Shown in pieces: positions 1 through 64,000 of a stretch of DNA of 64,000 bases. This stretch comes from Roseovarius arcticus (GTDB taxonomy: Bacteria > Pseudomonadota > Alphaproteobacteria > Rhodobacterales > Rhodobacteraceae), in NCBI RefSeq assembly GCF_006125015.1, contig NZ_SZZN01000001.1, forward strand, positions 1,116,001 through 1,180,000, given 5' to 3'. A program made the translations under genes and the position numbers. The notes under the pieces were generated by a model. That model was not told the DNA's origin, did no database searches, and saw only the letters and a list, made by a program, of their open reading frames with translations. The first letter of the stretch is position 1. The number at the start of each line of letters is the position of its first letter.

Positions 1-126
1 GACTGCGCGCCATGCGCCGTCATCGGGGCCTTTGCCGTCCAGCCGCCACGCCAGTGCGCGCGCGTCGCGGTGAAGCTGATCCCAGCTGACGTGAAAACCT
101 TTCTCGTGGGGCAGGGGTTCTTGCAT
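1..126 (-). CDS. gpt: xanthine/hypoxanthine-guanine phosphoribosyltransferase, N-terminal part
   Basis: The first 42 codons of a gene that runs off the left edge of the window. The ATG is at 126-124 and the frame is open to base 1. The opening residues ([20 protein letters not shown], then a DARALAWRL stretch) match the start of Gpt-type purine phosphoribosyltransferases of alphaproteobacteria, which salvage guanine and xanthine with PRPP. The catalytic PRPP loop would lie outside the window, so function rests on the N-terminal similarity alone. It lies downstream of fabI on the same strand, 133 bases away. Confidence 0.7.
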
Positions 127-203
127 GTAAGCCTCGTCCGGTTTGGTTGCGATGTGGGAAACCCCAAGGCAGGCGCTGGTGCCCGGCGAACAAATCAGCG
201 CGA

Positions 204-238
204 CAACCAGTGAGTAGGGGAACTTGGACCACTGGTTG
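204..238. promoter_or_regulatory. 9-bp inverted repeat between fabI and gpt
   Basis: CAACCAGTG at 204-212 is repeated inverted as CACTGGTTG at 230-238, with a 17-base loop. It sits just past the fabI stop and 78 bases or more before the gpt start, both on the minus strand. It could be a weak fabI terminator or a gpt operator. There is no T-run to decide between them. Confidence 0.3.
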
Positions 239-259
239 CGACTACCGGGCCACGCGCGC

Positions 260-1066
260 CTAGGTCGCGTCGATGTCGGGCGCGTCGACTGCCTTCATGC
301 CGACCACGTGATAGCCAGCGTCGACATGCAGGTTCTCACCTGTCGTGCCGCTACCCAGATCGCTGAGCAAGAATAGCGCGGCCTTGCCGACATCGTTGAT
401 CGTGACATTGCGGCGCAGGGGCGAATTCAACTCGTTCCATTTCAGGATATAGCGGAAATCACCGATGCCGCTGGCGGCCAGCGTCTTGATCGGGCCGGCA
501 CTGATCGCGTTAACGCGGATGCCGTCTTTGCCCAGATCTTCGGCCAGGTATTTCACCGACGCCTCTAGCGCGGCCTTGGCGATACCCATGACGTTATAGT
601 GGGGCATCACCTGCTCGGCGCCGTAATACGTGAGGGTCAGCATTGAGCCGCCGTCCTTCATCAGCGTCTCGGCGCGCTTGGCAACGGCGGTAAAGCTGTA
701 GCAACTGACGTCCATCGTATCGAGGAAGTTCTGGCGGCTGGTGTCTATATAGCGCCCTCGCAACTCGTTCTTGTCGGAAAAGCCGATGGCGTGGACCAGA
801 AAATCAATCTTGCCCCAGACCTTTTCGATTTCAGCGAAGGCCGCGTCTATCGAGGCAGGGTTGGACACGTTGCAATCAATCATCACCTCGGAGCCGAGCG
901 ATTTCGCCAGCGGCTCGACCCGTTTTTTGAACGCGTCGCCCATATAGGTGAATGCAAGCTCGGCGCCCGCATCGGCGCAGGCTTGGGCAATGCCCCAAGC
1001 GATAGACTTGTCATTGGCGAGGCCCATGATTAGCCCGCGTTTACCCGCCATAAGAGTGTTTGACAT
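260..1066 (-). CDS. fabI: enoyl-[acyl-carrier-protein] reductase (NADH) FabI
   Basis: A 268-residue short-chain dehydrogenase-type protein, the usual FabI length. It catalyses the last reductive step of the type II fatty-acid elongation cycle, reducing trans-2-enoyl-ACP with NADH. The glycine-rich nucleotide site near residues 9-20 ([20 protein letters not shown]) has the FabI form rather than the classical TGxxxGxG. The FabI signature follows: a first Tyr in TLTYYGAE, then Tyr-x6-Lys in [13 protein letters not shown]. The [13 protein letters not shown] loop is also typical. The ATG at 1066-1064 is the natural start. It is divergent from pdxH with 164 bases between them. Confidence 0.96.
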
Positions 1067-1230
1067 GTACTAATCCCGACCCAATTAAATGTCTTTATTG
1101 ACCTTTAGGCGATTGGCCGAGGTGCATCAAGTGGCGGTGTGCGGCGTGTGGCGTCAGGCCAGCGCTGGTTTTGCCGCTATACTTGCGCCATATGATGCGA
1201 GGCAGGCCCATCCGGGCGGAAAGGGACATT

Positions 1231-1836
1231 ATGACCGACAGGACCGGAAAATTCGCAGGGGACGACCCCTTTCAAATCGCGCGCCGTTGGCTGGGCGAGG
1301 CTGAGGCGACAGAGCCGATCGATCCCAACGCCATCGCGCTGGCCACGGTCGATCCCGATGGGCTGCCCAATATGCGTATGGTCCTGCTCAAGGAAATCGC
1401 GGATGACGGGTTTGTCTTTTATACCAATTACGACAGCGCCAAGGGGCAGGAACTGGCGGCAAGCGGCAAGGCCGGGTTTGTGATGCATTGGAAATCGCTG
1501 CGCCGCCAAATTCGCGTGCGCGGCCCTGTCACGCGGCAGGATGGGCCCGAGGCAGACGCATATTATGCGTCCCGCTCGCTCAAAAGCAGGCTGGGCGCGT
1601 GGGCCTCGCGTCAATCGCAGCCTCTGGCCGGGCGCGGTGCGCTGATGGCCGAGGTGGCGCGTGTTTCGGCGCGCCACGGACTTAATCCGCCGCGCCCGCC
1701 GTTCTGGGGCGGGTTCAAGATTGCACCCGTCGAGATTGAGTTCTGGGCCGACGGCGACTACCGATTGCACGATCGATTTGTGTGGCGCCGCGCTGATAAT
1801 GCCGCACATTGGGACATAACACGGCTCAACCCCTGA
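1231..1836 (+). CDS. pdxH: pyridoxamine/pyridoxine 5'-phosphate oxidase
   Basis: A 201-residue FMN enzyme that oxidises pyridoxine or pyridoxamine phosphate to pyridoxal phosphate, the last step of vitamin B6 supply. PdxH features in order: [24 protein letters not shown] (FMN site), the basic stretch [33 protein letters not shown], and the C-terminal FWGGFKIAP...LHDRFVWRR. The reading frame is open further upstream to 1171, but the ATG at 1231, preceded by the purine-rich GGAAAGGGA, gives the normal length and is preferred. A PLP source fits the PLP-dependent aminotransferase encoded at 18.1 kb, though that is not a specific link. Confidence 0.95.
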
Positions 1837-1998
1837 TTGCATGACGTAACGGAATGTGCTACTAATCTGTCAGCCGACCGCCTGCCTAACGTCGGCATTT
1901 TACTGCCAGAATCCGCGCATATGCGCTGATTTTCGCTTGATATAGCGCGTATGGTGCGATCGGACGACCAGTTTCCCATAGACTGAGCGACGGCGTTT

Positions 1999-2012
1999 CC
2001 CTATATATAGGG
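1999..2012. promoter_or_regulatory. perfect 14-base palindrome upstream of the cold-shock gene
   Basis: CCCTATATATAGGG lies 27 bases before the cold-shock protein start, where a promoter -10 element or a regulator site would be expected. The AT-rich core could serve as the -10 region, or the symmetry could mark an operator. The sequence does not decide between them. Confidence 0.35.
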
Positions 2013-2038
2013 CGTATTAAAAGGCAGGTTTACACGTC

Positions 2039-2599
2039 ATGGTTGAAATCGCGCGCATTGATTCTTCTAGCTCTACGGCGGTGGATCGCCAGCGGACTAG
2101 GCGGGTGCGTGGGCATGTAAAATGGTTTGATCCCGTCAAAGGCTTCGGCTTTGTTTTGGCAGAAGATGGCGGCGGCGATATTTTATTGCATGCCAATGTC
2201 TTGCGCAATTTTGGCCAGAGTTCTGTTGCCGACGATGCGGTCGTCGATCTGGACGTGCAAAGCACCGATAGGGGCGTTCAAGCCACGGCGGTCCATGATA
2301 TCCAGCCGCCGGACGGTGCTCAATTCCAGGGATTAGCCGATTTCGACGATATCGACCCAAGCGTGCTTCTGGCTGCGCCATTGGTGCCCGCGCGAATCAA
2401 GTGGTTTGATAAGGCCAAGGGATTCGGTTTTGCCAACACGTTCGGCGAGAATGGCGATGTTTTCCTACATCTCGAAGTGATCCGCCGCTCCGGTCTGGCA
2501 GATTTGCAACCGGGCGAGGCGCTGGCTATACGTGTCATCGACGGCAAGCGTGGCCGTATGGCGGCAGAGGTTAGCGGATGGGAAAGCGCAACGAAATAA
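2039..2599 (+). CDS. double cold-shock-domain protein
   Basis: A 186-residue protein with two cold-shock domains that bind single-stranded RNA or DNA. The first begins near residue 22 (GHVKWFDPVKGFGFV..., then DILLHANVLRNFG). The second begins near residue 118 (ARIKWFDKAKGFGFAN..., then GDVFLHLEVIRRSG). Both keep the KWFD...GFGF RNP1-type motif and the RNP2-type F/LLH motif. Tandem-domain Csp proteins of this length are common in Rhodobacterales, whereas most CspA proteins have about 70 residues. The gene overlaps the following DUF192 gene by 22 bases, so the two are probably co-transcribed. Confidence 0.9.
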   Translation: MVEIARIDSSSSTAVDRQRTRRVRGHVKWFDPVKGFGFVLAEDGGGDILLHANVLRNFGQSSVADDAVVDLDVQSTDRGVQATAVHDIQPPDGAQFQGLADFDDIDPSVLLAAPLVPARIKWFDKAKGFGFANTFGENGDVFLHLEVIRRSGLADLQPGEALAIRVIDGKRGRMAAEVSGWESATK

Positions 2600-3066
2600 A
2601 ACGGTTATGTGCCACTTTGGCGCTAATCGCGGGCATTGTGGGGCAGGGTCATGCCGGTACAGAGTGCAACCCAGATCAAGTGCAGCTACGCGGCGATTGG
2701 GGCCAAGCCCGATTCACCATAGAATTGGCGGACGACGCGGCCGAGCGGGCAGAGGGCCTGATGAATCGCGCGTCGATGCCGCAATCTGCAGGAATGCTCT
2801 TTGTTTACCCCGAGGCGCGCGATGTGGGCTTCTGGATGAAAAATACGCTCATCCCCCTTGATATGATTTTTCTCGATACGGCCGGCACCGTCTCGCGCGT
2901 GCATTCAAATGCGATTCCCGGTGATCTGACGCCGATAATGGGCGGCGGTGATATCAAAGCCGTGCTTGAGATCAATGGCGGCCTCGCGGAGCGCCTCGGA
3001 ATCGCGCCAGGCACACAGCTGCGTCACCCGGCGTTTGAGGCGGCCAGCGCTGCGTGGAAATGCTGA
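2578..3066 (+). CDS. DUF192 family exported protein
   Basis: A 162-residue protein with an N-terminal signal peptide (hydrophobic [12 protein letters not shown], likely cleavage after GHA near residue 27). It then has the full DUF192 core: [19 protein letters not shown], the GMLFVYP segment, [18 protein letters not shown], and a C-terminal VLEINGG...LGIAPGTQL. The family is periplasmic or secreted and its biochemical role is unknown. The start overlaps the end of the cold-shock gene by 22 bases, the usual arrangement of these two genes in related bacteria as far as I know. Confidence 0.88.
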
Positions 3067-3154
3067 TCGACACATAGATGTGCGGATTGATGCAATAACC
3101 TGCCATTTGGGCTTTTCTTTGGATAAGTTTCTGCGTATTGGGTGCCGCATGGTT

Positions 3155-3231
<77 letters not shown>

Positions 3232-3834
3232 TAAATTTCCCCTCGTTTAGATCTGGCCGATATGGCCCTAATCCGCGCAACCTAGGGCGTGATCACGCTT
3301 GCGTGTGGCATCCGTGCACATGTGGCTGGCGCAGCTAAAAATAAATTTCTGTTCGTTCACGCACAGCGCTGCCGGCACACAGCCTTGGGATAAAGTTGAA
3401 CCCATTCATGAGCCGCACGCCCTAAACCCGCTGAAAACCAGTGTATTTAAAATTATCTGCTAGGGCAGGGTCGGGCGCCGCCCGCTGTGGATATGTTGTG
3501 CGTGAATCGGCTGGCGCGAAGCGGGTCTGTCGATGCCGAAAAGGTCAACGACAAACAGGCTGGAATTCGGTAAATTTTGGATTGACGACGTAGGCCTCAA
3601 TGCGTCAGGTTGTGCAGACCGGCGGCTATGCACACAAGATGTAGTGTGCCGCCACTGGAAAAGGAACATTCACAGCAAAGACCGGATTTCCGGCAGTCAA
3701 AGGCGCGCAAGCCAATTTCGCGCCCGATGGCAAGCTGCGTCTTGTTTCCATCTAAGTGGCACGGGGCGCGGAACGGCGCGCCACGGCAAGTATGAGAACA
3801 CAAACGGCACCCTACGGGGGCGAGAGGCAGTGAC
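3232..3834. other. 603-base nrdJ upstream region
   Basis: No convincing gene lies here on either strand; the open frames are short and have no recognisable sequence. The region contains one strong NrdR-box-like palindrome (3632-3647). A weaker site at 3485-3500 has only its right half resembling an NrdR box. I looked for a cobalamin riboswitch because the downstream enzyme needs B12, and could not assemble one. Confidence 0.6.
3632..3647. promoter_or_regulatory. NrdR-box-like operator upstream of nrdJ
   Basis: ACACAAGATGTAGTGT is a near-perfect 16-base dyad that fits the known NrdR-box pattern (ACAC, AT-rich core with central AT, then a GTGT end). Outer bases extend the dyad to GCACAC...GTGTGC. 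It lies 188 bases before the nrdJ start. NrdR is the general repressor of ribonucleotide reductase genes. NrdR boxes usually occur in pairs one or more helical turns apart, and I see no clear partner within 45 bases. Confidence 0.55.
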
Positions 3835-6800
3835 ATGAAAATCGACCGCAAATTCACCAAGGCAGGCCAAGACGCATATGCGGAGTTGGAGTTCGTCACG
3901 ACCTCGTCCGAAATACGCAACCCTAACGGGACGTCGGTGTTTAAGCTGGACAATGTCGAGGTGCCCGCCGGGTGGAGCCAGGTCGCAAGCGACGTCATCG
4001 CGCAGAAGTATTTTCGCAAGGCAGGCGTTCCCGCCCGCTTGAAAAAGGTTAAGGAAAAGGGCGTGCCCGAGTTCCTGTGGCGCTCGGTCCCTGATGGCAA
4101 AGACGTCGAAACAGGTGGCGAGACGTCGGCGCGGCAAGTATTCGACCGACTAGCCGGCGCGTGGGCCTACTGGGGCTGGAAGGGCGGCTACTTTACCACC
4201 GAATCGGATGCGCAGGCCTATTTTGACGAAATGCGCATCATGTTGGCCCGCCAGATGGGCGCACCCAACAGCCCGCAATGGTTTAACACTGGCCTGCACT
4301 GGGCCTACGGCATCGATGGCCCCGGCCAAGGCCACTATTATGTCGACTACAAAACTGGCGCCCTGACAAAATCGACCAGCGCGTATGAGCACCCGCAGCC
4401 CCACGCTTGCTTTATCCAGTCGGTATCCGATGATCTGGTAGGCGACGGCGGCATCATGGACCTGTGGGTCCGCGAGGCGCGTCTGTTCAAGTATGGCTCC
4501 GGCACTGGCACGAACTTCTCTTCCTTGCGCGCAGCGAACGAGCCGCTGTCAGGCGGCGGCAAGTCATCTGGCCTGATGGGCTTTTTGAAAATTGGTGACC
4601 GCGCGGCCGGCGCAATCAAGTCGGGCGGCACAACGCGCCGCGCGGCGAAAATGGTGATCATTGATGCCGACCACCCCGACATTGAGGAATTCATCAACTG
4701 GAAGGTGAAGGAAGAGCAAAAGGTCGCCAGCATCGTTGCGGGCTCTAAGATGCACGAAGAGAAGCTGAACGAAATTTTCGCGGCTATCGGTGCATGGGAC
4801 GGTAGCATCGAAGATTCGGTTGACCCCAAGAAGAACCCGGGCCTCAAGACCGCCATTCGCGGCGCCAAGAAATGCTCGATCCCCGAAACCTACGTCAAGC
4901 GCGTGCTGGACTATGCCAAGCAGGGCTACGAGAGCATCGAATTCCCGACCTACGACACCGATTGGGATAGCGAGGCATACGCCTCGGTTTCGGGCCAGAA
5001 CTCCAACAACTCGATCCGCGTCACGGACGCCTTCCTAAAGGCGGTCAAGGACGACGCCGATTGGGCGTTGATCAACCGCACAGATGGCAGCACGGCGCGC
5101 ACCATCAAAGCGCGTGACCTGTGGGAAGATGTCGGCCACGCCGCATGGGCCTGCGCCGATCCGGGCATCCAGTACCACGATACCGTCAACGCGTGGCACA
5201 CATGCCCCGAGGATGGCGAAATTCGCGGCTCGAACCCTTGCTCGGAATACATGTTCCTTGACGACACCGCCTGCAACCTCGCGTCGATGAACCTGCTGAA
5301 GTTCTATGACGATGGCCGCTTTGACGCTGAGGCGTATATGCACGCCTCGCGCCTTTGGACTGTGACACTCGAAGTCAGCGTGATGATGGCGCAGTTCCCC
5401 TCCAAGGAGATCGCGCAGCGCAGCTATGACTTCCGCACGTTGGGCCTTGGGTTTGCCAATATTGGCGGTCTTCTGATGAACATGGGCCTTGGCTATGACA
5501 GCGACGAGGGCCGCGCCCTGGGCGGTGCGCTAAGTGCGATCATGACTGGCGTGGCCTATGCCACCTCCGCCGAAATGGCGGGCGAGTTGGGCCCATTTGC
5601 AGGCTACGAGCGTAACGCCAAGCACATGCTGCGCGTCATGCGTAACCACCGCAATGCCGCCCACGGCAACAAAGATGGCTACGAGGGTCTGGCAGTCAAG
5701 CCTGTCCCGCTCGACATTGTCAGCTGCCCCGACAGCCGCCTGATTGAGCTGGCCATGTCCACCTGGGACGAGGCGCTGGATCTGGGCGAAAAGCACGGCT
5801 ATCGCAACGCTCAATCGACCGTTGTCGCGCCCACGGGCACGATTGGTCTGGTCATGGATTGCGACACGACCGGCATCGAGCCAGACTTTGCGCTGGTCAA
5901 ATTCAAGAAGCTGGCCGGCGGCGGCTACTTCAAGATCATCAACCAGTCGGTGCCTGCCGCCCTCGAAATGATGGGCTATGGCAGCGCGCAGATCGAAGAG
6001 ATCATCGGCTATGCCGTCGGTCACGGCACCATCGGTAATGCGCCCGGCATCAACCACACCTCGCTGATCGGCCACGGCTTTGGCGAAACCGAGTTGGCGA
6101 AGGTGGACGCCGCTCTCGGCTCGGCCTTCGATATCCGGTTCGTGTTCAATCAGTGGACGCTGGGATCTGAGTTCTGCATGAATGTGCTGGGCATCCCCGA
6201 GGCCAAGCTGAACGATCCGGCCTTCGATCTGCTGGCGCATCTGGGCTATTCCCGCGATGATATCAACGCGGCGAATGACCATGTTTGCGGCACGATGACG
6301 CTGGAGGGCGCGCCGCACCTGAAACCCGCCCATTACAGCGTTTTCGATTGCGCAAATCCCTGCGGTAAAACTGGCAAGCGCTACCTTAGCGTGAACAGCC
6401 ACATCACCATGATGGCCGCCTCGCAGTCCTTCATCTCGGGCGCCATTTCCAAGACCATCAACATGGCCAACGACGCCACCATAGAGGACTGCCAAAAGGC
6501 ATACGAGCTAAGCTGGAGCTTGGGCGTCAAGGCCAATGCACTGTATCGCGACGGATCGAAGCTGAGCCAGCCACTGGCGTCGGCGCTGGTCGAGGACGAT
6601 GACGAGGCCGCCGAAATAATGGAAAGCGGCAGCAACCACGAAAAGGCGGTCACGCTCGCCGAGAAGATCGTGGAGAAGGTGATCATCAAAGAGATCAACA
6701 AGTCCCACCGCGACAAGCTGCCCGAGCGCCGCAAAGGCTATACCCAGAAGGCTATCGTCGGCGGCCACAAAGTATACCTGCGCACGGGCGAATATGAGGA

Positions 6801-7500
6801 CGGCCAACTGGGCGAGATCTTCATCGACATGCACAAGGAAGGCGCCGGCTTCCGTGCGATGATGAACAACTTTGCCATCGCGGTCAGCGTGGGCCTGCAA
6901 TATGGCGTGCCGCTGGAGGAGTTTGTTGATGCCTTCACGTTCACCAAGTTCGAGCCGGCCGGCATGGTGCAGGGCAATGACAGCATCAAGAATGCGACAT
7001 CGATCCTCGACTACATCTTCCGCGAGTTGGCAGTCAGCTATCTGGATCGCACCGATCTGGCGCATGTGAAGCCTGAGGGCCACAGCTTTGACGATCTGGG
7101 CCGGGGCGAAGAAGAGGGCGTCAGTAACATCAGCGAGATGAGCGCTGCGTCGGCTACCAAATCGCTGGAGGTGCTCAAGCAGATCAGCTCCACCGGGTAT
7201 CTGCGCAAGCGCATGCCACAGGAACTGTACGTGCTGAACGGTGGACAGGCATTTGGCCGGAGCGTCGCAGATCCAGCCGCCGCCCTGCAAGCGCTGGTGC
7301 CTGAAACGGCGGGTGCGACCACTGTGATCTCAGCATCTGCCTCGATCACTTCCGGCGCGGTGTCGATGGACGCCCGCACCAAGGCCAAGATGCAAGGCTA
7401 CGAAGGCGAGGCCTGCGGCGATTGCGGAAACTACACACTGGTCCGCAATGGCACCTGCATGAAGTGCAACACCTGCGGCGGAACGTCTGGCTGCAGCTAA
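3835..7500 (+). CDS. nrdJ: adenosylcobalamin-dependent (class II) ribonucleoside-diphosphate reductase NrdJ
   Basis: A 1221-residue enzyme that reduces ribonucleotides to deoxyribonucleotides using a B12-derived thiyl radical, so it works with or without oxygen. Visible landmarks: the [10 protein letters not shown] substrate-site cysteine near residue 190, the active-site NPCSE loop (about residue 466), the [22 protein letters not shown] segment, [12 protein letters not shown], and the C-terminal zinc-finger-like tail CGDCGNY...CMKCNTCGG that is typical of alphaproteobacterial NrdJ and recycles the active-site disulphide. The length is normal for this subclass. The ATG at 3835 follows GAGAGGCAGTGAC. 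The gene stands alone, with an NrdR-like box upstream and a strong hairpin downstream. Confidence 0.97.
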
Positions 7501-7591
7501 GCGTCAGACACCTCATGTGTCGGCAGAGGCAAAGTAGCTCCTAAATGGGGCAAAACTCGTCCCGACGACAAGGTTTGCATTAAGGAAGCGA

Positions 7592-7618
7592 CGGCTAGGG
7601 CGGTCTCCGCCCTAGCCG
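7592..7618 (+). terminator. hairpin downstream of nrdJ
   Basis: CGGCTAGGGCGG and its exact complement CCGCCCTAGCCG flank a 3-base TCT loop, giving a 12-bp GC-rich stem 91 bases after the nrdJ stop. No T-run follows, so it may be an RNA-stabilising or non-canonical terminator stem. Confidence 0.6.
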
Positions 7619-7726
7619 GTCGGAAATCGCCAGATCATTCGGTCTGGCTGCCATAGTCATCTTTCAGATCACGCCAAACCGAATGGGGATGATTACCGAG
7701 TTTTTCAATGGATTTGTTCGACTGCG

Positions 7727-8004
7727 CCTGAGCCGGACATGGGCGGTGTGTCTTCGGGCTCCTTGATAATCCAGCCCATTTGTGCCTCTGGATGGACGGG
7801 CGGCAGCAACAGGTTCACGTGGCGACACACCCCGCCGCGGGGCTCGTTCAGCATGGAATTGAGCAAGGTTTGATCCTGGGCAATCCACATTCGCTGCTTC
7901 TATAGGGTCTTGCCCGGTGGCGGGGCCACGCCGCCGACGATGATATCGCCGACCTCGCCTTCGGCATGGCAGGACACGACATGTATGGTCTTGCTGCTGC
8001 GCAC
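7727..8004 (-). pseudogene. decayed proline-racemase-family gene (hydroxyproline epimerase / trans-3-hydroxyproline dehydratase type), N-terminal remnant
   Basis: A reading frame starting with GTG at 8004-8002 gives [20 protein letters not shown] and then [14 protein letters not shown]. It meets an in-frame TAG at 7902-7900, and continues in the same frame with [38 protein letters not shown] and [11 protein letters not shown]. That is the N-terminal third of a proline-racemase-family enzyme. The TAG stands where relatives I know carry Trp (L-W-E-Q), which one base change TGG to TAG would explain. After MSGS (about base 7730) the similarity ends and the remaining two thirds, including the second half-site, are missing. 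The GTG follows the stop of the upstream demethylase-like gene by one base, so this was once the next gene of that operon. Confidence 0.75.
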
Positions 8005-8005
8005 G

Positions 8006-10051
8006 TCAGATATCCTTTACCAGACGTAGCGCGTCATAGATTGCCGCATGTGTGTTGCGTGCCGATACGGCGTCGCCGATGCGGAATAACAGAAAATTGC
8101 CGTTCTCGTTGCGCCTGACAGTTTGCGGACTGCCTGCAATCAATGCGTCATAATCGACCTCACCCGAGTTGGATGCGTGAGGCTTGAGGTCAAAATAGAG
8201 ATCATCCAGCGGCATGGTGCCATAGTTCACAACGACCTGATCAACCTCGACGTCATAGGTATGATCGCTGTAGTCAGTGCCAATCGTGGCGGTCAGTGTG
8301 TTGCCGCTGCGCGTGACGCCCATGAGACGGCGCGTGACGGTAAAGGTCACGTCCTTATCCTGCAGCGAGCGCATGTAGGGCACGAGGTTCATCGCCATCA
8401 CATCAGGGGAGAAGGTGCGATCCGGTGTCATGATCTCGACCGAGGCACCGGCATTTGCGGCAATCTCTGCGGCTTGCAGGGCAGGGTGATCGCCGCTTTC
8501 GTCGTAAATCAGCACTTTGCCCGCAGGCTTTACGTCGCCCGAGATGATGTCCCAAGACGTCACGACATGTGCTTGCTCTCCGTTCTGTTCAAACAGTTCG
8601 AGATTTGGCAGTCCGCCTGTCGCAACAATGACCGCATCGGGGTTCAGGGCTGTCACATCCTCTGCCTCGGCCCATGTATTGAAATGGAACGTCACGTCTC
8701 GCGCGGCACATTGTGCCATGCGCCAGTCGATGATCCCGATCATCTCGCGGCGGCGGGGCGATTGTGACGTCAGCAAGACCTGCCCGCCGGGCAGTGCAGC
8801 GGCCTCAAACACCGTCACGTCATGGCCGCGCTCTGCGGCAACACGTGCAGCCTCTAGCCCTGCTGGACCGGCGCCTATGATCACGACCTTCTTCTTGGTT
8901 GCGGCCATCGCAATATCATGCGGCATCGTCAATTCGCGCCCGGTGGCGGCGTTGTGGATACACAGCGCGTCACCCGCCTGATAGATGCGATCAAGGCAGT
9001 AAGTCGCGCCGACGCAGGGGCGAATGTCATCTTCGCGCCCTTCGATGATTTTGCGCACGATATGCGGGTCCGCCATGTGGGCGCGGGTCATCCCGACCAT
9101 ATCCAGAAGGCCCGCCTGCACGGCATGGCGCGCGGTCGCCACATCAGGGATGCGGGCCGCGTGGAATGTTGGCATACCCGTCGCTTTGCGCACTTCACCC
9201 GCGAAATCAAGATGTGGCGCGGATTTCATACCCTGAATGGGGATCACGTCGGTCATGGCCGGGTCGGTGTGAATGCGTCCTTTGATGACGTTGAGAAAAT
9301 CGATCTGCCCCGTTGCGGCAATGCGCTTGGAAATCTCCAACCCTTCGTCGTGCGTAATGCCGCCCTTTTGCGCCTCATCCGCCGTATACCGCAGCCCAAC
9401 AATGAACTCCGCGCCAACACGCTTGCGGATCGCTTCGACGACATCGAGCGGGAACCGCATACGGTTCTCAAGTGTATCGGCACCATATGGGCCAGTCAGA
9501 TCATTGGTCAGCGGCGACCAGAACTGGTCGAGCAAATGGCCGTAAACCTGCAATTCGATCCCGTCCATGCCGCCCGATTGCATCCGCTCAGCAGCATCCG
9601 CGAAGTCGCTGATGATCCGCTCGATATCCCAATCTTCGATGAGTTTAGGAAAAGAGTGGTGCGCGGGTTCACGGTGTTTGGAGGACGACACTGAGGGCAA
9701 CCAGTCGCCTTTGTTCCAGTTGGTGCGACGCCCCAGATGGGTTAGCTGGATCATGACGGCGCAACCATGTTCATGTATTGCGTCCGTCAGGTTCTGGATC
9801 CACGGCACCACTTCGTCCTTGTAGGCCAGGATATTGTTGAACACTGGCGGGCTGTCGCGACTAACAGCAGCTGACCCCGCCGTCATCGCAAGGGCAACGC
9901 CCGCCTTGGCGCGTTCCGCGTGATAGGCGGCGTAGCGCTCCTTGGGCATGCCGTCTTGCGGATAAGCGGGCTCATGGCTGGTCGTCATGATCCGATTGCG
10001 CAAAGTCAGGTGTTTGAGTTGAAAGGGCTGAAGCAATGGGTCGGTGGACAT
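8006..10051 (-). CDS. Old-Yellow-family NADH:flavin oxidoreductase, N-methylproline demethylase-like
   Basis: A 681-residue two-part flavoenzyme of the 2,4-dienoyl-CoA reductase / trimethylamine dehydrogenase type. Residues 1-370 form an FMN-binding TIM barrel ([13 protein letters not shown] at the start, [28 protein letters not shown]). An Fe-S segment follows, then a C-terminal FAD/NAD domain with [14 protein letters not shown] and a second Rossmann segment. In the Fe-S segment, [11 protein letters not shown]...ALCIHN has Ala where most relatives have the second cluster cysteine. This resembles my recollection of enzymes that demethylate N-methylproline in proline-betaine and hydroxyproline-betaine breakdown. 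The ATG at 10051 follows AAAAAAGGGA; longer open sequence upstream runs into the divergent tetR and was not used. The substrate is inferred. Confidence 0.75.
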
Positions 10052-10078
10052 ATGGGAATCCCTTTTTTCGGTCGAATT

Positions 10079-10102
10079 CATCCTGACATAGGCATCAGGA
10101 TG
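10079..10102. promoter_or_regulatory. inverted repeat in the demethylase/tetR divergent region
   Basis: CATCCTGA at 10079-10086 is matched by TCAGGATG at 10095-10102 with an 8-base spacer. It lies in the 98-base gap between the two divergent genes, close to the demethylase-like gene, and is a candidate operator for the neighbouring TetR protein. Confidence 0.4.
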
Positions 10103-10115
10103 ACAATTTCCCCAA

Positions 10116-10131
10116 TTGACACACCTGTCAA
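10116..10131. promoter_or_regulatory. 16-base palindrome and candidate tetR promoter
   Basis: TTGACACACCTGTCAA is a dyad with 6-bp arms. Its left arm is also a consensus -35 hexamer on the plus strand. A TAGAAA at 10138-10143 stands 16 bases further on as a possible -10. Transcription would then begin at or very near the tetR ATG (10150), making the tetR message leaderless and self-repressed by an operator over its own -35. This is inferred from sequence only. Confidence 0.45.
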
Positions 10132-10149
10132 GTTCTTTAGAAAAGTGGT

Positions 10150-10764
10150 ATGAAAGATGTTCCTCCCAGTCGAATACGCGCAAGCCGGGAAATTTGGCTG
10201 GATGCCGCGTATGATCTTTTCGTCTCCGAGGGGATTGAAGCCGTCAAAATCATGCCTCTGGCAAAAAAGCTCAACCTGACCCGCACAGGATTCTATTGGC
10301 ACTTCAAGGATCTGTCGGAGCTGCATGACGCCATTGTCGAGATCTGGAAGGCCCGCAATACCGGCATCGTGCTGGAGCGCTGCGCAGCACCGGCAAAAAG
10401 TCTCTGCGCTGCCCTCCTAAACCTGATCGATTGTTGGATTGATGAAGACCTTTTTGACGCGCCCCTTGATCTCGCGATTCGAAACTGGGCGCGAAGCGAT
10501 GCCAGGCTACAGGCGCTGGTGGATCAATCCGACGAAGATCGTTTTGTGGCGGTCAAAGAGCTGTTTACGCGATTTGGTAGAACGGGTGATGCCGCCCATT
10601 ATCGTGCGCTGACAGTGATCTTGACCCAGACAGGGTACTATTCAATGCACGTATCTGAGCCTCGGTTGCAGCGCGCGATTGCAGGCTGCCACTATGCAGA
10701 GATTTTTGCGGGCGAAGCGCCAACTCAATCAGAGAAAGATGCGTTTCTAGCCCGGCATCGCTGA
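10150..10764 (+). CDS. TetR/AcrR family transcriptional regulator
   Basis: A 204-residue regulator with an N-terminal TetR helix-turn-helix at about residues 10-55 (REIWLDAAYDLFVSEGIEAVKIMPLAKKLNLTRTGFYWHFKDLSEL; the TRTGFYWHF recognition helix is diagnostic). The C-terminal ligand domain is all-helical and not assignable. It is divergent from the demethylase-like gene with 98 bases between, and the two palindromes there are its likely operators. The ligand is probably a substrate or intermediate of the local pathway, by position only. No clear ribosome-binding site precedes the ATG. Confidence 0.88.
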   Translation: MKDVPPSRIRASREIWLDAAYDLFVSEGIEAVKIMPLAKKLNLTRTGFYWHFKDLSELHDAIVEIWKARNTGIVLERCAAPAKSLCAALLNLIDCWIDEDLFDAPLDLAIRNWARSDARLQALVDQSDEDRFVAVKELFTRFGRTGDAAHYRALTVILTQTGYYSMHVSEPRLQRAIAGCHYAEIFAGEAPTQSEKDAFLARHR

Positions 10765-10799
10765 GCCCCCTGGGGCGCTACTGGTGCGCCGTCTCAGCG
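10759..10799. terminator. nested hairpin between convergent tetR and CMD-family genes
   Basis: CGCTGAG (10759-10765) pairs with CTCAGCG (10793-10799), and inside it GGCGC (10774-10778) pairs with GCGCC (10786-10790). The structure overlaps both stop codons of two convergent genes and could terminate from either side. There is no T-run. Confidence 0.4.
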
Positions 10800-11189
10800 A
10801 TTGAGCTCGCCCGCCTCCTCCAGCACCTTGCGCGCGACGCGGAAACATTCGAGCGCTTGCGGCACGCCGCAATAGATGCCGATCACGTGGATGATCGCGC
10901 GGATTTCGTCGCGGGTCACACCATTCTTGAGGGCACCGCGGCAGTGGATCTCCCATTCGTGCATCTTGCCCAAGGCGCCTATCATGGCGAGGTTCATCAT
11001 CGAGCGGGTTTTGGGCGGAATCACCTCGTCGCCCCAGCCAAAGCCCCAGCACCAAGCGGTCATTGCCTCCTGAAAGGGGCGGGTGAAATCGTCGGCGGCG
11101 GCAAGGTTCTTTTCGACATACTCTGCGCCCAGCGTCGCCTTGCGTTGCTCGAGCCCTTTCAGGAACAGGTCTTCGTCGAACGTATCCAT
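10794..11189 (-). CDS. carboxymuconolactone decarboxylase (CMD) family protein
   Basis: A 131-residue single-domain protein of the CMD/AhpD-like fold, close to the length of gamma-carboxymuconolactone decarboxylase. Seen: TRSMMNLAMIGALGKMHEWEIHCRGALKNG, then TRDEIRAIIHVIGIYCGVPQALECFRVA, the classic CMD helix pair. The conserved acid and His/Cys positions are present. CMD-family proteins include decarboxylases, hydroperoxide reductases and many of unknown role. Here it follows the Rieske oxygenase gene with TGATG overlap (ATG 11189-11187 shares a base with the stop). It may act on an aldehyde or peroxide product of that enzyme, which is a guess. Confidence 0.8.
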   Translation of the reverse strand: MDTFDEDLFLKGLEQRKATLGAEYVEKNLAAADDFTRPFQEAMTAWCWGFGWGDEVIPPKTRSMMNLAMIGALGKMHEWEIHCRGALKNGVTRDEIRAIIHVIGIYCGVPQALECFRVARKVLEEAGELNR

Positions 11190-12316
11190 CAGCGTAATTC
11201 CTTGTCGCTTGCACCATCGGTGTCCACGGCATCGCGCATCCATTGCTGCAATGTCTGCACCGAGTGTTCCGAGTTTAGCCCGCAGGCCGGGTCAAGAACC
11301 AGCGGGCCGGGTTTGTAGCCACGGCTTTGCAGCCCGCGATATACGCTTTCGACCAAGTGGATATCCTCCTCTACCGTCGTGCTGCGGTCCTGGATGGCAA
11401 GGCGGCGGATCACCTCGCTATCCTCACCGCGGGGAGAGAACCAGCCGCGCCAAACGCTACAAGAACCCACGTCATGCGCGCGCCAGTGATAGGTGTTCAG
11501 TACATTGCCCGGATAAACTTGGAACGAGAACATCGGCCACAGAAAGAAGCTACGATATTCGCCCGCATGCGGCTGCGACAGGTCGATGTCATAGCTCATC
11601 GCTTCGAGTGACTGGCACTCAGTCGTATGGCGCAGGACATAGCCGCGCGCCGATGGCTGAATGTCATAAGTTTCGGGCTTGATGACGCCGGTCGAAAACG
11701 TCGGATGGTTTAGCGAGCAGTGATAGCACTCAGAATAATTCTCGATCGAGACCTTCCAATTGCAATGCTCGGGGATTTCGACCCATTCAAGGGGCTCCAG
11801 TGCATCGATCTGCGGCACATATTCGCCCAATTCAGTGCGCACGCCCGGATACCACTCGTCCATCGGGGCGGCGTCATTGTCGAGATTGACAAAGATGAAG
11901 CCATGGAAGGTTTCGGTGCGCACCGATGTCAGGCAGATTTTGGTGCGGTCGAATCCGGGAACAGATTTGGTGTTGGGGCCGGAGCGAAGTTCGCCGGTCA
12001 TTTCGTAGCTCCAGGCATGATATGGACAGACCACGACGCGCGTCGTTCCCGAACCTGAAACCAGCTGATGTGCGCGGTGCTGGCAGACATTGTAGAATGT
12101 CCTCAGAACTTCGTCGCGTCCCCGGATGCAGAACAGGCTTTCACCCGCCACCTCGAAGCAGAAATAGTCGCCCGCGCCGCGCATCTGGCTTTCATGGCCG
12201 GCATATTGCCATGTGCGGGCCAGCAGGCCTTCGCGCTCCTGCGCGAAAATTGCGGGGTCGGTATAATAGCGCGCGTCCAGCGAATGGACCGGACCGGGGG
12301 GCGCGTGACTTGTCAT
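11189..12316 (-). CDS. Rieske non-heme iron oxygenase, large (alpha) subunit
   Basis: A 375-residue ring-hydroxylating-type oxygenase. The Rieske [2Fe-2S] ligands are C78 and H80 (CQH) and C97 and H100 (CPYH). The mononuclear iron site is N193-x2-E196-x2-H199-x4-H204 (ENYSECYHCSLNH). Glu rather than Asp stands at the bridging position, as I recall for the carnitine oxygenase CntA. Rieske enzymes of this subgroup demethylate or cleave quaternary amines such as glycine betaine, stachydrine and carnitine, and the surrounding genes support such a substrate. No reductase gene adjoins it. The ATG at 12316 overlaps the stop of the RpiR gene as ATGA, which settles the start over the TTG three codons earlier. 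Confidence 0.85.
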   Translation of the reverse strand: MTSHAPPGPVHSLDARYYTDPAIFAQEREGLLARTWQYAGHESQMRGAGDYFCFEVAGESLFCIRGRDEVLRTFYNVCQHRAHQLVSGSGTTRVVVCPYHAWSYEMTGELRSGPNTKSVPGFDRTKICLTSVRTETFHGFIFVNLDNDAAPMDEWYPGVRTELGEYVPQIDALEPLEWVEIPEHCNWKVSIENYSECYHCSLNHPTFSTGVIKPETYDIQPSARGYVLRHTTECQSLEAMSYDIDLSQPHAGEYRSFFLWPMFSFQVYPGNVLNTYHWRAHDVGSCSVWRGWFSPRGEDSEVIRRLAIQDRSTTVEEDIHLVESVYRGLQSRGYKPGPLVLDPACGLNSEHSVQTLQQWMRDAVDTDGASDKELR

Positions 12317-13224
12317 GTCTGCCAATCCTTTTCCTCGACATAGATACCCAAAGCCCGGCGCTGCGTGTGATAGGCTTCGACGGAGGCAATTGCATCTTCA
12401 CCAGCCTCGGCGATGATGAATGCGATCAGAACCTCGAAGAACGCGTTTAGCGCGATGGTCGAGATAAAGAATTGCGGCGTGTCTGTCGGCACGACAAAGC
12501 GGTGCTGGGCGTCGACCATGATCGGGCAGGCCGGACTGTCAGAGATGGCGATGACCGGCACGCCTTGCGCACGCGCCACGGCGACCGCCTCGACGATCTC
12601 GCGGCGGTAGGGGCGGAAGGTCATAGCGATCAGGATGTCACGTTCGTCGGCGCGGGCGATGCCGTCTACCGGCAGGGTGCCGCCCTGCGGCAGGGCGCGC
12701 ACACCGTCAATCGCCATGCCGGCGAGATAGGCAAAGTTGCGAGCGACGGCATTGTTCACCCCGACCCCCAGCACATAACAGCGCCGCGCGGCGACGATCT
12801 CGCGCGCCGCTGCCTCGATCAGATGGTGGTCGGTCGCGGCGAAAAGGCTCTCGATATTGTCAATGGCCGATTCCGCGCTGGCGGCATAAAGCGCGCCCAT
12901 CTCACCGCGCTGCGCCAGCGATTGAAGCCAACGGGCGCGATCGGGATAGGTCTCGCGGCCTTGCCGGATCTCGTCGCGGAATACTTCGCGAAACGCCTCA
13001 TAGCTGTCCATGCCAAGCGCGCGGGACAAACGTACCAGAGTGTTTGGCTTGACCTCTGCCTTGGTGGCAAGCTGGCGGATTGAGCAAACGCCAATCTCAT
13101 AAGGATTTTCCAGTAGGTAATCCGCTAGCTTCCGTAATTCAGGTGTCAGATCCAAACGCCCGGACTGAAGCGTCTCGAGAAGTTCGGCGGGCGTGGCAGG
13201 TGAGGGAACATTTGTTTTATTCAT
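12313..13224 (-). CDS. RpiR family transcriptional regulator (HTH + SIS domain)
   Basis: A 303-residue regulator. It has an N-terminal RpiR-type helix-turn-helix at about residues 20-95 (LTPELRKLADYLLENPYEIGVCSIRQLATKAEVKPNTLVRLSRALGMDSYEAFREVF). A SIS-type small-molecule domain follows (RRCYVLGVGVNNAVARNFAYLAGM, then VIAISDSPACPIM). The ATG at 13224 was chosen because the longer frame runs into the divergent gene. It is divergent from the DMGDH-like operon, and three ACATTTGT repeats in and beside the 67-base gap are likely operators. It is translationally coupled to the Rieske gene. Loss-type repressor or activator role unknown. Confidence 0.9.
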   Translation of the reverse strand: MNKTNVPSPATPAELLETLQSGRLDLTPELRKLADYLLENPYEIGVCSIRQLATKAEVKPNTLVRLSRALGMDSYEAFREVFRDEIRQGRETYPDRARWLQSLAQRGEMGALYAASAESAIDNIESLFAATDHHLIEAAAREIVAARRCYVLGVGVNNAVARNFAYLAGMAIDGVRALPQGGTLPVDGIARADERDILIAMTFRPYRREIVEAVAVARAQGVPVIAISDSPACPIMVDAQHRFVVPTDTPQFFISTIALNAFFEVLIAFIIAEAGEDAIASVEAYHTQRRALGIYVEEKDWQT

Positions 13225-13274
13225 GTTGACGAGGCTACATTTGTCTTTTACGCCTGTCCATACAAAACATTTGT
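13208..13274. promoter_or_regulatory. three phased ACATTTGT operator repeats
   Basis: ACATTTGT occurs at 13208-13215, 13237-13244 and 13267-13274, with start-to-start distances of 29 and 30 bases, or about three helical turns each. Two copies are within short palindromes (AACATTTGTT; AAACATTTGTTT). The first copy is inside the start of the RpiR coding region and the other two are in the divergent gap. Binding by the RpiR protein to control both directions is the simplest reading. Confidence 0.55.
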
Positions 13275-13291
13275 TTGAAAGGACTGTTCGC

Positions 13292-15742
13292 ATGGTTCCA
13301 TCTCACGCCCGGGTTGTCATTATCGGCGGCGGCATCATGGGCTGCGGCCTCGCTTATCACCTGGCTCACGAGGGCTGGAGCGACGTGGTGCTGCTAGAAA
13401 AAGCGGAGTTGACCTCAGGCTCGACATGGCACGCAGCGGGGCAGATCACCCATTCGACATCCAGCTTTGCTTTGGGCACATGCGTTGGCTACAATATCGA
13501 CCTTTATTCCAAGGTGCTTGAAGAAGAGACCGGGCAGTCCGTCACTTGGCATGGCTGCGGATCGCTGCGGCTTGCCTATACCGAGGACGAGATGGACTGG
13601 CTCTATCAGACGATCTCGGTCGGCAAGGGGCTGGGGTTTCCGATGGAGCTGGTCGGGCCGGACCGCATCCGCGAGTTGCATCCGTTTTACAATCTGGAGG
13701 GCGTCAAGGCGGCCCTGCATACGCCCGACGACGGCCATGTAGATCCGGCAGGTGCGGCGTTCGCGCTGGCCAAGGGCGCGCGGCAACTGGGGGTGAAGAT
13801 TATCCGCCAATGTCGCGCCACCAATGTGACGCAATTGGAAAACGGTGAATGGCTGGTCGAGACGGAGGCAGGCGATATCACCTGCGAACACGTGGTCAAC
13901 GCCGGCGGAACCTATGCGCGGCAGATGGCGGCATGGTCCGGATACGACCTGCCAGCAACGTCGATGACGCACCATTACCTGATTACCGACACGGTCCCGG
14001 AGTTTCAGAATCTAGACAAGGAACTACCTGTCGTGCGCGATGACCGGCTGGTATCGGGCTATATTCGGATGGAGCAAAAATCGGGCCTGATAGGCATCTA
14101 TGAAAAGGCCAATCCCAATACGGTGTGGGAGGATCATTGCCCATGGGACGCCGAGCACGAACTGTTTGAGCCAGATTACGACCGCATCATGCCTTGGCTG
14201 GAAAACGCTATGGAGCGGATGCCGGTGCTGTCCGAACTGGGCATCAAGCGCGCGGTGCATGGCGCGATCAGCCACCCGCCCGATGGCAATCCGCTGATCG
14301 GCCCGGCGCCGGGGCTGCGCAATTACTGGTGCTGCTGCGGCACGCAGATCGGCATTGGCTGGGGGCCGGGCCTGACACGCGAGCTTGCCCGTTGGATGGT
14401 GCATGGCGCTGCCGATATCAACATGCGCGAGTTCGATCCACGCCGGTTCGGCCCGTATGCGGATCAGGCATTCCAGATCGCAAAGGCGAAGGAAGACTAC
14501 CTTCTGCGCCACGAAATCCCCTTTCCGCATTTCAACCGTCTTGACGCGCGCCCGGTAAAACCCTCGCCGCTTTATGAGGACCTGAAGGCCGAGGGCGCGG
14601 TGTTCGAGGAGGTGTTCGGCCATGAGCGTCCGCGCTGGTTCGCGCCGGAAGGCATGGAGCCGAAGGACATCTACGGCTTCCGCCGCACCGCGCTGCACGA
14701 CATCGTCGGCGCCGAAGTGCGCGCCGTCCGCGAGCGGGCAGGGATCATGGACATCTCGGCTTTCACCAAGGTCGAGGTGTCGGGGCCGGACGCGGCGACG
14801 TTCCTTGATGCGTTGGTGCCGAACCGCCTGCCATCTGCGCCGGGGCGCATCGCGCTTAGCCATCTTCTGACCGAGCATGGCCGGATTGAGCTGGAGATGA
14901 CGATCGTCCGGCTGGCGGAGGATCGGTTTTATCTGGTCTGCGCAGCATTCTTTGAGCAGCGGCTGGTGGACTACCTCACCTTTACACGGCAAGGCGAAGA
15001 TGTCGCGATCACCAACCGCTCAACTGAGTGGGGCGCGTTCACTTTGAACGGGCCACGGGCGCGCGATATCCTCGCGGCCTGCACTGACAGCGATCTCACG
15101 AACGCTGGTTTCAAATGGATGACGGCACAGGAAATCACTGTCGGCGGGCACCCTCTCTGGGCCTTCCGGATGTCGTATGCTGGCGAGCTTGGATGGGAAT
15201 TCCACGGGCCGCGGGAGGCGATCCTTGAAGCATTCCGGGCGATCAAGGCGGCGGGCGGGGCGCATGGGCTGACGAACTACGGTTCCTTCGCGATGAACGC
15301 GATGCGGATGGAGAAGGGCTTCAAGGGCGCGGGCGAGTTGACCAACGAGGTGACGCTGCCCGAGGCCGATGTGATGCGGTTCGTGCGCATGGACAAGGCG
15401 TTTCGCGGCAAGGCGGCGACCGAAGCGGCGCTGGCCACGCCCCTGCGCTGGGTCTGCGCCTATCTGGAAATCGATGGCGACGGTGTATCCGATGGTAATG
15501 GCGGCGAGGCGGTGTTGTCGGGCGGCAGGCAGATTGGCACCGTCAGTTCCATCGCTTTTGGCCACGGCGTCGGCAAACTGCTCGCGTTCGCATATCTGAA
15601 GGCCGATTACGCCGCGCCGGGATCCGAACTGGAGGTCGTCATTATGGGCGAGTCGCGCAGCGCCAAAGTGCTGACGGCTCCGGTCTACGACGCCGAAAGC
15701 CTGCTACCGCGAACCGATGCACAGGCGGAGGCCGCAGAATGA
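13292..15742 (+). CDS. dimethylglycine/sarcosine dehydrogenase-like FAD-GcvT protein
   Basis: An 816-residue fusion. Residues 1-385 are a DAO-type FAD domain (VIIGGGIMGCGLAYHLAHEG, then SGSTWHAAGQI; the His in TWHAAG matches the residue that carries covalent FAD in dimethylglycine dehydrogenase). Residues 430-800 are a GcvT-type folate-binding aminomethyltransferase domain (AVRERAGIMDISAFTKVEVSGPDA, then SYAGELGWEFHGP, then FAMNAMRMEKGFKGAGELTNE). The family oxidatively removes N-methyl groups and passes the one-carbon unit to tetrahydrofolate. The true substrate here may be any N-methylated amino acid. It is the first gene of a forward operon, divergent from rpiR; the stop overlaps the next start as ATGA. 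Confidence 0.85.
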   Translation: MVPSHARVVIIGGGIMGCGLAYHLAHEGWSDVVLLEKAELTSGSTWHAAGQITHSTSSFALGTCVGYNIDLYSKVLEEETGQSVTWHGCGSLRLAYTEDEMDWLYQTISVGKGLGFPMELVGPDRIRELHPFYNLEGVKAALHTPDDGHVDPAGAAFALAKGARQLGVKIIRQCRATNVTQLENGEWLVETEAGDITCEHVVNAGGTYARQMAAWSGYDLPATSMTHHYLITDTVPEFQNLDKELPVVRDDRLVSGYIRMEQKSGLIGIYEKANPNTVWEDHCPWDAEHELFEPDYDRIMPWLENAMERMPVLSELGIKRAVHGAISHPPDGNPLIGPAPGLRNYWCCCGTQIGIGWGPGLTRELARWMVHGAADINMREFDPRRFGPYADQAFQIAKAKEDYLLRHEIPFPHFNRLDARPVKPSPLYEDLKAEGAVFEEVFGHERPRWFAPEGMEPKDIYGFRRTALHDIVGAEVRAVRERAGIMDISAFTKVEVSGPDAATFLDALVPNRLPSAPGRIALSHLLTEHGRIELEMTIVRLAEDRFYLVCAAFFEQRLVDYLTFTRQGEDVAITNRSTEWGAFTLNGPRARDILAACTDSDLTNAGFKWMTAQEITVGGHPLWAFRMSYAGELGWEFHGPREAILEAFRAIKAAGGAHGLTNYGSFAMNAMRMEKGFKGAGELTNEVTLPEADVMRFVRMDKAFRGKAATEAALATPLRWVCAYLEIDGDGVSDGNGGEAVLSGGRQIGTVSSIAFGHGVGKLLAFAYLKADYAAPGSELEVVIMGESRSAKVLTAPVYDAESLLPRTDAQAEAAE

Positions 15743-16815
15743 GTAACACCATGCAAGCGATGGTGCTGACAGGCCATGGCGGGCTGGACCAATATGTCTG
15801 GCACGACGACTGGCCAAAACCCGAGCCCGGGCCGATGGAGGTGCTGATCCGGGTCGGCGCCTGCGGGCTGAACAATACCGACGTGAACACGCGAACGGGA
15901 TGGTACTCCAAGGACGTAAGCGAGGAGACGACCGGGAGTGCCTACGAGAGCGTTTCCGAGGAAGACCCGACATGGGGCGGTGCGCCAATCACCTTCCCGC
16001 GCATCCAAGGTGCAGATGTGGTGGGTACGGTCGTTGCGGTGGGCGAGGGTGCGGATCCTGGCCTTATCGACAAACGGGTCATGACCAATGCCTGGCTGCG
16101 CGACTGGTCCGATCCGGACAACATGGACAAGGCGGGCTATTTTGGCTCTGAAATGGATGGTGGTTTCGCCGAATTTACCAAGATCGACATGCGCAATCTG
16201 GCCGTCCTCCAATCGGAGCTGAGTGACGCCGAGCTTGCGACATTCTCCTGCTCCTACACTACGGCAGAAGGAATGCTTGCACGCGCGAATGTCACAGGGG
16301 GCGATACCGTCCTGGTGCCCGGGGCGTCGGGCGGGGTCGGCGGTGCGCTGGTGCAGCTTGCCAAGCGGCGCGGTGCGCGGGTGATCGCAATGGCGTCGGA
16401 CGCCAAACATTCCGAAGTGGCCAAGCTGGGTCCGGACCGCATCCTGCCGCGCGCGCCCGATGATCTGCGCGCCGCGCTTGGTGGTGAGAAAATCACCGTC
16501 GTTGCCGATATCGTCGGCGGACCCTATTGGCCCAAACTGATCGACATTCTCGAACGCGGCGGACGCTACACCTGCTCAGGCGCGATCGCGGGGCCGATAG
16601 TCCAGCTCGACCTGCGCACCTTCTACCTCCGCGATCTGACATTTACGGGCTCAACTGTGATTCCGCTCGCCGTATTTGAAAATCTGGTCCGCTACATTGA
16701 GCGAGGCGAGATTAAGCCGGTGCTTGCCGCCACCTACCCGCTGTCCGACCTGCGAATGGCGCAGCAGGCCTTTATTGACAAGCGATATACCGGGAACATC
16801 GTGGTGGTGCCATGA
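15739..16815 (+). CDS. MDR superfamily (quinone-oxidoreductase-like) alcohol dehydrogenase
   Basis: A 358-residue medium-chain dehydrogenase/reductase with a GroES-like N-terminal half and a nucleotide-binding C-terminal half. The NAD(P) motif is VLVPGASGGVGGALVQLAKRRGA at about residues 190-212. The usual catalytic-zinc signature (GHE...) is replaced by GADVVG, as in the zinc-free quinone/enone oxidoreductases. So reduction of an activated double bond or an aldehyde is as likely as alcohol oxidation. An unusual acidic insert (DVSEETTGSAYESVSEEDPTW) sits near residues 56-76. It is fused to the operon on both sides by ATGA overlaps. Confidence 0.8.
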   Translation: MSNTMQAMVLTGHGGLDQYVWHDDWPKPEPGPMEVLIRVGACGLNNTDVNTRTGWYSKDVSEETTGSAYESVSEEDPTWGGAPITFPRIQGADVVGTVVAVGEGADPGLIDKRVMTNAWLRDWSDPDNMDKAGYFGSEMDGGFAEFTKIDMRNLAVLQSELSDAELATFSCSYTTAEGMLARANVTGGDTVLVPGASGGVGGALVQLAKRRGARVIAMASDAKHSEVAKLGPDRILPRAPDDLRAALGGEKITVVADIVGGPYWPKLIDILERGGRYTCSGAIAGPIVQLDLRTFYLRDLTFTGSTVIPLAVFENLVRYIERGEIKPVLAATYPLSDLRMAQQAFIDKRYTGNIVVVP

Positions 16816-17924
16816 AGATCACACGCATCACGGTTTGGGCGCTCGACCTGCCGCTATCGCAGCCTTACTGGCTCTCCGGTGGTCGGCTTCAATTCGAGCG
16901 TCTGGATAGTACCTTCGTCAGGATCGACACCGACGAGGGCATCAGCGGCTGGGGCGAAGGCTGCCCTTGGGGTACCAGCTATCTGCCCGCGCATGGGCCG
17001 GGGATCCGGGCGGCTATAGCCACGCTTGCACCTGCGATTCTGGGCCGCGACCCGCGCAGTTTGCGTGCCTTGAACGACGCGATGGACATGCAGTTGCCCG
17101 GCCATCTCTATGTCAAATCAGCGATTGATATCGCGTGCTGGGACATCTTTGGACAGGCTGCGGGGATGCCGCTTTGGCAATTGTTCGGCGGGGATGGGGC
17201 GGCAGTGGCGGTGAACTCCTCTATCTCTACCGGCACACCAGCCGAAATGGTCGCGCTGATCCGCAGTGCCAGCCAGAGGGGATACAGGGTTCATTCGGCC
17301 AAGCTGGGCGGGCATGACATCGCCGCCGACATCGCGCGGATCGAGGCGATATCAGCCGCTCTGCCGATGGGCGAGAAGGTGACATACGACATTAACCGCG
17401 CCTGGACGCCCGGCGTGGCGGTGCAGGTCCTGAACACGGCTCCGGCGCGCGACTGGGTTGAACAACCCTGCGAGACGCTGGATCAATGCGCCCATGTCGC
17501 GCGCCGCGTCGCCAATCCGATCATGCTGGATGAATGCCTGCACAGCTTTCAGGATCACCTCGACGCCTGGAGGCTGGGTGCCTGCGAGGGGGTCAAGGTA
17601 AAGCCGAACCGCGTGGGTGGCCTGACCAAGGCGATGCAGATCCGCGACTTTGGTGTCTCGGTTGGCTGGCAGATGCATATCGAGGATGTGGGCGGCTCGG
17701 CGCTGGCCGATACGGCAGCGATCCATCTGGCAAGCGCCACGCCCGAGGCGAACCGGCTGGCAAGCTGGCTGTGCCATTACCACCTCACCGTCGACCCAGT
17801 GCCAGGTCAGGGAGCGCGCAATGAGGATGGTTTTGCCACGCCGCCTTCTGTGCCCGGCCTGGGAATCGTGCCCGATCCCGCCCAGCTAGGCGATGCGGTC
17901 GCAACTTATGGCGCACTGCCATGA
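16812..17924 (+). CDS. mandelate racemase/muconate lactonizing enzyme family protein (enolase superfamily)
   Basis: A 370-residue enolase-superfamily enzyme. The N-terminal capping domain is followed by the (beta/alpha)7 barrel. Metal ligands can be read as D193 (TYDINR), E217 (WVEQP) and D240 (MLDE). The acid/base pair of the MLE subgroup is K164 on the second strand (HSAKLGG; the first Lys of the usual KxK is Ser) and K264 on the sixth (VKVKPNRVGG). A Lys/Lys pair fits 1,1-proton transfer or syn-dehydration, as in hydroxyproline-betaine 2-epimerase (HpbD) and cis-3-hydroxyproline dehydratase. With demethylase-like neighbours, epimerisation of a betaine or cyclic amino acid is the best guess. 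ATGA overlaps bind it to both neighbours. Confidence 0.82.
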   Translation: MKITRITVWALDLPLSQPYWLSGGRLQFERLDSTFVRIDTDEGISGWGEGCPWGTSYLPAHGPGIRAAIATLAPAILGRDPRSLRALNDAMDMQLPGHLYVKSAIDIACWDIFGQAAGMPLWQLFGGDGAAVAVNSSISTGTPAEMVALIRSASQRGYRVHSAKLGGHDIAADIARIEAISAALPMGEKVTYDINRAWTPGVAVQVLNTAPARDWVEQPCETLDQCAHVARRVANPIMLDECLHSFQDHLDAWRLGACEGVKVKPNRVGGLTKAMQIRDFGVSVGWQMHIEDVGGSALADTAAIHLASATPEANRLASWLCHYHLTVDPVPGQGARNEDGFATPPSVPGLGIVPDPAQLGDAVATYGALP

Positions 17925-18085
17925 CCACCGCCCGTCTAACCCTGTGGGAGGTCCGGCCAATCACCCACGTCGCCGATCAGATGGCAGGCGTGAAAGGCTG
18001 GGGCGCGCACAGGTCCGCCGCGCTGCGCCTCAATACCGATACGGATATGGGCATACCCCGCCTGTCCGCGCCCATCAAAGATTAG
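17921..18085 (+). CDS. small ORF (54 residues), hypothetical
   Basis: ATG at 17921 overlaps the preceding stop as ATGA, and the frame stays open to TAG at 18083-18085, nine bases before the aminotransferase start. The product begins MTTARLTLWEVRPITHVADQ and has no signal peptide, membrane segment or motif I recognise. The overlap argues that it is translated with the operon. The size and anonymous sequence equally allow that it is the remnant of a longer gene. Confidence 0.4.
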   Translation: MTTARLTLWEVRPITHVADQMAGVKGWGAHRSAALRLNTDTDMGIPRLSAPIKD

Positions 18086-18094
18086 GAACCTGCC

Positions 18095-19375
18095 ATGACC
18101 GATAGAACCGCAATGGATACTTGGGCGATGCGCGCCCGCGCCGTCCTCCCTGCTGGGGGTTTTGGCAATTTCGACCCGTCGATGTTCATCCAGCGTGGCA
18201 AGGGCAGCCGCGTCTGGGATGAGAATGGCAAGGAATATGTCGACTATCTAATAGGCTCGGGGCCGATGCTACTGGGCCATGGCCACCCCGAGGTGCTGGA
18301 GGCGGTTGCCGACCAGCTGCCCAAGGGCATGACGTTCTTTGCCAACAACACCGCCGGGGTCGAATTGGCCGAGGAAATCTGCAACGCGGTCGCTTGTGCC
18401 GAGCAGGTGCGATTCCTGGCATCAGGCGGCGAGGCTGACATGTATGCAATGCGTCTTGCGCGTGCCTTTACAGGGCGCGACAAGATCCTGAAATTTGAGG
18501 GCGGGTATCATGGCATGTCGTCCGAGGCACAGATGAGCCTTGCGCCGTCGCGTCTTGTGAATTTCCCGCAGGCCGTGGCTGACAGCGCCGGAATCCCCGA
18601 GTCCGTTCGCGGTGAGATGCTGATCGCACCCTTCAACGATCCTGACTATCTTGAAAGCCTGCTGAAGGAACACGGCGACCAGATTGCCGGTCTGATCGTC
18701 GAGCCGTTGCAGCGCATCATCCCGCCCGAACCGGGGTTTCTTCAGACGGTGCGCGACCTGTGCGACCGCTATGGCATCGTGCTGATCTTTGATGAGATCG
18801 TGACCGGCTTTCGCTTTGCCTATGGCGGCGCGCAGGAGGCGTATGGCGTCACGCCGGACATCTGCACGCTGGGCAAGATCATCGGTGGTGGTTTCCCCCT
18901 CGCTGCGGTCGCAGGGCAGCGCAAAATCATGGATCATTTCGACAAGGCCATCGTCGGCGCGGATCGTTGGCTGATGATGCTGGGCACGCTCTCGGGCAAT
19001 CCGGTGGCGGCGGTTGCGGGGTTGAAGACGATGGAAATCCTGCGCCGCGACGGGGCCTATGACCAGATCAAAGCGAACGGCAAGCGTCTGATGGATCTGA
19101 ACCGCAAGCATCTGACCGAGGCAGGCGTCGCCCACCGGATCGTTGGCCACGAAACGCTGTTCGACGTGATTTTTACCGACCATGACATTCGCAGTTACCG
19201 CGATGTGGTTAGCGCAGATACCGCCAAGAACGCCCGGTTCAACGCCGTGTTGCGCGAAAATGGCATCTTTAAATCGCCCGGCAAAACCTATCCTCATCTG
19301 GCCCTCACCGAAGAGGACTTTCAGATGACAGACGCGGCAATTGCCAAAGCGGCACAGGCCGTCGCCGCGCAATGA
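18095..19375 (+). CDS. class III PLP-dependent aminotransferase (glutamate-1-semialdehyde aminomutase-like)
   Basis: A 426-residue fold-type I PLP enzyme. Landmarks: DYLIGSGPMLLGHGHPEV, LASGGEADMYAMRLARAFTGRDKILKFEGGYHG, IFDEIVTGFRF (the Asp that contacts the PLP nitrogen), and TLGKIIGGGFPLAA with the Schiff-base lysine. The GSA-aminomutase-like subgroup includes many omega-aminotransferases of secondary catabolism. HemL itself is unlikely, because a haem gene is not expected inside this operon. The enzyme probably moves the amino group of a ring-opened or semialdehyde intermediate of the pathway. The start ATG follows TAGGAACCTGCC. Confidence 0.85.
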   Translation: MTDRTAMDTWAMRARAVLPAGGFGNFDPSMFIQRGKGSRVWDENGKEYVDYLIGSGPMLLGHGHPEVLEAVADQLPKGMTFFANNTAGVELAEEICNAVACAEQVRFLASGGEADMYAMRLARAFTGRDKILKFEGGYHGMSSEAQMSLAPSRLVNFPQAVADSAGIPESVRGEMLIAPFNDPDYLESLLKEHGDQIAGLIVEPLQRIIPPEPGFLQTVRDLCDRYGIVLIFDEIVTGFRFAYGGAQEAYGVTPDICTLGKIIGGGFPLAAVAGQRKIMDHFDKAIVGADRWLMMLGTLSGNPVAAVAGLKTMEILRRDGAYDQIKANGKRLMDLNRKHLTEAGVAHRIVGHETLFDVIFTDHDIRSYRDVVSADTAKNARFNAVLRENGIFKSPGKTYPHLALTEEDFQMTDAAIAKAAQAVAAQ

Positions 19376-19420
19376 CAAAATCACAACAATCAAAACACTG
19401 ACCAAAGGGAGACCAAAGAT

Positions 19421-20458
19421 ATGCATATTTCAACCAAACTGATGGCGTCGGCCGCGATAATTTCCACGGCGGGGATGGCCCAAGCCACGGAAAGCCTGAA
19501 CGTATCTGCCTATGGTGGCAGTTGGGGCGACGCACTGACATCGTGTGTGTTCAAACCCTTCGAGGCAGAGACCGGCATCTCCGTCCTGCTAGAGCCAAGC
19601 GCGTCAACGGTGACGCTGTCCAAGCTACAGGCCCAAGCGTCGGCCCCGGTCATCGATGTCGCGTGGATGGATGGCGGCGTGTCCGAACTGGCCCGCGACA
19701 GCGATGTTGTCGCCGCCATCGACCCGGCTATGGCGCCCGGCTTGGCAGGGGTGGCCGAACAGGCAAAGTACAAAACGGACGCGGGCGATATCTATGCGGT
19801 CGGCAACGGGTATTTCGCGATCGGTCTGGTCTACAACACCGAAGAGATCACGACGCCACCGACCTCATGGGAGGATTTGTGGAATCCCGACTATGCCGGA
19901 CGCGTGATTTTGCCCAGTGCGGTCCACTCGTCAGGCGTGCCGTTTCTGGCGCTGGTCAACACGCTCGCAGGCGGAACATTGGATGATCTGACACCGGGTA
20001 TTGAGAAAATGTCGACATTGAAGGCGGCGTTGTTCTTTGACTCGTCGGGTGTCGCGAACAGCGGATTTCAGACCGGCGAGGGTCTGATCGGCGCGCATGC
20101 TGCAACCCAAGCCTTTACTATGGCCGATAGCGGTCTGCCGATGGCCTACGTGATCCCAAAAGAAGGCGCCATGGCGTCTGATATCCGGATTCACATCGTG
20201 AAGGGCACAGATGACCTTGAGGCGTCGCACCAGCTGGTCGATTTCGCGGTGCAGCCGGCACAGGCCGGGTGTCTGGCCGCCGCGTTGCAGGTGGGTCCGG
20301 CGACCCAAGATGTGGACATGCCCGGCGATGTCGCCGCACGGATGCCGTGGGGCCCTGATGGGACGATTGCCGATTTGTCAGTCTCGGACTGGACGGCGAT
20401 CAACGCGCACCGCGATGCGCTGACTGACGCTTGGAACCGGATCGCCTCGGGCAACTGA
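19421..20458 (+). CDS. ABC transporter periplasmic substrate-binding protein (PotD/spermidine-putrescine-like family)
   Basis: A 345-residue binding protein with a Sec signal peptide cleaved after AQA near residue 22. The mature part begins with LNVSAYGGSWGDAL, typical of the polyamine/2-aminophosphonate/iron-type family 1 binders. VGNGYFAIGLVYNTEEI and the ...TSWEDLWNPDYAGRV segment are PotD-family landmarks. It begins after AGGGAGACCAAAGAT and heads the transporter part of the catabolic operon, so it presumably delivers the pathway's substrate (a betaine or amine). Confidence 0.88.
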   Translation: MHISTKLMASAAIISTAGMAQATESLNVSAYGGSWGDALTSCVFKPFEAETGISVLLEPSASTVTLSKLQAQASAPVIDVAWMDGGVSELARDSDVVAAIDPAMAPGLAGVAEQAKYKTDAGDIYAVGNGYFAIGLVYNTEEITTPPTSWEDLWNPDYAGRVILPSAVHSSGVPFLALVNTLAGGTLDDLTPGIEKMSTLKAALFFDSSGVANSGFQTGEGLIGAHAATQAFTMADSGLPMAYVIPKEGAMASDIRIHIVKGTDDLEASHQLVDFAVQPAQAGCLAAALQVGPATQDVDMPGDVAARMPWGPDGTIADLSVSDWTAINAHRDALTDAWNRIASGN

Positions 20459-20467
20459 AACGCCGGG

Positions 20468-20490
20468 CCGGGGGCGATCAGCGCCCCCGG
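20468..20490 (+). terminator. hairpin between the binding-protein and ATPase genes
   Basis: CCGGGGGCG (20468-20476) pairs with CGCCCCCGG (20482-20490) across a 5-base loop, immediately after the binding-protein stop. Without a full T-run it is more likely a partial terminator or mRNA-stabilising stem. Such a stem keeps the binding protein in excess over the membrane subunits. Confidence 0.6.
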
Positions 20491-20518
20491 TCCTTTACTG
20501 AACAAAGGACGCATTTTG

Positions 20519-21571
20519 ATGGACCTTATCCAGCTGGACGGAATATCGCGCAGATTTGGATCGATAACCGCACTGGCGGATATCACCCTATCCGTGCGCC
20601 AAGGCGAGTTTCTGGCGCTTTTGGGACCATCGGGCTGTGGCAAGACCACGCTGTTGCGGCTGATCGCGGGGTTTCTTGATCCGTCCGCAGGCGAGTTGTC
20701 GATTGGCGGCAAGCGGATGAATACCGTGCCGCCGGACCGGCGCCCGGTAAACACGGTGTTCCAAAATTACGCGCTATTCCCGCACATGGATGTCGCGGAC
20801 AACATCGCCTTTGGGCTGAAACGGGCGCGCCTGCCAAAGGCCGAAATTACCCAACGCGTAAAGGAGACGCTGGAACTTGTGGGGATGGCTGCCTTTGCCG
20901 CGCGCTGGCCCAACGAATTGTCGGGCGGGCAGCAGCAGCGCGTCGCGCTGGCGCGGGCCATCGTGAACCGCCCCAAAGTGCTGCTGCTGGATGAACCGCT
21001 TGCGGCGCTCGATCTGAAACTGCGCAAGCGCATGCAGATCGAGTTAAAGCGCCTGCACGAAAAATTGGGGATGACCTTTATTCTGGTCACCCACGATCAG
21101 GAAGAGGCCCTGACGATTGCTGATCGGATCGTGGTGATGGACCACGGAAAGATCGCCCAGATCGGTACCGGCCAAGAGATCTACGAGGCCCCCGGCACTC
21201 GTTTCGTGGCCGATTTCATCGGCGAAGCCAATCTGCTCGCGCTTAGCGTTGAGGACGGACGAAACATCTTCCCCGGTCTTGACCCGTCGGATTCTCTGGA
21301 CGCGGTGATGTCATCGGCGCAAGGCGTCATGATGGTCAGGCCGGAGAACGTCGAGATCGTCGGCGATGCGACACCCGCCGGATGGGTGACGGGGCAGGGC
21401 ACCCTGATCCAAAAGATATTCCGCGGCGTCGCTTGGCGGCTATACCTGCAGCTTCCCGATGGTCAGGAAATTGTAATCGATACGCAGCACGATGACGCAG
21501 GGCAGATCGAAATCGACAGCAATGTGCGGTTCGGCTGGCCACTCGCACGGTGCAAGGTTCTGGACGCATGA
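20519..21571 (+). CDS. ABC transporter ATP-binding protein (PotA-like)
   Basis: A 350-residue importer ATPase. Walker A is [14 protein letters not shown] (about residues 35-48), the signature is [14 protein letters not shown], Walker B is [12 protein letters not shown], and the switch histidine is in [12 protein letters not shown]-terminal TOBE-type regulatory domain follows (about residues 240-350). ATG 20519 lies after AAAGGACGCATTTTG and is preferred over a TTG one codon earlier. It powers the two permeases encoded next. Confidence 0.92.
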
Positions 21572-21596
21572 GCATTTCGGCGAAAGGGGGGCGGTT

Positions 21597-22460
21597 ATGA
21601 GGATTGGATTGTGGGGCACCGTTCTGCTGCTCGCGGCGCCCGTCGCCTTTATGCTGGCGTTCTTTGCTGCACCCTTTGCAGCGGTCGTTGTGTCTAGCCT
21701 GCAAAATCCTGACGGGGACTGGAGCGCCGCGAATTACATCCGCGTCGTCAGCGACCCATATTATCTAAAGGCCCTCTGGACGACGATTTCGATTGCTCTT
21801 TGGGTGACGGTCATCACGTTCCTGCTTGGATATCCGCTGGCTTATTTTATGGCCTTCCGAGTGCGCAATCGCTGGTTCAAGCGGCTGCTTTACATCATCG
21901 TCGTAACGCCGCTTTTCACCAGTAACGTTGTGCGCGCGTTCAGCTGGATCATACTGCTGGGGCGAAACGGGTTCGTGAACGATCTGCTGATGTGGTTGCA
22001 CCTAATTGATGAACCGCTTCCGCTGCTGTTTAACAAGGTTTCGATCGTGATCGGGCTGTCCTATATCATGTTGCCATTCATGGTCCTGTCCGTCGCCGCG
22101 ATCCTTCAAAACACTGATACACGGCTGAAGGATGCTGCGCGCGACTTGGGCGCCGGCCCATGGACCACTTTCGCCTGTGTGACTTTCCCTCTTAGTCTGC
22201 CGGGCGTCGTATCAGGTGCGCTGATGGTGTTTACGCTGTGCGTCTCGGCCTATGTCACGCCCAGCATCCTCAGCGGCGGGCGCGAAGTGGTCATGTCGAT
22301 GCTGGTGTTCCAGCAATACGCTACCGTGTTGAATTTCAGCTTCGGCGCAACGCTTGCCGTGACGCTGTTGATAACAGCCTTTGTCCTACTCGTAGCCTAC
22401 CAGATCGCCCGACTAGGGTACCAGAAATCGCGAAGACTGCGGGGCCTCAATGCTACATAG
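21597..22460 (+). CDS. ABC transporter permease (PotB-like)
   Basis: A 287-residue inner-membrane permease with six predicted hydrophobic spans. The EAA-type coupling loop reads KDAARDLGAGPWTTFACVTFPLSLPG. The start is ATG 21597, after GAAAGGGGGG; the longer open frame upstream lies inside the ATPase gene. It overlaps the second permease by 11 bases. Confidence 0.9.
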   Translation: MRIGLWGTVLLLAAPVAFMLAFFAAPFAAVVVSSLQNPDGDWSAANYIRVVSDPYYLKALWTTISIALWVTVITFLLGYPLAYFMAFRVRNRWFKRLLYIIVVTPLFTSNVVRAFSWIILLGRNGFVNDLLMWLHLIDEPLPLLFNKVSIVIGLSYIMLPFMVLSVAAILQNTDTRLKDAARDLGAGPWTTFACVTFPLSLPGVVSGALMVFTLCVSAYVTPSILSGGREVVMSMLVFQQYATVLNFSFGATLAVTLLITAFVLLVAYQIARLGYQKSRRLRGLNAT

Positions 22461-23247
22461 ACTATTCGGCCATTTCGGCCTCACCCTCTACAGTTGGCTG
22501 ATCATCCTCTACCTTGTGTTCCCATTGGCAGTTCTCATTGCGGCGTCCTTTACGGCCAGCGACTTTCTGGCCTTTCCGCCCAAGGGGTTTTCGCTGAAAT
22601 GGTACGCGCGTCTGGCGGGCAACGAGGGCTTTATCGAGGCGGCTTGGATTAGTATCAAGCTTGCAACGATCGCGACCCTATTGGCCCTCGCGCTGGGCGT
22701 TCCTGCCGCGCTGATCCTCGCCAGACAGCGATTCAGGGGCAAATCTGTGGTCAGCGCATTGTTCATTTCGCCCCTTCTGTTGCCAGCCATCGTGATTGGC
22801 GTCTCCATTTTGCAATATGCGCACCTGCTTGGCTTTGCGCGCACGTTCTGGGCGCTGTTGGTCGGGCATGTCGTGATTATGGTGCCCTATGTGATCCGCA
22901 CCACGATGGCCTCGCTGGGCGGTTTGCCTATGAACATTGAGGAGGCGGCGCAGGATTTGGGTGCCAACCGGTTCGAGACTTTCTTTTTGATCACGCTACC
23001 GCAGATCAAGCCGGGGGTGATCGCGGGCGGGCTGTTCGCGTTCATCATATCTTGGATCAACGTCGAAGTAAGTATTTTCAACTCGACTGCCGAATTGGTG
23101 CCGATCCCGGTCAAGCTGTTCAATTACATCCAATACAATATCGATCCACTGGTTGCGGCAATATCTGCGGTGACGGTTTACGTGGCGTTTGGCGTCGTGT
23201 TCCTGATTGATGCTCTGGTCGGCATCGACAAGGCTGCGACAGGCTAG
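22450..23247 (+). CDS. ABC transporter permease (PotC-like)
   Basis: A 265-residue permease, partner of the preceding one, with the EAA loop EEAAQDLGANRFETFFLITLPQIKPG. With the binding protein, ATPase and PotB-like permease it completes a polyamine/betaine-type importer. It is the last gene of the operon that begins at 13292. Confidence 0.9.
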   Translation: MLHRLFGHFGLTLYSWLIILYLVFPLAVLIAASFTASDFLAFPPKGFSLKWYARLAGNEGFIEAAWISIKLATIATLLALALGVPAALILARQRFRGKSVVSALFISPLLLPAIVIGVSILQYAHLLGFARTFWALLVGHVVIMVPYVIRTTMASLGGLPMNIEEAAQDLGANRFETFFLITLPQIKPGVIAGGLFAFIISWINVEVSIFNSTAELVPIPVKLFNYIQYNIDPLVAAISAVTVYVAFGVVFLIDALVGIDKAATG

Positions 23248-23710
23248 CCCGAAGGATGAGTGGTTTACCGTCAAATGCGCGCGGTACGGCATTAAACTGG
23301 GATCGTTAATTTAGTTAGTCGGATACGTCGCTTTTAGATTTTGACATGCGTAACTTTTTCTGGTTGCAGGTCTGCCGCAAATTATTGCGGATAGCCCCGC
23401 TAGCAAGGCAGACCTCGTCGGCGCGCACTGCCCGCATGAGCATCCGATGCAGGACGGAGTATCACGCCCGTCGCCGCAATCAGAAAACACAGCCAGTTCG
23501 CACGCCAGATGCCAAACCACGGTGCATCCTCACTCAGTGGCTTGATCGGTGCGCAAAATAGCAGCAATATGCAATGCAGGGCGTTCTACCTGGGGGATGT
23601 CGATCTATAGAGCGCAAGCCTCCGTTACTCTTCAAAAGCGTCCAGCCTATTCTCGAGTTTGAGATGCGCGCCGGTGCGGTTTCTGCGCCGAAATCATGAA
23701 AGAGAGAACC
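23248..23710. other. 463-base intergenic region with a possible gene relic
   Basis: No intact gene was found. On the minus strand, about 23400-23565, an open stretch without ATG reads like the middle of a membrane protein (APIKPLSEDAPWFGIWRANW, then LCFLIAATGVILRPASDAHA). It is bounded by stops and could be the relic of a small membrane protein, or chance. AT-rich sequence at 23290-23345 could hold the promoter of the next gene. Confidence 0.3.
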
Positions 23711-25291
23711 ATGAGCCAGATCACCAAACCGACCAAAATTACCGGACCAACGCGCCGCGGATTTCTCGGCACAACTGCGGCCGCTGTCGGCCTCGCATCT
23801 GCAGGAACGCTCTTGGGACTCAGGCCCGCCCGCGCCCAGCAGCAGCGCGGTGGCACACTTCGGGTGGCCAAAGGCCATGGCCAAACTGGCGACACGCTGG
23901 ATCCCGCAACATGGACCAACGGCTTTGAGGTTGCGCTGACCTTCGGGTTGAACGGCTACCTCGCCAAAGTGGGAGTCGATGGCTCGGCCGAACCCGATGT
24001 GGCCGAAAGTTGGGAAGCCAGCCCAGACGCCAAGACGTGGACGTTCAAGATCCGCCCCGGCATGACCTTCCATTCCGGCAAGCCGGTCACGCTGGACGAC
24101 GTGATTGATTCGATTAACTATCACCGCGGCGAGGATTCGAAGTCGGCCGCAGGTCCACTTGTTGCGCCCATCATAGAGATCACCAAAGACGGTGAAGACA
24201 CGGTGGTCTTCGAATTGGAATCCGGCAGCGCCGACTTCCCCTTTGTCTTTACAGACTACCACATGGCGATCTGTCCCTCGGACGGCGCCGGCGGCATCGA
24301 CTGGCGCTCCGGTGATGGCTGCGGCCCCTATCGGCTGGTGGAATTCGATCCCGGCGTCGTGGCGCGGTTCGAGCGTTTCGAGGACGACTGGAACCAGGAT
24401 CGCGGCTTTATTCAGTCGGTCGAGATGCTCTCTATCGTCGACGTGAACGCCCGGACCACCGCACTCGCCTCCGGCGAGGTCGATGCCATCGACAAGCTGG
24501 ACCTCAAGACGGTGGCGCTTCTTGGCCGCAATCCCGAAATCTCGATCCATTCCATCCCCGGCCCGCAGTACTACAGCTTTGCGGCGCGTGCGGATACGCC
24601 GCCGCTTGATGATGTCAACGTGCGCCTCGCCCTAAAGCACGCCATTGACCGGCAGGAACTGGTCGACAAGATCCTGTTTGGCCACGGCACCGTGGGCAAC
24701 GACCAGCCGATTGGACTGAGCTATCGTTTTCATAATCCCGACGTGCCGCAGACCACCTATGACCCCGACAAGGCGAAGTTCTACCTCAAGGAGGCCGGGC
24801 TCGACCGACTGACCGTGCGGCTGTCGGCGGCCGATGCAGCCTTCCCGGACGCCGTCAATGCTGCCACCTTATACCGGAATTCAGCGGCCAAGGCCGACAT
24901 CACCATCGACGTCAATCGGGTTCCGAATGACGGCTACTGGTCCGATGTCTGGATGAAGCACGAGTTCAGCGCGGTCTACTGGAGCGGCCGTCCGACCGAG
25001 GACCAGATCTTTTCCACCGCTTTCGGGGGAGGCGCGGCGTGGAACGACAGTTTCTGGGCAAACGCTCGTTTCGACGAATTGCTGGTCTCGGCCCGCGCCG
25101 AACTGGACGAGGCAAAGCGCCGCGAAATGTATGGCGAGATGCAGCAGATCGTTGCGCAGGATGGCGGCACGGTCCTTCCGATGTTCGCCAATTGGGCCTT
25201 CGCCACCTCCAAGCGCGTTGTCCATGGCGAATTCGCATCGAATTTCGACCAGGACGGCGAGCGCTGGATGGAGCGGTGGTCTCTGGCCTGA
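23711..25291 (+). CDS. ABC transporter substrate-binding protein, family 5 (peptide/opine type), Tat-exported
   Basis: A 526-residue family 5 binding protein (DppA/OppA fold). The N-terminus carries a twin-arginine signal (TRRGFLGTTAAAVGLASAG, cleavage near ARA-QQQ). Landmarks: LDPATWTNGFE, EPDVAESWEASPDAKTWTFKIRPGMTFHSGKPVTLDDV, GCGPYRLVEFDPG, and VRLALKHAIDRQELVDKIL. ATG 23711 follows AAAGAGAGAACC; an ATG five codons upstream is possible. No permease or ATPase gene adjoins it, so it is an orphan binder that must borrow a transporter. It is closed by a strong hairpin. Confidence 0.85.
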   Translation: MSQITKPTKITGPTRRGFLGTTAAAVGLASAGTLLGLRPARAQQQRGGTLRVAKGHGQTGDTLDPATWTNGFEVALTFGLNGYLAKVGVDGSAEPDVAESWEASPDAKTWTFKIRPGMTFHSGKPVTLDDVIDSINYHRGEDSKSAAGPLVAPIIEITKDGEDTVVFELESGSADFPFVFTDYHMAICPSDGAGGIDWRSGDGCGPYRLVEFDPGVVARFERFEDDWNQDRGFIQSVEMLSIVDVNARTTALASGEVDAIDKLDLKTVALLGRNPEISIHSIPGPQYYSFAARADTPPLDDVNVRLALKHAIDRQELVDKILFGHGTVGNDQPIGLSYRFHNPDVPQTTYDPDKAKFYLKEAGLDRLTVRLSAADAAFPDAVNAATLYRNSAAKADITIDVNRVPNDGYWSDVWMKHEFSAVYWSGRPTEDQIFSTAFGGGAAWNDSFWANARFDELLVSARAELDEAKRREMYGEMQQIVAQDGGTVLPMFANWAFATSKRVVHGEFASNFDQDGERWMERWSLA

Positions 25292-25300
25292 TCCAGTACG

Positions 25301-25331
25301 GGCGCCGCCACCTGTCATAGGTGGCGGCGCC
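25301..25331 (+). terminator. strong hairpin after the orphan binding-protein gene
   Basis: GGCGCCGCCACCT (25301-25313) and its exact complement AGGTGGCGGCGCC (25319-25331) form a 13-bp stem with a GTCAT loop, nine bases after the stop codon. No long T-run follows. Confidence 0.7.
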
Positions 25332-25587
25332 GTCAGACATTTAATGGAACGCGTGGGGAATTGCCCCTGAGACATAACGACGAGTTATTCAACATAATGT
25401 TTGTTGATCGCGTGCTGGCCATGTAGCTGGCCCGTGCCAAGGTGGGTCGGCGAAGGCTATCGCGTCTCATCCCCGGTATATGGGTATCGGTTTTGGGCTT
25501 GCGGCTCTGGCGCAGGCGGAAACAGCGCTACGAGCGCGCGTCTTGGACGTAACAAAGCACAGTTCGTCTGTAATCAGATGGTCTTCG

Positions 25588-26844
25588 CTACCCGAGCAGG
25601 TCTTCTTCAAAGGGAAAGCGCGACAGCAATTCGATACCAGTCTCTGTCACGAGGACCTGTTGTTCCAGCTTCACGCCTTCGCGGCCCCCAGCTTCGCCAG
25701 TATAGCTTTCAACGCAAAGGGTCATGCCGGCAAGGATTTCACCGTCATAGCCCGCATCTGGGAAGTCGCCACGGTGGTAGAGGTAGGGATACTCTCCAGT
25801 CATGCCGCAGCCGTGCGCCGACAGGTAGTAGCGGTTTTGATAGTATTTCTCGGGGATGTCCCAGGCGCGATCAGCGTAGTCGCGAAAGCTCATGCCTGCC
25901 TTCAGGATGCCCATGTTGTGGACTACCTGCTCGTGCGCGACTTTGTATAACTCGCGCTGCGCACTGGTCGGCTTGCCCGGACCCGAATGGAACGTGCGCG
26001 AGAAGTCGGAATAATAGCCGTGGCAGCCCACTACATCCGTATCCAGTGCGATCAGTTCGTTCTCTCCGATTACGTTGCTGGAAGTTTCCTGAAACCACGG
26101 ATTGGACCGCCCCCCGGCATTCAGCAGGCGCGTCTCGCAGTAATCCGCGTTCTGCGCGATAACGGACTGGTGCAGGACCGACCATAGCTCATTTTCGGTC
26201 ATACCGGGGCGGATCGCGGCGCGAAGTTTTTCCACGCCGTTTTCCGTGGCGCGGAGCGAGGCATTGATGCATTTCATCTCCTCGTCCGATTTAATCGCCC
26301 GCGCCATTTCGACGGGCTGCTGCGCATCGACGATGGTCAGCCCGCACTCTTTCAGCGCAATCGCAGTGCCTGCATTTAACCGTTCCAGCCCGACAGTCGC
26401 GCCAGCGCCGACCAACTCGCCGATCAGGTCTGCCATCTCTGTGGCCCATGCCTTTTCGCGCGCCGCAATATCAGGCCCCGCTGCAACAAAGCTGGCGGTT
26501 TTGGAGGGGCGAACTTCGTCGATAGTCTCATAGCCCTCGCCCAGGTGGAGGCAGCCGGTGAACTCGAAGAGGATCGATTTGCCGGCCGTCAGCAGCAGAT
26601 AGCGTGACGGCGCGTTGCGCTGGCAGAACACCTGCATGTTGCGCGCGCCGGTTGCGTAGCGGATGTTGATCGGGTCCGACAGGATCACCGCGTCCACGCC
26701 GTAGCGCAGCATCTCGCGGCGCACGCGCCCGAGCCGATAAAGACGGACGGCCCTCAGGTCGATGCCTTCGCTTTCGGGCGCGCGATCCAGCAAGGCAATC
26801 CCGGCTAAATCACTGCGTTCCGCGTGCCAATCAAAATTCGCCAA
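25588..26844 (-). CDS. M24 family metalloprotein, DddP-like (possible DMSP lyase)
   Basis: A roughly 418-residue pita-bread (creatinase/aminopeptidase P) protein. In the M24 half the metal ligands are all visible: two Asp in IALDTDVVG, Asp in YYSDFSRTF, His in LSAHGCGM, Glu in LCVESYTGEAGG and Glu in VKLEQQVLV. The stretches ETRLLNAGGRSNPWFQE and DTDVVG...SRTF, and the ending FPFEEDLLG, resemble the DMSP lyase DddP more than ordinary Xaa-Pro peptidases as I recall them. DMSP cleavage to dimethylsulphide and acrylate is plausible in a marine bacterium but not shown. No ATG is in frame. TTG at 26844 is 8 bases after AGGAG and was chosen; another TTG is at 26865. An out-of-frame ATG lies between. 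Confidence 0.65.
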   Translation of the reverse strand: MANFDWHAERSDLAGIALLDRAPESEGIDLRAVRLYRLGRVRREMLRYGVDAVILSDPINIRYATGARNMQVFCQRNAPSRYLLLTAGKSILFEFTGCLHLGEGYETIDEVRPSKTASFVAAGPDIAAREKAWATEMADLIGELVGAGATVGLERLNAGTAIALKECGLTIVDAQQPVEMARAIKSDEEMKCINASLRATENGVEKLRAAIRPGMTENELWSVLHQSVIAQNADYCETRLLNAGGRSNPWFQETSSNVIGENELIALDTDVVGCHGYYSDFSRTFHSGPGKPTSAQRELYKVAHEQVVHNMGILKAGMSFRDYADRAWDIPEKYYQNRYYLSAHGCGMTGEYPYLYHRGDFPDAGYDGEILAGMTLCVESYTGEAGGREGVKLEQQVLVTETGIELLSRFPFEEDLLG

Positions 26845-26860
26845 GTCATGCTCTCCTGCG

Positions 26861-26906
26861 TTCAAGTGTAGCTTCGGCTATGCGGCGAAACGAGTAAACA
26901 CTTGAA
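26861..26906. promoter_or_regulatory. 9-bp inverted repeat in the DddP-like/lysR divergent region
   Basis: TTCAAGTGT (26861-26869) and ACACTTGAA (26898-26906) are exact inverted copies 28 bases apart in the gap between the two divergent genes. Spaced dyads of this kind suit a LysR-type activator that also represses its own gene. Confidence 0.5.
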
Positions 26907-26935
26907 AAATTCAGGCTTTTGGATAACCACAAGGA

Positions 26936-27856
26936 ATGGAACGTCTCAGAAAATCCCTGCCGCCGCTGGACACGTTGTTGTTTTTCGATGCCGTCATCCG
27001 AAATGGCGGCTTCACGGCGGCATCGTCCGAGCTTTATGTCTCGCAAGCCGCTGTCTCCAAGCGGATTAGGCAACTCGAGGATTGGCTCGGTACGCCCCTG
27101 TTCGAGCGCGGTACCCGCAGCCTGGCAACCACGCCGGCGGGCGCGAAGCTGGCCGAGCCTGTCGCGATGGCGCTCGACTACCTGACCACGTCCCTCGAAG
27201 GCATCAGATCGCCCGCGAAACCCGCGGTGCGGATCGCGGCCAATAATGCTGTATCGGTGTTCTGGCTCTTTCCGAGGATCAAGGCATTCGCCTTCAGCGA
27301 GGCATCCTGCCCGATCGAAACCGTGGTGTCGGATGACCCTGCGGCCTTGCTGTCCTCTGACCACGATCTTGCAATCATCTATGCAAGCGCGCCGCCAGAG
27401 GGCTGGGAAGGGGTCATGTTGATCGCGGAGGAACTCACCCCCGTCTTGTCACCATGCTGTTTAGAGGCTTTTCAAAACGAGCCAGAGAGCCAATTTCTAC
27501 TTGATTACGAACGATATGCGCCGGATTGGATCAATTGGGACGTCTGGGCGAAGCGTCATGGCACGTCGGTTTTGACGACACTGCCAAGAAAGGTTTGCAA
27601 GACCTACAGCCAGTCCATAGGCCGGGCGATCGCGGGAGAAGGACTTGCCTTGGCCAGTTGTGCCCTTTTGCGCGATGAGTTGGCCTCAGGCGCGCTCCTC
27701 GCGCTTGGCGGTGAGCGCTATACGACAGGCAAGGGGTACTTCCTCGTGCACCGATCCGGGCGCGTCGCTGGGCGGCAGGTCGCGGAGTTTGCAGATTTTT
27801 TGGCGGATGCCGATTGTTTTCCATCCCAACCGTTGAATAAGTCAGGAATAGACTGA
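26936..27856 (+). CDS. LysR family transcriptional regulator
   Basis: A 306-residue LysR protein. The winged helix-turn-helix is at about residues 10-70 (DTLLFFDAVIRNGGFTAASSELYVSQAAVSKRIRQLEDWLGTPLFERGTRSL) and the effector domain follows. The SQAAVSKRI recognition helix resembles the GcvA/AmpR branch. It is divergent from the DddP-like gene, 91 bases from that gene's preferred start, and is probably its regulator. The start ATG follows ACAAGGA. Confidence 0.9.
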   Translation: MERLRKSLPPLDTLLFFDAVIRNGGFTAASSELYVSQAAVSKRIRQLEDWLGTPLFERGTRSLATTPAGAKLAEPVAMALDYLTTSLEGIRSPAKPAVRIAANNAVSVFWLFPRIKAFAFSEASCPIETVVSDDPAALLSSDHDLAIIYASAPPEGWEGVMLIAEELTPVLSPCCLEAFQNEPESQFLLDYERYAPDWINWDVWAKRHGTSVLTTLPRKVCKTYSQSIGRAIAGEGLALASCALLRDELASGALLALGGERYTTGKGYFLVHRSGRVAGRQVAEFADFLADADCFPSQPLNKSGID

Positions 27857-27860
27857 AGCT

Positions 27861-27910
27861 GTTGGCAGAGCAGGCGCAGGCACACCCGAAGAGTCGCCCG
27901 TGCTGCCAAC
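27861..27910. terminator. weak inverted repeat between convergent lysR and the protease-fusion gene
   Basis: GTTGGCAG (27861-27868) is inverted as CTGCCAAC (27903-27910) with a 34-base loop. It lies between the ends of two convergent genes and is only a weak terminator candidate. The rest of the 146-base gap shows nothing. Confidence 0.25.
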
Positions 27911-28002
27911 GTACCCGCGTTCTACCGCCCATTCGTGTCAAACAGGCGAACCACGAAAATTAGGAATTGGCGTGTTCGCGCCGCCCCAAGCCAATAACAG
28001 GA

Positions 28003-30831
28003 TCACCTAAATCGCATCGTGGGCGATGGTGCGCGGCCCTTGATCGTTGCGACGAGCGCGTTCAGCAATTTGGGGTCGGTACAGCAGGCGGCAAGGTTTC
28101 CGGGCGTGTCTGAAGTCTCATCCGGCTTGGCGCGAACTGTGCAGGCCGCCCCGCCCATCGCTCTTTCCGCCAGATCTGCCCAGTCACCGGCATAGGGTGC
28201 CAGGTTACTCGTGTCCCGGCGGGGGCCAAGCGGCCAGACCCGGTGGGCATAAGTGCCGTTGCGGATTGGCTGCGCGACCGGGCCGACCTGAAGCAGCCGG
28301 GTTATAGCAGGCTCGCCCCTTTGGACCGCCTCATCAATCTGGGCAGAGGCAGCTATAGCCCCAGCGCCGAAGGACAGCATCGACAGGGACCGTCCCTTGG
28401 CCGCCTCGATGCACAGGGCTGCACCGGCCTGCCACAGCGGCCCGCCCGGCTGCGCGGAGATCGCCGCGAAGTTTGCAAAATCCGCGAGCAGCCTACCGCA
28501 AAGACGCTCGGCGCGGCGTTCCAGATAACTCCCTGCGCCACTCGCCGCCTGTCCGAAACGGTCGCTGACCAAAGTAGCTTCGGCCCGCATACGGGAGGCA
28601 AATGTCGTAATCTCGTCAAGCCCGTAGGTGATGTGCAGCGGAAAGATCCTGTTGCTCAGCAGGACAGGCGTCAGGTAAGCGGCGACCCGGGCCAGCGTCT
28701 CAGCGCCAAGGAACGGATCGTGATGCAGGATCAAAAGGTGCGGGCAGCGCACACTGCTTTTGGGATCGCAAAGCTCGGCAACCGCCTCGCGTAGGGAGGC
28801 AAGGCCCAGACCAAGCCTGCCAACTTCGACAATTCCGTCGCGTTCGGCGTGGATGACATGACCCAAAAGCACGTGACGCGGCGCTCGCGGTAATTCTCGG
28901 ATAGCCGCTGGAAGGGCCGCGTCGGCCTCATCGGATACCCTCGCTGCCGGGGCCAGTCCAAATCCTGATGGCGCAGGTGGGGCGAGGCGGATGATCCAGG
29001 CGTCGATCAGGTTCTGCGCCCAATCTTTGTAGCTCCAATGTGCGAGACCGTCGAGATCGTGCCAGCCGCCCCACTGCGGCCCCCATGAGTTTTGCACAAT
29101 GAATCCGTCCGCGTCATAGCCGATGATAGCAAACGCATGTGCGCCGATACGGTCACGGCTGTAGCGGATCGAGTGGATGCGCTTGCCGTCGCTGCGTATC
29201 CATCCTGCGTGGATATGTGCCGAGACCGCGATTGCCCCCATCTCTTGTATTGCGGATTGAAAATCGGCCAGCCGGGGGCGCAGGCGGTAATAGGCGCCAG
29301 ACGTGATGGCGCGCGCATTGCGGGCAACCTGCCTTGTCATCGTCCAGCCGCGTTGACCGGGCACCCACGGGGCAAGATCGGCAGTGCATGCACCTGAATA
29401 ATGAAGCCCCTTGATAGCCGCGCGCAGGCTGGTTCCGCCGAGCCGGTCATCGATCCACTCATCCTGACTTTGCGCCATTTCATACAGCATCCGGGCACTG
29501 ACCGCCGGGGCATTTGGTGCGGTCTGGCGCCGTTGCAGATCAATTACTGCGGCCAGCGCAAATCCAACGCAGGCCGCCTCTGATCGCTGGTTATGGATTA
29601 TGCGGGCCGGATCACGAACCGGCAGGACTGCGTTGCGTGGCATACACATTGGCGGTGTGTAGAAAAAGTCGCGCGTATCTGGTCTGTCTTGCGTTGCTGC
29701 GGAAATCAAAGGTAGCGGAATGTCTGCCGGGTCCCCGCCGATAAAGGGCGACGCTGCCTCATCATCGGGATCGACCAGCGCGGCTGACCATGAATCCGGA
29801 GGACGCAGTTCCGGCGGTGCGCGCTCGGCTACGGGCAAGGTATTCTCTATCTCTTGGTGCATCCGAACCTCGCGCAATAGCTGAGGCATCGAAACCGCGC
29901 GATTGGCCTCTTCTGCGGCAGGATTGCCGCCCACTACGAACTGCCCGCCGCTGGTATGCAGGCCGACGATCCGCCCGGTGCGCAGACTAAAGACGGGCGA
30001 GCCGGAATTGCCGCCAAGCGTAGAGGCATCATGGCGCAGCATCAGGGCCTCGGCCTCAACATGGGTCGTGGCTGCTGGGGCCTGAGCGGGCGGCGCACCT
30101 AGGCAAAGACCGGGGCAAATGCGGCGAACGCCGAGCTCGCCCTCAAAGATTGAGGCGAAACCGCCGCTATCCTCCAGACCCTCTGGTACGAAACCTTGCG
30201 CCACAGGGTACCCCAGAACTGCCATCGGTTCGTCCGGGTCATGTGTCCAGTCCAGATCGGGCTCAAGCGGGGGAGGGACCACCGCAAGGGGGCGATCAAG
30301 TTCGCAAAGCAAGACATCCCAAAGCGCGTGCGGCCAGATGACCGACGTGATGTCGATGCCGTCTGCCTCCGGGTCCGGATTATCGGCAAAGGTGATCCGG
30401 GTCTGGCGCAATGCTGTAGGATCGGCCGGATCGACCGGGATGCGGCGAAGCCGCCGAATTGCACGCGTTTGAGAGTTCATCATATACCGCAGCACATGGC
30501 CGGCGGTCAGCAGACGGGCAGTTTCGCCGTTTGCGCCGGCACTGACGACCCATCCGGTCCCGATACGCATCCAGCCCTGTTGGTGGCGCACCTCAATCCT
30601 GCCGATCGCAGCGGAATGAGTGGCGGCAATATCAGCCAGCGATCCTGCGAAATCGCGAAACTCAACTGGGAGGAGCGGTGGAGGAGGGCCGGGCAATGCA
30701 TTGTTCGCTAGCGCGATGCCCGGCCGCAGAAGCCGGATGATCCGCCCGACGCGTGAAAGGCTCCCGCGCGCGGCTGCACCGTCGTCACGCATCAGTGGGC
30801 GAAGATTGGAAACGATTTTAGAATTTTTCAT
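28003..30831 (-). CDS. trypsin-like / papain-like protease fusion with degenerate alpha/beta-hydrolase-like C-terminus
   Basis: A 942-residue protein without a signal peptide, so probably cytoplasmic. Residues 70-325 are a chymotrypsin-fold serine protease with triad H112 (LLTAGHVL), D172 (LWDVLLCEL) and S276 (GGNSGSPVF). Residues 385-617 are a papain-fold (C1A-like) cysteine protease: oxyanion Q415, C421 (EAACVGFALA), H565 (GAHAFAIIGYD) and N581 (NSWGPQWGG). The Gln-Cys spacing of six is that of papain. Residues 650-900 look like an alpha/beta hydrolase (CPHLLILHHD, LTPVLLSNRIFPLHITYG). However the nucleophile elbow reads SFGAGAI where GHSAGAI is expected, with Gly at 822 in place of Ser, so this part is probably not catalytic. 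The domain call for the last third is inference. Divergent from the giant oxidase gene, 165 bases apart. Confidence 0.75.
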   Translation of the reverse strand: MKNSKIVSNLRPLMRDDGAAARGSLSRVGRIIRLLRPGIALANNALPGPPPPLLPVEFRDFAGSLADIAATHSAAIGRIEVRHQQGWMRIGTGWVVSAGANGETARLLTAGHVLRYMMNSQTRAIRRLRRIPVDPADPTALRQTRITFADNPDPEADGIDITSVIWPHALWDVLLCELDRPLAVVPPPLEPDLDWTHDPDEPMAVLGYPVAQGFVPEGLEDSGGFASIFEGELGVRRICPGLCLGAPPAQAPAATTHVEAEALMLRHDASTLGGNSGSPVFSLRTGRIVGLHTSGGQFVVGGNPAAEEANRAVSMPQLLREVRMHQEIENTLPVAERAPPELRPPDSWSAALVDPDDEAASPFIGGDPADIPLPLISAATQDRPDTRDFFYTPPMCMPRNAVLPVRDPARIIHNQRSEAACVGFALAAVIDLQRRQTAPNAPAVSARMLYEMAQSQDEWIDDRLGGTSLRAAIKGLHYSGACTADLAPWVPGQRGWTMTRQVARNARAITSGAYYRLRPRLADFQSAIQEMGAIAVSAHIHAGWIRSDGKRIHSIRYSRDRIGAHAFAIIGYDADGFIVQNSWGPQWGGWHDLDGLAHWSYKDWAQNLIDAWIIRLAPPAPSGFGLAPAARVSDEADAALPAAIRELPRAPRHVLLGHVIHAERDGIVEVGRLGLGLASLREAVAELCDPKSSVRCPHLLILHHDPFLGAETLARVAAYLTPVLLSNRIFPLHITYGLDEITTFASRMRAEATLVSDRFGQAASGAGSYLERRAERLCGRLLADFANFAAISAQPGGPLWQAGAALCIEAAKGRSLSMLSFGAGAIAASAQIDEAVQRGEPAITRLLQVGPVAQPIRNGTYAHRVWPLGPRRDTSNLAPYAGDWADLAERAMGGAACTVRAKPDETSDTPGNLAACCTDPKLLNALVATIKGRAPSPTMRFR

Positions 30832-30996
30832 CGGATAATCTCCGAAATAAAATTAGCACAACGCCAAGTTGCGCGAAAGCCTGTTAGCGAATCGTAAAAT
30901 AAGGCATACTGGACCTACCCTACGTTTTATTTGCAGCACATCGCGCCTTTATTGACCGCAGCGATTTAGGCCGGTGAATTGATAAAGGGTTTGATC
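30832..30996. promoter_or_regulatory. divergent promoter region between protease fusion and giant oxidase
   Basis: This 165-base gap is clearly AT-richer than its flanks and must hold the promoters for both directions. I cannot assign -35/-10 pairs with confidence and see no strong dyad. An AAAGGG at 30984-30989 serves as the ribosome-binding site for the ATG at 30997. Confidence 0.4.
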
Positions 30997-33900
30997 ATGC
31001 CTATTGTTCTTCGCCTTTTCGTATTTGCTTTGGTTGCTTTATCTTTTGCCGCCGTGGCGCCTGTCCCGGCGCGGGCCGCCGAGCAGATTGAGACACGCCC
31101 GACGATGGCAGAGATTTGTCGAGAGGCGCCTGAGGACGGCAGGGTGATCTGCGCCGATGTTGGCGCGCTTGACCAAACGCTGGTTTATAACCGCTTCGGC
31201 TCGTTCAATCCGTTTGGGATGATCTTTGCGCTGGATCGCGATCTCGCTGTACTGCGCCGCGAGAGTGAGGCGCAGGCTGACCCATCGGTAGATTTGATAA
31301 CCGCATCCGACTGCTCGGCGTTGACGGGGGCTGAACACGGCCATCCAGGGATCGCGCTAGAGGCTGGAAACGTACGCCTGAAGGATTGCAAGCGTCCGCG
31401 CCCACTGGTTCTGCGGGCAAATGTCGGAGACGTGCTGATCGTACGGGTGTCCAACTGGCTGTTCGATCCGGACGCGCCCGACTTCTCAAAGAATTTTTGC
31501 AAGGCCGCCCCGACCACCGATAGCAACGCCGAATCCGTGCGGCCGCATGTCACGCGAGGCAATTCCAGCGAACTGCGCCATCAGGAAGTGTCCTGCCTTG
31601 CCACCGATGCGCTGGAAGAGGACGAGGCTGCGCAAGACTTCCCCGCGCCCACCGACTGGCCCCGGACCCGGCATATCAACTTTGTCACCCAAGGTCTGAT
31701 GCCGCTGCAGATAGATGGCGAAATTCATCCCGGATGCATCGGAACAGGCTCAGCGGGGCCGAATGAGAGCTTTCTCTGCAAATACAAACTGCCCCAAGAG
31801 GGAACCTACTTCTTTGCCTCGCAAGCGGCTCCGGCAGGGGGCGAGGGTAATGGCGGATCAATCGTACATGGTTTGTTTGGCGCGCTGATGGTTGAGCGGG
31901 CCGGCACCCGCAGCTTTCGCAGTCAGACATCGACTGCAGCCTTTGATGCCGTCTGGCCCCGCGCCGAAAATGGTGTCCGCCACGCGCGCAGCGAAATCCT
32001 CGATTACGAGCGCACGCTGGCCGATCATCTTGGCACGCCGGGGGCCGATCTTGAACAGCGCGCGCCGCTCCTTAATATGGCAATGGTGCTGGACGCGCCC
32101 GCACCGCAATCGCCGCCAGACCAGCGCGCCTTTGCTGAGGCCACCCGGCTGGAAATCGTGCATTCGGATCTGAATGCAATCATCTATTGCGATCCGGCGG
32201 TTGACGGCAATGATTGCCGCGCCGACCAAGCCAACACACCAGCACTTTCGCGCGAGCCGGTGTTCAAAGCCTTCCGTGAATTCTCGGTCTTCTTTCACGA
32301 TGAGTTAAAAACTTTCTACACGCGCAACTACGAAGAACTGGCGCGGTTCGGCCAGCTTGCTGGCGTAAAGGATGGCTTTGCGATTAATTATGGCTCGTCT
32401 GGCATGGGCTCTTTGCTGCTGGCCAACCGCAAGGGACTGGGCCCGGCGGCGGAATGTGCTGAATGTATGTATGAGGAGTTTTTCCTCGCGTCTTGGGCCA
32501 ACGGCGATCCGGCGCTCTTGGAGTGGTATGCTGACGATCCGTCGAATGTGCACCATTCCTACCTCAACGATCCGGTGGTTTTCCGCAATTTCCACGCTGG
32601 ACCTAAAGAAACGCATGTCTTTCACCTGCACGCGCATCAGTGGTTCGCCGGTAATGACCCTAGCCGTGGGACCTACCTGGACAGCCAGACGGTCGCGCCG
32701 CAACAAAGCTTTACCTACAATATATATCATGGAGGATTGCGCGCCTTCGACGGTGCCGATGAAGGGTGGTGGGATACCCAAGGGTCAGGAAACCGCAACC
32801 GGACGATTGGCGATTCCATCTTTCACTGCCATCTTTATCCGCATTTTGCCCAAGGAATGTGGGCGCTGTGGCGCGTTCATGACGTTCTTGAGGACGGCAC
32901 CCGCAAGCTGCCCGACGGTCAGTTAACGGCAGAGCTGTCGACACGGTTTCCGACGGCCGACGAACGCGGTCACAGCCGTCCCGGCTCGGTCGACAGGCTG
33001 ACGGGCGCTTGGACCGGCCCCGAGGCGGGTGATCCGAATGAAAACAACGGAACGCCCATTCCGGCACTGATCCCCCTGCCGGGAGAGCCGCTGCCGCTGT
33101 TGCCGACCTACGCCGCTGATAGCGATGTGGATGATAGCGGCGCAGCGCCGGTGCTAAAAGCCGAGGCCAAGACGCCCATGCCCGGCTATCCATTCTACAT
33201 CGCCGGCCAGCCGGGACACCGCCCACCGCAGGCACCGCTGGATATTGCGCGGGATCTGGGCGAGCACGCCGACGGCACGATTACGGACGCCTCGCCAGTC
33301 GCCGACATCACGGCTGAAATAGACGAACGGGTGAACACCGAGGCGTGGCTTGATGGCGGGATCGGGCGCCATGTGGTCAGCGATGGATCGCAGCGCGAAC
33401 TCGGTTTTGCATTGCCACCCGATACGGCGGACCTGCTGGAGTCCGCCGCATTCGACGCACTGAGCGAAGAGGAGCGCGCCGCGCTGACTTATCAAATCGT
33501 CGCCAAGGCCTTTGCGCTGGGCGATCTCTCTGCCCATTTGACCGAGGCGCGGATTGAGACGCTGCCGAATGACGGCACTCGGTTAGAGCGTGCTGCGATG
33601 GGATTCCATTTCAACGGCCAGCTTTACCGCGCCGATGGGCTGAACGCCGCCTTGCGACTGACCGATTTCACGGGCACCGATCTGGCCGATGGTCCGGTCG
33701 ACGGGCTTTACCCGACTGGGGATGCGCCGCTTCCCGATGGATCATTTCCTCTAACCCCCCGCAATGCATTTCCGGTCAACGGCAATGCGCCAAAACCCGG
33801 TGCGCCCTTCGCAGATCCGTGCGGAGTAACGGCGCCCGAAATGCGTGCCGAAGTGACACCCGGCATCGACCCACTGACGCGCAACGCAGATCCCGGTGAT

Positions 33901-36900
33901 CCCTATTTTCACGATCCGTTGCTGCTGGGGTTCAGGCGGTACGAGGTGTCGGCGGTACAGCTCGACTTGATCGTGAACCGCGCGGGTTGGCACGATCCGC
34001 AGGCGCGCATCAATGTGCGGACCGCGCAAAGCGAACGCTTCAAGGAGGCGGCAACGCTGGAGGGTGCCAAGCCGATTTCGCCCACAATCAGCGATACCGA
34101 AGAGCCGTTCTTTTTCAGGGCACTATCGGGGGAATGCATCGAATTTCGGCATACCAACGAATTGCCCAAGGATCTGGAGCTGGACGATTTCCAAGTCAAG
34201 ACACCGACAGACACAGTGGGCCAGCACATCCATCTGGTGAAATTTGATGTCACCGCATCTGACGGGTCCGGCAATGGCTGGAATTACGAGGATGGCACTT
34301 TTGCCGCCGATGAACTGGCTGCGCGGCGCTGTGCATCCGCAGGCAATGTGACCCCGCGAGAGGACGCAGGGGGGATCACGCTGAACGGCGGTGAATGCAA
34401 CGGGTCCGACCCTGCGCAGAGTGATATCTGGCGGCTGAGCCGGACAGAGAACCGGGACAAGTTTCAGACCACCGTCCAACGATGGTTCGCGGACCCGATC
34501 CTAACGATGAATGGCGATACGGACGATCCGCAATTGCGCGACCGGACCTTGCGCACTGTGTTTTCGCATGATCATTTCGGTCCATCGTCAATCCAGCAGC
34601 ACGGGTTCTACTCTGCACTGGTGATTGAGCCGGGCGTCGGCGTGCCGCCCGGCCCGCTCGGACAGCCCGACGCGACAGGCAGCGTTGGCGGCGAAATGGA
34701 ACTGGCGTCGATTTGTAACCAGAGCGGCGGCGATTGTGTCGGGCCAATTCCCGACGCGAGCCGCCTGAACTCGGTCGCTTGGTCGGGCGAGGTCTGGGAT
34801 GGCACAAAACGCCGGGTACGGATGCAAGGCACAAACCCCGCGCACCCTGATTATCGCGAATTTGCCCTTTCAATTGCGGATTTTGCACTGCTCTACGATC
34901 CGCGTGACCGCACCAGCGTCGCCGATCTGCAAGAGCCGGCAAAGTCCAAGGCGTACGGCGCAGGCGAGGCCGAAGAGCTAGCCTTTGCCGATGCCTTCGG
35001 CATGGGGCAGTTATTTTGCGAGGCCAAATGGCGGCTGAGCCCCGAAATGCTGGATCAAAAATGCGGGGTCGCAGCCACCTTGGAATTCGCGTCCGATTTC
35101 GAGTCGGCGGACGGTTTGACGAATGACAGCTGGTACCTGCCCGGCGATATGGCCCCCGCATGGATAGCGGGCGGGACGGCCGGCGACGAGGCCCATAGCG
35201 CGCGCCTGTTTGGTGATATGTTCGATGACACGGCCACCGATGAAGTGAGCGAACTTTTCGATCATATGGTCTCTTATCGGCAAAGGGCGGCAGGTTTTCT
35301 TAGCCCGCCCGACGACGATAAGGTTGCGTCGCTGGCCAAACCAGTCGCGCCGCCGATCCGGCCTGAATCGATCTCGGTCGATCACCACGATCCTTATCTG
35401 GTAAACTACCGCGGCGCGCCGATCCCTCTGCGGATAGGTGACAAGGAGGCGCTGGCGACCCCCTCAGATGACTGCCGCCTCCGTGATATGGGGGTGCCGG
35501 GCGAACACGCACTGGATGATGCCGGCAACCCGCTGAACGATCCTAGTGAGGTCGCAGAGACCTTGGCGAATGGGGATTTCGGCGAATGTTCCGTTGACAT
35601 GCAGCTGACGGGATCTGCTGGCGATATGGGCGAGGCACTGCGTTCGGCAGTGCACGGCGATCCGGAAACTCTGATCCTTGAGGCCTATCAGAACGAGCGT
35701 TTGGTGATCCGCCTGATCCAAGGTGCGCAGGAGGTGCAGCATACGTTCAACGTCGCCGGGCTCGCGTTTCATCGCAACATCGATCAGGCGTATCCGGCAG
35801 GCAAGCAGCCACTGGGCCTGTCACAGGAGCGCCAAGACACGCTTTCGCTGCGCGACCGCTGTCTTGGGAATGGGGTGCCGCTTGGATCGCCCGTTCCTGC
35901 GGCGCTTGATGGGCGGCCGGATGAATACCGGACCTGGCGCGATACGGCTGAGGATCATGCGTCCCATTCCGAGTATTGGCGCGACTATGAAAAGTTGATC
36001 GCCGAATGTGACAACGTGGAGGGGTTTACGTTCGCGCAGGAGGTAGGGATTTCCGAACATTTCGAGATGAACGGATCGCTCCGGGCCGATGTGCCGATCA
36101 GCGTCGAGGCCGCCGCCTTTCCAGTCGCTGAGGAGCCATCGGGCGACGTGCCGGACAAGTCGTCAGACTTCCTCTACAGCTTTGGCTCGGTTGATGCGCT
36201 GTGGAATGGTGCATGGGGCCTCGTGCGCATCTATAGCGACCCGAGCGCGCCTGATCCGGCCACGGTTGCCGCGTTTAATCCAGGGTCTGATGCCGAGGAG
36301 GGCGATTCACCCGCTGCAAACGTTCCAATCAGAGACCGGCTCGGCGAGACAGGAGTGCGCGACGAAAGTTTGGGCGATGAGGGATCTGCCGTTGGCACCG
36401 GCGGGCTGATGTGCCCCTATCCGGACAAGGACGCGCCGCCGCAGCGTATCGTTGATGCGGTGCTTGCTGCGGTTGAGACCCGCACAGTCTGGCCTTCGGA
36501 TGGCGGCACAAACTATGGGGGTGGGCGCTATGACCCCGATGGGCTGATGCTGGCGCTGTTGTCGGCGGATGATCTGGGCATTGAAGGCGGCGTCGCTGCA
36601 ACCGATGGATGGGACGCGCTGACACGGCCGGACGTTCTGGACGCGGTAGCGCTGAACTACCGGCACGGACCACGCCCGATGACGTTGCGGGTGCGCGCAG
36701 GCGATTGTGTGCGGCTTCGTTACATCAACGCGCTAGAGCAAAGCGAGGGCGGGCTGAGCGACCTGCTGGGCGATGCGACAATGCCGCCAATTGTTCCGCT
36801 GAACACCGATCCATTCCCCCACGCGCCAGCACATGGCGGCAGCGATGGTCTGCTGCAACCTGTAGAGGCTGGGATGCGAAAAGGCGGGGTTCGCCCATCA

Positions 36901-38334
36901 GCGCAACTGGCGTTGAACGTGGGGCTGCCCGGTATGGACCTGATCCGCGATTTGCCGCTGGCTTATGGGTACGGCACTGCCGGGCTGCCCGCGGCGGAAG
37001 GCGACGGCGTCACTGTCAGCCCGCCATTCCTGTTTTATGCCGGGCGCATGCGGCTGGACCTGCCGGGCGAGGCTGCGTTAAACGATCTGCTCGTGCGGAT
37101 TGCGGCGCGGACGGCACAGGAACTGGCAGCGTTGTCGCCCGCCTGGATATCGGACGGGACAGACACATTTCCAGCGGCTGGCGAGACTGATGTCTTTAAT
37201 CCAAAGGATCTGCCGCCCGAGTCTGCCCAAGATGCCATCTTCTCGGTCCTTGGGGTGGGATATGCTTTGGAGCTGATACCTCAGATCGTGTCGGGGCCAC
37301 TATCCCAGCGGCTGGATGAAGCACTACCCATCATCGACGCGTCGGAGGACGGGTTTGACACACTTGTCGCGGCGGTTTGTGAGGGTAGCGATTGTCTGGA
37401 CACGGATACCGTGCGCGCACAGCTTATGGACGCCGCGCGCAACGCCGCGCTGGAGGAGCTTGACGCGCGGGTTCACTGGATGCCCTACGCCTTTGGGGCG
37501 GTGCCGATCCGGTCCACATCCGACGTCATCAGTCACGTCCAGCACGGTCTTTTCGGCGCAATCGATGTGGTGCCACGGGGCTGGACACCGGTCGGGTCAA
37601 TGGGACAACAGCTGGATTGCGAGGTGATCGACCGATACGAGGTCTGCGGCGCGCGTCATTCCGAGGGCGCCGATCCGGTGCCGGGCGATGGCGGCACGAT
37701 GCTGTTCGAGGCCGAAGGGCCGGAGGGTACAGTCGAACGCACGCGCGAATTTGTGCTCTATTATCAGGACGGTCTGAACCTTTGGGACGACGCATCGCGC
37801 ATCGACTGGTCATGGCAGGACGAGAGTGCGACGCCCGCTGTTGAGCAGGATGGAACACCTGTCAAGATGGTACCGGACTGCATCGTTTGCGATGACAGCT
37901 ATGATCGCGGTGAGAAGGGCGTGAACTATCGCTCGCCCTCGTTCACACAGGCGCTAACGACAGCCGCGCTAAGGGTGGAAGAGAGTGATGACCTGAATGC
38001 CTTTGTCTTTGCGCCTGACTACCTGACTGCGCATCCCGGCGCTCTGCGGCTAAAGGCATGCGAAGGCGAGCAGGTCGTGATCCGCGTGATCCATCCGGGC
38101 GGCCGTGCGCGACAGCGAGCGTTTGTGATGAACGGCTACAACTACGATGATCTGTTCCCCGGTTTTGGCTTTCCACGCTCTGTGCTGCTGGCACCGGGCA
38201 AGAGCATGACAGCATGGCTAACCCCAAAGGCAGTTCCGGGCGTTGCGGTCTGGCATGATGGACCGGCGCATATTCGCACCGGCGGCGTCTGGGGCCTGCT
38301 GGACGTGGCGGAGGCCGCGCAATGCGGTGGCTGA
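30997..38334 (+). CDS. giant multicopper oxidase, MnxG/McoA-like, exported
   Basis: A 2445-residue protein with a signal peptide (hydrophobic to about residue 24, cleavage near ARA-AEQ) and repeated cupredoxin-like segments. Copper-site motifs: HVFHLHAHQW from H540; HCHLYPHFAQGM at 610-621, the classic HCH-x3-H-x4-M type 1/type 3 motif with axial Met; HIHLVKFDV from H1077; FSHDHFGPSSIQQHG at 1189-1203; HTFNVAGLAF from H1582; and HVQHGLFGA at 2180-2187. Ordinary multicopper oxidases have 450-650 residues. Proteins this long with these motifs resemble the Mn(II) oxidases of Pseudomonas and Bacillus, so oxidation of Mn(II) or another metal or small molecule in the periplasm or outside the cell is likely. 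The actual substrate is unknown. ATG 30997 follows AAAGGG; a TTG six codons earlier is weaker. Overlaps the next gene by 13 bases. Confidence 0.85.
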   Translation: MPIVLRLFVFALVALSFAAVAPVPARAAEQIETRPTMAEICREAPEDGRVICADVGALDQTLVYNRFGSFNPFGMIFALDRDLAVLRRESEAQADPSVDLITASDCSALTGAEHGHPGIALEAGNVRLKDCKRPRPLVLRANVGDVLIVRVSNWLFDPDAPDFSKNFCKAAPTTDSNAESVRPHVTRGNSSELRHQEVSCLATDALEEDEAAQDFPAPTDWPRTRHINFVTQGLMPLQIDGEIHPGCIGTGSAGPNESFLCKYKLPQEGTYFFASQAAPAGGEGNGGSIVHGLFGALMVERAGTRSFRSQTSTAAFDAVWPRAENGVRHARSEILDYERTLADHLGTPGADLEQRAPLLNMAMVLDAPAPQSPPDQRAFAEATRLEIVHSDLNAIIYCDPAVDGNDCRADQANTPALSREPVFKAFREFSVFFHDELKTFYTRNYEELARFGQLAGVKDGFAINYGSSGMGSLLLANRKGLGPAAECAECMYEEFFLASWANGDPALLEWYADDPSNVHHSYLNDPVVFRNFHAGPKETHVFHLHAHQWFAGNDPSRGTYLDSQTVAPQQSFTYNIYHGGLRAFDGADEGWWDTQGSGNRNRTIGDSIFHCHLYPHFAQGMWALWRVHDVLEDGTRKLPDGQLTAELSTRFPTADERGHSRPGSVDRLTGAWTGPEAGDPNENNGTPIPALIPLPGEPLPLLPTYAADSDVDDSGAAPVLKAEAKTPMPGYPFYIAGQPGHRPPQAPLDIARDLGEHADGTITDASPVADITAEIDERVNTEAWLDGGIGRHVVSDGSQRELGFALPPDTADLLESAAFDALSEEERAALTYQIVAKAFALGDLSAHLTEARIETLPNDGTRLERAAMGFHFNGQLYRADGLNAALRLTDFTGTDLADGPVDGLYPTGDAPLPDGSFPLTPRNAFPVNGNAPKPGAPFADPCGVTAPEMRAEVTPGIDPLTRNADPGDPYFHDPLLLGFRRYEVSAVQLDLIVNRAGWHDPQARINVRTAQSERFKEAATLEGAKPISPTISDTEEPFFFRALSGECIEFRHTNELPKDLELDDFQVKTPTDTVGQHIHLVKFDVTASDGSGNGWNYEDGTFAADELAARRCASAGNVTPREDAGGITLNGGECNGSDPAQSDIWRLSRTENRDKFQTTVQRWFADPILTMNGDTDDPQLRDRTLRTVFSHDHFGPSSIQQHGFYSALVIEPGVGVPPGPLGQPDATGSVGGEMELASICNQSGGDCVGPIPDASRLNSVAWSGEVWDGTKRRVRMQGTNPAHPDYREFALSIADFALLYDPRDRTSVADLQEPAKSKAYGAGEAEELAFADAFGMGQLFCEAKWRLSPEMLDQKCGVAATLEFASDFESADGLTNDSWYLPGDMAPAWIAGGTAGDEAHSARLFGDMFDDTATDEVSELFDHMVSYRQRAAGFLSPPDDDKVASLAKPVAPPIRPESISVDHHDPYLVNYRGAPIPLRIGDKEALATPSDDCRLRDMGVPGEHALDDAGNPLNDPSEVAETLANGDFGECSVDMQLTGSAGDMGEALRSAVHGDPETLILEAYQNERLVIRLIQGAQEVQHTFNVAGLAFHRNIDQAYPAGKQPLGLSQERQDTLSLRDRCLGNGVPLGSPVPAALDGRPDEYRTWRDTAEDHASHSEYWRDYEKLIAECDNVEGFTFAQEVGISEHFEMNGSLRADVPISVEAAAFPVAEEPSGDVPDKSSDFLYSFGSVDALWNGAWGLVRIYSDPSAPDPATVAAFNPGSDAEEGDSPAANVPIRDRLGETGVRDESLGDEGSAVGTGGLMCPYPDKDAPPQRIVDAVLAAVETRTVWPSDGGTNYGGGRYDPDGLMLALLSADDLGIEGGVAATDGWDALTRPDVLDAVALNYRHGPRPMTLRVRAGDCVRLRYINALEQSEGGLSDLLGDATMPPIVPLNTDPFPHAPAHGGSDGLLQPVEAGMRKGGVRPSAQLALNVGLPGMDLIRDLPLAYGYGTAGLPAAEGDGVTVSPPFLFYAGRMRLDLPGEAALNDLLVRIAARTAQELAALSPAWISDGTDTFPAAGETDVFNPKDLPPESAQDAIFSVLGVGYALELIPQIVSGPLSQRLDEALPIIDASEDGFDTLVAAVCEGSDCLDTDTVRAQLMDAARNAALEELDARVHWMPYAFGAVPIRSTSDVISHVQHGLFGAIDVVPRGWTPVGSMGQQLDCEVIDRYEVCGARHSEGADPVPGDGGTMLFEAEGPEGTVERTREFVLYYQDGLNLWDDASRIDWSWQDESATPAVEQDGTPVKMVPDCIVCDDSYDRGEKGVNYRSPSFTQALTTAALRVEESDDLNAFVFAPDYLTAHPGALRLKACEGEQVVIRVIHPGGRARQRAFVMNGYNYDDLFPGFGFPRSVLLAPGKSMTAWLTPKAVPGVAVWHDGPAHIRTGGVWGLLDVAEAAQCGG

Positions 38335-40097
38335 TAGGTGCATTCTTGCTCATGTTTGCCGCGCCGCTAGCGGCGCAAGACGAACTGCGCCCCGCGCTGT
38401 CGGCCGACGTGGTATTCACCGAACTGACAGGCGCGGCGCTGGTTCGACCCGAACCGGGCAAGCCGTTCGAGGTCACGGTACGGATCGATAACCGGCTGGG
38501 CACTGATCCGCCTGCTGGCCTGCAACTGGCCGGGTGGTTCCGCCCTGTCGAGGACAACAATCTTGGCTGCGTTGAGGCGGCCCGCAGCTTTTTCGCCACG
38601 GGCCGTCTGCCGCGAGGCGCGATCAAGCTGAACGGGGCGCTGATCGGTGTCGCCTCAGAGGACGGATCGTTCACGATTGTTGACCCTGAGATCGATCTGG
38701 CCAGCGCCAACCTCGTCGGTGCCGCGCGCTTTGACGAGGCGCCGGCCACCCTTGTGGCCGATATTGCCGGACGCCGTTTCATTGCCGCATTGACGGAGCG
38801 GGGCGAGGTCTTGGAGATTGCAGTTCCCAGCGCCGCTCTAAGGGTACTGGCCGAAGGTCTTGCGCGTCCCGTCGCGATCCATCCAGTGCGTGGCGGCGAC
38901 GTCTGGGTCGTCGAGTCGGGGCGCGGTAGCCTCAGCCGGATTGGTGCGGACGGTAGTTTGACGGTCGTGGCCACAGACGTCCGCCACATGCTGCCCTCGC
39001 CGCCGGGCGATACGTTGGCTGTGTCGGGGCCGGGAGGGGCCGCGCTCCGCGATGCCGCAACGGGCCGTATGCTGATTGAGGTCAGCGGACCTGCGGATCA
39101 CGCCGTCGCACTAGCAGATTTTGATGAGACGTTCGCGCTGGCTTCGCTTGCCGCGGGCACTGTGGCTATTCGCTATACCGATGCGCCAGACACGCCTGTG
39201 ATGATTGAGTTGCCCGCGCCTGCGACCAGGCTTGCCGCTGGACCCGAAGGGCGCTGGATACTGGTCTACGATCCCCGCAAGGCAGGCGACATGATGCTGA
39301 TTGATGTGGGGCGCGGCGCGGTAATACAGTCGATTGCGACACCGGGGCCGATATCGGAAATCGCCTTTACTGACCGCGCGGCCTATCTGATGACGTCAGA
39401 CCAGTCGCGGATTGGCGTGTTGGATCTAGCCGCGATCCGGTCTGATCGGCCGACGCAACTGCGCGAGGTGATGCTGGGGCAGGCGCGAAAGAAGCCCCTT
39501 GAGCATGGTGGTTATCTTGCGCCGCTTTGGCCGCAACCGGGGATGATCGCCGTTCACGCCGAAAGCTATACTGGCTTTATCGTCCATGATTACAGCATGA
39601 TGGGCGACGCCCCGCCGATGAGTGCGATCCGCCTGAGGGGCGGCGTTCCGCGCCTTGTCACGGGGTTCGACCGCAGCTTTCGCGAAGTGTTGCCCGGTGT
39701 GTTTCAGACCACGGCGATGCTGCCAATCGCGGGCGAATACGAACTGGTGACGACGACCGGCATTGGATCGCTCTCCTTTTGTGCAGGCTTGCCCGCGATG
39801 GAAGGTGCCGGGGCGGGTGATCTGTCCGCGCCTGGCCACATGATCGCCGAGCGGATTGATCCCACCCATGTGCGCCTGAGCTTCCGGGGCGAGGACGGCG
39901 TGCCTGTCACAGACGCCCGGTTCCGGGTCCTTGTTACCGGGCTCGCCACACCTTGGAGGAACACGGTGGTATTGACGTCGGACGCTGCCGGTCAGGCTAC
40001 AGACGCTCTGGCAGTGCCGCAGGGCGGGCCGGTGGTGATCGCCGCCCAAGGGCGCGACGGCCATTCCTTTCACCCTTTGGTAATGGAGACACCGTAA
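38322..40097 (+). CDS. exported beta-propeller-like protein of the oxidase operon
   Basis: A 591-residue protein with a signal peptide (LIGAFLLMFAAPLAAQ, cleavage near residue 18). The body has many short repeats of the YVTN/beta-propeller kind (VAIHPVRGGDVWVVESGRGSLSRI, RLAAGPEGRWILVYDPR, ISEIAFTDRAAYLMTSDQSRIGVLDL) at about residues 170-380. An Ig-like C-terminal part follows (VPVTDARFRVLVTG...VVLTSDAAGQATDAL). No haem or copper motif is obvious. It probably acts as a periplasmic scaffold or substrate-handling partner of the giant oxidase, which is inference from the 13-base gene overlap. Its stop overlaps the next start as TAATG. Confidence 0.7.
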   Translation: MRWLIGAFLLMFAAPLAAQDELRPALSADVVFTELTGAALVRPEPGKPFEVTVRIDNRLGTDPPAGLQLAGWFRPVEDNNLGCVEAARSFFATGRLPRGAIKLNGALIGVASEDGSFTIVDPEIDLASANLVGAARFDEAPATLVADIAGRRFIAALTERGEVLEIAVPSAALRVLAEGLARPVAIHPVRGGDVWVVESGRGSLSRIGADGSLTVVATDVRHMLPSPPGDTLAVSGPGGAALRDAATGRMLIEVSGPADHAVALADFDETFALASLAAGTVAIRYTDAPDTPVMIELPAPATRLAAGPEGRWILVYDPRKAGDMMLIDVGRGAVIQSIATPGPISEIAFTDRAAYLMTSDQSRIGVLDLAAIRSDRPTQLREVMLGQARKKPLEHGGYLAPLWPQPGMIAVHAESYTGFIVHDYSMMGDAPPMSAIRLRGGVPRLVTGFDRSFREVLPGVFQTTAMLPIAGEYELVTTTGIGSLSFCAGLPAMEGAGAGDLSAPGHMIAERIDPTHVRLSFRGEDGVPVTDARFRVLVTGLATPWRNTVVLTSDAAGQATDALAVPQGGPVVIAAQGRDGHSFHPLVMETP

Positions 40098-40657
40098 TGC
40101 GCATATTTCAGGTTCTCGCAATCTTCTGCGCGCTGCCCTTTGGCCCCGCATCGGCGGCAGATGCACCAGCGGAGCTACTGATGCCCCCCAACATTCCGGT
40201 CACCGACAAGGATGGCCATACCGAAGGGTTTGTTACACGGCTGCGACCGCGCGGGCCGGTCATCATCAGCTTTTTCTACACAAGCTGCGAGTCGCTCTGC
40301 GATGTGACAAATGGCATCCTCTACGGTGTGGATCAGATCATTAGGGAAGAACGCTCAGAGCCGATTACCCTCGTCAGTCTCAGCATAGACCCCATGTCAG
40401 ACACTCCGGACGCGCTGCATGCGAATGCGGCGAATTTTTCGCCCAGCAAAGAATGGCTGTGGTTGACCGCCGGCATGCGGGGGACCGATCCGCTACTGGA
40501 TGGTCTTGGCGTCTCATTCGACAGCATCTTTGCCCATGACCCAATGTTCCTTGTCGGTGATTTTTGTTCCTCTCGATTTGTCCGGGTTATCGGCCTGCCC
40601 GAGCCGGCCCTGTTGATAGAGATGGCGCGAAAGATACCTGAATGCGTTGCGGGCTGA
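40097..40657 (+). CDS. SCO1/SenC family copper chaperone
   Basis: A 186-residue exported thioredoxin-fold protein. Signal peptide to about residue 20 (PASA-ADAP). Copper ligands C64 and C68 (TSCESLCD) and H147 (FAHDPMFLVGD) are all in place. Family members deliver copper to cupredoxin sites such as the CuA of cytochrome oxidase. Here the position between the giant copper oxidase operon genes suggests it loads that enzyme. The start overlaps the upstream stop by one base, and the end overlaps the cytochrome gene by 16 bases. Confidence 0.9.
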   Translation: MRIFQVLAIFCALPFGPASAADAPAELLMPPNIPVTDKDGHTEGFVTRLRPRGPVIISFFYTSCESLCDVTNGILYGVDQIIREERSEPITLVSLSIDPMSDTPDALHANAANFSPSKEWLWLTAGMRGTDPLLDGLGVSFDSIFAHDPMFLVGDFCSSRFVRVIGLPEPALLIEMARKIPECVAG

Positions 40658-41676
40658 TCCTAGCGTTTTTGGTCGGGGCGCCCGCCTTTGCTGAAACGCC
40701 GGGCGCCGCGCTTTACCTGCACGGCGAGGGAGCCGAGATCGCAATTGGGGGCGGCAGCGTCAGTTTGCCTGCCACGCGGTTTGCGTGCGCGGGATGTCAT
40801 GGAGCAGATGGCAGAGGCCGCGCCGAAGGGGTGACGGTTTTTCCACCTGTTCGCTGGTCCGATCTGTCGGCGTCTGGACCCTACGACCGGATGAGCTTTG
40901 CCCGCGCGTTGACAGAAGGTGTCGCGCCCCATGGCCGCGTGCTGGCGCAATCCATGCCGCGTTTTCGCCTTGAGCCGGATGTGCTCGCCTCGCTTGTCGA
41001 TCACCTGACTGCGCTGGATGCCAGTGACAGGGCAGGGGTGACAGCCACGCAGATACGTGTGGCCGCATCGGGAAACGCCGACCTCGACCGCGGATTTGCT
41101 GCGGCGATCGAGATATTCAATGCGGGCGGCGGCGCGTTCGGGCGCCAGATTGTCGCGACCCTAGACAGCGCGGCGCTCGATCTTGTCTCCTTTGATCAGG
41201 GTCAGGCGCCGCGCGTCAAAGCCGCCTGCCTCGCAGCCGCAATTGCCGCTATCCGCCAAGATGGGTACGAGGCAGTGCGCCTGGCCGGCCCGTCCGGCGA
41301 TGATATTGCTTACCGATTGCGCGCTGCTGGTCTGTTGGTTGATCCTGATTCCGAGGCCGTCCTTCATGCAGGTGAACCGGATGTCACACCGGCGGCGCCG
41401 GGATTGACCCACTATGGCTGCATTGATCAACTTGGCCCTTTTGTAGCTGAGCTGGTGCGCGGGGGTAATCACGTGGCATTGGCTGTTCCTGATCGGGCAG
41501 CGCTTGGCTGGGCGGCGGCATCGCACCGATCGGCAGACGCCATGCGGGGGTTTGCCTTGGGGATGCTGCTGGGCCGCGCGGCGCTTACTGCTGGCCGCAA
41601 GGTCACACTGGCCGAACTTGTGGAAACTGCCAGCGCGCTTCCGATAGTTCCGGAAATTGTGCGCTTGGCACCGTGA
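40642..41676 (+). CDS. c-type cytochrome fused to a shortened periplasmic-binding-protein-like domain
   Basis: A 344-residue exported protein: signal peptide to about residue 17 (PAFA-ETP), then a mono-haem cytochrome c domain with CAGCH at 49-53 and likely axial M105 (AQSMPRF). From about residue 135 it resembles the type 1 periplasmic-binding (Leu/Ile/Val) fold: GFAAAIEIFNAGGGAFGRQIVATLDS, YEAVRLAGPSG, and FALGMLLGRAAL. That part is about 200 residues, much shorter than the usual 340, so it is probably degenerate or a sensor-like remnant. It would serve as electron acceptor for the oxidase or as a link to the respiratory chain. Last gene of the oxidase operon, overlapping the SCO gene. Confidence 0.78.
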   Translation: MRCGLILAFLVGAPAFAETPGAALYLHGEGAEIAIGGGSVSLPATRFACAGCHGADGRGRAEGVTVFPPVRWSDLSASGPYDRMSFARALTEGVAPHGRVLAQSMPRFRLEPDVLASLVDHLTALDASDRAGVTATQIRVAASGNADLDRGFAAAIEIFNAGGGAFGRQIVATLDSAALDLVSFDQGQAPRVKAACLAAAIAAIRQDGYEAVRLAGPSGDDIAYRLRAAGLLVDPDSEAVLHAGEPDVTPAAPGLTHYGCIDQLGPFVAELVRGGNHVALAVPDRAALGWAAASHRSADAMRGFALGMLLGRAALTAGRKVTLAELVETASALPIVPEIVRLAP

Positions 41677-41808
41677 CTGGTAGCGGTGGCGCGTATTGCG
41701 GCCACTTTGGCGGCAAGGTTGACGTTGTGACGGACCCCTCAAGTGGGTTAACGGGATGCCAACGACGGTTCAATCCTGCGCCGGTGACCTAGAAAGCCTA
41801 TTCATCCT

Positions 41809-42282
41809 ATGTCTGATCCGTGTCTGAAGATGGTATTGGTGACACCTGAAATTCCGTACAACACCGGTGCTATCGGGCGGACCTGTTTAGCGTTAGATCT
41901 GGAGCTGATCCTGATCAAACCCTACGGGTTTTCGCTCGACGAAAAGGCAGTGCGGCGGGCCGGACTGGATTACTGGCAGCATGTTCATCTGACTGAATAT
42001 GACGACTGGCACAGCTTTTTGGACGACAGAAAGCCACCACGGGCAAGCCTGCACTTCTTTGAAGAGAGCGGCGCGCAGAGTTTTTACACGCCAGACTATC
42101 AACGCGATGCCTATTTGGTTTTCGGGTGCGAATCCAAGGGTCTGCCAATTGCGGTCTTGGATGGCATGGAGGATCGGACATTCAGCTTGCCAATGCGCAA
42201 TCCAATTGTCCGGTCGCTGAACTTGGCGAATGTCGCCACAGCGGTGGTTTATCAAGCCATGCGGACCCAGTTGGGCGGCTAG
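41809..42282 (+). CDS. trmL: tRNA (cytidine(34)-2'-O)-methyltransferase TrmL
   Basis: A 157-residue SPOUT methyltransferase that methylates the wobble nucleotide of certain leucine tRNAs with S-adenosylmethionine. Motifs: VTPEIPYNTGAIGRTCLAL, RRAGLDYW, YLVFGCESKGLP and LPMRNPIVRSLNLANVATAVVYQAMR (the trefoil-knot AdoMet site). The length is that of E. coli TrmL. It is separated from the oxidase operon by 132 bases and is probably independent. Confidence 0.9.
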   Translation: MSDPCLKMVLVTPEIPYNTGAIGRTCLALDLELILIKPYGFSLDEKAVRRAGLDYWQHVHLTEYDDWHSFLDDRKPPRASLHFFEESGAQSFYTPDYQRDAYLVFGCESKGLPIAVLDGMEDRTFSLPMRNPIVRSLNLANVATAVVYQAMRTQLGG

Positions 42283-42331
42283 AGGCTGTCAATGCTGACT
42301 AGCGGGGCGATACGAATGGCAGCTTATCAGC

Positions 42332-42352
42332 AGAGGCATAGCATTTGCCTCT
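42332..42352 (+). terminator. short hairpin after trmL
   Basis: AGAGGCA (42332-42338) pairs with TGCCTCT (42346-42352) around a 7-base loop, 50 bases past the trmL stop. It is a modest terminator candidate. Confidence 0.4.
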
Positions 42353-42354
42353 CA

Positions 42355-42494
42355 GCTATTTGTGATTTCACCGCGTTCTTGCGCCCGCTGCAATAAGTCT
42401 ATGACCATTTCCTCGCGTGCCTTAACGCAAAGCGCTTTGAAAACCTCGTCCACGGCATAGCCGTCCCGCGCCGGATCATGGAGAGAGGCGGCGG
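42355..42494 (-). pseudogene. possible TetR-regulator C-terminal remnant
   Basis: Downstream of the IclR gene, in a different frame, the minus strand reads DLTAASLHDPARDGYAVDEV followed by FKALCVKAREEMVIDLLQRA and QERGEITNS. This has the pattern of the last helices of TetR-family proteins (LHDP...R...LL.RA.ERGEI). It has no start of its own, and the rest of such a gene is absent. It could be a relic left by replacement of the regulator at this locus, or chance similarity. Confidence 0.3.
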
Positions 42495-43253
42495 TCAGAT
42501 CGTGTTTGCAGTATCCTGTAGCCACGGTAGGATTTCTGCTTTGATACGGGCATCGTCCCAGTGGTGGGCTGAAACCGAGCAATGAACAGCCGCTCGCCCC
42601 CTGCCATCGGGGCTGCGAATCACGCATGCGACGCCCACCTCATTCAGGATCATCTGATCGTAGGTGATGGCGTAGCCGTTTTGCGCCGCAGACTCGATTT
42701 GGCTGGAAATCTCGGCGCGATCCATCGTGGTGCGGTGTGTCTGGGGATACAGATGCCAATCGCGGATTGCAGCCGCGCGTTCCTCAGGCGGGAATGTCGC
42801 CACGATGACCTGCCCGGCTGAAATGCTGAGGGCGGGCACCGACCGGCCCGGCACCGATGCGGCAAATATTGTGCGCGTGCAGGGCAGGCGGGCCGCATAG
42901 ATAATGTCCTGCCCGGATAATTGCGCCAGATTTACCGTCTCGCCAAGGCGCTGAGACAGGTCAATCAATTTGGGCATGGCGCGCGCGATCAGCGGATCAG
43001 ACCAGTAATAGGCATAGGCCATCCGCAGCCACGCATGCGACGGCCGGTAGAGCCGCGTCACCGGGTCCTTGTCCAGCATCCCCTCGACGTGCAGCGTATT
43101 GGCAAGGCGCTGAACCGCGCTTTTGTCGAGGCCGGTAATCTTGGCCATCGCCGCCAGCGATAATTCCGTATTGGTGTGATCAAAGGCGCGTAATATGCGC
43201 AGACCCTTTGCCAGTGAGGCTACAAAGAGGGTATTCTGTTTAGGCTTGGTCAC
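42495..43253 (-). CDS. IclR family transcriptional regulator
   Basis: About 252 residues from the GTG at 43253. Helix-turn-helix domain at about residues 8-70 (LFVASLAKGLRILRAFDHTN..LSLAAMAKITGLDKSAVQRLANTL), then the IclR ligand-binding domain (GETVNLAQLSGQDIIYAARLP; ISAGQVIVATFPPEE; YAITYDQMILNEVGVACVIRSPDG). IclR proteins usually begin about this far before the helix-turn-helix. The open frame extends to a TTG at 43331, but no ribosome site supports it. It is divergent from the peptide-transporter operon, with a 29-base palindrome between, and is its probable regulator. Confidence 0.87.
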   Translation of the reverse strand: MTKPKQNTLFVASLAKGLRILRAFDHTNTELSLAAMAKITGLDKSAVQRLANTLHVEGMLDKDPVTRLYRPSHAWLRMAYAYYWSDPLIARAMPKLIDLSQRLGETVNLAQLSGQDIIYAARLPCTRTIFAASVPGRSVPALSISAGQVIVATFPPEERAAAIRDWHLYPQTHRTTMDRAEISSQIESAAQNGYAITYDQMILNEVGVACVIRSPDGRGRAAVHCSVSAHHWDDARIKAEILPWLQDTANTI

Positions 43254-43346
43254 CAAATGTCGCTTTTCAAAAGTGGAGCGGGCGAGGCCGCCCAAGTTTG
43301 CTCTTGATTTATGCCGGTCCGCAGGGTTCAAATAATTAAATGGTAA

Positions 43347-43375
43347 TGCAGCGTATCATTATATGATGCGCTGCA
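43347..43375. promoter_or_regulatory. 29-base palindrome, candidate IclR operator
   Basis: The outer arms are TGCAGCG (43347-43353) and CGCTGCA (43369-43375). Inner arms are ATCAT (43355-43359) and ATGAT (43363-43367) about a TAT centre. Only one position pair is mismatched. It lies between the divergent IclR gene and the peptide-transporter operon, 58 bases before the operon's first start. Confidence 0.6.
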
Positions 43376-43400
43376 CATGTAAACAGAATTTGGCGAAGAA

Positions 43401-43417
43401 CCGCAGCATGACTGCGG
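43401..43417 (+). promoter_or_regulatory. hairpin just before the binding-protein ribosome site
   Basis: CCGCAG (43401-43406) pairs with CTGCGG (43412-43417) across a 5-base loop, directly followed by the ribosome-binding site AAGGGAGG. It could influence stability or translation of the first gene of the operon. Confidence 0.35.
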
Positions 43418-43432
43418 AAGGGAGGACGAAAG

Positions 43433-44959
43433 ATGAAAGCTGCATTTTTGAAAACAACAGCGCTGGCAATGGCCATGTCGGTAGGCGCCGCTGGCGCCGC
43501 GCTGGCAGATAAGGCGAACGATACGCTGAGCATCGCATTTACCAAGGAGCTAGAGAACGTCGACAGTTTCTTTAACTCCTCACGCGAGGGCGTGGTGATG
43601 CAACGCGCCGTCTGGGACGGGCTGATCTACCGCGATCCCGAGACCAATGAATACAAAGGCAATCTGGCGACAAGCTGGGAATGGATTGACGACAAGACGC
43701 TGGAGTTCAAGCTGCGCGAAGGCGTGAAATTTCACGACGGGTCAGACTTCAACGCTGATGACGTTGTCGCCACGGTCAATTTCGTCGCCAAGGAAGAGAA
43801 CGGCGTCAAGACACAGCGCAACGTGAACTGGATGGAAGCGGCCGAGAAGATCGACGATTATACCGTCCGCATCACCACCAAAGACGTTTTTCCTGCTGCG
43901 ATCGAATTCCTGTCTGGCCCGGTTTCGATGTATCCGGCGGACTATTACGCCGAAGTTGGCCCCTCAGGCATGGGCTTGAAGCCCGTCGGTACCGGCCCCT
44001 ACAAAGTGACCGAGGTCATTCCCGGCCAGCATTTCGTTCTGGAGAAGAACGAAAACTACCATGATAGCCCCAAGGGCCAGCCGACTGTCCCCAACATCGA
44101 CATCCGTACGATTCCGGACGTTAACACCCAGCTGGCTGAGCTGTTCTCAGGCTCGCTAGACCTGATTTGGCAGGTTCCGGCGGATCAGGCCGAAAAAATG
44201 GCCGAGATGGGCGACCGCTTTACCGTGTTGAACGAATCCACGATGCGCGTCGGATACCTGTCGATGGATGCGGCGGGCCGCTCGTCGATGGACCCGAACC
44301 CGTTTACCGACGTTAGGGTGCGCCAAGCCGTGAACCACGCCATCGACCGTCAGGCGCTGGTTGATAACCTGCTCAAAGGTAAATCCAAGGTCGTGTCGAC
44401 CGCCTGCTATCCCAGCCAGTTCGGCTGTTCGCAGGATGTCACCAACTATGATTACGACCCCGAAAAGGCCAAGGCGTTGCTGGCCGAGGCGGGCTATGAG
44501 GACGGCTTCAGCACCGAATTCTACGCCTACCGCGACCGCGAATACGCCGAGGCAATTTCGAGCTACCTGAACGCTGTCGGCATTCAGACCGATTTCAAAT
44601 TGCTGCAGTATTCCGCACTGCGCGAGTTGAACATGAAAGGCGAAGTGCCGATCCAGTTTTCGACCTGGGGCAGCTACTCGATCAATGATGCCTCGGCAAT
44701 GGTCAGCCAGTTCTTCAAGAAAGGCAGCCTTGACGACGCGCAGGACGATCAGACGAAGGAATGGCTAGACGTTGCCGACAGCTCGACCGATCCGGACAAG
44801 CGGCTGGAGTTCTACACCAAGGCGCTTCAGCGTATCGCGGATGAGGCGTATTGGGCGCCGCTGTTCAGCTACAACACCAACTACGTCATGACCAAAGAGG
44901 TGCAATACACCCCGACGGCAGACGAGGTGCTGCGCTTTACGGATATGACCTGGAACTAA
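43433..44959 (+). CDS. ABC transporter substrate-binding protein, family 5 (dipeptide/glutathione type)
   Basis: A 508-residue exported family 5 binder. Signal peptide to about residue 25 (AAGAALA-DKAND). Landmarks: NLATSWEWIDDKTLEFKLREGVKFHDGSDFNADDV (family signature), GLKPVGTGPYKVTEVIPGQ, and VRVRQAVNHAIDRQALVDNLL. It is the first gene of an operon with two permeases, two ATPases, a gamma-glutamyltransferase and an M20 peptidase, so short or gamma-glutamyl peptides are the likely cargo. A hairpin separates it from the permease genes. Confidence 0.9.
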   Translation: MKAAFLKTTALAMAMSVGAAGAALADKANDTLSIAFTKELENVDSFFNSSREGVVMQRAVWDGLIYRDPETNEYKGNLATSWEWIDDKTLEFKLREGVKFHDGSDFNADDVVATVNFVAKEENGVKTQRNVNWMEAAEKIDDYTVRITTKDVFPAAIEFLSGPVSMYPADYYAEVGPSGMGLKPVGTGPYKVTEVIPGQHFVLEKNENYHDSPKGQPTVPNIDIRTIPDVNTQLAELFSGSLDLIWQVPADQAEKMAEMGDRFTVLNESTMRVGYLSMDAAGRSSMDPNPFTDVRVRQAVNHAIDRQALVDNLLKGKSKVVSTACYPSQFGCSQDVTNYDYDPEKAKALLAEAGYEDGFSTEFYAYRDREYAEAISSYLNAVGIQTDFKLLQYSALRELNMKGEVPIQFSTWGSYSINDASAMVSQFFKKGSLDDAQDDQTKEWLDVADSSTDPDKRLEFYTKALQRIADEAYWAPLFSYNTNYVMTKEVQYTPTADEVLRFTDMTWN

Positions 44960-44970
44960 AGCCGATGATT

Positions 44971-45001
44971 GGCCCGGTGGATCCACGCGATCCTCCGGGC
45001 C
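44971..45001 (+). terminator. hairpin between binding-protein and permease genes
   Basis: GGCCCGGTGGATC (44971-44983) and GATCCTCCGGGCC (44989-45001) form a 13-position stem with one T-T mismatch and a 5-base loop, followed by TTTCGCTTT. This is probably a partial terminator that favours expression of the binding protein. Confidence 0.65.
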
Positions 45002-45054
45002 TTTCGCTTTGCGCATTGTAGAAACTCGCCAATCCGGCAAGGAGACAACGGCAC

Positions 45055-45972
45055 ATGCTGCCATTCATTCTCAAAAGGCTCGGCCTCGCGCTTTTGGTGG
45101 CCATTACGGTCAGTTTTATCAGCTTTTCCCTGTTGTTCCTGTCAGGCGACCCTGCCGCGGCTCTCGCGGGCGAGACAGCCAGCGGCGAGGATATCGAATC
45201 GCTGCGGCGTCTCTATGGCTTTGACCGGCCTATGCTGGTGCAATACGGCGATTGGCTGTGGCAGGCGCTACAGGGCAATTTCGGCGAGAGCTACTATTTC
45301 AAACTACCGGTCGCCAGCCTGATCGCGGACCGCCTGTCAGTCACGATGACGCTGGGCGTTTGCGGGATCACGTTCGCGCTCTTGACGGCTGTGCCGTTGG
45401 GCGTCGTTGCAGCGATCCGGCCAAATTCGATCATCGACCGCATCGCGTTGTTCGTATCGGTGGCGGGGCAGGCGATGCCCAGCTTCTGGTTTGGCCTGAT
45501 CCTGATCGTCCTTTTCGGAATCCAACTGGGATGGTTGCCGCCGTCGGGTGCATCCACTTGGCGCCATTTTATTATGCCGACCGTTGTCTTGGGCTATTAC
45601 GCCATGCCCGCGATTATGCGTCTGACGCGCGCCGGGATGCTGGAAGTCCTGAACTCAGATTATATCCGCACTGCGCGTGCCAAGGGTGCCGGCGAGGGCC
45701 GCGTCATGTTCAAGCACGCGCTACGCAATGCGATCATCCCGGTGGTCAGCCTTGCTGCCGTCCAGATGGGCTTCATGCTGGGCGGCTCGATCGTGGTCGA
45801 ATCGGTCTTTGCCCTGCACGGCGCGGGCTATCTGGCGTGGGAGAGTATCGCGCGCAACGATCTGCCCACCGTCCAAGCGCTGATCCTGATCTTTTCGATG
45901 TTCTACATCATCTTCACTTTTCTCGCGGACGTGCTGAACGCGTGGCTCGATCCCCGCATGAGGAGTTCGTAG
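45055..45972 (+). CDS. ABC transporter permease (DppB-like)
   Basis: A 305-residue permease with the N-terminal span FILKRLGLALLVAITVSFISF, GDPA after the first helix (typical of the DppB/GsiC line), and the C-terminal coupling loop RTARAKGAGEGRVMFKHALRNAIIPVV. The start follows AAGGAGACAACGGCAC. It pairs with the DppC-like permease encoded one base after its stop codon. Confidence 0.92.
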   Translation: MLPFILKRLGLALLVAITVSFISFSLLFLSGDPAAALAGETASGEDIESLRRLYGFDRPMLVQYGDWLWQALQGNFGESYYFKLPVASLIADRLSVTMTLGVCGITFALLTAVPLGVVAAIRPNSIIDRIALFVSVAGQAMPSFWFGLILIVLFGIQLGWLPPSGASTWRHFIMPTVVLGYYAMPAIMRLTRAGMLEVLNSDYIRTARAKGAGEGRVMFKHALRNAIIPVVSLAAVQMGFMLGGSIVVESVFALHGAGYLAWESIARNDLPTVQALILIFSMFYIIFTFLADVLNAWLDPRMRSS

Positions 45973-45973
45973 A

Positions 45974-46891
45974 ATGGCCGTGCATAAATCCGAGCTCAGC
46001 CGGGCCTCCGACCCTTTGCTAGAGGAAATCAGCGGCCCGACGCCGCGCCAGATCCTGCGCAAGCGCGTGCGGGGCCATACCGGACTGCTCTTTGGCGTCG
46101 GCGTGGTGTTGGTGCTAGTCATCATTGCGATCCTCGCCCCGGTGCTGGCGCCGCATGATCCCTATTCGCAAAGCCTTAGCAGCCGGATGGTCAAGCCCGT
46201 CTTTATGGGCGGCACGTGGGATCATCCGCTGGGCACCGACCATCTGGGCCGCGATTACCTGTCGCGCCTGATCTACGGCGCCCGGGTGTCGCTGCTGATC
46301 GGTACCGTCGCGGCTGTCATCTCGGGCATCATCGGCACCGCGATGGGCGTCGCCGCCGGGTATTTCGGCGGCAAGGTAGATGCAGTCGTCACCTTCCTTA
46401 TCAACGTGCGCCTTGCCATGCCCGTCGTGCTGGTCGCCCTGGCAGTCGTCGCTATCCTTGGCGGATCCCTTGAGGTGGTAATCGGCGTCTTGGGCCTCTT
46501 GCTGTGGGATCGGTTCGCCGTTGTGATGCGCGCCTCGACCCTCCAAGTGCGCAGACGCGAATATGTGGCAGCGGCGCAGGCCATCGGCGCGTCTACTACC
46601 CGCGTGATCCTGTCCGAAATCATGCCGAACATTGTCAACAACCTGATCGTGATCGTGACGCTGGAAATGGCGCATGCCATCCTGCTGGAGGCGGCGCTGT
46701 CCTTCCTCGGCCTCGGGGTGCAACCGCCGACGCCCAGTTGGGGCCTGATGGTCAGCGAGGGCAAAAACATGATGCTGTTTGAGCCATGGCTGGTGCTGAT
46801 CCCTGGCGTTGTTCTCTTCATCCTCGTGCTGGCGATCAATCTGATGGGTGACGGCCTGCGCGACGTGACCGCCCCCGAAAACCGGAGCTGA
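45974..46891 (+). CDS. ABC transporter permease (DppC-like)
   Basis: A 305-residue permease: cytoplasmic N-terminus with RKRVRGHTGLLFGVGVVLVLVIIAILAPVLAPHDP, the GTDHLGRDYLSRLIYGARVSLLIG segment characteristic of DppC/OppC, and the coupling loop REYVAAAQAIGASTTRVILSEIMPN. It forms the channel with the preceding permease. Confidence 0.92.
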   Translation: MAVHKSELSRASDPLLEEISGPTPRQILRKRVRGHTGLLFGVGVVLVLVIIAILAPVLAPHDPYSQSLSSRMVKPVFMGGTWDHPLGTDHLGRDYLSRLIYGARVSLLIGTVAAVISGIIGTAMGVAAGYFGGKVDAVVTFLINVRLAMPVVLVALAVVAILGGSLEVVIGVLGLLLWDRFAVVMRASTLQVRRREYVAAAQAIGASTTRVILSEIMPNIVNNLIVIVTLEMAHAILLEAALSFLGLGVQPPTPSWGLMVSEGKNMMLFEPWLVLIPGVVLFILVLAINLMGDGLRDVTAPENRS

Positions 46892-46895
46892 CTGA

Positions 46896-47903
46896 ATGAG
46901 CGACGTATCCGCCAAGCCGCTGCTTTCCGTGCGCGGCCTCACGCTGGACATACCCCTAGCCAGCGGAACCTTGCACGCTGTGCGCGGCATAGATTTCGAC
47001 CTGCACCGGGGCGAGACGCTGTGCATTGTGGGCGAGTCGGGGTCTGGCAAATCACTGACCTCGCTGGCCATCATGGGGCTGCTGGAGAAGAACATCAAAC
47101 GCACCGCTGAGCGGATGGATTTCGACGGCATCGAGTTGACCCGCGCGTCCAAACGCCAGATGCGCGGCTTGCGCGGCGACCGGATTGCGATGATTTTTCA
47201 AGAGCCGATGACGTCGCTGAACCCCGCCTATACCATCGGCGATCAACTGGTCGAGGCGCTGCGGCTGCATCGCCGCGTCAGCCGCGACAAAGCCCGTATG
47301 CGCGCCGTCGAGCTGCTGGAGAAGGTTGGTATCACCGCCGCTGCCAGCCGCCTTGGCCAGTACCCCCACCAGCTGTCGGGCGGTCTGCGCCAGCGTGTCG
47401 TGATCGCCATGGCCCTGATGTGCGAGCCCGAGCTGATCATCGCGGACGAGCCGACAACAGCGCTGGACGTGACAATTCAGGCCCAAATCCTGCGATTACT
47501 GGTCGACCTGACCAAAGAGATGGACGTTGCCATGATCCTTATCACACACGACCTTGGCGTCGTCGCGCGCGTGGCCGACAATGTTGGTGTCATGTATGCG
47601 GGCGAACTGGTGGAAAGCGGTCCCGCAGCCAGCGTCTTTGGCAAACCGCTACATCCCTACACGCGCGGCCTGCTGCGCTGCATCCCGCAACCGGGCAAGA
47701 CTGCGCGCGGGGCCGATCTGGGTACCATACCCGGCATCGTGCCTTCGCTGGTGGGCGACGTGCAGGGCTGCGCATTCCGTACCCGGTGTCCGCACGCCGT
47801 GGACGCCTGCCGCGACAGCATCCCTGAGCGCGGCGAGCCGCCGCATGAATTTCTTTGCGTCCACCCCGATGGCGCCCGCGCCGCCGAAGGAGAACCCGCA
47901 TGA
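46896..47903 (+). CDS. ABC transporter ATP-binding protein (DppD-like)
   Basis: A 335-residue importer ATPase: Walker A VGESGSGKSLTSL, signature LSGGLRQRVVIAMAL, Walker B LIIADEPTTALD. It ends in the oligopeptide-transporter C-terminal domain with the cysteines expected for this line (GCAFRTRCPHAVDAC, about residues 285-305), which can hold an Fe-S cluster in some relatives. ATGA overlap with the DppF-like gene. Confidence 0.92.
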   Translation: MSDVSAKPLLSVRGLTLDIPLASGTLHAVRGIDFDLHRGETLCIVGESGSGKSLTSLAIMGLLEKNIKRTAERMDFDGIELTRASKRQMRGLRGDRIAMIFQEPMTSLNPAYTIGDQLVEALRLHRRVSRDKARMRAVELLEKVGITAAASRLGQYPHQLSGGLRQRVVIAMALMCEPELIIADEPTTALDVTIQAQILRLLVDLTKEMDVAMILITHDLGVVARVADNVGVMYAGELVESGPAASVFGKPLHPYTRGLLRCIPQPGKTARGADLGTIPGIVPSLVGDVQGCAFRTRCPHAVDACRDSIPERGEPPHEFLCVHPDGARAAEGEPA

Positions 47904-48889
47904 ACGCCCCCGTTCTGGAGCTGCGCAATGTCGCCAAGACCTACAGCGTCAAACAGGGCATCTTCGGCAAGCCAAAGCCTCTGAAGGCCGTCAATGACGT
48001 CTCCCTGACGCTGAACCGCGGCGAAGTGCTGGGCCTTGTGGGCGAGAGTGGTTGTGGCAAGTCGACACTGGCCAAGATCCTGCTGGGGCTAGAAGAGCCG
48101 ACATCGGGGCAGGTACTGGTCGATGGCGAGCAAATCGGCGGTCAGGATCGTCTGGCACTGGCGCGGCGCATTCAGCCGATCTTTCAGGACCCCTATTCGT
48201 CGCTGAACCCGCGCAAGACTATTGCCGACATCGTGTCGTTGCCGCTGCTTGTTCATGGCGTAGGCGATGCGAAAAGCCGCGCCAAATCTGTGCGCGAGAT
48301 GTTGGAATTGGTCGGGTTGCCTGCGCGCGTGCTGAACACCTATCCCAGCCAGATGTCGGGCGGCCAACGCCAGCGTGTCGCCATCGCGCGCGCCCTCATC
48401 ATGCACCCCGAAATTGTTATCTGCGACGAACCTACCTCGGCGCTAGACGTATCGGTTCAAAGTCAGATCCTGAACCTGCTCAACGAACTGCGCGATGAAT
48501 TCGGGCTGACCTATCTCTTCATCAGCCACGATTTGGCGGTGGTTGAGCATCTGGCGACGCGCGTTGCGGTCATGTATCTGGGCCGCATCGTGGAAGAGGC
48601 GGAGGTAGGCGCGCTGTTTGACGCGCCGCGTCACCCCTACGCGCGCGCGCTTTTGAATTCAGTGCTGACGCCCGACCCGTCGCTTGGCGTGCCCGACACG
48701 CAGCTGGGTGCGGCTTATCCTAACCCCATCGCGCCGCCTTCTGGTTGCCATTTCCACCCTCGCTGCCCGTTTGCTCAGGCGGAATGCAAGAGTAAGGCAC
48801 CGCGCCCAGTGCCACGCGACGCCGGGATGGTAGAGTGCCATTTGCACGATCCCAAAAGTGCGATGTATCGCCCGGATTTCACCGTTTAA
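47900..48889 (+). CDS. ABC transporter ATP-binding protein (DppF-like)
   Basis: A 329-residue second ATPase: Walker [14 protein letters not shown], signature [15 protein letters not shown], Walker [15 protein letters not shown], and C-terminal [18 protein letters not shown] 47900 overlaps the DppD-like stop; a longer frame from 47855 lies inside the upstream gene and was not used. Confidence 0.92.
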
Positions 48890-48907
48890 GCCCTAAGGAA
48901 GCCGCCC

Positions 48908-50476
48908 ATGACCTCGTCCCTGTCGCGCACAATGCAAACCCGCAAGACCGTTATCGAGACGAAAGGGGGCGTCGTCGCATCCCAGCACCGCCTTGCCGCT
49001 GAGGCGGGCGCGGAGGTGCTACGCGCCGGGGGCGATGCGGTGGACGCTGCGGTCGCTACATCCTTCGTCGTCGGCGTGCTGGAGCCGTGGATGAGCGGCC
49101 CAGCAGGCGGCGGTGCAATGATGCTGTGGCGCGCGGGCGAGGAAAAGGCGATTGCTGTAAACCACGGAATGCGTTCGCCGGCCTCTCTGCGGGTCGAGGA
49201 CTTTCCTCTGTCGGGGGCAGGGATAGCCAGTGACCTTTTCCCGTGGGAGCAGGTCACCGGCGATGTCAACGTGCAGGGGGCCAAGGCGATCGCCGTGCCG
49301 GGCGTCGTCGACGGTCTGGGGCAGGTCCACGCGCAGTTCGGACGCATGCCATGGGCCGATTTGCTGGCCCCGGCGATTGCCCACGCGCGCGAAGGAATGT
49401 TGGTCGATTGGTATGCCGCACTTGTCATCGCCTCGACCACGCGCGCACTGGCCGAGGATGCCGACGCCGCCGCGCTGTTTCTGGAGGACGGCCAGTGGCC
49501 GACTATCTCAGGCTGGACCGCGCTGGCCGAAAAACGGCTGGATCAAAGCCGCATGGCCGATAGCCTCGACATCATAGCGCGGGGCGGGGCGCGTGCGCTG
49601 TATGACGGGGATCTGGGCGCCGCGATGGCCCGCGACGTGCAGGACAAGGGCGGCTATCTGGCCCATGATGACTTGCGCGCATACCGCGCCGAAATGCAGG
49701 CGCCACTAAGCGTGTCCTACCGCGACGCGCTTTTCCATGTGATGGATGGGCTGACCGCGGGGCCAACACTCGCCCACGCAATGAGCGAGCTGGAGGCGCG
49801 CGACCTCAGCGCCAAGCCTGAGGCATTCGCCGCATACGCCGACGCGCTCGACACGGCCTACGCCGCGCGGCTGGGCAAAATGGGCGACACAGGCGAAAGC
49901 CCGCACGCGCCCGGATGCACCACGCATTTCTCGGTCGTGGACCGCGATGGCAACATGGTCAGCCAAACGCAGACGCTGCTGTCGATCTTTGGCAGCCGGG
50001 TCGTGTCGCCCTCGACAGGATTTCTGATGAACAACGGCATCATGTGGTTCGACCCGGTGCAGGGGCGTCCCAACTCGCTGGCGCCCGGCAAGCGGTGCCT
50101 GATGAATGTCTGCCCGATCATCGGCGAGGTTGGCAGCCGCCGCTTTGCCTTCGGCGCGTCGGGGGGGCGCAAAATCGTGTCGGCCATGACGCAGATGGCG
50201 TCCTTTGTCGCCGATTTTGGGATGGACATCGAGGCCGCGTTTCATCACCCGCGCATCGACGTTTCCGGCGGCCCAAAGGTGGTCGCCGACGAGGCGCACA
50301 GCAAAGAGGTACTGGACCGATTGCGCAAAGGCCGCGATGTGGTCACTGCCCCGCGCACGGTGTTTCCCTACGCCTTCGCTTGCCCCGCGGGGGTGATGCG
50401 CGACGGCGACGCCAACACCGGCTGCACCGAGATCATGTCGCCCTGGGGCGACGCCGCGCTAGAGACAAAGGACTGA
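48908..50476 (+). CDS. gamma-glutamyltransferase family protein
   Basis: A 522-residue Ntn-hydrolase that matures by self-cleavage. The nucleophile is T338 at the start of the small subunit (TTHFSVVDRDGNMVSQTQTL, preceded by the scissile Cys-Thr bond). The large-subunit landmarks are GGVVASQHRLAAEAGAEVLRAGGDAVDAAVATSF and the GPAGGGAMM glycine-rich loop. No signal peptide is visible, unlike E. coli Ggt, so it probably acts in the cytoplasm on imported gamma-glutamyl compounds (glutathione or its conjugates). It sits 18 bases after the DppF-like gene, and the M20 peptidase follows after 3 bases. Confidence 0.88.
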   Translation: MTSSLSRTMQTRKTVIETKGGVVASQHRLAAEAGAEVLRAGGDAVDAAVATSFVVGVLEPWMSGPAGGGAMMLWRAGEEKAIAVNHGMRSPASLRVEDFPLSGAGIASDLFPWEQVTGDVNVQGAKAIAVPGVVDGLGQVHAQFGRMPWADLLAPAIAHAREGMLVDWYAALVIASTTRALAEDADAAALFLEDGQWPTISGWTALAEKRLDQSRMADSLDIIARGGARALYDGDLGAAMARDVQDKGGYLAHDDLRAYRAEMQAPLSVSYRDALFHVMDGLTAGPTLAHAMSELEARDLSAKPEAFAAYADALDTAYAARLGKMGDTGESPHAPGCTTHFSVVDRDGNMVSQTQTLLSIFGSRVVSPSTGFLMNNGIMWFDPVQGRPNSLAPGKRCLMNVCPIIGEVGSRRFAFGASGGRKIVSAMTQMASFVADFGMDIEAAFHHPRIDVSGGPKVVADEAHSKEVLDRLRKGRDVVTAPRTVFPYAFACPAGVMRDGDANTGCTEIMSPWGDAALETKD

Positions 50477-50479
50477 GCT

Positions 50480-51868
50480 ATGAGCCGCGAGACCGCAATC
50501 GACACCGTCGCCGCCTATTTTGACAACGGCACATTTCAGAGCGAACTGGCCACGCTTGTCTCATACCCTAGCGAGAGCCAGAACCCCGATGCCGCACCCG
50601 AACTGATGCGCTATCTGGTCGAAGCGATGCAGCCTCGTCTGAAAAAGATGGGGTTCGAGACCGAGATTATCACAAACCCCGATCCCAGCGGCGGCCCGCT
50701 TCTGATCGGTGAGCGGCGCGAGGGCGATGGCCTGCCCACGATCCTGACATACGGCCATGGCGACGTGATCCGCGCGCAAGAGGGTATGTGGCGCGAAGGG
50801 CTGGCGCCGTTTGAACTGATTGAAGAGGGCGACCGCCTTTATGGGCGCGGCACGGCCGACAACAAGGGCCAGCATCTGATCAATATCGCCGCGCTTGAGG
50901 CGGTGCTGGCAGTGCGTGGCAACCTTGGATTTAACACCCGCATCGTGCTGGAGATGAGCGAAGAGGTCGGATCGGGCGGTCTGGCCGATGTATTCCGCAG
51001 CCACAAAGACCGGCTGACGGCCGACGTGCTGATCGCCTCGGACGGCCCCCGCCTGCAGCCCGAAGTGCCGACGATATTCATGGGATCGCGCGGCGGCGTG
51101 ACCTTTGATCTGGAATTGAACCTGCGCGAGGGTGCGCATCATTCCGGCAATTGGGGCGGCCTTCTGGCCGATCCTGCGATCATTCTGGCCCATGCACTCG
51201 CGACGATCACCGACCGGCGCGGGCAGATCCAGATTGCCGAATGGCGCCCCGATAGCCTGACGGACGATGTGCGCGCAGCGCTCGATGGTTTGCCTGTTAC
51301 TGGTGGCGACGGCCCAGAGGTCGACCTGGATTGGGGCGAGGAAAGCCAGACCCCGGCCGAGCGTGTTTATGGCTGGAACAGTTTTGCCGTCCTCGCGATG
51401 ACCAGCGGTGTCCCCGACGCGCCGGTCAATGCCATTTCCGCCTCGGCGCGCGCCACCTGCCAGCTTCGCTATGTTGTGGGCACCGACCCTGAGGATATCA
51501 TCCCTGCGCTGCGCCGGCATCTGGACGCACACGGGTTCGACGCGGTCAAGATCGTTGCGCATGATCGTGGCTTCTTTGCCGCGACGCGGCTTGACCCAAA
51601 GCATCCTTGGGTTCTCTTCGTCACGAAATCGATTGAGAAAAGTGCGGGTAGGGCACCGCATGTTTTGCCCAATTTGGCTGGATCGCTGCCGAATGACTGC
51701 TTTGCTGACATTCTAGGCATGCCAACCGTGTGGGTGCCACATTCCTATCGCGGATGCTCGCAGCATGCGCCGAACGAGCATGTTCTGAAATCCCTCAGCC
51801 GTGACGCGCTGCGGGTGATGGCGGGGCTGTTCTGGGATGTCGGTGCAGGTGGAACGCCAAGCGCGTAG
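50480..51868 (+). CDS. M20 family metallopeptidase
   Basis: A 462-residue zinc peptidase of the M20/DapE/carboxypeptidase fold. Metal and catalytic residues visible: H and D in YGHGDVIRAQ, D in GRGTADNKGQH, the EE pair in EMSEEVGSGG (catalytic Glu first), and D in IASDGPR. The dimerisation domain lies at about residues 210-370. It would hydrolyse the dipeptides released by import or by the gamma-glutamyltransferase encoded three bases upstream (for instance Cys-Gly). The exact substrate is unknown. Last gene of the operon. Confidence 0.87.
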   Translation: MSRETAIDTVAAYFDNGTFQSELATLVSYPSESQNPDAAPELMRYLVEAMQPRLKKMGFETEIITNPDPSGGPLLIGERREGDGLPTILTYGHGDVIRAQEGMWREGLAPFELIEEGDRLYGRGTADNKGQHLINIAALEAVLAVRGNLGFNTRIVLEMSEEVGSGGLADVFRSHKDRLTADVLIASDGPRLQPEVPTIFMGSRGGVTFDLELNLREGAHHSGNWGGLLADPAIILAHALATITDRRGQIQIAEWRPDSLTDDVRAALDGLPVTGGDGPEVDLDWGEESQTPAERVYGWNSFAVLAMTSGVPDAPVNAISASARATCQLRYVVGTDPEDIIPALRRHLDAHGFDAVKIVAHDRGFFAATRLDPKHPWVLFVTKSIEKSAGRAPHVLPNLAGSLPNDCFADILGMPTVWVPHSYRGCSQHAPNEHVLKSLSRDALRVMAGLFWDVGAGGTPSA

Positions 51869-51908
51869 CTCAGGCAAGCTGGCTGATCCGGGGGCGTCAT
51901 GCGACAGG

Positions 51909-52886
51909 TCAGAGCGGTCTTTTCAGCCAACGCGCCAGAACGCCCACAATCCCCTCGCGAAACATCAGAACCCCGAGAACAAAGATGACGCCCTGAATGA
52001 CCGTGACCCAAGCCCCAAAGGTTGCCAGATAGTTCTGCATTGTGACGATGATGCCCGCGCCGACGAGCGGCCCGAATATCGTCCCCATGCCGCCCAGCAG
52101 TGTCATCAACACGACCTCGCCCGACATCGACCAATGAACATCCGTAAGCGATGCGAGTTGAAACACCTGCGCTTTGGTAGCCCCGGCGACACCTGCCATG
52201 GTGGCCGACAGGGTGAACACGATCAACTTGTACCGATTAACGTCGTATCCCAATGAAATGGCGCGCGGCTCATTCTCGCGGATCGCTTTGAGAACCTGAC
52301 CAAAGGGTGAATGCACAATCCGGTATAGCAGCAAGATGCCACAGAACGTGACGGCGAGAACAAAGAAATAGAGTGCGATATTGTCCGCAAGCGGGATCAA
52401 TCCAAACAGATCACCGCGCGGAACGCTCTGAATGCCGTCCTCGCCGCCGGTAAAGTCCGCCTGCAGGGCCACGAAATAAACCATTTGCGCAAAGGCCAGC
52501 GTGACCATGGCAAAATAGATCCCCTGTCTACGGATGGCCAGCGATCCGATCACAAAGCCCAGCACCCCGGCAGCCGCGGCGCCGCAGAGCACCGACAACT
52601 CGGGCGTAAGGCCCCAGACCTTGGCGGCATGTGCGGCGATGTAACTTGCCCCGCCAAAGTAGGCGGCATGTCCGAACGATAGCAGCCCGCCAAAGCCCAA
52701 GAGCAGGTTAAAGGCGGCCGCGAAGAGGGCAAAACACATCACCTTCATCGCAAAGATCGGGTAGACGTAGAATGGCAGAATGATCAGCGCGATCAGCAGA
52801 ACGGCAAAGATGACCCTGTGGAGCATCGGCATGCTCTCGGTCTGCGCCATCGGGTCAGTATCAGTTTTTTTGTCAGCCATAGCCAT
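51909..52886 (-). CDS. branched-chain amino acid type ABC transporter permease (LivM-like)
   Basis: A 325-residue permease with about ten hydrophobic segments. LivM landmarks: FNLLLGFGGLLSFGHAAYFGGASY, RRQGIYFAMVTLAFAQM, and the C-terminal GGMGTIFGPLVGAGIIV. The N-terminal 25 residues are polar and cytoplasmic. The ATG at 52886 overlaps the stop of the LivH-like gene as TAATG. It is the last gene of the minus-strand Liv operon and convergent with the M20 gene (40-base gap). Confidence 0.92.
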   Translation of the reverse strand: MAMADKKTDTDPMAQTESMPMLHRVIFAVLLIALIILPFYVYPIFAMKVMCFALFAAAFNLLLGFGGLLSFGHAAYFGGASYIAAHAAKVWGLTPELSVLCGAAAAGVLGFVIGSLAIRRQGIYFAMVTLAFAQMVYFVALQADFTGGEDGIQSVPRGDLFGLIPLADNIALYFFVLAVTFCGILLLYRIVHSPFGQVLKAIRENEPRAISLGYDVNRYKLIVFTLSATMAGVAGATKAQVFQLASLTDVHWSMSGEVVLMTLLGGMGTIFGPLVGAGIIVTMQNYLATFGAWVTVIQGVIFVLGVLMFREGIVGVLARWLKRPL

Positions 52887-53773
52887 TATACGGGCCTCCC
52901 GAATAGTCCCTCAGGTTTGATCATCAGGACGATTGCCATGATCACAAAGATAACAACGGCCGATCCTTCTGGATAAAACACGCGGGTCAGTCCCTCGACG
53001 ATACCCAGCATATAACCCGTCAGGATCGCCCCCATGATTGATCCCATCCCGCCGATCACAACCACGGCAAAGACGACGATGATCAATTGCTCGCCCATGG
53101 TGGGGTTTACTGAATAGATCGGTGCGGCCAGTACGCCGGCAAATCCGGCCAGCGCGACGCCGAACCCGTAGGTCAGCATGATCATCAGCGGCACGTTCAC
53201 CCCAAAGGCGCCGACCAGCACGGGATTTTCCGTGGCAGCACGCAGATAGGCGCCCAAGCGGGTCTTTTCGATCATGAACCACGTGCCGAAGCACACAACA
53301 ACTGAGGCGGCAACGACCCACGCGCGGTAGTTCGGAAGGAACATGAAGCCAAGATTGTGTCCACCAGAAAGCAAGTCAGGGATCTGATACGGCAGCCCCG
53401 AAATCCCGTAATAGTTGCGAAACAGGCCCTGAATGATCAACGCGAGCCCAAAGGTCAGCAATAGCCCGTACAGATGATCGAGATGGTAGAGCCGCGACAG
53501 CATTGTCCGCTCAAGCACGATGCCAAAAACCCCCACGATCAAAGGCGCCAGAATAAGCGCCGGCCAGTAGCCGATGCCGAGGTATGCCAGCAGCATCCAC
53601 GCGACAAAGGCACCAGCCATGTAAAGCGCGCCGTGGGCGAAATTGATGATGTTGAGCAGGCCAAAGATTACCGCCAGCCCAAGCGACAGCACCGCATAGA
53701 ACGACCCGTTGATCAGGCCCAGCAATAGCTGGCCTAGCAGAACCTGCGGCGGTATTCCCAGAAGTTCAAACAT
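52886..53773 (-). CDS. branched-chain amino acid type ABC transporter permease (LivH-like)
   Basis: A 295-residue permease: LINGSFYAVLSLGLAVIFGLLNIINFAHGALYMAGAF at the N-terminus is the classic LivH signature, with VVIGGMGSIMGAILTGYMLGI near the end. It forms the channel with LivM. Confidence 0.93.
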   Translation of the reverse strand: MFELLGIPPQVLLGQLLLGLINGSFYAVLSLGLAVIFGLLNIINFAHGALYMAGAFVAWMLLAYLGIGYWPALILAPLIVGVFGIVLERTMLSRLYHLDHLYGLLLTFGLALIIQGLFRNYYGISGLPYQIPDLLSGGHNLGFMFLPNYRAWVVAASVVVCFGTWFMIEKTRLGAYLRAATENPVLVGAFGVNVPLMIMLTYGFGVALAGFAGVLAAPIYSVNPTMGEQLIIVVFAVVVIGGMGSIMGAILTGYMLGIVEGLTRVFYPEGSAVVIFVIMAIVLMIKPEGLFGRPV

Positions 53774-53809
53774 GATGCGGTCTCGTTCGTCGGTGGGGTC
53801 AAGGTAGAT

Positions 53810-53834
53810 CCGCCCGGCCAGAACGGCCGGGCGG
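53810..53834 (-). terminator. hairpin after the Liv binding-protein gene
   Basis: CCGCCCGGCC and GGCCGGGCGG form a 10-bp GC stem around AGAAC in the 74-base gap between the binding-protein stop and the LivH start (both on the minus strand). It is probably an attenuating stem that leaves binding protein in excess. Confidence 0.6.
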
Positions 53835-53847
53835 GCGTTAGCAGTGA

Positions 53848-55050
53848 TTACTGCTTGGTAAAGTCACACTCTTCCAGCATCGGCAAGAACGCGTCTTCGC
53901 CGCTGATCGAGGAGATCTGGTTGTAGAGGTCCCATTCGCCAGTCGACTCGTCGGGCGATTTGACTTCAAAGAGGTACATGTCGTGGATCGCACGGCCATC
54001 GCCGCGCACTGTGACCGTACCAAAGAGCGGATCTTGGAATTCCATCTCTTTCATCTTCGCCACCACGGCCTTGCCATCATCGGCACTGCCGACGGCTTCG
54101 ACTGCGGCCAGATAGGCCATAGTGCCGGAATAGACGCCCGCCTGCACCATGGTCGGCTGCGAGCCGTGCGCATCCATAAAACGCTTGGACCATGCGCGCG
54201 TATCGTCGTTTTGGTCCCAATAGAACGCTTCGGTCAGCGACAGGCCCTGTGCGGTCTGCGCGCCCAAGGCATGCACGTCGGTGACAAAGAACAGCAGCGC
54301 AGCCAGCTTCTGACCCGCCTGCGTGATGCCAAATTCCGACGCTTGCTTGATCGCGTTGACGGTGTCGCCGCCGGCATTCGCCAGACCGATTACATCAGCG
54401 CCGCTGCCTTGTGCCTGTAGCAAAAAGGACGAGAAATCGGTCGCCGGGAAGGGCACATTGACTTGGCCGACCACTTCGCCGCCATTTTCCTCGACCACAC
54501 GTGCCGTGTTTTCCTCCAGCGAATGACCAAACGCATAGTCCGCTGTCAGGAAGAACCACTTTTTGCCGCCTGCATTTGTCATCGCGGCGCCGGTACCGGT
54601 GGCCAGAGCGGCCGTGTCATAGGTCCAGTGAACTGTCGTCGGGCGGCACTGCTCGCGGGTCAACGAAGTGGAGCCGGCGCCTGAGTCGATCAGCACACCG
54701 TTTTTCTCAGTGGTGATGTCACTGACGGCCAGCGCGACGGACGAGGTTGGCACGTCGAGAATGGCGTTCACGCCATCCACATCATACCACTGGCGCGCGA
54801 TGTTCGAGCCGATGTCAGGCTTGTTCTGGTGGTCGGCAGAGATAATTTCGACGCTCATGCCCTTGTCCGCGGCTTTGAAATCCTCAACTGCCATGCGCGC
54901 AGCCACTACCGAGCCTTCGCCCGACAGGTCTGCATAGACGCCCGAGCGGTCGTTGAGCACGCCAAGCTTCACTGCGATATCCTGGGCAAGCGCGGGTGCG
55001 CCCGTCATCGCGGCAAGCGCCGCTGAACTGATAGCAAGTTTCCTGAACAT
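53848..55050 (-). CDS. branched-chain amino acid type ABC transporter substrate-binding protein
   Basis: A 400-residue type 1 periplasmic binder with signal peptide MFRKLAISSAALAAMTGAPA then LAQ. The mature part begins AVKLGVLNDRSGVYADLSGEGSVVAARMAVEDF (family landmark). Later landmarks: ADHQNKPDIGSNIARQWYDVDGV, and WFFLTADYAFGHSLEE. Several relatives in marine bacteria bind aromatic or other acids rather than leucine, so the ligand is open. ATG 55050 follows AAGGAGGAAAGAC; the longer upstream frame overlaps the LivF gene and was rejected. Confidence 0.9.
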   Translation of the reverse strand: MFRKLAISSAALAAMTGAPALAQDIAVKLGVLNDRSGVYADLSGEGSVVAARMAVEDFKAADKGMSVEIISADHQNKPDIGSNIARQWYDVDGVNAILDVPTSSVALAVSDITTEKNGVLIDSGAGSTSLTREQCRPTTVHWTYDTAALATGTGAAMTNAGGKKWFFLTADYAFGHSLEENTARVVEENGGEVVGQVNVPFPATDFSSFLLQAQGSGADVIGLANAGGDTVNAIKQASEFGITQAGQKLAALLFFVTDVHALGAQTAQGLSLTEAFYWDQNDDTRAWSKRFMDAHGSQPTMVQAGVYSGTMAYLAAVEAVGSADDGKAVVAKMKEMEFQDPLFGTVTVRGDGRAIHDMYLFEVKSPDESTGEWDLYNQISSISGEDAFLPMLEECDFTKQ

Positions 55051-55093
55051 GTCTTTCCTCCTTGGTTGTAGCGCAGATGCGCCCTTTATAGCT

Positions 55094-55810
55094 CTAGACG
55101 CCCAGATAATCGTGAAGTTTCTGGGTGTTCTCATCCGACTGGTCGTTCGGGATCATGTCCACGACCTTGCCTTGATCCACAACGTAATGCCGGTCAGCGA
55201 CCGACGCGGCAAAACGGAAATTCTGCTCCACGAGGACGATGGTGAATCCCTCTTCCTTGAGAGCTGCGATAGTATGCCCGATCTGTTGGACAATGACCGG
55301 GGCCAGACCTTCGGTAGGCTCGTCCAGCAGCAAAAATTTGGCTCCGGTGCGCAAAATGCGTGCGATTGCCAGCATCTGCTGTTCGCCCCCCGACAATTTG
55401 GTGCCTTGGCTGCTGGTGCGCCGTTCGCTCAAATTGGGAAAGAGATCATAGATCCGTTCCACGGTAAGGCCGCCATCCGCGATGCGCGGCGGCAGCATCA
55501 GGTTTTCCTCCACACTGAGCGACGAAAAGATGCCGCGTTCCTCAGGGCAAAGCGCGATGCCAAGCCGGGCGATCTGGCGCGGTTGCATCCCGATCAGTTC
55601 AGTCCCTTCAAAGGTCACCGACCCGGAGCGCTTGCTCAAAATTCCCATGATCGCCAACAGCGTTGTGGTCTTGCCCGCGCCGTTACGGCCCAGCAGGGTG
55701 ACAACTTCGCCGCGCCGCACCTCAAAGTCGATACCGTGCAAAACATGGCTTTCGCCATACCAGCCCTGCAGGCCGCTGACTTTCAAAAGTACATTTGCCG
55801 CGTCACTCAT
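55094..55810 (-). CDS. branched-chain amino acid type ABC transporter ATP-binding protein (LivF-like)
   Basis: A 238-residue ATPase: Walker A LLGRNGAGKTTTLL, signature LSGGEQQMLAIARIL, Walker B FLLLDEPTEGLAP. Length and the GIALCPEERGIFSSLSVEENL segment are those of LivF. It overlaps the LivG-like gene by 8 bases. Confidence 0.93.
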   Translation of the reverse strand: MSDAANVLLKVSGLQGWYGESHVLHGIDFEVRRGEVVTLLGRNGAGKTTTLLAIMGILSKRSGSVTFEGTELIGMQPRQIARLGIALCPEERGIFSSLSVEENLMLPPRIADGGLTVERIYDLFPNLSERRTSSQGTKLSGGEQQMLAIARILRTGAKFLLLDEPTEGLAPVIVQQIGHTIAALKEEGFTIVLVEQNFRFAASVADRHYVVDQGKVVDMIPNDQSDENTQKLHDYLGV

Positions 55811-56552
55811 GGCTGGCTCCGATGTAGGCTTCGATCACTTCCGGGGCTTTTGAAATCTCGGCGTAGGTGCCTTCGGCCAGGATCTCGCCGCGCGCCAGCA
55901 CCGTGATGCGGTCGGACAGATCTGCAACCACCGACAGGTTATGCTCAACCATCAGCACGGTTCGGTTTTCGGCAATGCGCCGGATCAGGTCGGAAATACG
56001 ATCAACGTCTTCCCGGCCCATGCCCGCCATAGGCTCGTCGAGCAGCAACATGTCCGGACTGAGCGCCAGCGTTGTGGCAATCTCAAGCGCGCGCTTGCGC
56101 CCATAGGGCAGGGCGGCGGCGCGCTCATAGGTGAATTCGGTCAGTCCGACCTCGTCAATGTAGCTACGGGCCTGATCGTCAAATTTCGTCAGTACCTTTT
56201 CGGACCGCCAGAAGTCATAGCTTTCGCCGCGCGCCCGCTGCAATGCGACCCGAACGTTCTGCAAAACGCTCAGATCCGGAAAGATCGCCGAGATCTGAAA
56301 TGACCGTACCATGCCCAACCGTGCAATTTCCGCAGGCTTCAGACGTGTGATGTCGCGGCCTTCGTAGATGATCGTTCCACGGGTCGGTTGCAGAAACTTG
56401 GTCAACAGGTTGAAACAGGTCGTCTTGCCGGCGCCATTCGGGCCGATCAGCGCGTGAATGGTTCCTTTTTCGATCGATAGATCGACGTTGTTCACGGCAA
56501 CGAAGCCCTTGAACTCTTTCGTCAATCCCTTGGCTGCAAGCGCGATTGCCAT
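55803..56552 (-). CDS. branched-chain amino acid type ABC transporter ATP-binding protein (LivG-like)
   Basis: A 249-residue ATPase: Walker A LIGPNGAGKTTCFN, Walker B MLLLDEPMAGMG, and the signature loop LPYGRKRALEIA, in which the usual LSGG is the LPYG variant common in LivG. The IARLGMVRSFQISAIFPDLSVLQNV segment is a LivG hallmark. First gene of the Liv operon, with a perfect palindrome upstream. Confidence 0.93.
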   Translation of the reverse strand: MAIALAAKGLTKEFKGFVAVNNVDLSIEKGTIHALIGPNGAGKTTCFNLLTKFLQPTRGTIIYEGRDITRLKPAEIARLGMVRSFQISAIFPDLSVLQNVRVALQRARGESYDFWRSEKVLTKFDDQARSYIDEVGLTEFTYERAAALPYGRKRALEIATTLALSPDMLLLDEPMAGMGREDVDRISDLIRRIAENRTVLMVEHNLSVVADLSDRITVLARGEILAEGTYAEISKAPEVIEAYIGASHE

Positions 56553-56928
56553 CCCATCCCCATGTCATCTTTTTTGCCGAACTGCACACGTTGAGCGCGT
56601 GTCCGAGCATTGTTGTTACGAAGATTCGTAACGTTTGGCTGTAGAATGTAAACACTATTACGGCGCCTACGGTAGGTTTACGCGGTCGGCATACGCAGAC
56701 CTTGATCGCCACTGCGTGTTGAAAGCTCAGTGCGCTCAGTGACGATTTCGAACGAGAACATTTTGCGACGACCTATTCAAGACTGCTTTTGCTGGGTGCG
56801 CGATGCGGCGTCGCGTGCTAGACAATTGGCCTAAATTCACAGTGTGGCCAATCTTCGCCTATGCTGGAGGTGTTAAAACGATTCAATGCATTCTAGTGTT
56901 TCCAATATCGAGGTGAGGGGAACTCAAA
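56553..56928. other. 376-base divergent intergenic region
   Basis: No gene was found. The region carries the promoters of the Liv operon (leftward) and the bactofilin gene (rightward), including the palindrome at 56615-56632. A GAGGTGAGGGGAAC ribosome site precedes the bactofilin start. Confidence 0.6.
56615..56632. promoter_or_regulatory. 18-base palindrome upstream of the Liv operon
   Basis: GTTACGAAGATTCGTAAC has perfect 8-bp arms about a GA centre. It lies 63-80 bases upstream of the LivG-like start, in the position of an operator for the Liv operon. No regulator gene adjoins it, so the protein that would bind it must be encoded elsewhere. Confidence 0.55.
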
Positions 56929-57246
56929 ATGGCAAGCTCAATAATCGAAGAAGACCTGAAGGTTGAAGGCAACATAAGCTCAACCGAAGGAAGCGTCGAA
57001 GTAAAAGGAAGCGTGGTTGGCGACGTCGCTGCCGAAGAAATCACGATCCATTCGAGTGGCTCAGTCGAGGGCGCCTTGTCTGCGAAAAAGATATATATAG
57101 AGGGCAAGGTCAAAGGCAGCCTGAAATGCGACGATCTGAAAATCGTATCCACGTCCATTGTGCAAGCCGACGTCGTAGCCAAAACGATGACCACCGAAAG
57201 TGGCGCGAAGGTCGTAGGCAAGGTCGAAATCACCGGAGGGCAATAG
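56929..57246 (+). CDS. bactofilin (polymer-forming cytoskeletal protein)
   Basis: A 105-residue single-domain bactofilin made almost entirely of short beta-strand repeats with regularly spaced Gly and hydrophobic residues (GNISSTEGSVEVKGSVVGDV, GSVEGALSAKKIYIEGKVKG, GAKVVGKVEITG). Bactofilins polymerise into membrane-associated filaments that position cell-wall or stalk-type machinery. The usual extended N-terminal tail is very short here and there is no partner peptidase gene beside it. The downstream kinase gene is 89 bases away on the same strand. Confidence 0.88.
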   Translation: MASSIIEEDLKVEGNISSTEGSVEVKGSVVGDVAAEEITIHSSGSVEGALSAKKIYIEGKVKGSLKCDDLKIVSTSIVQADVVAKTMTTESGAKVVGKVEITGGQ

Positions 57247-57335
57247 AGGATATTATGTTGAATAATATCGCATAGGCCTCGTAAGCTCTTAAACTCACCT
57301 TCCTTGGTCAATTTCCGCAAAGTGAACCAGTCACG

Positions 57336-59489
57336 ATGTCGCTTACCGCTTCTACCGAAATGTCTGCGCTGCAACCCTTTATCGATGCCATGCAAGATGG
57401 TGTCGCGATTGTTGCGCGGGACGGAACGATTATTGGCGTGAACAAAACTTGGCGGCAGTTTAGTGGGGCCAATGGCGGCGACCGGGTGTCGGACTACCTT
57501 GGCGCGAACTATCTCGACGTCTGTCACAAAAGCTCGATCGAAGGAGACACCCTCGCCACGCCCATCGAGCGGGGCATCTCTGGTGTTTTGACAAATGGAA
57601 AAGAGTTTTTAGCGGAATATCCATGTCACTCTGCAACCGAAAGGCGATGGTTTGAAGTAATTGCGCGCCCCTTTGACATTTTGGGCCAACGGCTCGCTTT
57701 GGTCGCCCACCGAAACGTAACCTCCAGAAAGCTTGCGCAAGTTGAAGCGAACTACGCAGAGCAGAACGCGCAGAACCTTGCCGCTATTGTCACGACGATG
57801 CCGGATGCCGTCATTTCTTTTGATCTGGAAGGCCGGATCACTAATTGGAACGCCGCTGCCACGGTTCTTTACGGATATGAGCGCGATGAAGTTATTGGCC
57901 AATCAATGGAGATCCTATATCCGCCCAATTGGCCAACGCGGGTTAAGACCTATATTTCCGAGATTATAACGAGCGAATTGAAATACTTTGACGCCGTACG
58001 TCAGACCAAATCCGGCGGACTGCGAACGATTGCGATAACCGCCGCACCGATACGGTCTGAAGTGGGTGAAATCGTTGGCATTTCGAATGTTCATCGCGAC
58101 GTCACGCACAAACGCAAAGCGGAACAGAAGCTGCGTAGCGTGCTCGACAATCTCTTTGCTTTTGTAGGGATATTAGAACTCGATGGGACGCTTGTTGAGG
58201 CCAACAGGGCACCTTTGGAGGCCGCCGGGCTAGAGGCCAAAGATGTCATTGGAAAAAAGTTCTGGGATTGTTTCTGGTGGAATTTTTCGCCGGATGCACG
58301 GCAGAAATTACGCGATGACTGCACGCGGGCGCGCAATGGCGATATCGTCCGGTATGACACACAGATCCAAGTCGTCGGCGGGCATCTTGTCTGGATAGAT
58401 TTTCAGTTGGCGCCTTTGCGAAACGCTGATGGACAGATCATCAACCTTGTGCCTTCGGGCATTGATATTTCCGACCGCGTTAAGATGGTCGAGGCTCTTG
58501 AATTGTCTCACGACACATTCAAGAACCTTGTGGCTCGCTCTCCGTTCGGAATCTACACCGTTGATGCAGACTTTCGCCTTTCCCACGTGAGCGACGGCGC
58601 ACAGCCGGTTTTCGCCAACGTCCGCCCACTGATCGGTCATGATTTTGAAACAGCGTTAAAGATCATCTGGCCAGCAGATTTTGCAGCCGAGGCAGTTGCG
58701 TTATTCCGGCACACTCTCGCGACCGGTGAGCCCTACCATTCGCCTTCAACTACTGAACGCAGGCAGGACAAAGGCGAAGTCGAATCCTACGACTGGATGA
58801 TCGAACGCATTGTAATGCCCGACGGGCGGTTTGGCGTCGTTTGTAACTTTTACGATCTGTCTGAGCGTGAAAAATACGAGCAACACGTCCGCCTTTTAAT
58901 GAGTGAGGTGAACCATCGCTCGAAAAATCTTCTTGCGGTTGTTTTATCTATGGCGCGTCAAACCGCCCGGAGCTCTACATCAGAGGAATTCGTTGACCAC
59001 TTTTCACAGCGTCTTCTTGGTCTTTCAGCGTCTCAGAACCTAATCGTAGAAGGCGGCTGGGGGGGCGTGAGTGCCAAGGAATTGGCCCGCTCTCAGCTGA
59101 ATCATCTGGGCGAGGAAATGCGCACTAAACGTGTCAGGATCGAAGGGCCAGAAATTATAGTATCACCGCCAGCCGCAGAGGGCATCGGGATGGCATTGCA
59201 TGAGCTGTCGACGAACGCACTTAAATACGGATCCCTGTCGGGCCCTGCCGGGTCGGTTGAGATTACGTGGGGCATTGACGAATGCGCCAACACATTCCAA
59301 ATACAATGGACTGAGAAAGGTGGGCCGCCGGTTTCCAACCCTGAAAGGATAGGGTTCGGGCGGACAGTGATAGAAAAAATGGCGGCAAACTCTGTTGGCG
59401 GGTCAGTCGAGGTTCGATATGCATCAACCGGGCTGGTCTGGGTTTTAACCGCGCCACTGCAGGGCATCGAGATGGCCAAAGAGGCGTAA
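57336..59489 (+). CDS. HWE-family sensor histidine kinase with four PAS domains
   Basis: A 717-residue soluble kinase with no membrane segment. Four PAS-type sensor domains begin near residues 15 (MQDGVAIVARDGTIIGVN), 150 (MPDAVISFDLEGRITNWNAA), 270 (LDNLFAFVGILELDGTLVEAN) and 395 (SPFGIYTVDADFRLSHVSDG). The kinase core has phospho-acceptor H527 in EVNHRSKNLLAVV and the N-box LHELSTNALKYGSLSGPAG. These are the marks of the HWE/HisKA_2 class used in light, redox and general-stress signalling. Several PAS domains may bind flavin or haem, but no GXNCRFLQ LOV motif is present. The response-regulator gene follows after 30 bases. Confidence 0.88.
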   Translation: MSLTASTEMSALQPFIDAMQDGVAIVARDGTIIGVNKTWRQFSGANGGDRVSDYLGANYLDVCHKSSIEGDTLATPIERGISGVLTNGKEFLAEYPCHSATERRWFEVIARPFDILGQRLALVAHRNVTSRKLAQVEANYAEQNAQNLAAIVTTMPDAVISFDLEGRITNWNAAATVLYGYERDEVIGQSMEILYPPNWPTRVKTYISEIITSELKYFDAVRQTKSGGLRTIAITAAPIRSEVGEIVGISNVHRDVTHKRKAEQKLRSVLDNLFAFVGILELDGTLVEANRAPLEAAGLEAKDVIGKKFWDCFWWNFSPDARQKLRDDCTRARNGDIVRYDTQIQVVGGHLVWIDFQLAPLRNADGQIINLVPSGIDISDRVKMVEALELSHDTFKNLVARSPFGIYTVDADFRLSHVSDGAQPVFANVRPLIGHDFETALKIIWPADFAAEAVALFRHTLATGEPYHSPSTTERRQDKGEVESYDWMIERIVMPDGRFGVVCNFYDLSEREKYEQHVRLLMSEVNHRSKNLLAVVLSMARQTARSSTSEEFVDHFSQRLLGLSASQNLIVEGGWGGVSAKELARSQLNHLGEEMRTKRVRIEGPEIIVSPPAAEGIGMALHELSTNALKYGSLSGPAGSVEITWGIDECANTFQIQWTEKGGPPVSNPERIGFGRTVIEKMAANSVGGSVEVRYASTGLVWVLTAPLQGIEMAKEA

Positions 59490-59519
59490 ATTCGGCTAAT
59501 CTTTTGGGGAGCAAACATT

Positions 59520-59876
59520 TTGGGCAGCCGGATTATCTTAATCGAAGACGAGCCGCTTATCGCTGCCGATATTGAGTTTGCTATTCAGGACGCTGGCTAC
59601 GACGTTGTAGGCTCTGCGCGGACCGTGGATGAAGGACTTCGCCTGCTAAAGACGACAGTCTGCGACGGGGCGGTGATTGATGCAAATCTCAATGGTCAAA
59701 GCTCCAAAGCGATAGTGGACAAGTTGGATTTAGCCGCTGTGCCCTACATCGTCGTTTCGGGATACACTCGTGATCAGATCGATTTTCTAAAGGAAGGCAC
59801 TGTATTGATCGGCAAACCGTTTCGCATGTCTGATCTTACAAATGCCATCCGAGAAAACTTGGTTCGTGAAAACTAG
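59520..59876 (+). CDS. single-domain response regulator
   Basis: A 118-residue receiver domain without an output domain. Phospho-acceptor D54 (VIDANLNG), acidic pocket E9/D10, S80 in place of Thr, and K99 (GKPF) are all present. The start is TTG at 59520, eight bases downstream of GGGGAG; no in-frame ATG exists at the right distance. It is the natural partner of the upstream HWE kinase. Being single-domain it must act by protein-protein contact or as a phosphate sink. Confidence 0.88.
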   Translation: MGSRIILIEDEPLIAADIEFAIQDAGYDVVGSARTVDEGLRLLKTTVCDGAVIDANLNGQSSKAIVDKLDLAAVPYIVVSGYTRDQIDFLKEGTVLIGKPFRMSDLTNAIRENLVREN

Positions 59877-59932
59877 ATATCTATAATAACGCCGCGATCC
59901 TCAAAGACTGGATTACGTCTGACTGCGCACAT

Positions 59933-60832
59933 TCAAAACATCTCGAAGCGGTCGTTGACCAGTTCCAGAAACCGGGCGGCAACGCGCGAAGGCTGGCGCA
60001 GCGCAGGAAGAAGCAGATCATAGCGAAAGGGCTGCTCGGGCGTCAGGGGGCGCACGGTGACGCGTCCGGCATTTGCAAAATATGTCGCTGTGACAGGCTC
60101 GATGATGGAAATGCCCGACCCAGCCGCGACCATCTCGCAGATTGAGGCCGAGAGTTGGGCTTCGGCGACGATCCGGGGACGCGCGCCGCCAGCGGACAAG
60201 AACAGGTCTGTCTCGGACCGGGTGCCGATTTCGGCGCCAAGCGCGATGAACGGTTGCTGGTCAAAATCCGCGGGTTCCAAAATCTCCTTTCGCTCCAGCG
60301 CATGGCCGATCGGCAGGACGGCTAGCATTGGCGCTGTAAAAATCGGCCTGCGCAGTACTGCGGGATGATCGTTGTCCAGCGCAGCAAACCCCAGATCAAA
60401 CTGCTGCGAACTGAGGTGCCGCAAAACCGCCTGCGAGCTTCGGGCGCGCAAGGATACGGTGATGCCCGGCTCTTCGGCGATGAATTGCGCGATGACGTCT
60501 GGCAACAGCTTTAGCGCCAGTGCGGGCATCCCGGCAACCAGCAGGCTGCCTTTGCGAAAATCTCGGATATCCTCGATCACGCGAGAAATCTCGGCCATCC
60601 CGACGAAGGAGCGTTCTACCTCCTCATAAAGCGCCAGCGCCTCGGACGTCGGCAAGACCTGCCGGCCGCGCCGCTCAAACAGGTCAAACCCCGCCGCGCG
60701 CTCAAGATCCGCGATGACTTTGCTGATTGAGGGCTGCGTGGTGCCCAGTACCTCGGCTGCTGCTGTGATCTTGCCCGTCTCGATAACGGCGCGAAAGGCC
60801 TCGATCTGGCGATGGGTGAGACGATGAAGCAT
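59933..60832 (-). CDS. LysR family transcriptional regulator
   Basis: A 299-residue LysR protein: helix-turn-helix at about residues 5-65 (LTHRQIEAFRAVIETGKITAAAEVLGTTQPSISKVIADLERAAGFDLFERRGRQ) and an effector domain that resembles regulators of opine and amino-acid use. ATG 60832 is preferred over the TTG one codon earlier. It is divergent from the dehydrogenase operon (92-base gap), which it presumably controls. Confidence 0.9.
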   Translation of the reverse strand: MLHRLTHRQIEAFRAVIETGKITAAAEVLGTTQPSISKVIADLERAAGFDLFERRGRQVLPTSEALALYEEVERSFVGMAEISRVIEDIRDFRKGSLLVAGMPALALKLLPDVIAQFIAEEPGITVSLRARSSQAVLRHLSSQQFDLGFAALDNDHPAVLRRPIFTAPMLAVLPIGHALERKEILEPADFDQQPFIALGAEIGTRSETDLFLSAGGARPRIVAEAQLSASICEMVAAGSGISIIEPVTATYFANAGRVTVRPLTPEQPFRYDLLLPALRQPSRVAARFLELVNDRFEMF

Positions 60833-60924
60833 CAATAATACATATCCCAGAGGAATGGCTTGCGCGTATATTGCGACTATTCATATGAACGTAAAGCTGC
60901 GACGCTGTTCTGTGGAGGCAGCAG

Positions 60925-62049
60925 ATGACCAGAACCGATCCTGAAATTACGATTGTCGGTGGCGGCGTTGTTGGGCTGTCCGTCGCGCTTGGGCTGCTGC
61001 TTGCTGGGCGCAGCGTGCATGTCCTGGACGGCGCGGATGGTGACGCGCGGGCGTCTCAGGGCAATTTTGGCCTTGTCTGGGGGCAGGGCAAGGGATGGAA
61101 TTTTGCACCCTATGCCAAGTGGACCAGTGACGCGCTGGCCGCATGGCCAGAATTTGCACGCAAGCTGGCCGATCTGTCGGGCATCGACGTAGCGCTAGAT
61201 CAATCAGGCGGCTTTGAATTTTTCACGGACGCGGCTGAGATGGACGAATTCGCATCAATGCTGGCGCAGCAACAGCGGCATCTGGGCAATCGGTTTAGCC
61301 CCGAGTTGCTGAGCGGAGATGACCTGAGGGCGCAGATTCCAGGCATCGGCAGGGGGGTCGTCGGGGCTAGCTATTCCCAGCGGGACGGGCATGTAAATCC
61401 GCTTCGATTCTTGCGCGCTTTGCGCCTTGCTGTCGGGGCCGCTGGCGGCCACGTGACGTTGAATGCATCGGTTGCAAGGATTTTGCCTGTAGCGAGCGGT
61501 GGATTTGATCTGGCGCTGGCGAATGGTGAAAAGGCCCGCGCGGATAGGGTCGTCCTGTGCGCCGGCTTGGGCGCCATGACCCTCGCCGCCGATCTGGGAT
61601 TTTCGGCGCAGATCAGGCCCCAGCGCGGCGAGTTGCTGATAACCGAGAAGCTGCGCGATCGTCTGCCGTTCCTGTCCAGCACGATCCGGCAGGTGGACGA
61701 GGGCGGCGTGCAGATCGGCGGGACCAAGGCGGACGCCGGGCTGGACGACAGCGAAACACTGGACGTGATGGCCGGGCTGGCGCGCCATGCCGTCACCGTC
61801 TTTCCGTCGCTTGCTGATGTACGAGTTGTGCGCGCATGGGGCGCGCTGCGCGTTATGTCGCCCGATGGATATCCGGTTTATGCCCGTTCAAACCGCTATC
61901 CGGGCGCCTACCTCGTCACTTGCCATAGCGGCGTCACGCTGGCCTCTTTGCACGCCTCAGTCCTTGCGGATTGGATCGAAGGAACGCCTTCAGCACCTGA
62001 TTTGGAGGCATTCGATGACAATCGTTGCGCGATTTCAACCGCCGCCTGA
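60925..62049 (+). CDS. FAD-dependent oxidoreductase, DAO family (HcnC/LhpB-like subunit)
   Basis: A 374-residue D-amino-acid-oxidase-fold flavoprotein. FAD motif ITIVGGGVVGLSVALGLLLAG at residues 9-29, RASQGNFGLVWGQGKG, and the C-terminal RVVRAWGALRVMSPDGYPVYARS. It is followed by the small 2Fe-2S and the larger FAD/BFD subunit genes, the arrangement of HcnCAB cyanide synthase, octopine/nopaline oxidases and the heteromeric D-hydroxyproline dehydrogenase (LhpBFE). This subunit carries the amino-acid-oxidising site. An opine or D-amino acid is the likely substrate; cyanide synthesis is unlikely without the classical hcn context. Confidence 0.82.
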   Translation: MTRTDPEITIVGGGVVGLSVALGLLLAGRSVHVLDGADGDARASQGNFGLVWGQGKGWNFAPYAKWTSDALAAWPEFARKLADLSGIDVALDQSGGFEFFTDAAEMDEFASMLAQQQRHLGNRFSPELLSGDDLRAQIPGIGRGVVGASYSQRDGHVNPLRFLRALRLAVGAAGGHVTLNASVARILPVASGGFDLALANGEKARADRVVLCAGLGAMTLAADLGFSAQIRPQRGELLITEKLRDRLPFLSSTIRQVDEGGVQIGGTKADAGLDDSETLDVMAGLARHAVTVFPSLADVRVVRAWGALRVMSPDGYPVYARSNRYPGAYLVTCHSGVTLASLHASVLADWIEGTPSAPDLEAFDDNRCAISTAA

Positions 62050-62332
62050 CACGGGCGCGACCGCTGAGTTCGAATATGAAGGCGCGGCCATCACCGCCCC
62101 GCTTGGCATATCTCTTGCGGCGGCCTTGCTTGCGCATTCGGGCGCATTCACCCGCCAAACGGCGGGCGGCGACACGCGCACCGCGTTTTGCATGATGGGC
62201 GTCTGCTTTGATTGTCTGGTCGAGGTCGACGGCGTGCCCAACACGCAGGCTTGCATGACCTCGGTCCGCCAAGGCATGGTAGTCAGGCGCCAGATTGGAT
62301 TGCGCAGACTGAACGGGTGCAGCGATTCCTGA
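62015..62332 (+). CDS. (2Fe-2S)-binding subunit (HcnA/LhpF-like)
   Basis: A 105-residue ferredoxin-type protein. The cluster cysteines are in FCMMGVCFDCLVEVDGVPNT and QACM (spacing C-4-C-2-C-11-C). It passes electrons between the two flavin subunits. The ATG at 62015 lies inside the end of the DAO gene (35-base overlap); the longer upstream frame overlaps that gene and was not used. Its TGA overlaps the start region of the next gene. Confidence 0.85.
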   Translation: MTIVARFQPPPDTGATAEFEYEGAAITAPLGISLAAALLAHSGAFTRQTAGGDTRTAFCMMGVCFDCLVEVDGVPNTQACMTSVRQGMVVRRQIGLRRLNGCSDS

Positions 62333-63716
62333 ATTTCACCTCATCATCATCGGCGCCGGCCCTGCTGGCATGTCAGCGGCTGTAGCAGCAGCCGATGGTG
62401 GCCTGCGTGTGCTGCTTCTGGACGAGCAGCCGCAGCCCGGCGGCCAGATTTATCGCAACGTCGGCGCGGGCTGCGCCGCACCCAAATGGCTGGGCAAGGA
62501 CTATGCGGCCGGATCTCAGCTGGTCGATGCGCTGGCCCGGTCCGGCGTCACGGTACAGTCCGGCGCGGCGGTCTGGCGTGTGGATGGCGGGCCGCGCGTG
62601 GTCTGGTCCCAGAACGGCCTTAGCCGGGTAACGACCGCGCCCTATGTCCTGCTGGCCAGCGGCGCGCAGGAGCGGCCTGTGCCGTTTCCGGGTTGGACGT
62701 TGCCGGGCGTGATGACGGCAGGAGCCGCGCAGATACTGATGAAGACAGCGGGGATGCTGCCGAAAGATGCCGTGCTCGCAGGCTCAGGTCCATTGCTCTA
62801 TCTGGTCGCGGCGCAGATGATCGACGCGGGATGCCCGCCAAAGGCGCTGGTCGAAACGCAGACACATGGCATGCTGTTGCGTGCCTTGCCGCATTTGCCC
62901 AAAGCGCTGTTTTCACCGGATATGCTGATGAAAGGGCTCGGCCTGATCGGCAAAATTCGCGCAGCGGGCGTGCCTCGTTACAAGGGCGCCTCAGGCTTTG
63001 CGGCGACGGGCGATGGCAGCGGCATGGTCAACTTCTCGTTTCGCTGCAAGGGCAAGTTACAGAACCTGAAGTGCACTTTGCTGCTGACGCACCAGGGCGT
63101 CACACCGTCTACGCATATGAGCCGCGCGGCTGGGATCAAGCATGAGTGGAACGCGGCCCAGCACGCCTTTCAGCCCATCTGCGACATCTGGGGCGCGACT
63201 GATCGGCCCGGCCTATATGTCGCGGGTGATGGGGCAGTTATCAACGGTGCAAGCGCTGCGAGCGCCACTGGAAAGCTGGCGGCGCTGGACATTTTGCGCG
63301 CCTCGGGACGTATCAGCGCCGATGCCCGCAACCAGCGCGCCACGACGTCCCTGTCGGCCCTGTTTCGCGCCCGCGCCATACGTCCCTTTTTGGACGCAGC
63401 CTACCAGCCGCCCGCCGAAATCCTGTCGCCGCCAGACCAGACGATCGTCTGCCGCTGCGAGGAAGTGACGGCCCGCGCAATCCGGCAGGGCATAAGCGAA
63501 GGCGCGAACGGCCACCGCCAGATCAAGACTTCGCTGCGCGCTGGTATGGGCCCGTGTCAGGGCCGGATGTGCGACGCCACCGTTCGCGGTATCCTGAGCG
63601 CGGGGAAGGCATCCCGCATGGGGGGCATAGACCCGCCAAGAGCACGCGCGCCGATCAAGCCGATCACCTTGGGCGAACTTGCCGCGCTCTCACCCCAGTC
63701 GGAGGACACTGCATGA
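62325..63716 (+). CDS. FAD/NAD(P)-binding oxidoreductase with C-terminal BFD-like [2Fe-2S] domain (HcnB/LhpE-like subunit)
   Basis: About 463 residues. The FAD motif [20 protein letters not shown] is at the extreme N-terminus; DEQPQPGGQIYR and a second Rossmann segment follow. The C-terminus has a BFD-type [2Fe-2S] site (IVCRCEEVTARAIRQ...GMGPCQGRMC). The first in-frame ATG (62370) lies inside the FAD motif and cannot be the start. Upstream to the in-frame TGA at 62310-62312 there is no ATG, GTG or TTG. The best candidate is the rare start ATT at 62325, overlapping the upstream stop. The alternative is a frameshift from the 2Fe-2S gene. It completes the three-subunit dehydrogenase. Confidence 0.75.
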   Translation: MPEFHLIIIGAGPAGMSAAVAAADGGLRVLLLDEQPQPGGQIYRNVGAGCAAPKWLGKDYAAGSQLVDALARSGVTVQSGAAVWRVDGGPRVVWSQNGLSRVTTAPYVLLASGAQERPVPFPGWTLPGVMTAGAAQILMKTAGMLPKDAVLAGSGPLLYLVAAQMIDAGCPPKALVETQTHGMLLRALPHLPKALFSPDMLMKGLGLIGKIRAAGVPRYKGASGFAATGDGSGMVNFSFRCKGKLQNLKCTLLLTHQGVTPSTHMSRAAGIKHEWNAAQHAFQPICDIWGATDRPGLYVAGDGAVINGASAASATGKLAALDILRASGRISADARNQRATTSLSALFRARAIRPFLDAAYQPPAEILSPPDQTIVCRCEEVTARAIRQGISEGANGHRQIKTSLRAGMGPCQGRMCDATVRGILSAGKASRMGGIDPPRARAPIKPITLGELAALSPQSEDTA

Positions 63717-64000
63717 GCCATCCCGCAGCACTGAAGATCGAAAACCTGCACAAAAGTTTCGGCAGTCACAAGGTCATCAAAGGCATCTCGCTGGAGGCGC
63801 AAAAGGGCGAGGTCATCGCCATTCTGGGCGCCTCCGGATCGGGCAAAAGCACGTTTCTGCGCTGTATTAACTTGCTGGAGACGCCCAATTCCGGCGATGT
63901 CTGGCTGGCCGGTGAAAAGATGCGGATGAAGCCGGGCCGCCATGGCGATGCTATCCCTGAGGATATTCGGCAGGTCGAGCGAATGCGCGCGCGCCTCGCC
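63713..64000 (+). CDS. polar amino acid ABC transporter ATP-binding protein, N-terminal part
   Basis: The first 96 codons of an ATPase that continues past the right edge. LHKSFGSHKVIKGISLEAQKG, then Walker A ILGASGSGKSTFLRCINLLE and GDVWLAGEKM identify the HisP/GlnQ/OccP polar-amino-acid and opine importer family. ATG 63713 overlaps the upstream stop as ATGA. An importer next to this dehydrogenase supports an opine or amino-acid substrate. Confidence 0.88.
   Translation, partial: MSHPAALKIENLHKSFGSHKVIKGISLEAQKGEVIAILGASGSGKSTFLRCINLLETPNSGDVWLAGEKMRMKPGRHGDAIPEDIRQVERMRARLA

Follow-up and report, generated by a model that had tools for sequence, protein, structure and literature searches.

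Different hydrolases combined in one polypeptide or operon have been described before. The passages on System 3 in Kaur et al. (2020; PMC7159879) describe a core of trypsin and NucA with EAD1-linked lysozyme and papain-like domains; a trypsin and further peptidases occur there in one chain or operon, mostly in alphaproteobacteria. Passages on a Chitinophaga pinensis protein describe a prokaryotic caspase with a GDSL lipase and an amidase (Asplund-Samuelsson 2012; PMC3501461); it too places different hydrolases in one polypeptide, but it is caspase-based and the trypsin-papain pair considered here is absent from it. For the manganese-oxidising multicopper oxidases MnxG and McoA, passages of PMC11930936 mention no protease neighbour of the oxidase. 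Among the matches listed by a literature search of titles, abstract starts and passages, with most subscription journals and all preprints outside its scope, there was neither a trypsin-papain-alpha/beta-hydrolase (ABH) fusion nor a giant multicopper oxidase with a protease next to it.

The locus analysed here combines both. It lies in a stretch of 64,000 nucleotides from Roseovarius arcticus (the window), in which the original prediction placed a fusion of two active-looking proteases and a third hydrolase domain without nucleophile. The gene is a genuine open reading frame on the minus strand, read from 30831 to 28003, and a full-length homologue with 78% identity is found in an uncultured Sedimentitalea sp. 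(L005). The features of the locus are:

28003..30831, minus strand: fusion of trypsin, papain (C1) and inactivated ABH domains, 942 aa (open reading frame, Pfam, comparison of six proteins)
29842..30651, minus strand: trypsin-like domain, residues 61-330, catalytic H112, D172 and S276 (Pfam Trypsin_2; triad in 6/6 fused proteins)
29692..29841, minus strand: weakly conserved linker, residues 331-380 (mean pairwise identity 0.23, six proteins)
28972..29691, minus strand: papain-like C1 domain, residues 381-620, with Q415, C421, H565 and N581 (Pfam Peptidase_C1; PDB 3ois match)
28006..28971, minus strand: third domain, residues 621-942, an ABH relative without nucleophile, Gly822 (hhalign; Gly in 6/6; dN/dS)
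30832..30996, no strand: intergenic region from which the protease and oxidase genes diverge; its length is 147 or 165 bases, depending on the oxidase start (divergent order at 6/6 fused loci)
30997..38334, plus strand: giant MnxG-related multicopper oxidase with an N-terminal hydrophobic, signal-peptide-like stretch (NCBIfam NF041487, motifs)
38322..40097, plus strand: 591 aa protein, signal-like start by eye (weak NCBIfam NF033206 match; kept beside the oxidase)
40079..40657, plus strand: SCO1/SenC family protein (Pfam SCO1-SenC, E 7e-10)
40642..41676, plus strand: cytochrome c-like protein (Pfam Cytochrom_C, E 0.002, slightly below the cut-off)

That the protein consists of two proteases and an ABH-derived third domain without nucleophile is, as far as sequence can tell, hardly open to doubt. 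It was compared with L005 and four more homologues (n = 6, window included), encoded at six loci (the window, Sedimentitalea/G346, G350, Roseivivax, Paracoccus aminovorans and Paracoccus sp. SMMA_5), three of which are on plasmids; five plasmid records carry the fusion, and three of them were examined. All residues named by the original prediction (H112, D172, S276, Q415, C421, H565, N581 and Gly822) are correctly placed, and both H/D/S and Q/C/H/N are conserved in 6/6 proteins at identities of 0.36-0.52, which speaks against a chance occurrence and agrees with two active-looking proteases in one chain. Mean pairwise identity is 0.36 in the trypsin domain, 0.52 in C1, 0.39 in the third domain and 0.23 in the linker, which is the least conserved stretch. 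Pfam Trypsin_2 matches residues 91-291 (E 5.6e-11, 43.8 bits against a curated cut-off of 27.6) and, with the triad in 6/6, the domain belongs to the trypsins; likewise, the second domain belongs to the C1 papains, as Peptidase_C1 matches residues 412-588 (E 1.7e-4, 22.1 bits against a curated cut-off of 20.7) and Gln/Cys/His/Asn are present in 43/43 rows of fused and unfused proteins. AlphaFold2 run at full length on a 3-sequence alignment gave a mean pLDDT of 28.9.

The nearest solved structure is PDB entry 3ois, a short bacterial papain which we take to be xylellain. It aligns with residues 382-615 (E 2.3e-5), including a D-x-R-D-F-x-Y-T-P segment, whereas its chain has 291 residues and contains neither trypsin nor ABH. 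A D-x-x-D-x-R-D segment ahead of the C1 core is invariant in 25/25 rows and is likewise found in the 3ois match; in xylellain the corresponding segment presumably covers the active site, and the title of the structure paper speaks of an 'intriguing activation mechanism'. It is conceivable that the trypsin cuts this N-terminal C1 segment, or the linker at residues 331-380, and so turns the papain activity on. The shared segment and the low conservation of the linker argue for such an internal cascade, which would be compatible both with a protease serving the neighbouring oxidase and with a set of parallel effectors (see below). Still, we consider it unlikely, as unfused C1-ABH proteins occur without a trypsin and the signs of a cleavage site are limited to low linker conservation. 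The cascade or self-processing enzyme that the original prediction held possible gained no support from the analysis.

A Pfam scan of the fusion protein gives no match in the third domain. In a profile-profile comparison (hhalign) the domain matched 12 Ser-bearing relatives with a probability of 98.9 and E 1.7e-17, and these relatives themselves have weak matches to Abhydrolase families, the best at E 0.0015. The predicted resemblance to an alpha/beta hydrolase is borne out by this match, and the domain is, to judge from its homology to Ser-bearing members, an ABH by descent. It does not qualify as an active one, since the elbow Ser is replaced by Gly822 and an alignment, the check that had been proposed, has Gly in 6/6 fused proteins. 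A PDB profile search gave nothing reliable for the domain (the lowest E values were 0.27 for the 12 Ser-bearing relatives and 1.6 for the six fused proteins), and AlphaFold2 on a 2-sequence alignment reached a mean pLDDT of 34.0. Its dN/dS is 0.118, a level as low as that of the catalytic domains, and by this measure the domain is under purifying selection despite the absent nucleophile. It has probably been kept as a non-catalytic part; binding, scaffolding or regulation would be our guess at its role.

The oxidase reading frame opens at a TTG at 30979, with an ATG at 30997, and encodes about 2,400 aa. It matches MnxG over six stretches (NF041487, E 4.5e-133, 445 bits), and the multicopper motifs HLHAH and HCHLYPHFAQGMW are present in 11/11 oxidases. 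In these respects it resembles MnxG and McoA, but it falls far below the MnxG equivalog cut-off (445 versus 3100 bits), above which no gene was found in any of 394 genomes. The 591 aa protein, presumably a propeller, has a weak ScyD/ScyE-type match (NF033206, E 7.5e-4, below cut-off) and no match in a Pfam scan. SCO1/SenC proteins have a role in copper insertion. The counterpart of the cytochrome c-like gene in P. aminovorans is annotated as a c-type cytochrome. An N-terminal hydrophobic stretch is present in the oxidase and absent in 5/6 fused proteins and in the Paracoccus yeei trypsin (see below); the G350 fused protein, with the start chosen, is about as hydrophobic N-terminally as exported proteins, and gene starts in part of the relatives' genomes come from a simple ORF caller and are possibly wrong. 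Solely from the missing stretch in 5/6, we infer that the fusion protein may be cytoplasmic. With a signal-like start on the oxidase but not on most fused proteins, the two may never meet.

The pairing of the two genes, which the original prediction did not contain, recurs across genomes. At 6/6 fused loci the fused gene is divergent from the oxidase gene, behind which lie the genes for the 591 aa-type, SCO and cytochrome c-like proteins, and this back-to-back arrangement suggests that proteolysis and oxidation are perhaps one coupled job. Within 394 genomes of the family (own genome included) an MnxG-related gene was found in 8 and the fused gene in 3, all within the 8, an overlap with a chance probability of 5.5e-6 when relatedness is ignored. 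In the oxidase tree the six loci and P. yeei fall on one side of a branch with SH-aLRT 100 (quick method), and the tree pairs the same loci as that of the C1 protease. The P. yeei oxidase is the sister of the P. aminovorans oxidase (support 98), and its locus, taken from one of four records, carries the trypsin half alone, as a protein of 300 aa, the C1-ABH half being absent; this trypsin is homologous to that of the P. aminovorans fusion (35%, E 1.9e-32 in a 12-sequence set). In Shinella the same divergent place is occupied by a trypsin without detectable similarity to the fused and P. yeei trypsins and by an S8 subtilase; the N-termini of these two proteins are signal-like.

In total 18 oxidase loci were examined; the oxidase is present in 14 plasmid records, of which 9 were covered (one of the four from P. 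yeei). An S8 gene immediately follows the oxidase operon in G276; an S8-like gene (by eye) occurs in G557, which also carries an oxidase and a C1-ABH protein, far apart from each other. At 6/18 loci (G069, G142, G443, Roseomonas, Sphingobium and Indioceanicola) no protease gene was seen beside the oxidase by eye or annotation, some views being partial; the upstream neighbour in G443 resembles the housekeeping HslU. These six loci, and the separation in G557, weigh against a dedicated protease partner. The G173 locus stops at a contig edge.

The fusion and the oxidase are found on large plasmids. The six fused loci form one clade, and their pairing with the oxidase may go back to a single event. 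Both observations would suit a protease gene and an oxidase operon that share a mobile segment and have unrelated functions. This we regard as very improbable, given that the divergent order is conserved at about 35% protein identity, that the trypsin alone was retained in P. yeei and that a dissimilar protease sits in the same place in Shinella. A functional link between the fusion gene and the oxidase locus is likely.

The reading that we tentatively favour, with a confidence just short of even, is that the fusion is a dedicated two-protease partner of the divergent module of oxidase, 591 aa protein, SCO and cytochrome c. What the sequence comparison demonstrates is that the catalytic sets are conserved, that the elbow Gly of the ABH is fixed in a domain under purifying selection, that the fusion and the oxidase operon are inherited together and that in P. 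yeei the trypsin half persists alone at the oxidase. Action of the protease on this module is possible, with the balance tilting somewhat against it. If so, proteolysis would control the module, the oxidase or a partner being processed, turned over or released; the trypsin domain would be the essential activity, C1 a second activity possibly switched on by the trypsin, and the ABH-derived domain a non-catalytic binding, scaffolding or regulatory part.

Unfused C1-ABH proteins, annotated 'C1 family peptidase', share the C1 and ABH-derived halves and the conserved Q/C/H/N set with the fusion, but they lack the N-terminal trypsin, keep the ABH Ser in 24/37 rows and have other partners or none. 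Genes for SGNH-caspase, SGNH-trypsin, SGNH, trypsin-nuclease or haem peroxidase proteins directly adjoin 18/34 unfused loci, and 15/34 have none of these partner types by the seeds used, in a count that enters the broken gene G140 as partnerless and omits G793, missed by ORF calling. The five haem peroxidase neighbours are animal-type (two confirmed by Pfam), and in G403 and G417 the neighbour is a trypsin + Endonuclease_NS protein. Further relatives carry a lysozyme-like domain (a match below the Pfam cut-off), a GH19 or a muramidase domain in the same chain, amidase-ABH-caspase proteins also exist, and the trypsin of one SGNH-trypsin partner matches the PADLOC 'nacht' model (E 4.9e-28). These neighbours and fusions, like the domain combination of System 3 (PMC7159879, in the passages on it), agree with an effector cassette in which proteases, (pseudo)lipase and oxidase would serve side by side as weapons in conflict or self-lysis, the oxidase by chemical damage and the hydrolases by degradation, with the protease not acting on the oxidase. 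We judge this to be fairly unlikely for the fusion: apart from the partnerless 15/34, the window locus has no such partners, homologues of the SGNH-caspase and the haem peroxidase were not found in its genome (in a search without control), the PADLOC match of the fusion is weak, and the SCO and cytochrome c genes suggest an oxidase that is assembled and exported rather than a suicide enzyme.

The kinship with conflict systems that the original prediction proposed thus applies to about half of the unfused relatives, through their SGNH-caspase, SGNH-trypsin, trypsin-nuclease and haem peroxidase neighbours, and was not seen in the window, where the seven proteins scanned (fusion, oxidase, LysR, M24, 591 aa, SCO and cytochrome) gave no match to NucA, STAND or EAD families. 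Compared with System 3 the fusion has the trypsin-like peptidase, but NucA is missing (no Endonuclease_NS in the same seven proteins), as are EAD1 and the STAND NTPase, and a multicopper oxidase operon is present instead. A known anti-phage defence protein was rejected, PADLOC giving the fusion PDC-S45 alone by a weak trypsin-motif match (E 5.6e-4, best stretch 268-288). Phage origin was likewise rejected, with no match in 50,697 phage records; in viral contigs a single-protein query found no relative and a family-alignment query found 13 loci, 12 of them matching the C1 part alone. The pairing with the oxidase is at least as strong an indication of proteolysis linked to that oxidase as it is of defence.

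On the C1 tree the ABH Ser was replaced about three times, in lineages with a caspase or trypsin partner. Ser loss is associated with partner type (Fisher p 2.6e-10, 43 rows); since the rows share ancestry and three changes suffice on the tree, the value is not taken as proof. Counter to the pattern, both SGNH-trypsin-partnered rows keep Ser, as does R. leguminosarum 248, which was scored as partnerless and has an SGNH-caspase gene about 3.7 kb off; the weakest of the three losses is that of G403, one of three long-branch rows. The 26-row set omits G140, whose gene is broken, and G417, which is masked by N. The 43-row set further omits G818 with its stop codon, L093, which has C1 alone, L138 and L139, which lack C1, and some plasmid matches.

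Direct bacterial Mn(II) oxidation is known from two enzyme classes, multicopper oxidase and animal-type haem peroxidase. The oxidase partner is a multicopper oxidase at the six fused loci and an animal-type haem peroxidase at five unfused loci. By analogy one may speculate, as a long shot, about an alphaproteobacterial partnership in which protease cassettes (trypsin or caspase + papain-ABH) and powerful oxidases recur as pairs, proteolysis controlling or complementing oxidative attack, and in which the ABH, in lineages where the protease partner is strong, has become a receptor or scaffold without catalysis. The phenoloxidase and myeloperoxidase-protease systems of animals follow an analogous logic. 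If the link is true, the protease partner could explain the maturation or switching-off of exported MnxG-related oxidases of about 2,400 residues, and peptidase 'conflict' modules would be tied to the oxidation of metals or organic compounds in the environment. That protease-partnered lineages have repeatedly lost the ABH nucleophile offers a case in which the conversion of an enzyme domain into a scaffold can be tested.

The trypsin-papain-alpha/beta-hydrolase (ABH) fusion is encoded as follows:

30831 to 28003, minus strand: open reading frame of the fused protein, 942 aa

In the window protein Pfam places Trypsin_2 at residues 91–291 (E 5.6e-11) and Peptidase_C1 at residues 412–588 (E 1.7e-4), both over cut-off, with zero matches in the C-terminal third. 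The closest solved structure, the bacterial cysteine protease 3ois, aligns to residues 382–615 (E 2.3e-5), and the GNSGSPVF block is matched by glutamyl endopeptidases. The fused family was searched for in genome samples that overlap one another: matches were found in 2 of 60 relatives (own genome among these), 17 of 394 family genomes (own included), 11 of 385 class genomes (own and one earlier genome included) and, with a family alignment, 14 of 398 phylum genomes (own and two earlier ones included); a peptide pattern gave one locus in 84,980 species genomes, and 72,556 plasmids gave 21 records. Six distinct fused loci were examined, i.e., the window, Sedimentitalea (locus L005, genome G346), genome G350, Roseivivax marinus, Paracoccus aminovorans and Paracoccus sp. 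SMMA_5, with one of two records used for each Paracoccus. The original prediction had described a complete trypsin triad, a complete cysteine-protease set and a glycine, Gly822, at the nucleophile elbow of the ABH-like part. All its residue numbers are correct, and the trypsin His/Asp/Ser, the C1 Gln/Cys/His/Asn and the elbow glycine are found in 6/6 fused loci; the observation is correct, and its features are conserved. The fusion may also work as an internal cascade, with the trypsin domain switching on the papain domain.

Unfused relatives consist of C1 and the same C-terminal part, and many have a normal GHSAGS-type elbow. Such an elbow is also seen in a C1-ABH gene on an IMG/VR contig, near an ORF that by eye resembles a tyrosine integrase (L092, 1929–3041 and 7869–10262). 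A profile of 12 Ser-bearing unfused relatives, with invariant Ser, HG motif and C-terminal His, aligned to the six fused C-termini (profile alignment, probability 98.9, E 1.7e-17) and weakly to Abhydrolase-type families (best E 0.0015). Over 43 fused and unfused rows the C1 catalytic residues are present in all, and 24 rows retain the ABH Ser; the other 19 have Gly or Ala instead, namely 12 with an SGNH-caspase partner gene, the six fusions and one with a trypsin-nuclease partner; by a quick method the tree of these 43 rows needs three changes. The Ser is lost in 12/12 SGNH-caspase-adjacent rows, M15 present or absent, and SGNH hydrolase-caspase-M15 peptidase proteins of ~850–1150 aa adjoin C1 proteins without it (L043, 4274–7663, and similar). 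A nearby partner as such is insufficient for Ser loss, since both SGNH-trypsin-partnered rows, both SGNH-only rows and R. leguminosarum 248, which carries an SGNH-caspase gene ~3.7 kb off, retain the residue. Between the window and Sedimentitalea dN/dS (NG86) is 0.152 for trypsin, 0.130 for C1 and 0.118 for the third domain, which, although dead, is therefore not decaying; it probably serves in binding.

Among 34 unfused C1-ABH loci, 18 have as immediate neighbour a gene for an SGNH-caspase (in some cases with M15), SGNH-trypsin, SGNH, trypsin-nuclease or haem peroxidase protein; one lies within 4 kb of an SGNH-caspase gene, and in 15 a seed-based neighbour search found no partner of such types. 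Further relatives are fused to a phage-lysozyme-like domain (under the Pfam cut-off), GH19 (over it in one of two) or muramidase, and two proteins lack C1:

L138, 6575–9316: N-acetylmuramoyl-L-alanine amidase, ABH (GHSAGS) and caspase in one protein (Pfam)
L139, 6708–9575: N-acetylmuramoyl-L-alanine amidase, ABH (GHSAGS) and caspase in one protein (phmmer, seeds from the loci collected)

At five loci (genomes G352, G244, G110 and G365, and Palleronia) the gene run with C1-ABH also includes an animal-type haem peroxidase, with PF03098 in both peroxidases scanned (E 8e-22 and 5e-18):

L035, 4610–10677: haem peroxidase and C1-ABH run
L036, 2915–9512: haem peroxidase and C1-ABH run
L038, 7414–13209: haem peroxidase and C1-ABH run
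L040, 6498–12282: haem peroxidase and C1-ABH run
L085, 6268–10025: haem peroxidase and C1-ABH run

All five runs also hold SGNH-trypsin or SGNH-caspase genes, and a hydrophobic N-terminus is absent from all three of the peroxidases checked. The trypsin half of one SGNH-trypsin protein (L035, 4610–6742) matches the PADLOC 'nacht' defence model (E 4.9e-28). Animal haem peroxidases and multicopper oxidases have been named as the two classes for direct bacterial Mn oxidation (PMC6247904). The gene sets of the wider family resemble peptidase-NucA System 3 of Kaur et al. (PMC7159879), and the fusion may be part of a conflict or effector set.

The interpretation in the original prediction was partly right; it missed the tie to a multicopper oxidase, which is divergent to the fused gene in all six loci. 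In the window 147 or 165 bases, depending on which start is taken, separate the fused gene from that of the oxidase (~2,445 aa, N-terminus signal-like). The oxidase scores 445 bits against the MnxG model, far under the 3100-bit equivalog cut-off, and thus counts only as related to MnxG. Copper-site motifs are present in 11/11 oxidases. Next downstream is a gene for a 591 aa protein whose start is signal-like, and after it come genes for an SCO and a cytochrome c-like protein; this whole unit is divergent to the fusion in 6/6 loci, and the outer flanks viewed vary. Upstream of the window locus lie an M24 peptidase gene (25588–26865) and, identified by eye, genes for the substrate-binding proteins, permeases and ATPase of an ABC transporter set, accompanied by an aminotransferase-like gene (18095–25291). 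An MnxG-related gene occurs in 8/394 family genomes and the fused gene in 3/394, all within the eight; a close oxidase was found in 2/347 class genomes of a sample overlapping earlier ones (own genome and G557). The oxidase tree groups the six fused-locus oxidases with P. yeei (support 100), and window-Sedimentitalea, G350-Roseivivax and the Paracoccus group recur in the C1 tree. The Roseivivax oxidase (L081, 7519–14562) seems to be annotated too short at its start, with a signal-peptide-like stretch upstream by eye.

At the P. yeei oxidase locus (one of four records) the divergent gene encodes a 300 aa trypsin, with triad residues present by eye; compared with the trypsin half of the fused P. 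aminovorans protein it is 35% identical (E 1.9e-32, small set). The C1-ABH half is absent there, and the fused query matched zero P. yeei records. As the P. yeei oxidase adjoins that of P. aminovorans in the tree (support 98), the simplest reading of these sequences is loss of the C1-ABH half. Shinella has in the same divergent place a trypsin, for which no similarity to the other trypsins was found, together with a subtilase of family S8; the N-terminus of each is hydrophobic. An S8 gene lies immediately 3' of the oxidase operon in genome G276, and an S8-like gene, by eye, at the oxidase locus of G557, whose lysozyme-like-C1-ABH gene is ~0.8 Mb or more away. In Methylobacterium (L142, 4961–6652) the divergent 563 aa protein matches zero Pfam families and has a zinc-protease-like HEIGHGLNLPH motif. 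Altogether 10/18 oxidase loci examined have a protease-like neighbour (seven being one clade), one has a motif only, one is broken off by a contig end and in six none was seen by eye or annotation; views were partial for G142, Roseomonas and Sphingobium. The oxidase of genome G443, one of these six, adjoins an HslU-like housekeeping gene, and its operon seems, by eye, placed between HslU-like and HslV-like genes (L091, L150).

Trypsin, papain and multi-peptidase cassettes are all established types; no description of the trypsin-papain-ABH combination, or of a tie to a giant multicopper oxidase, was found in the portions of the literature searched. Proteolysis dedicated to the oxidase module has points against it: the fusions form one clade, some oxidase loci are protease-less, and the compartments do not match, as a signal-like start is missing in 5/6 fused proteins whereas the oxidase is predicted to be exported. 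Dedicated proteolysis is nevertheless the favoured reading of the gene arrangement: the trypsin half is what oxidase loci retain or swap for other proteases.
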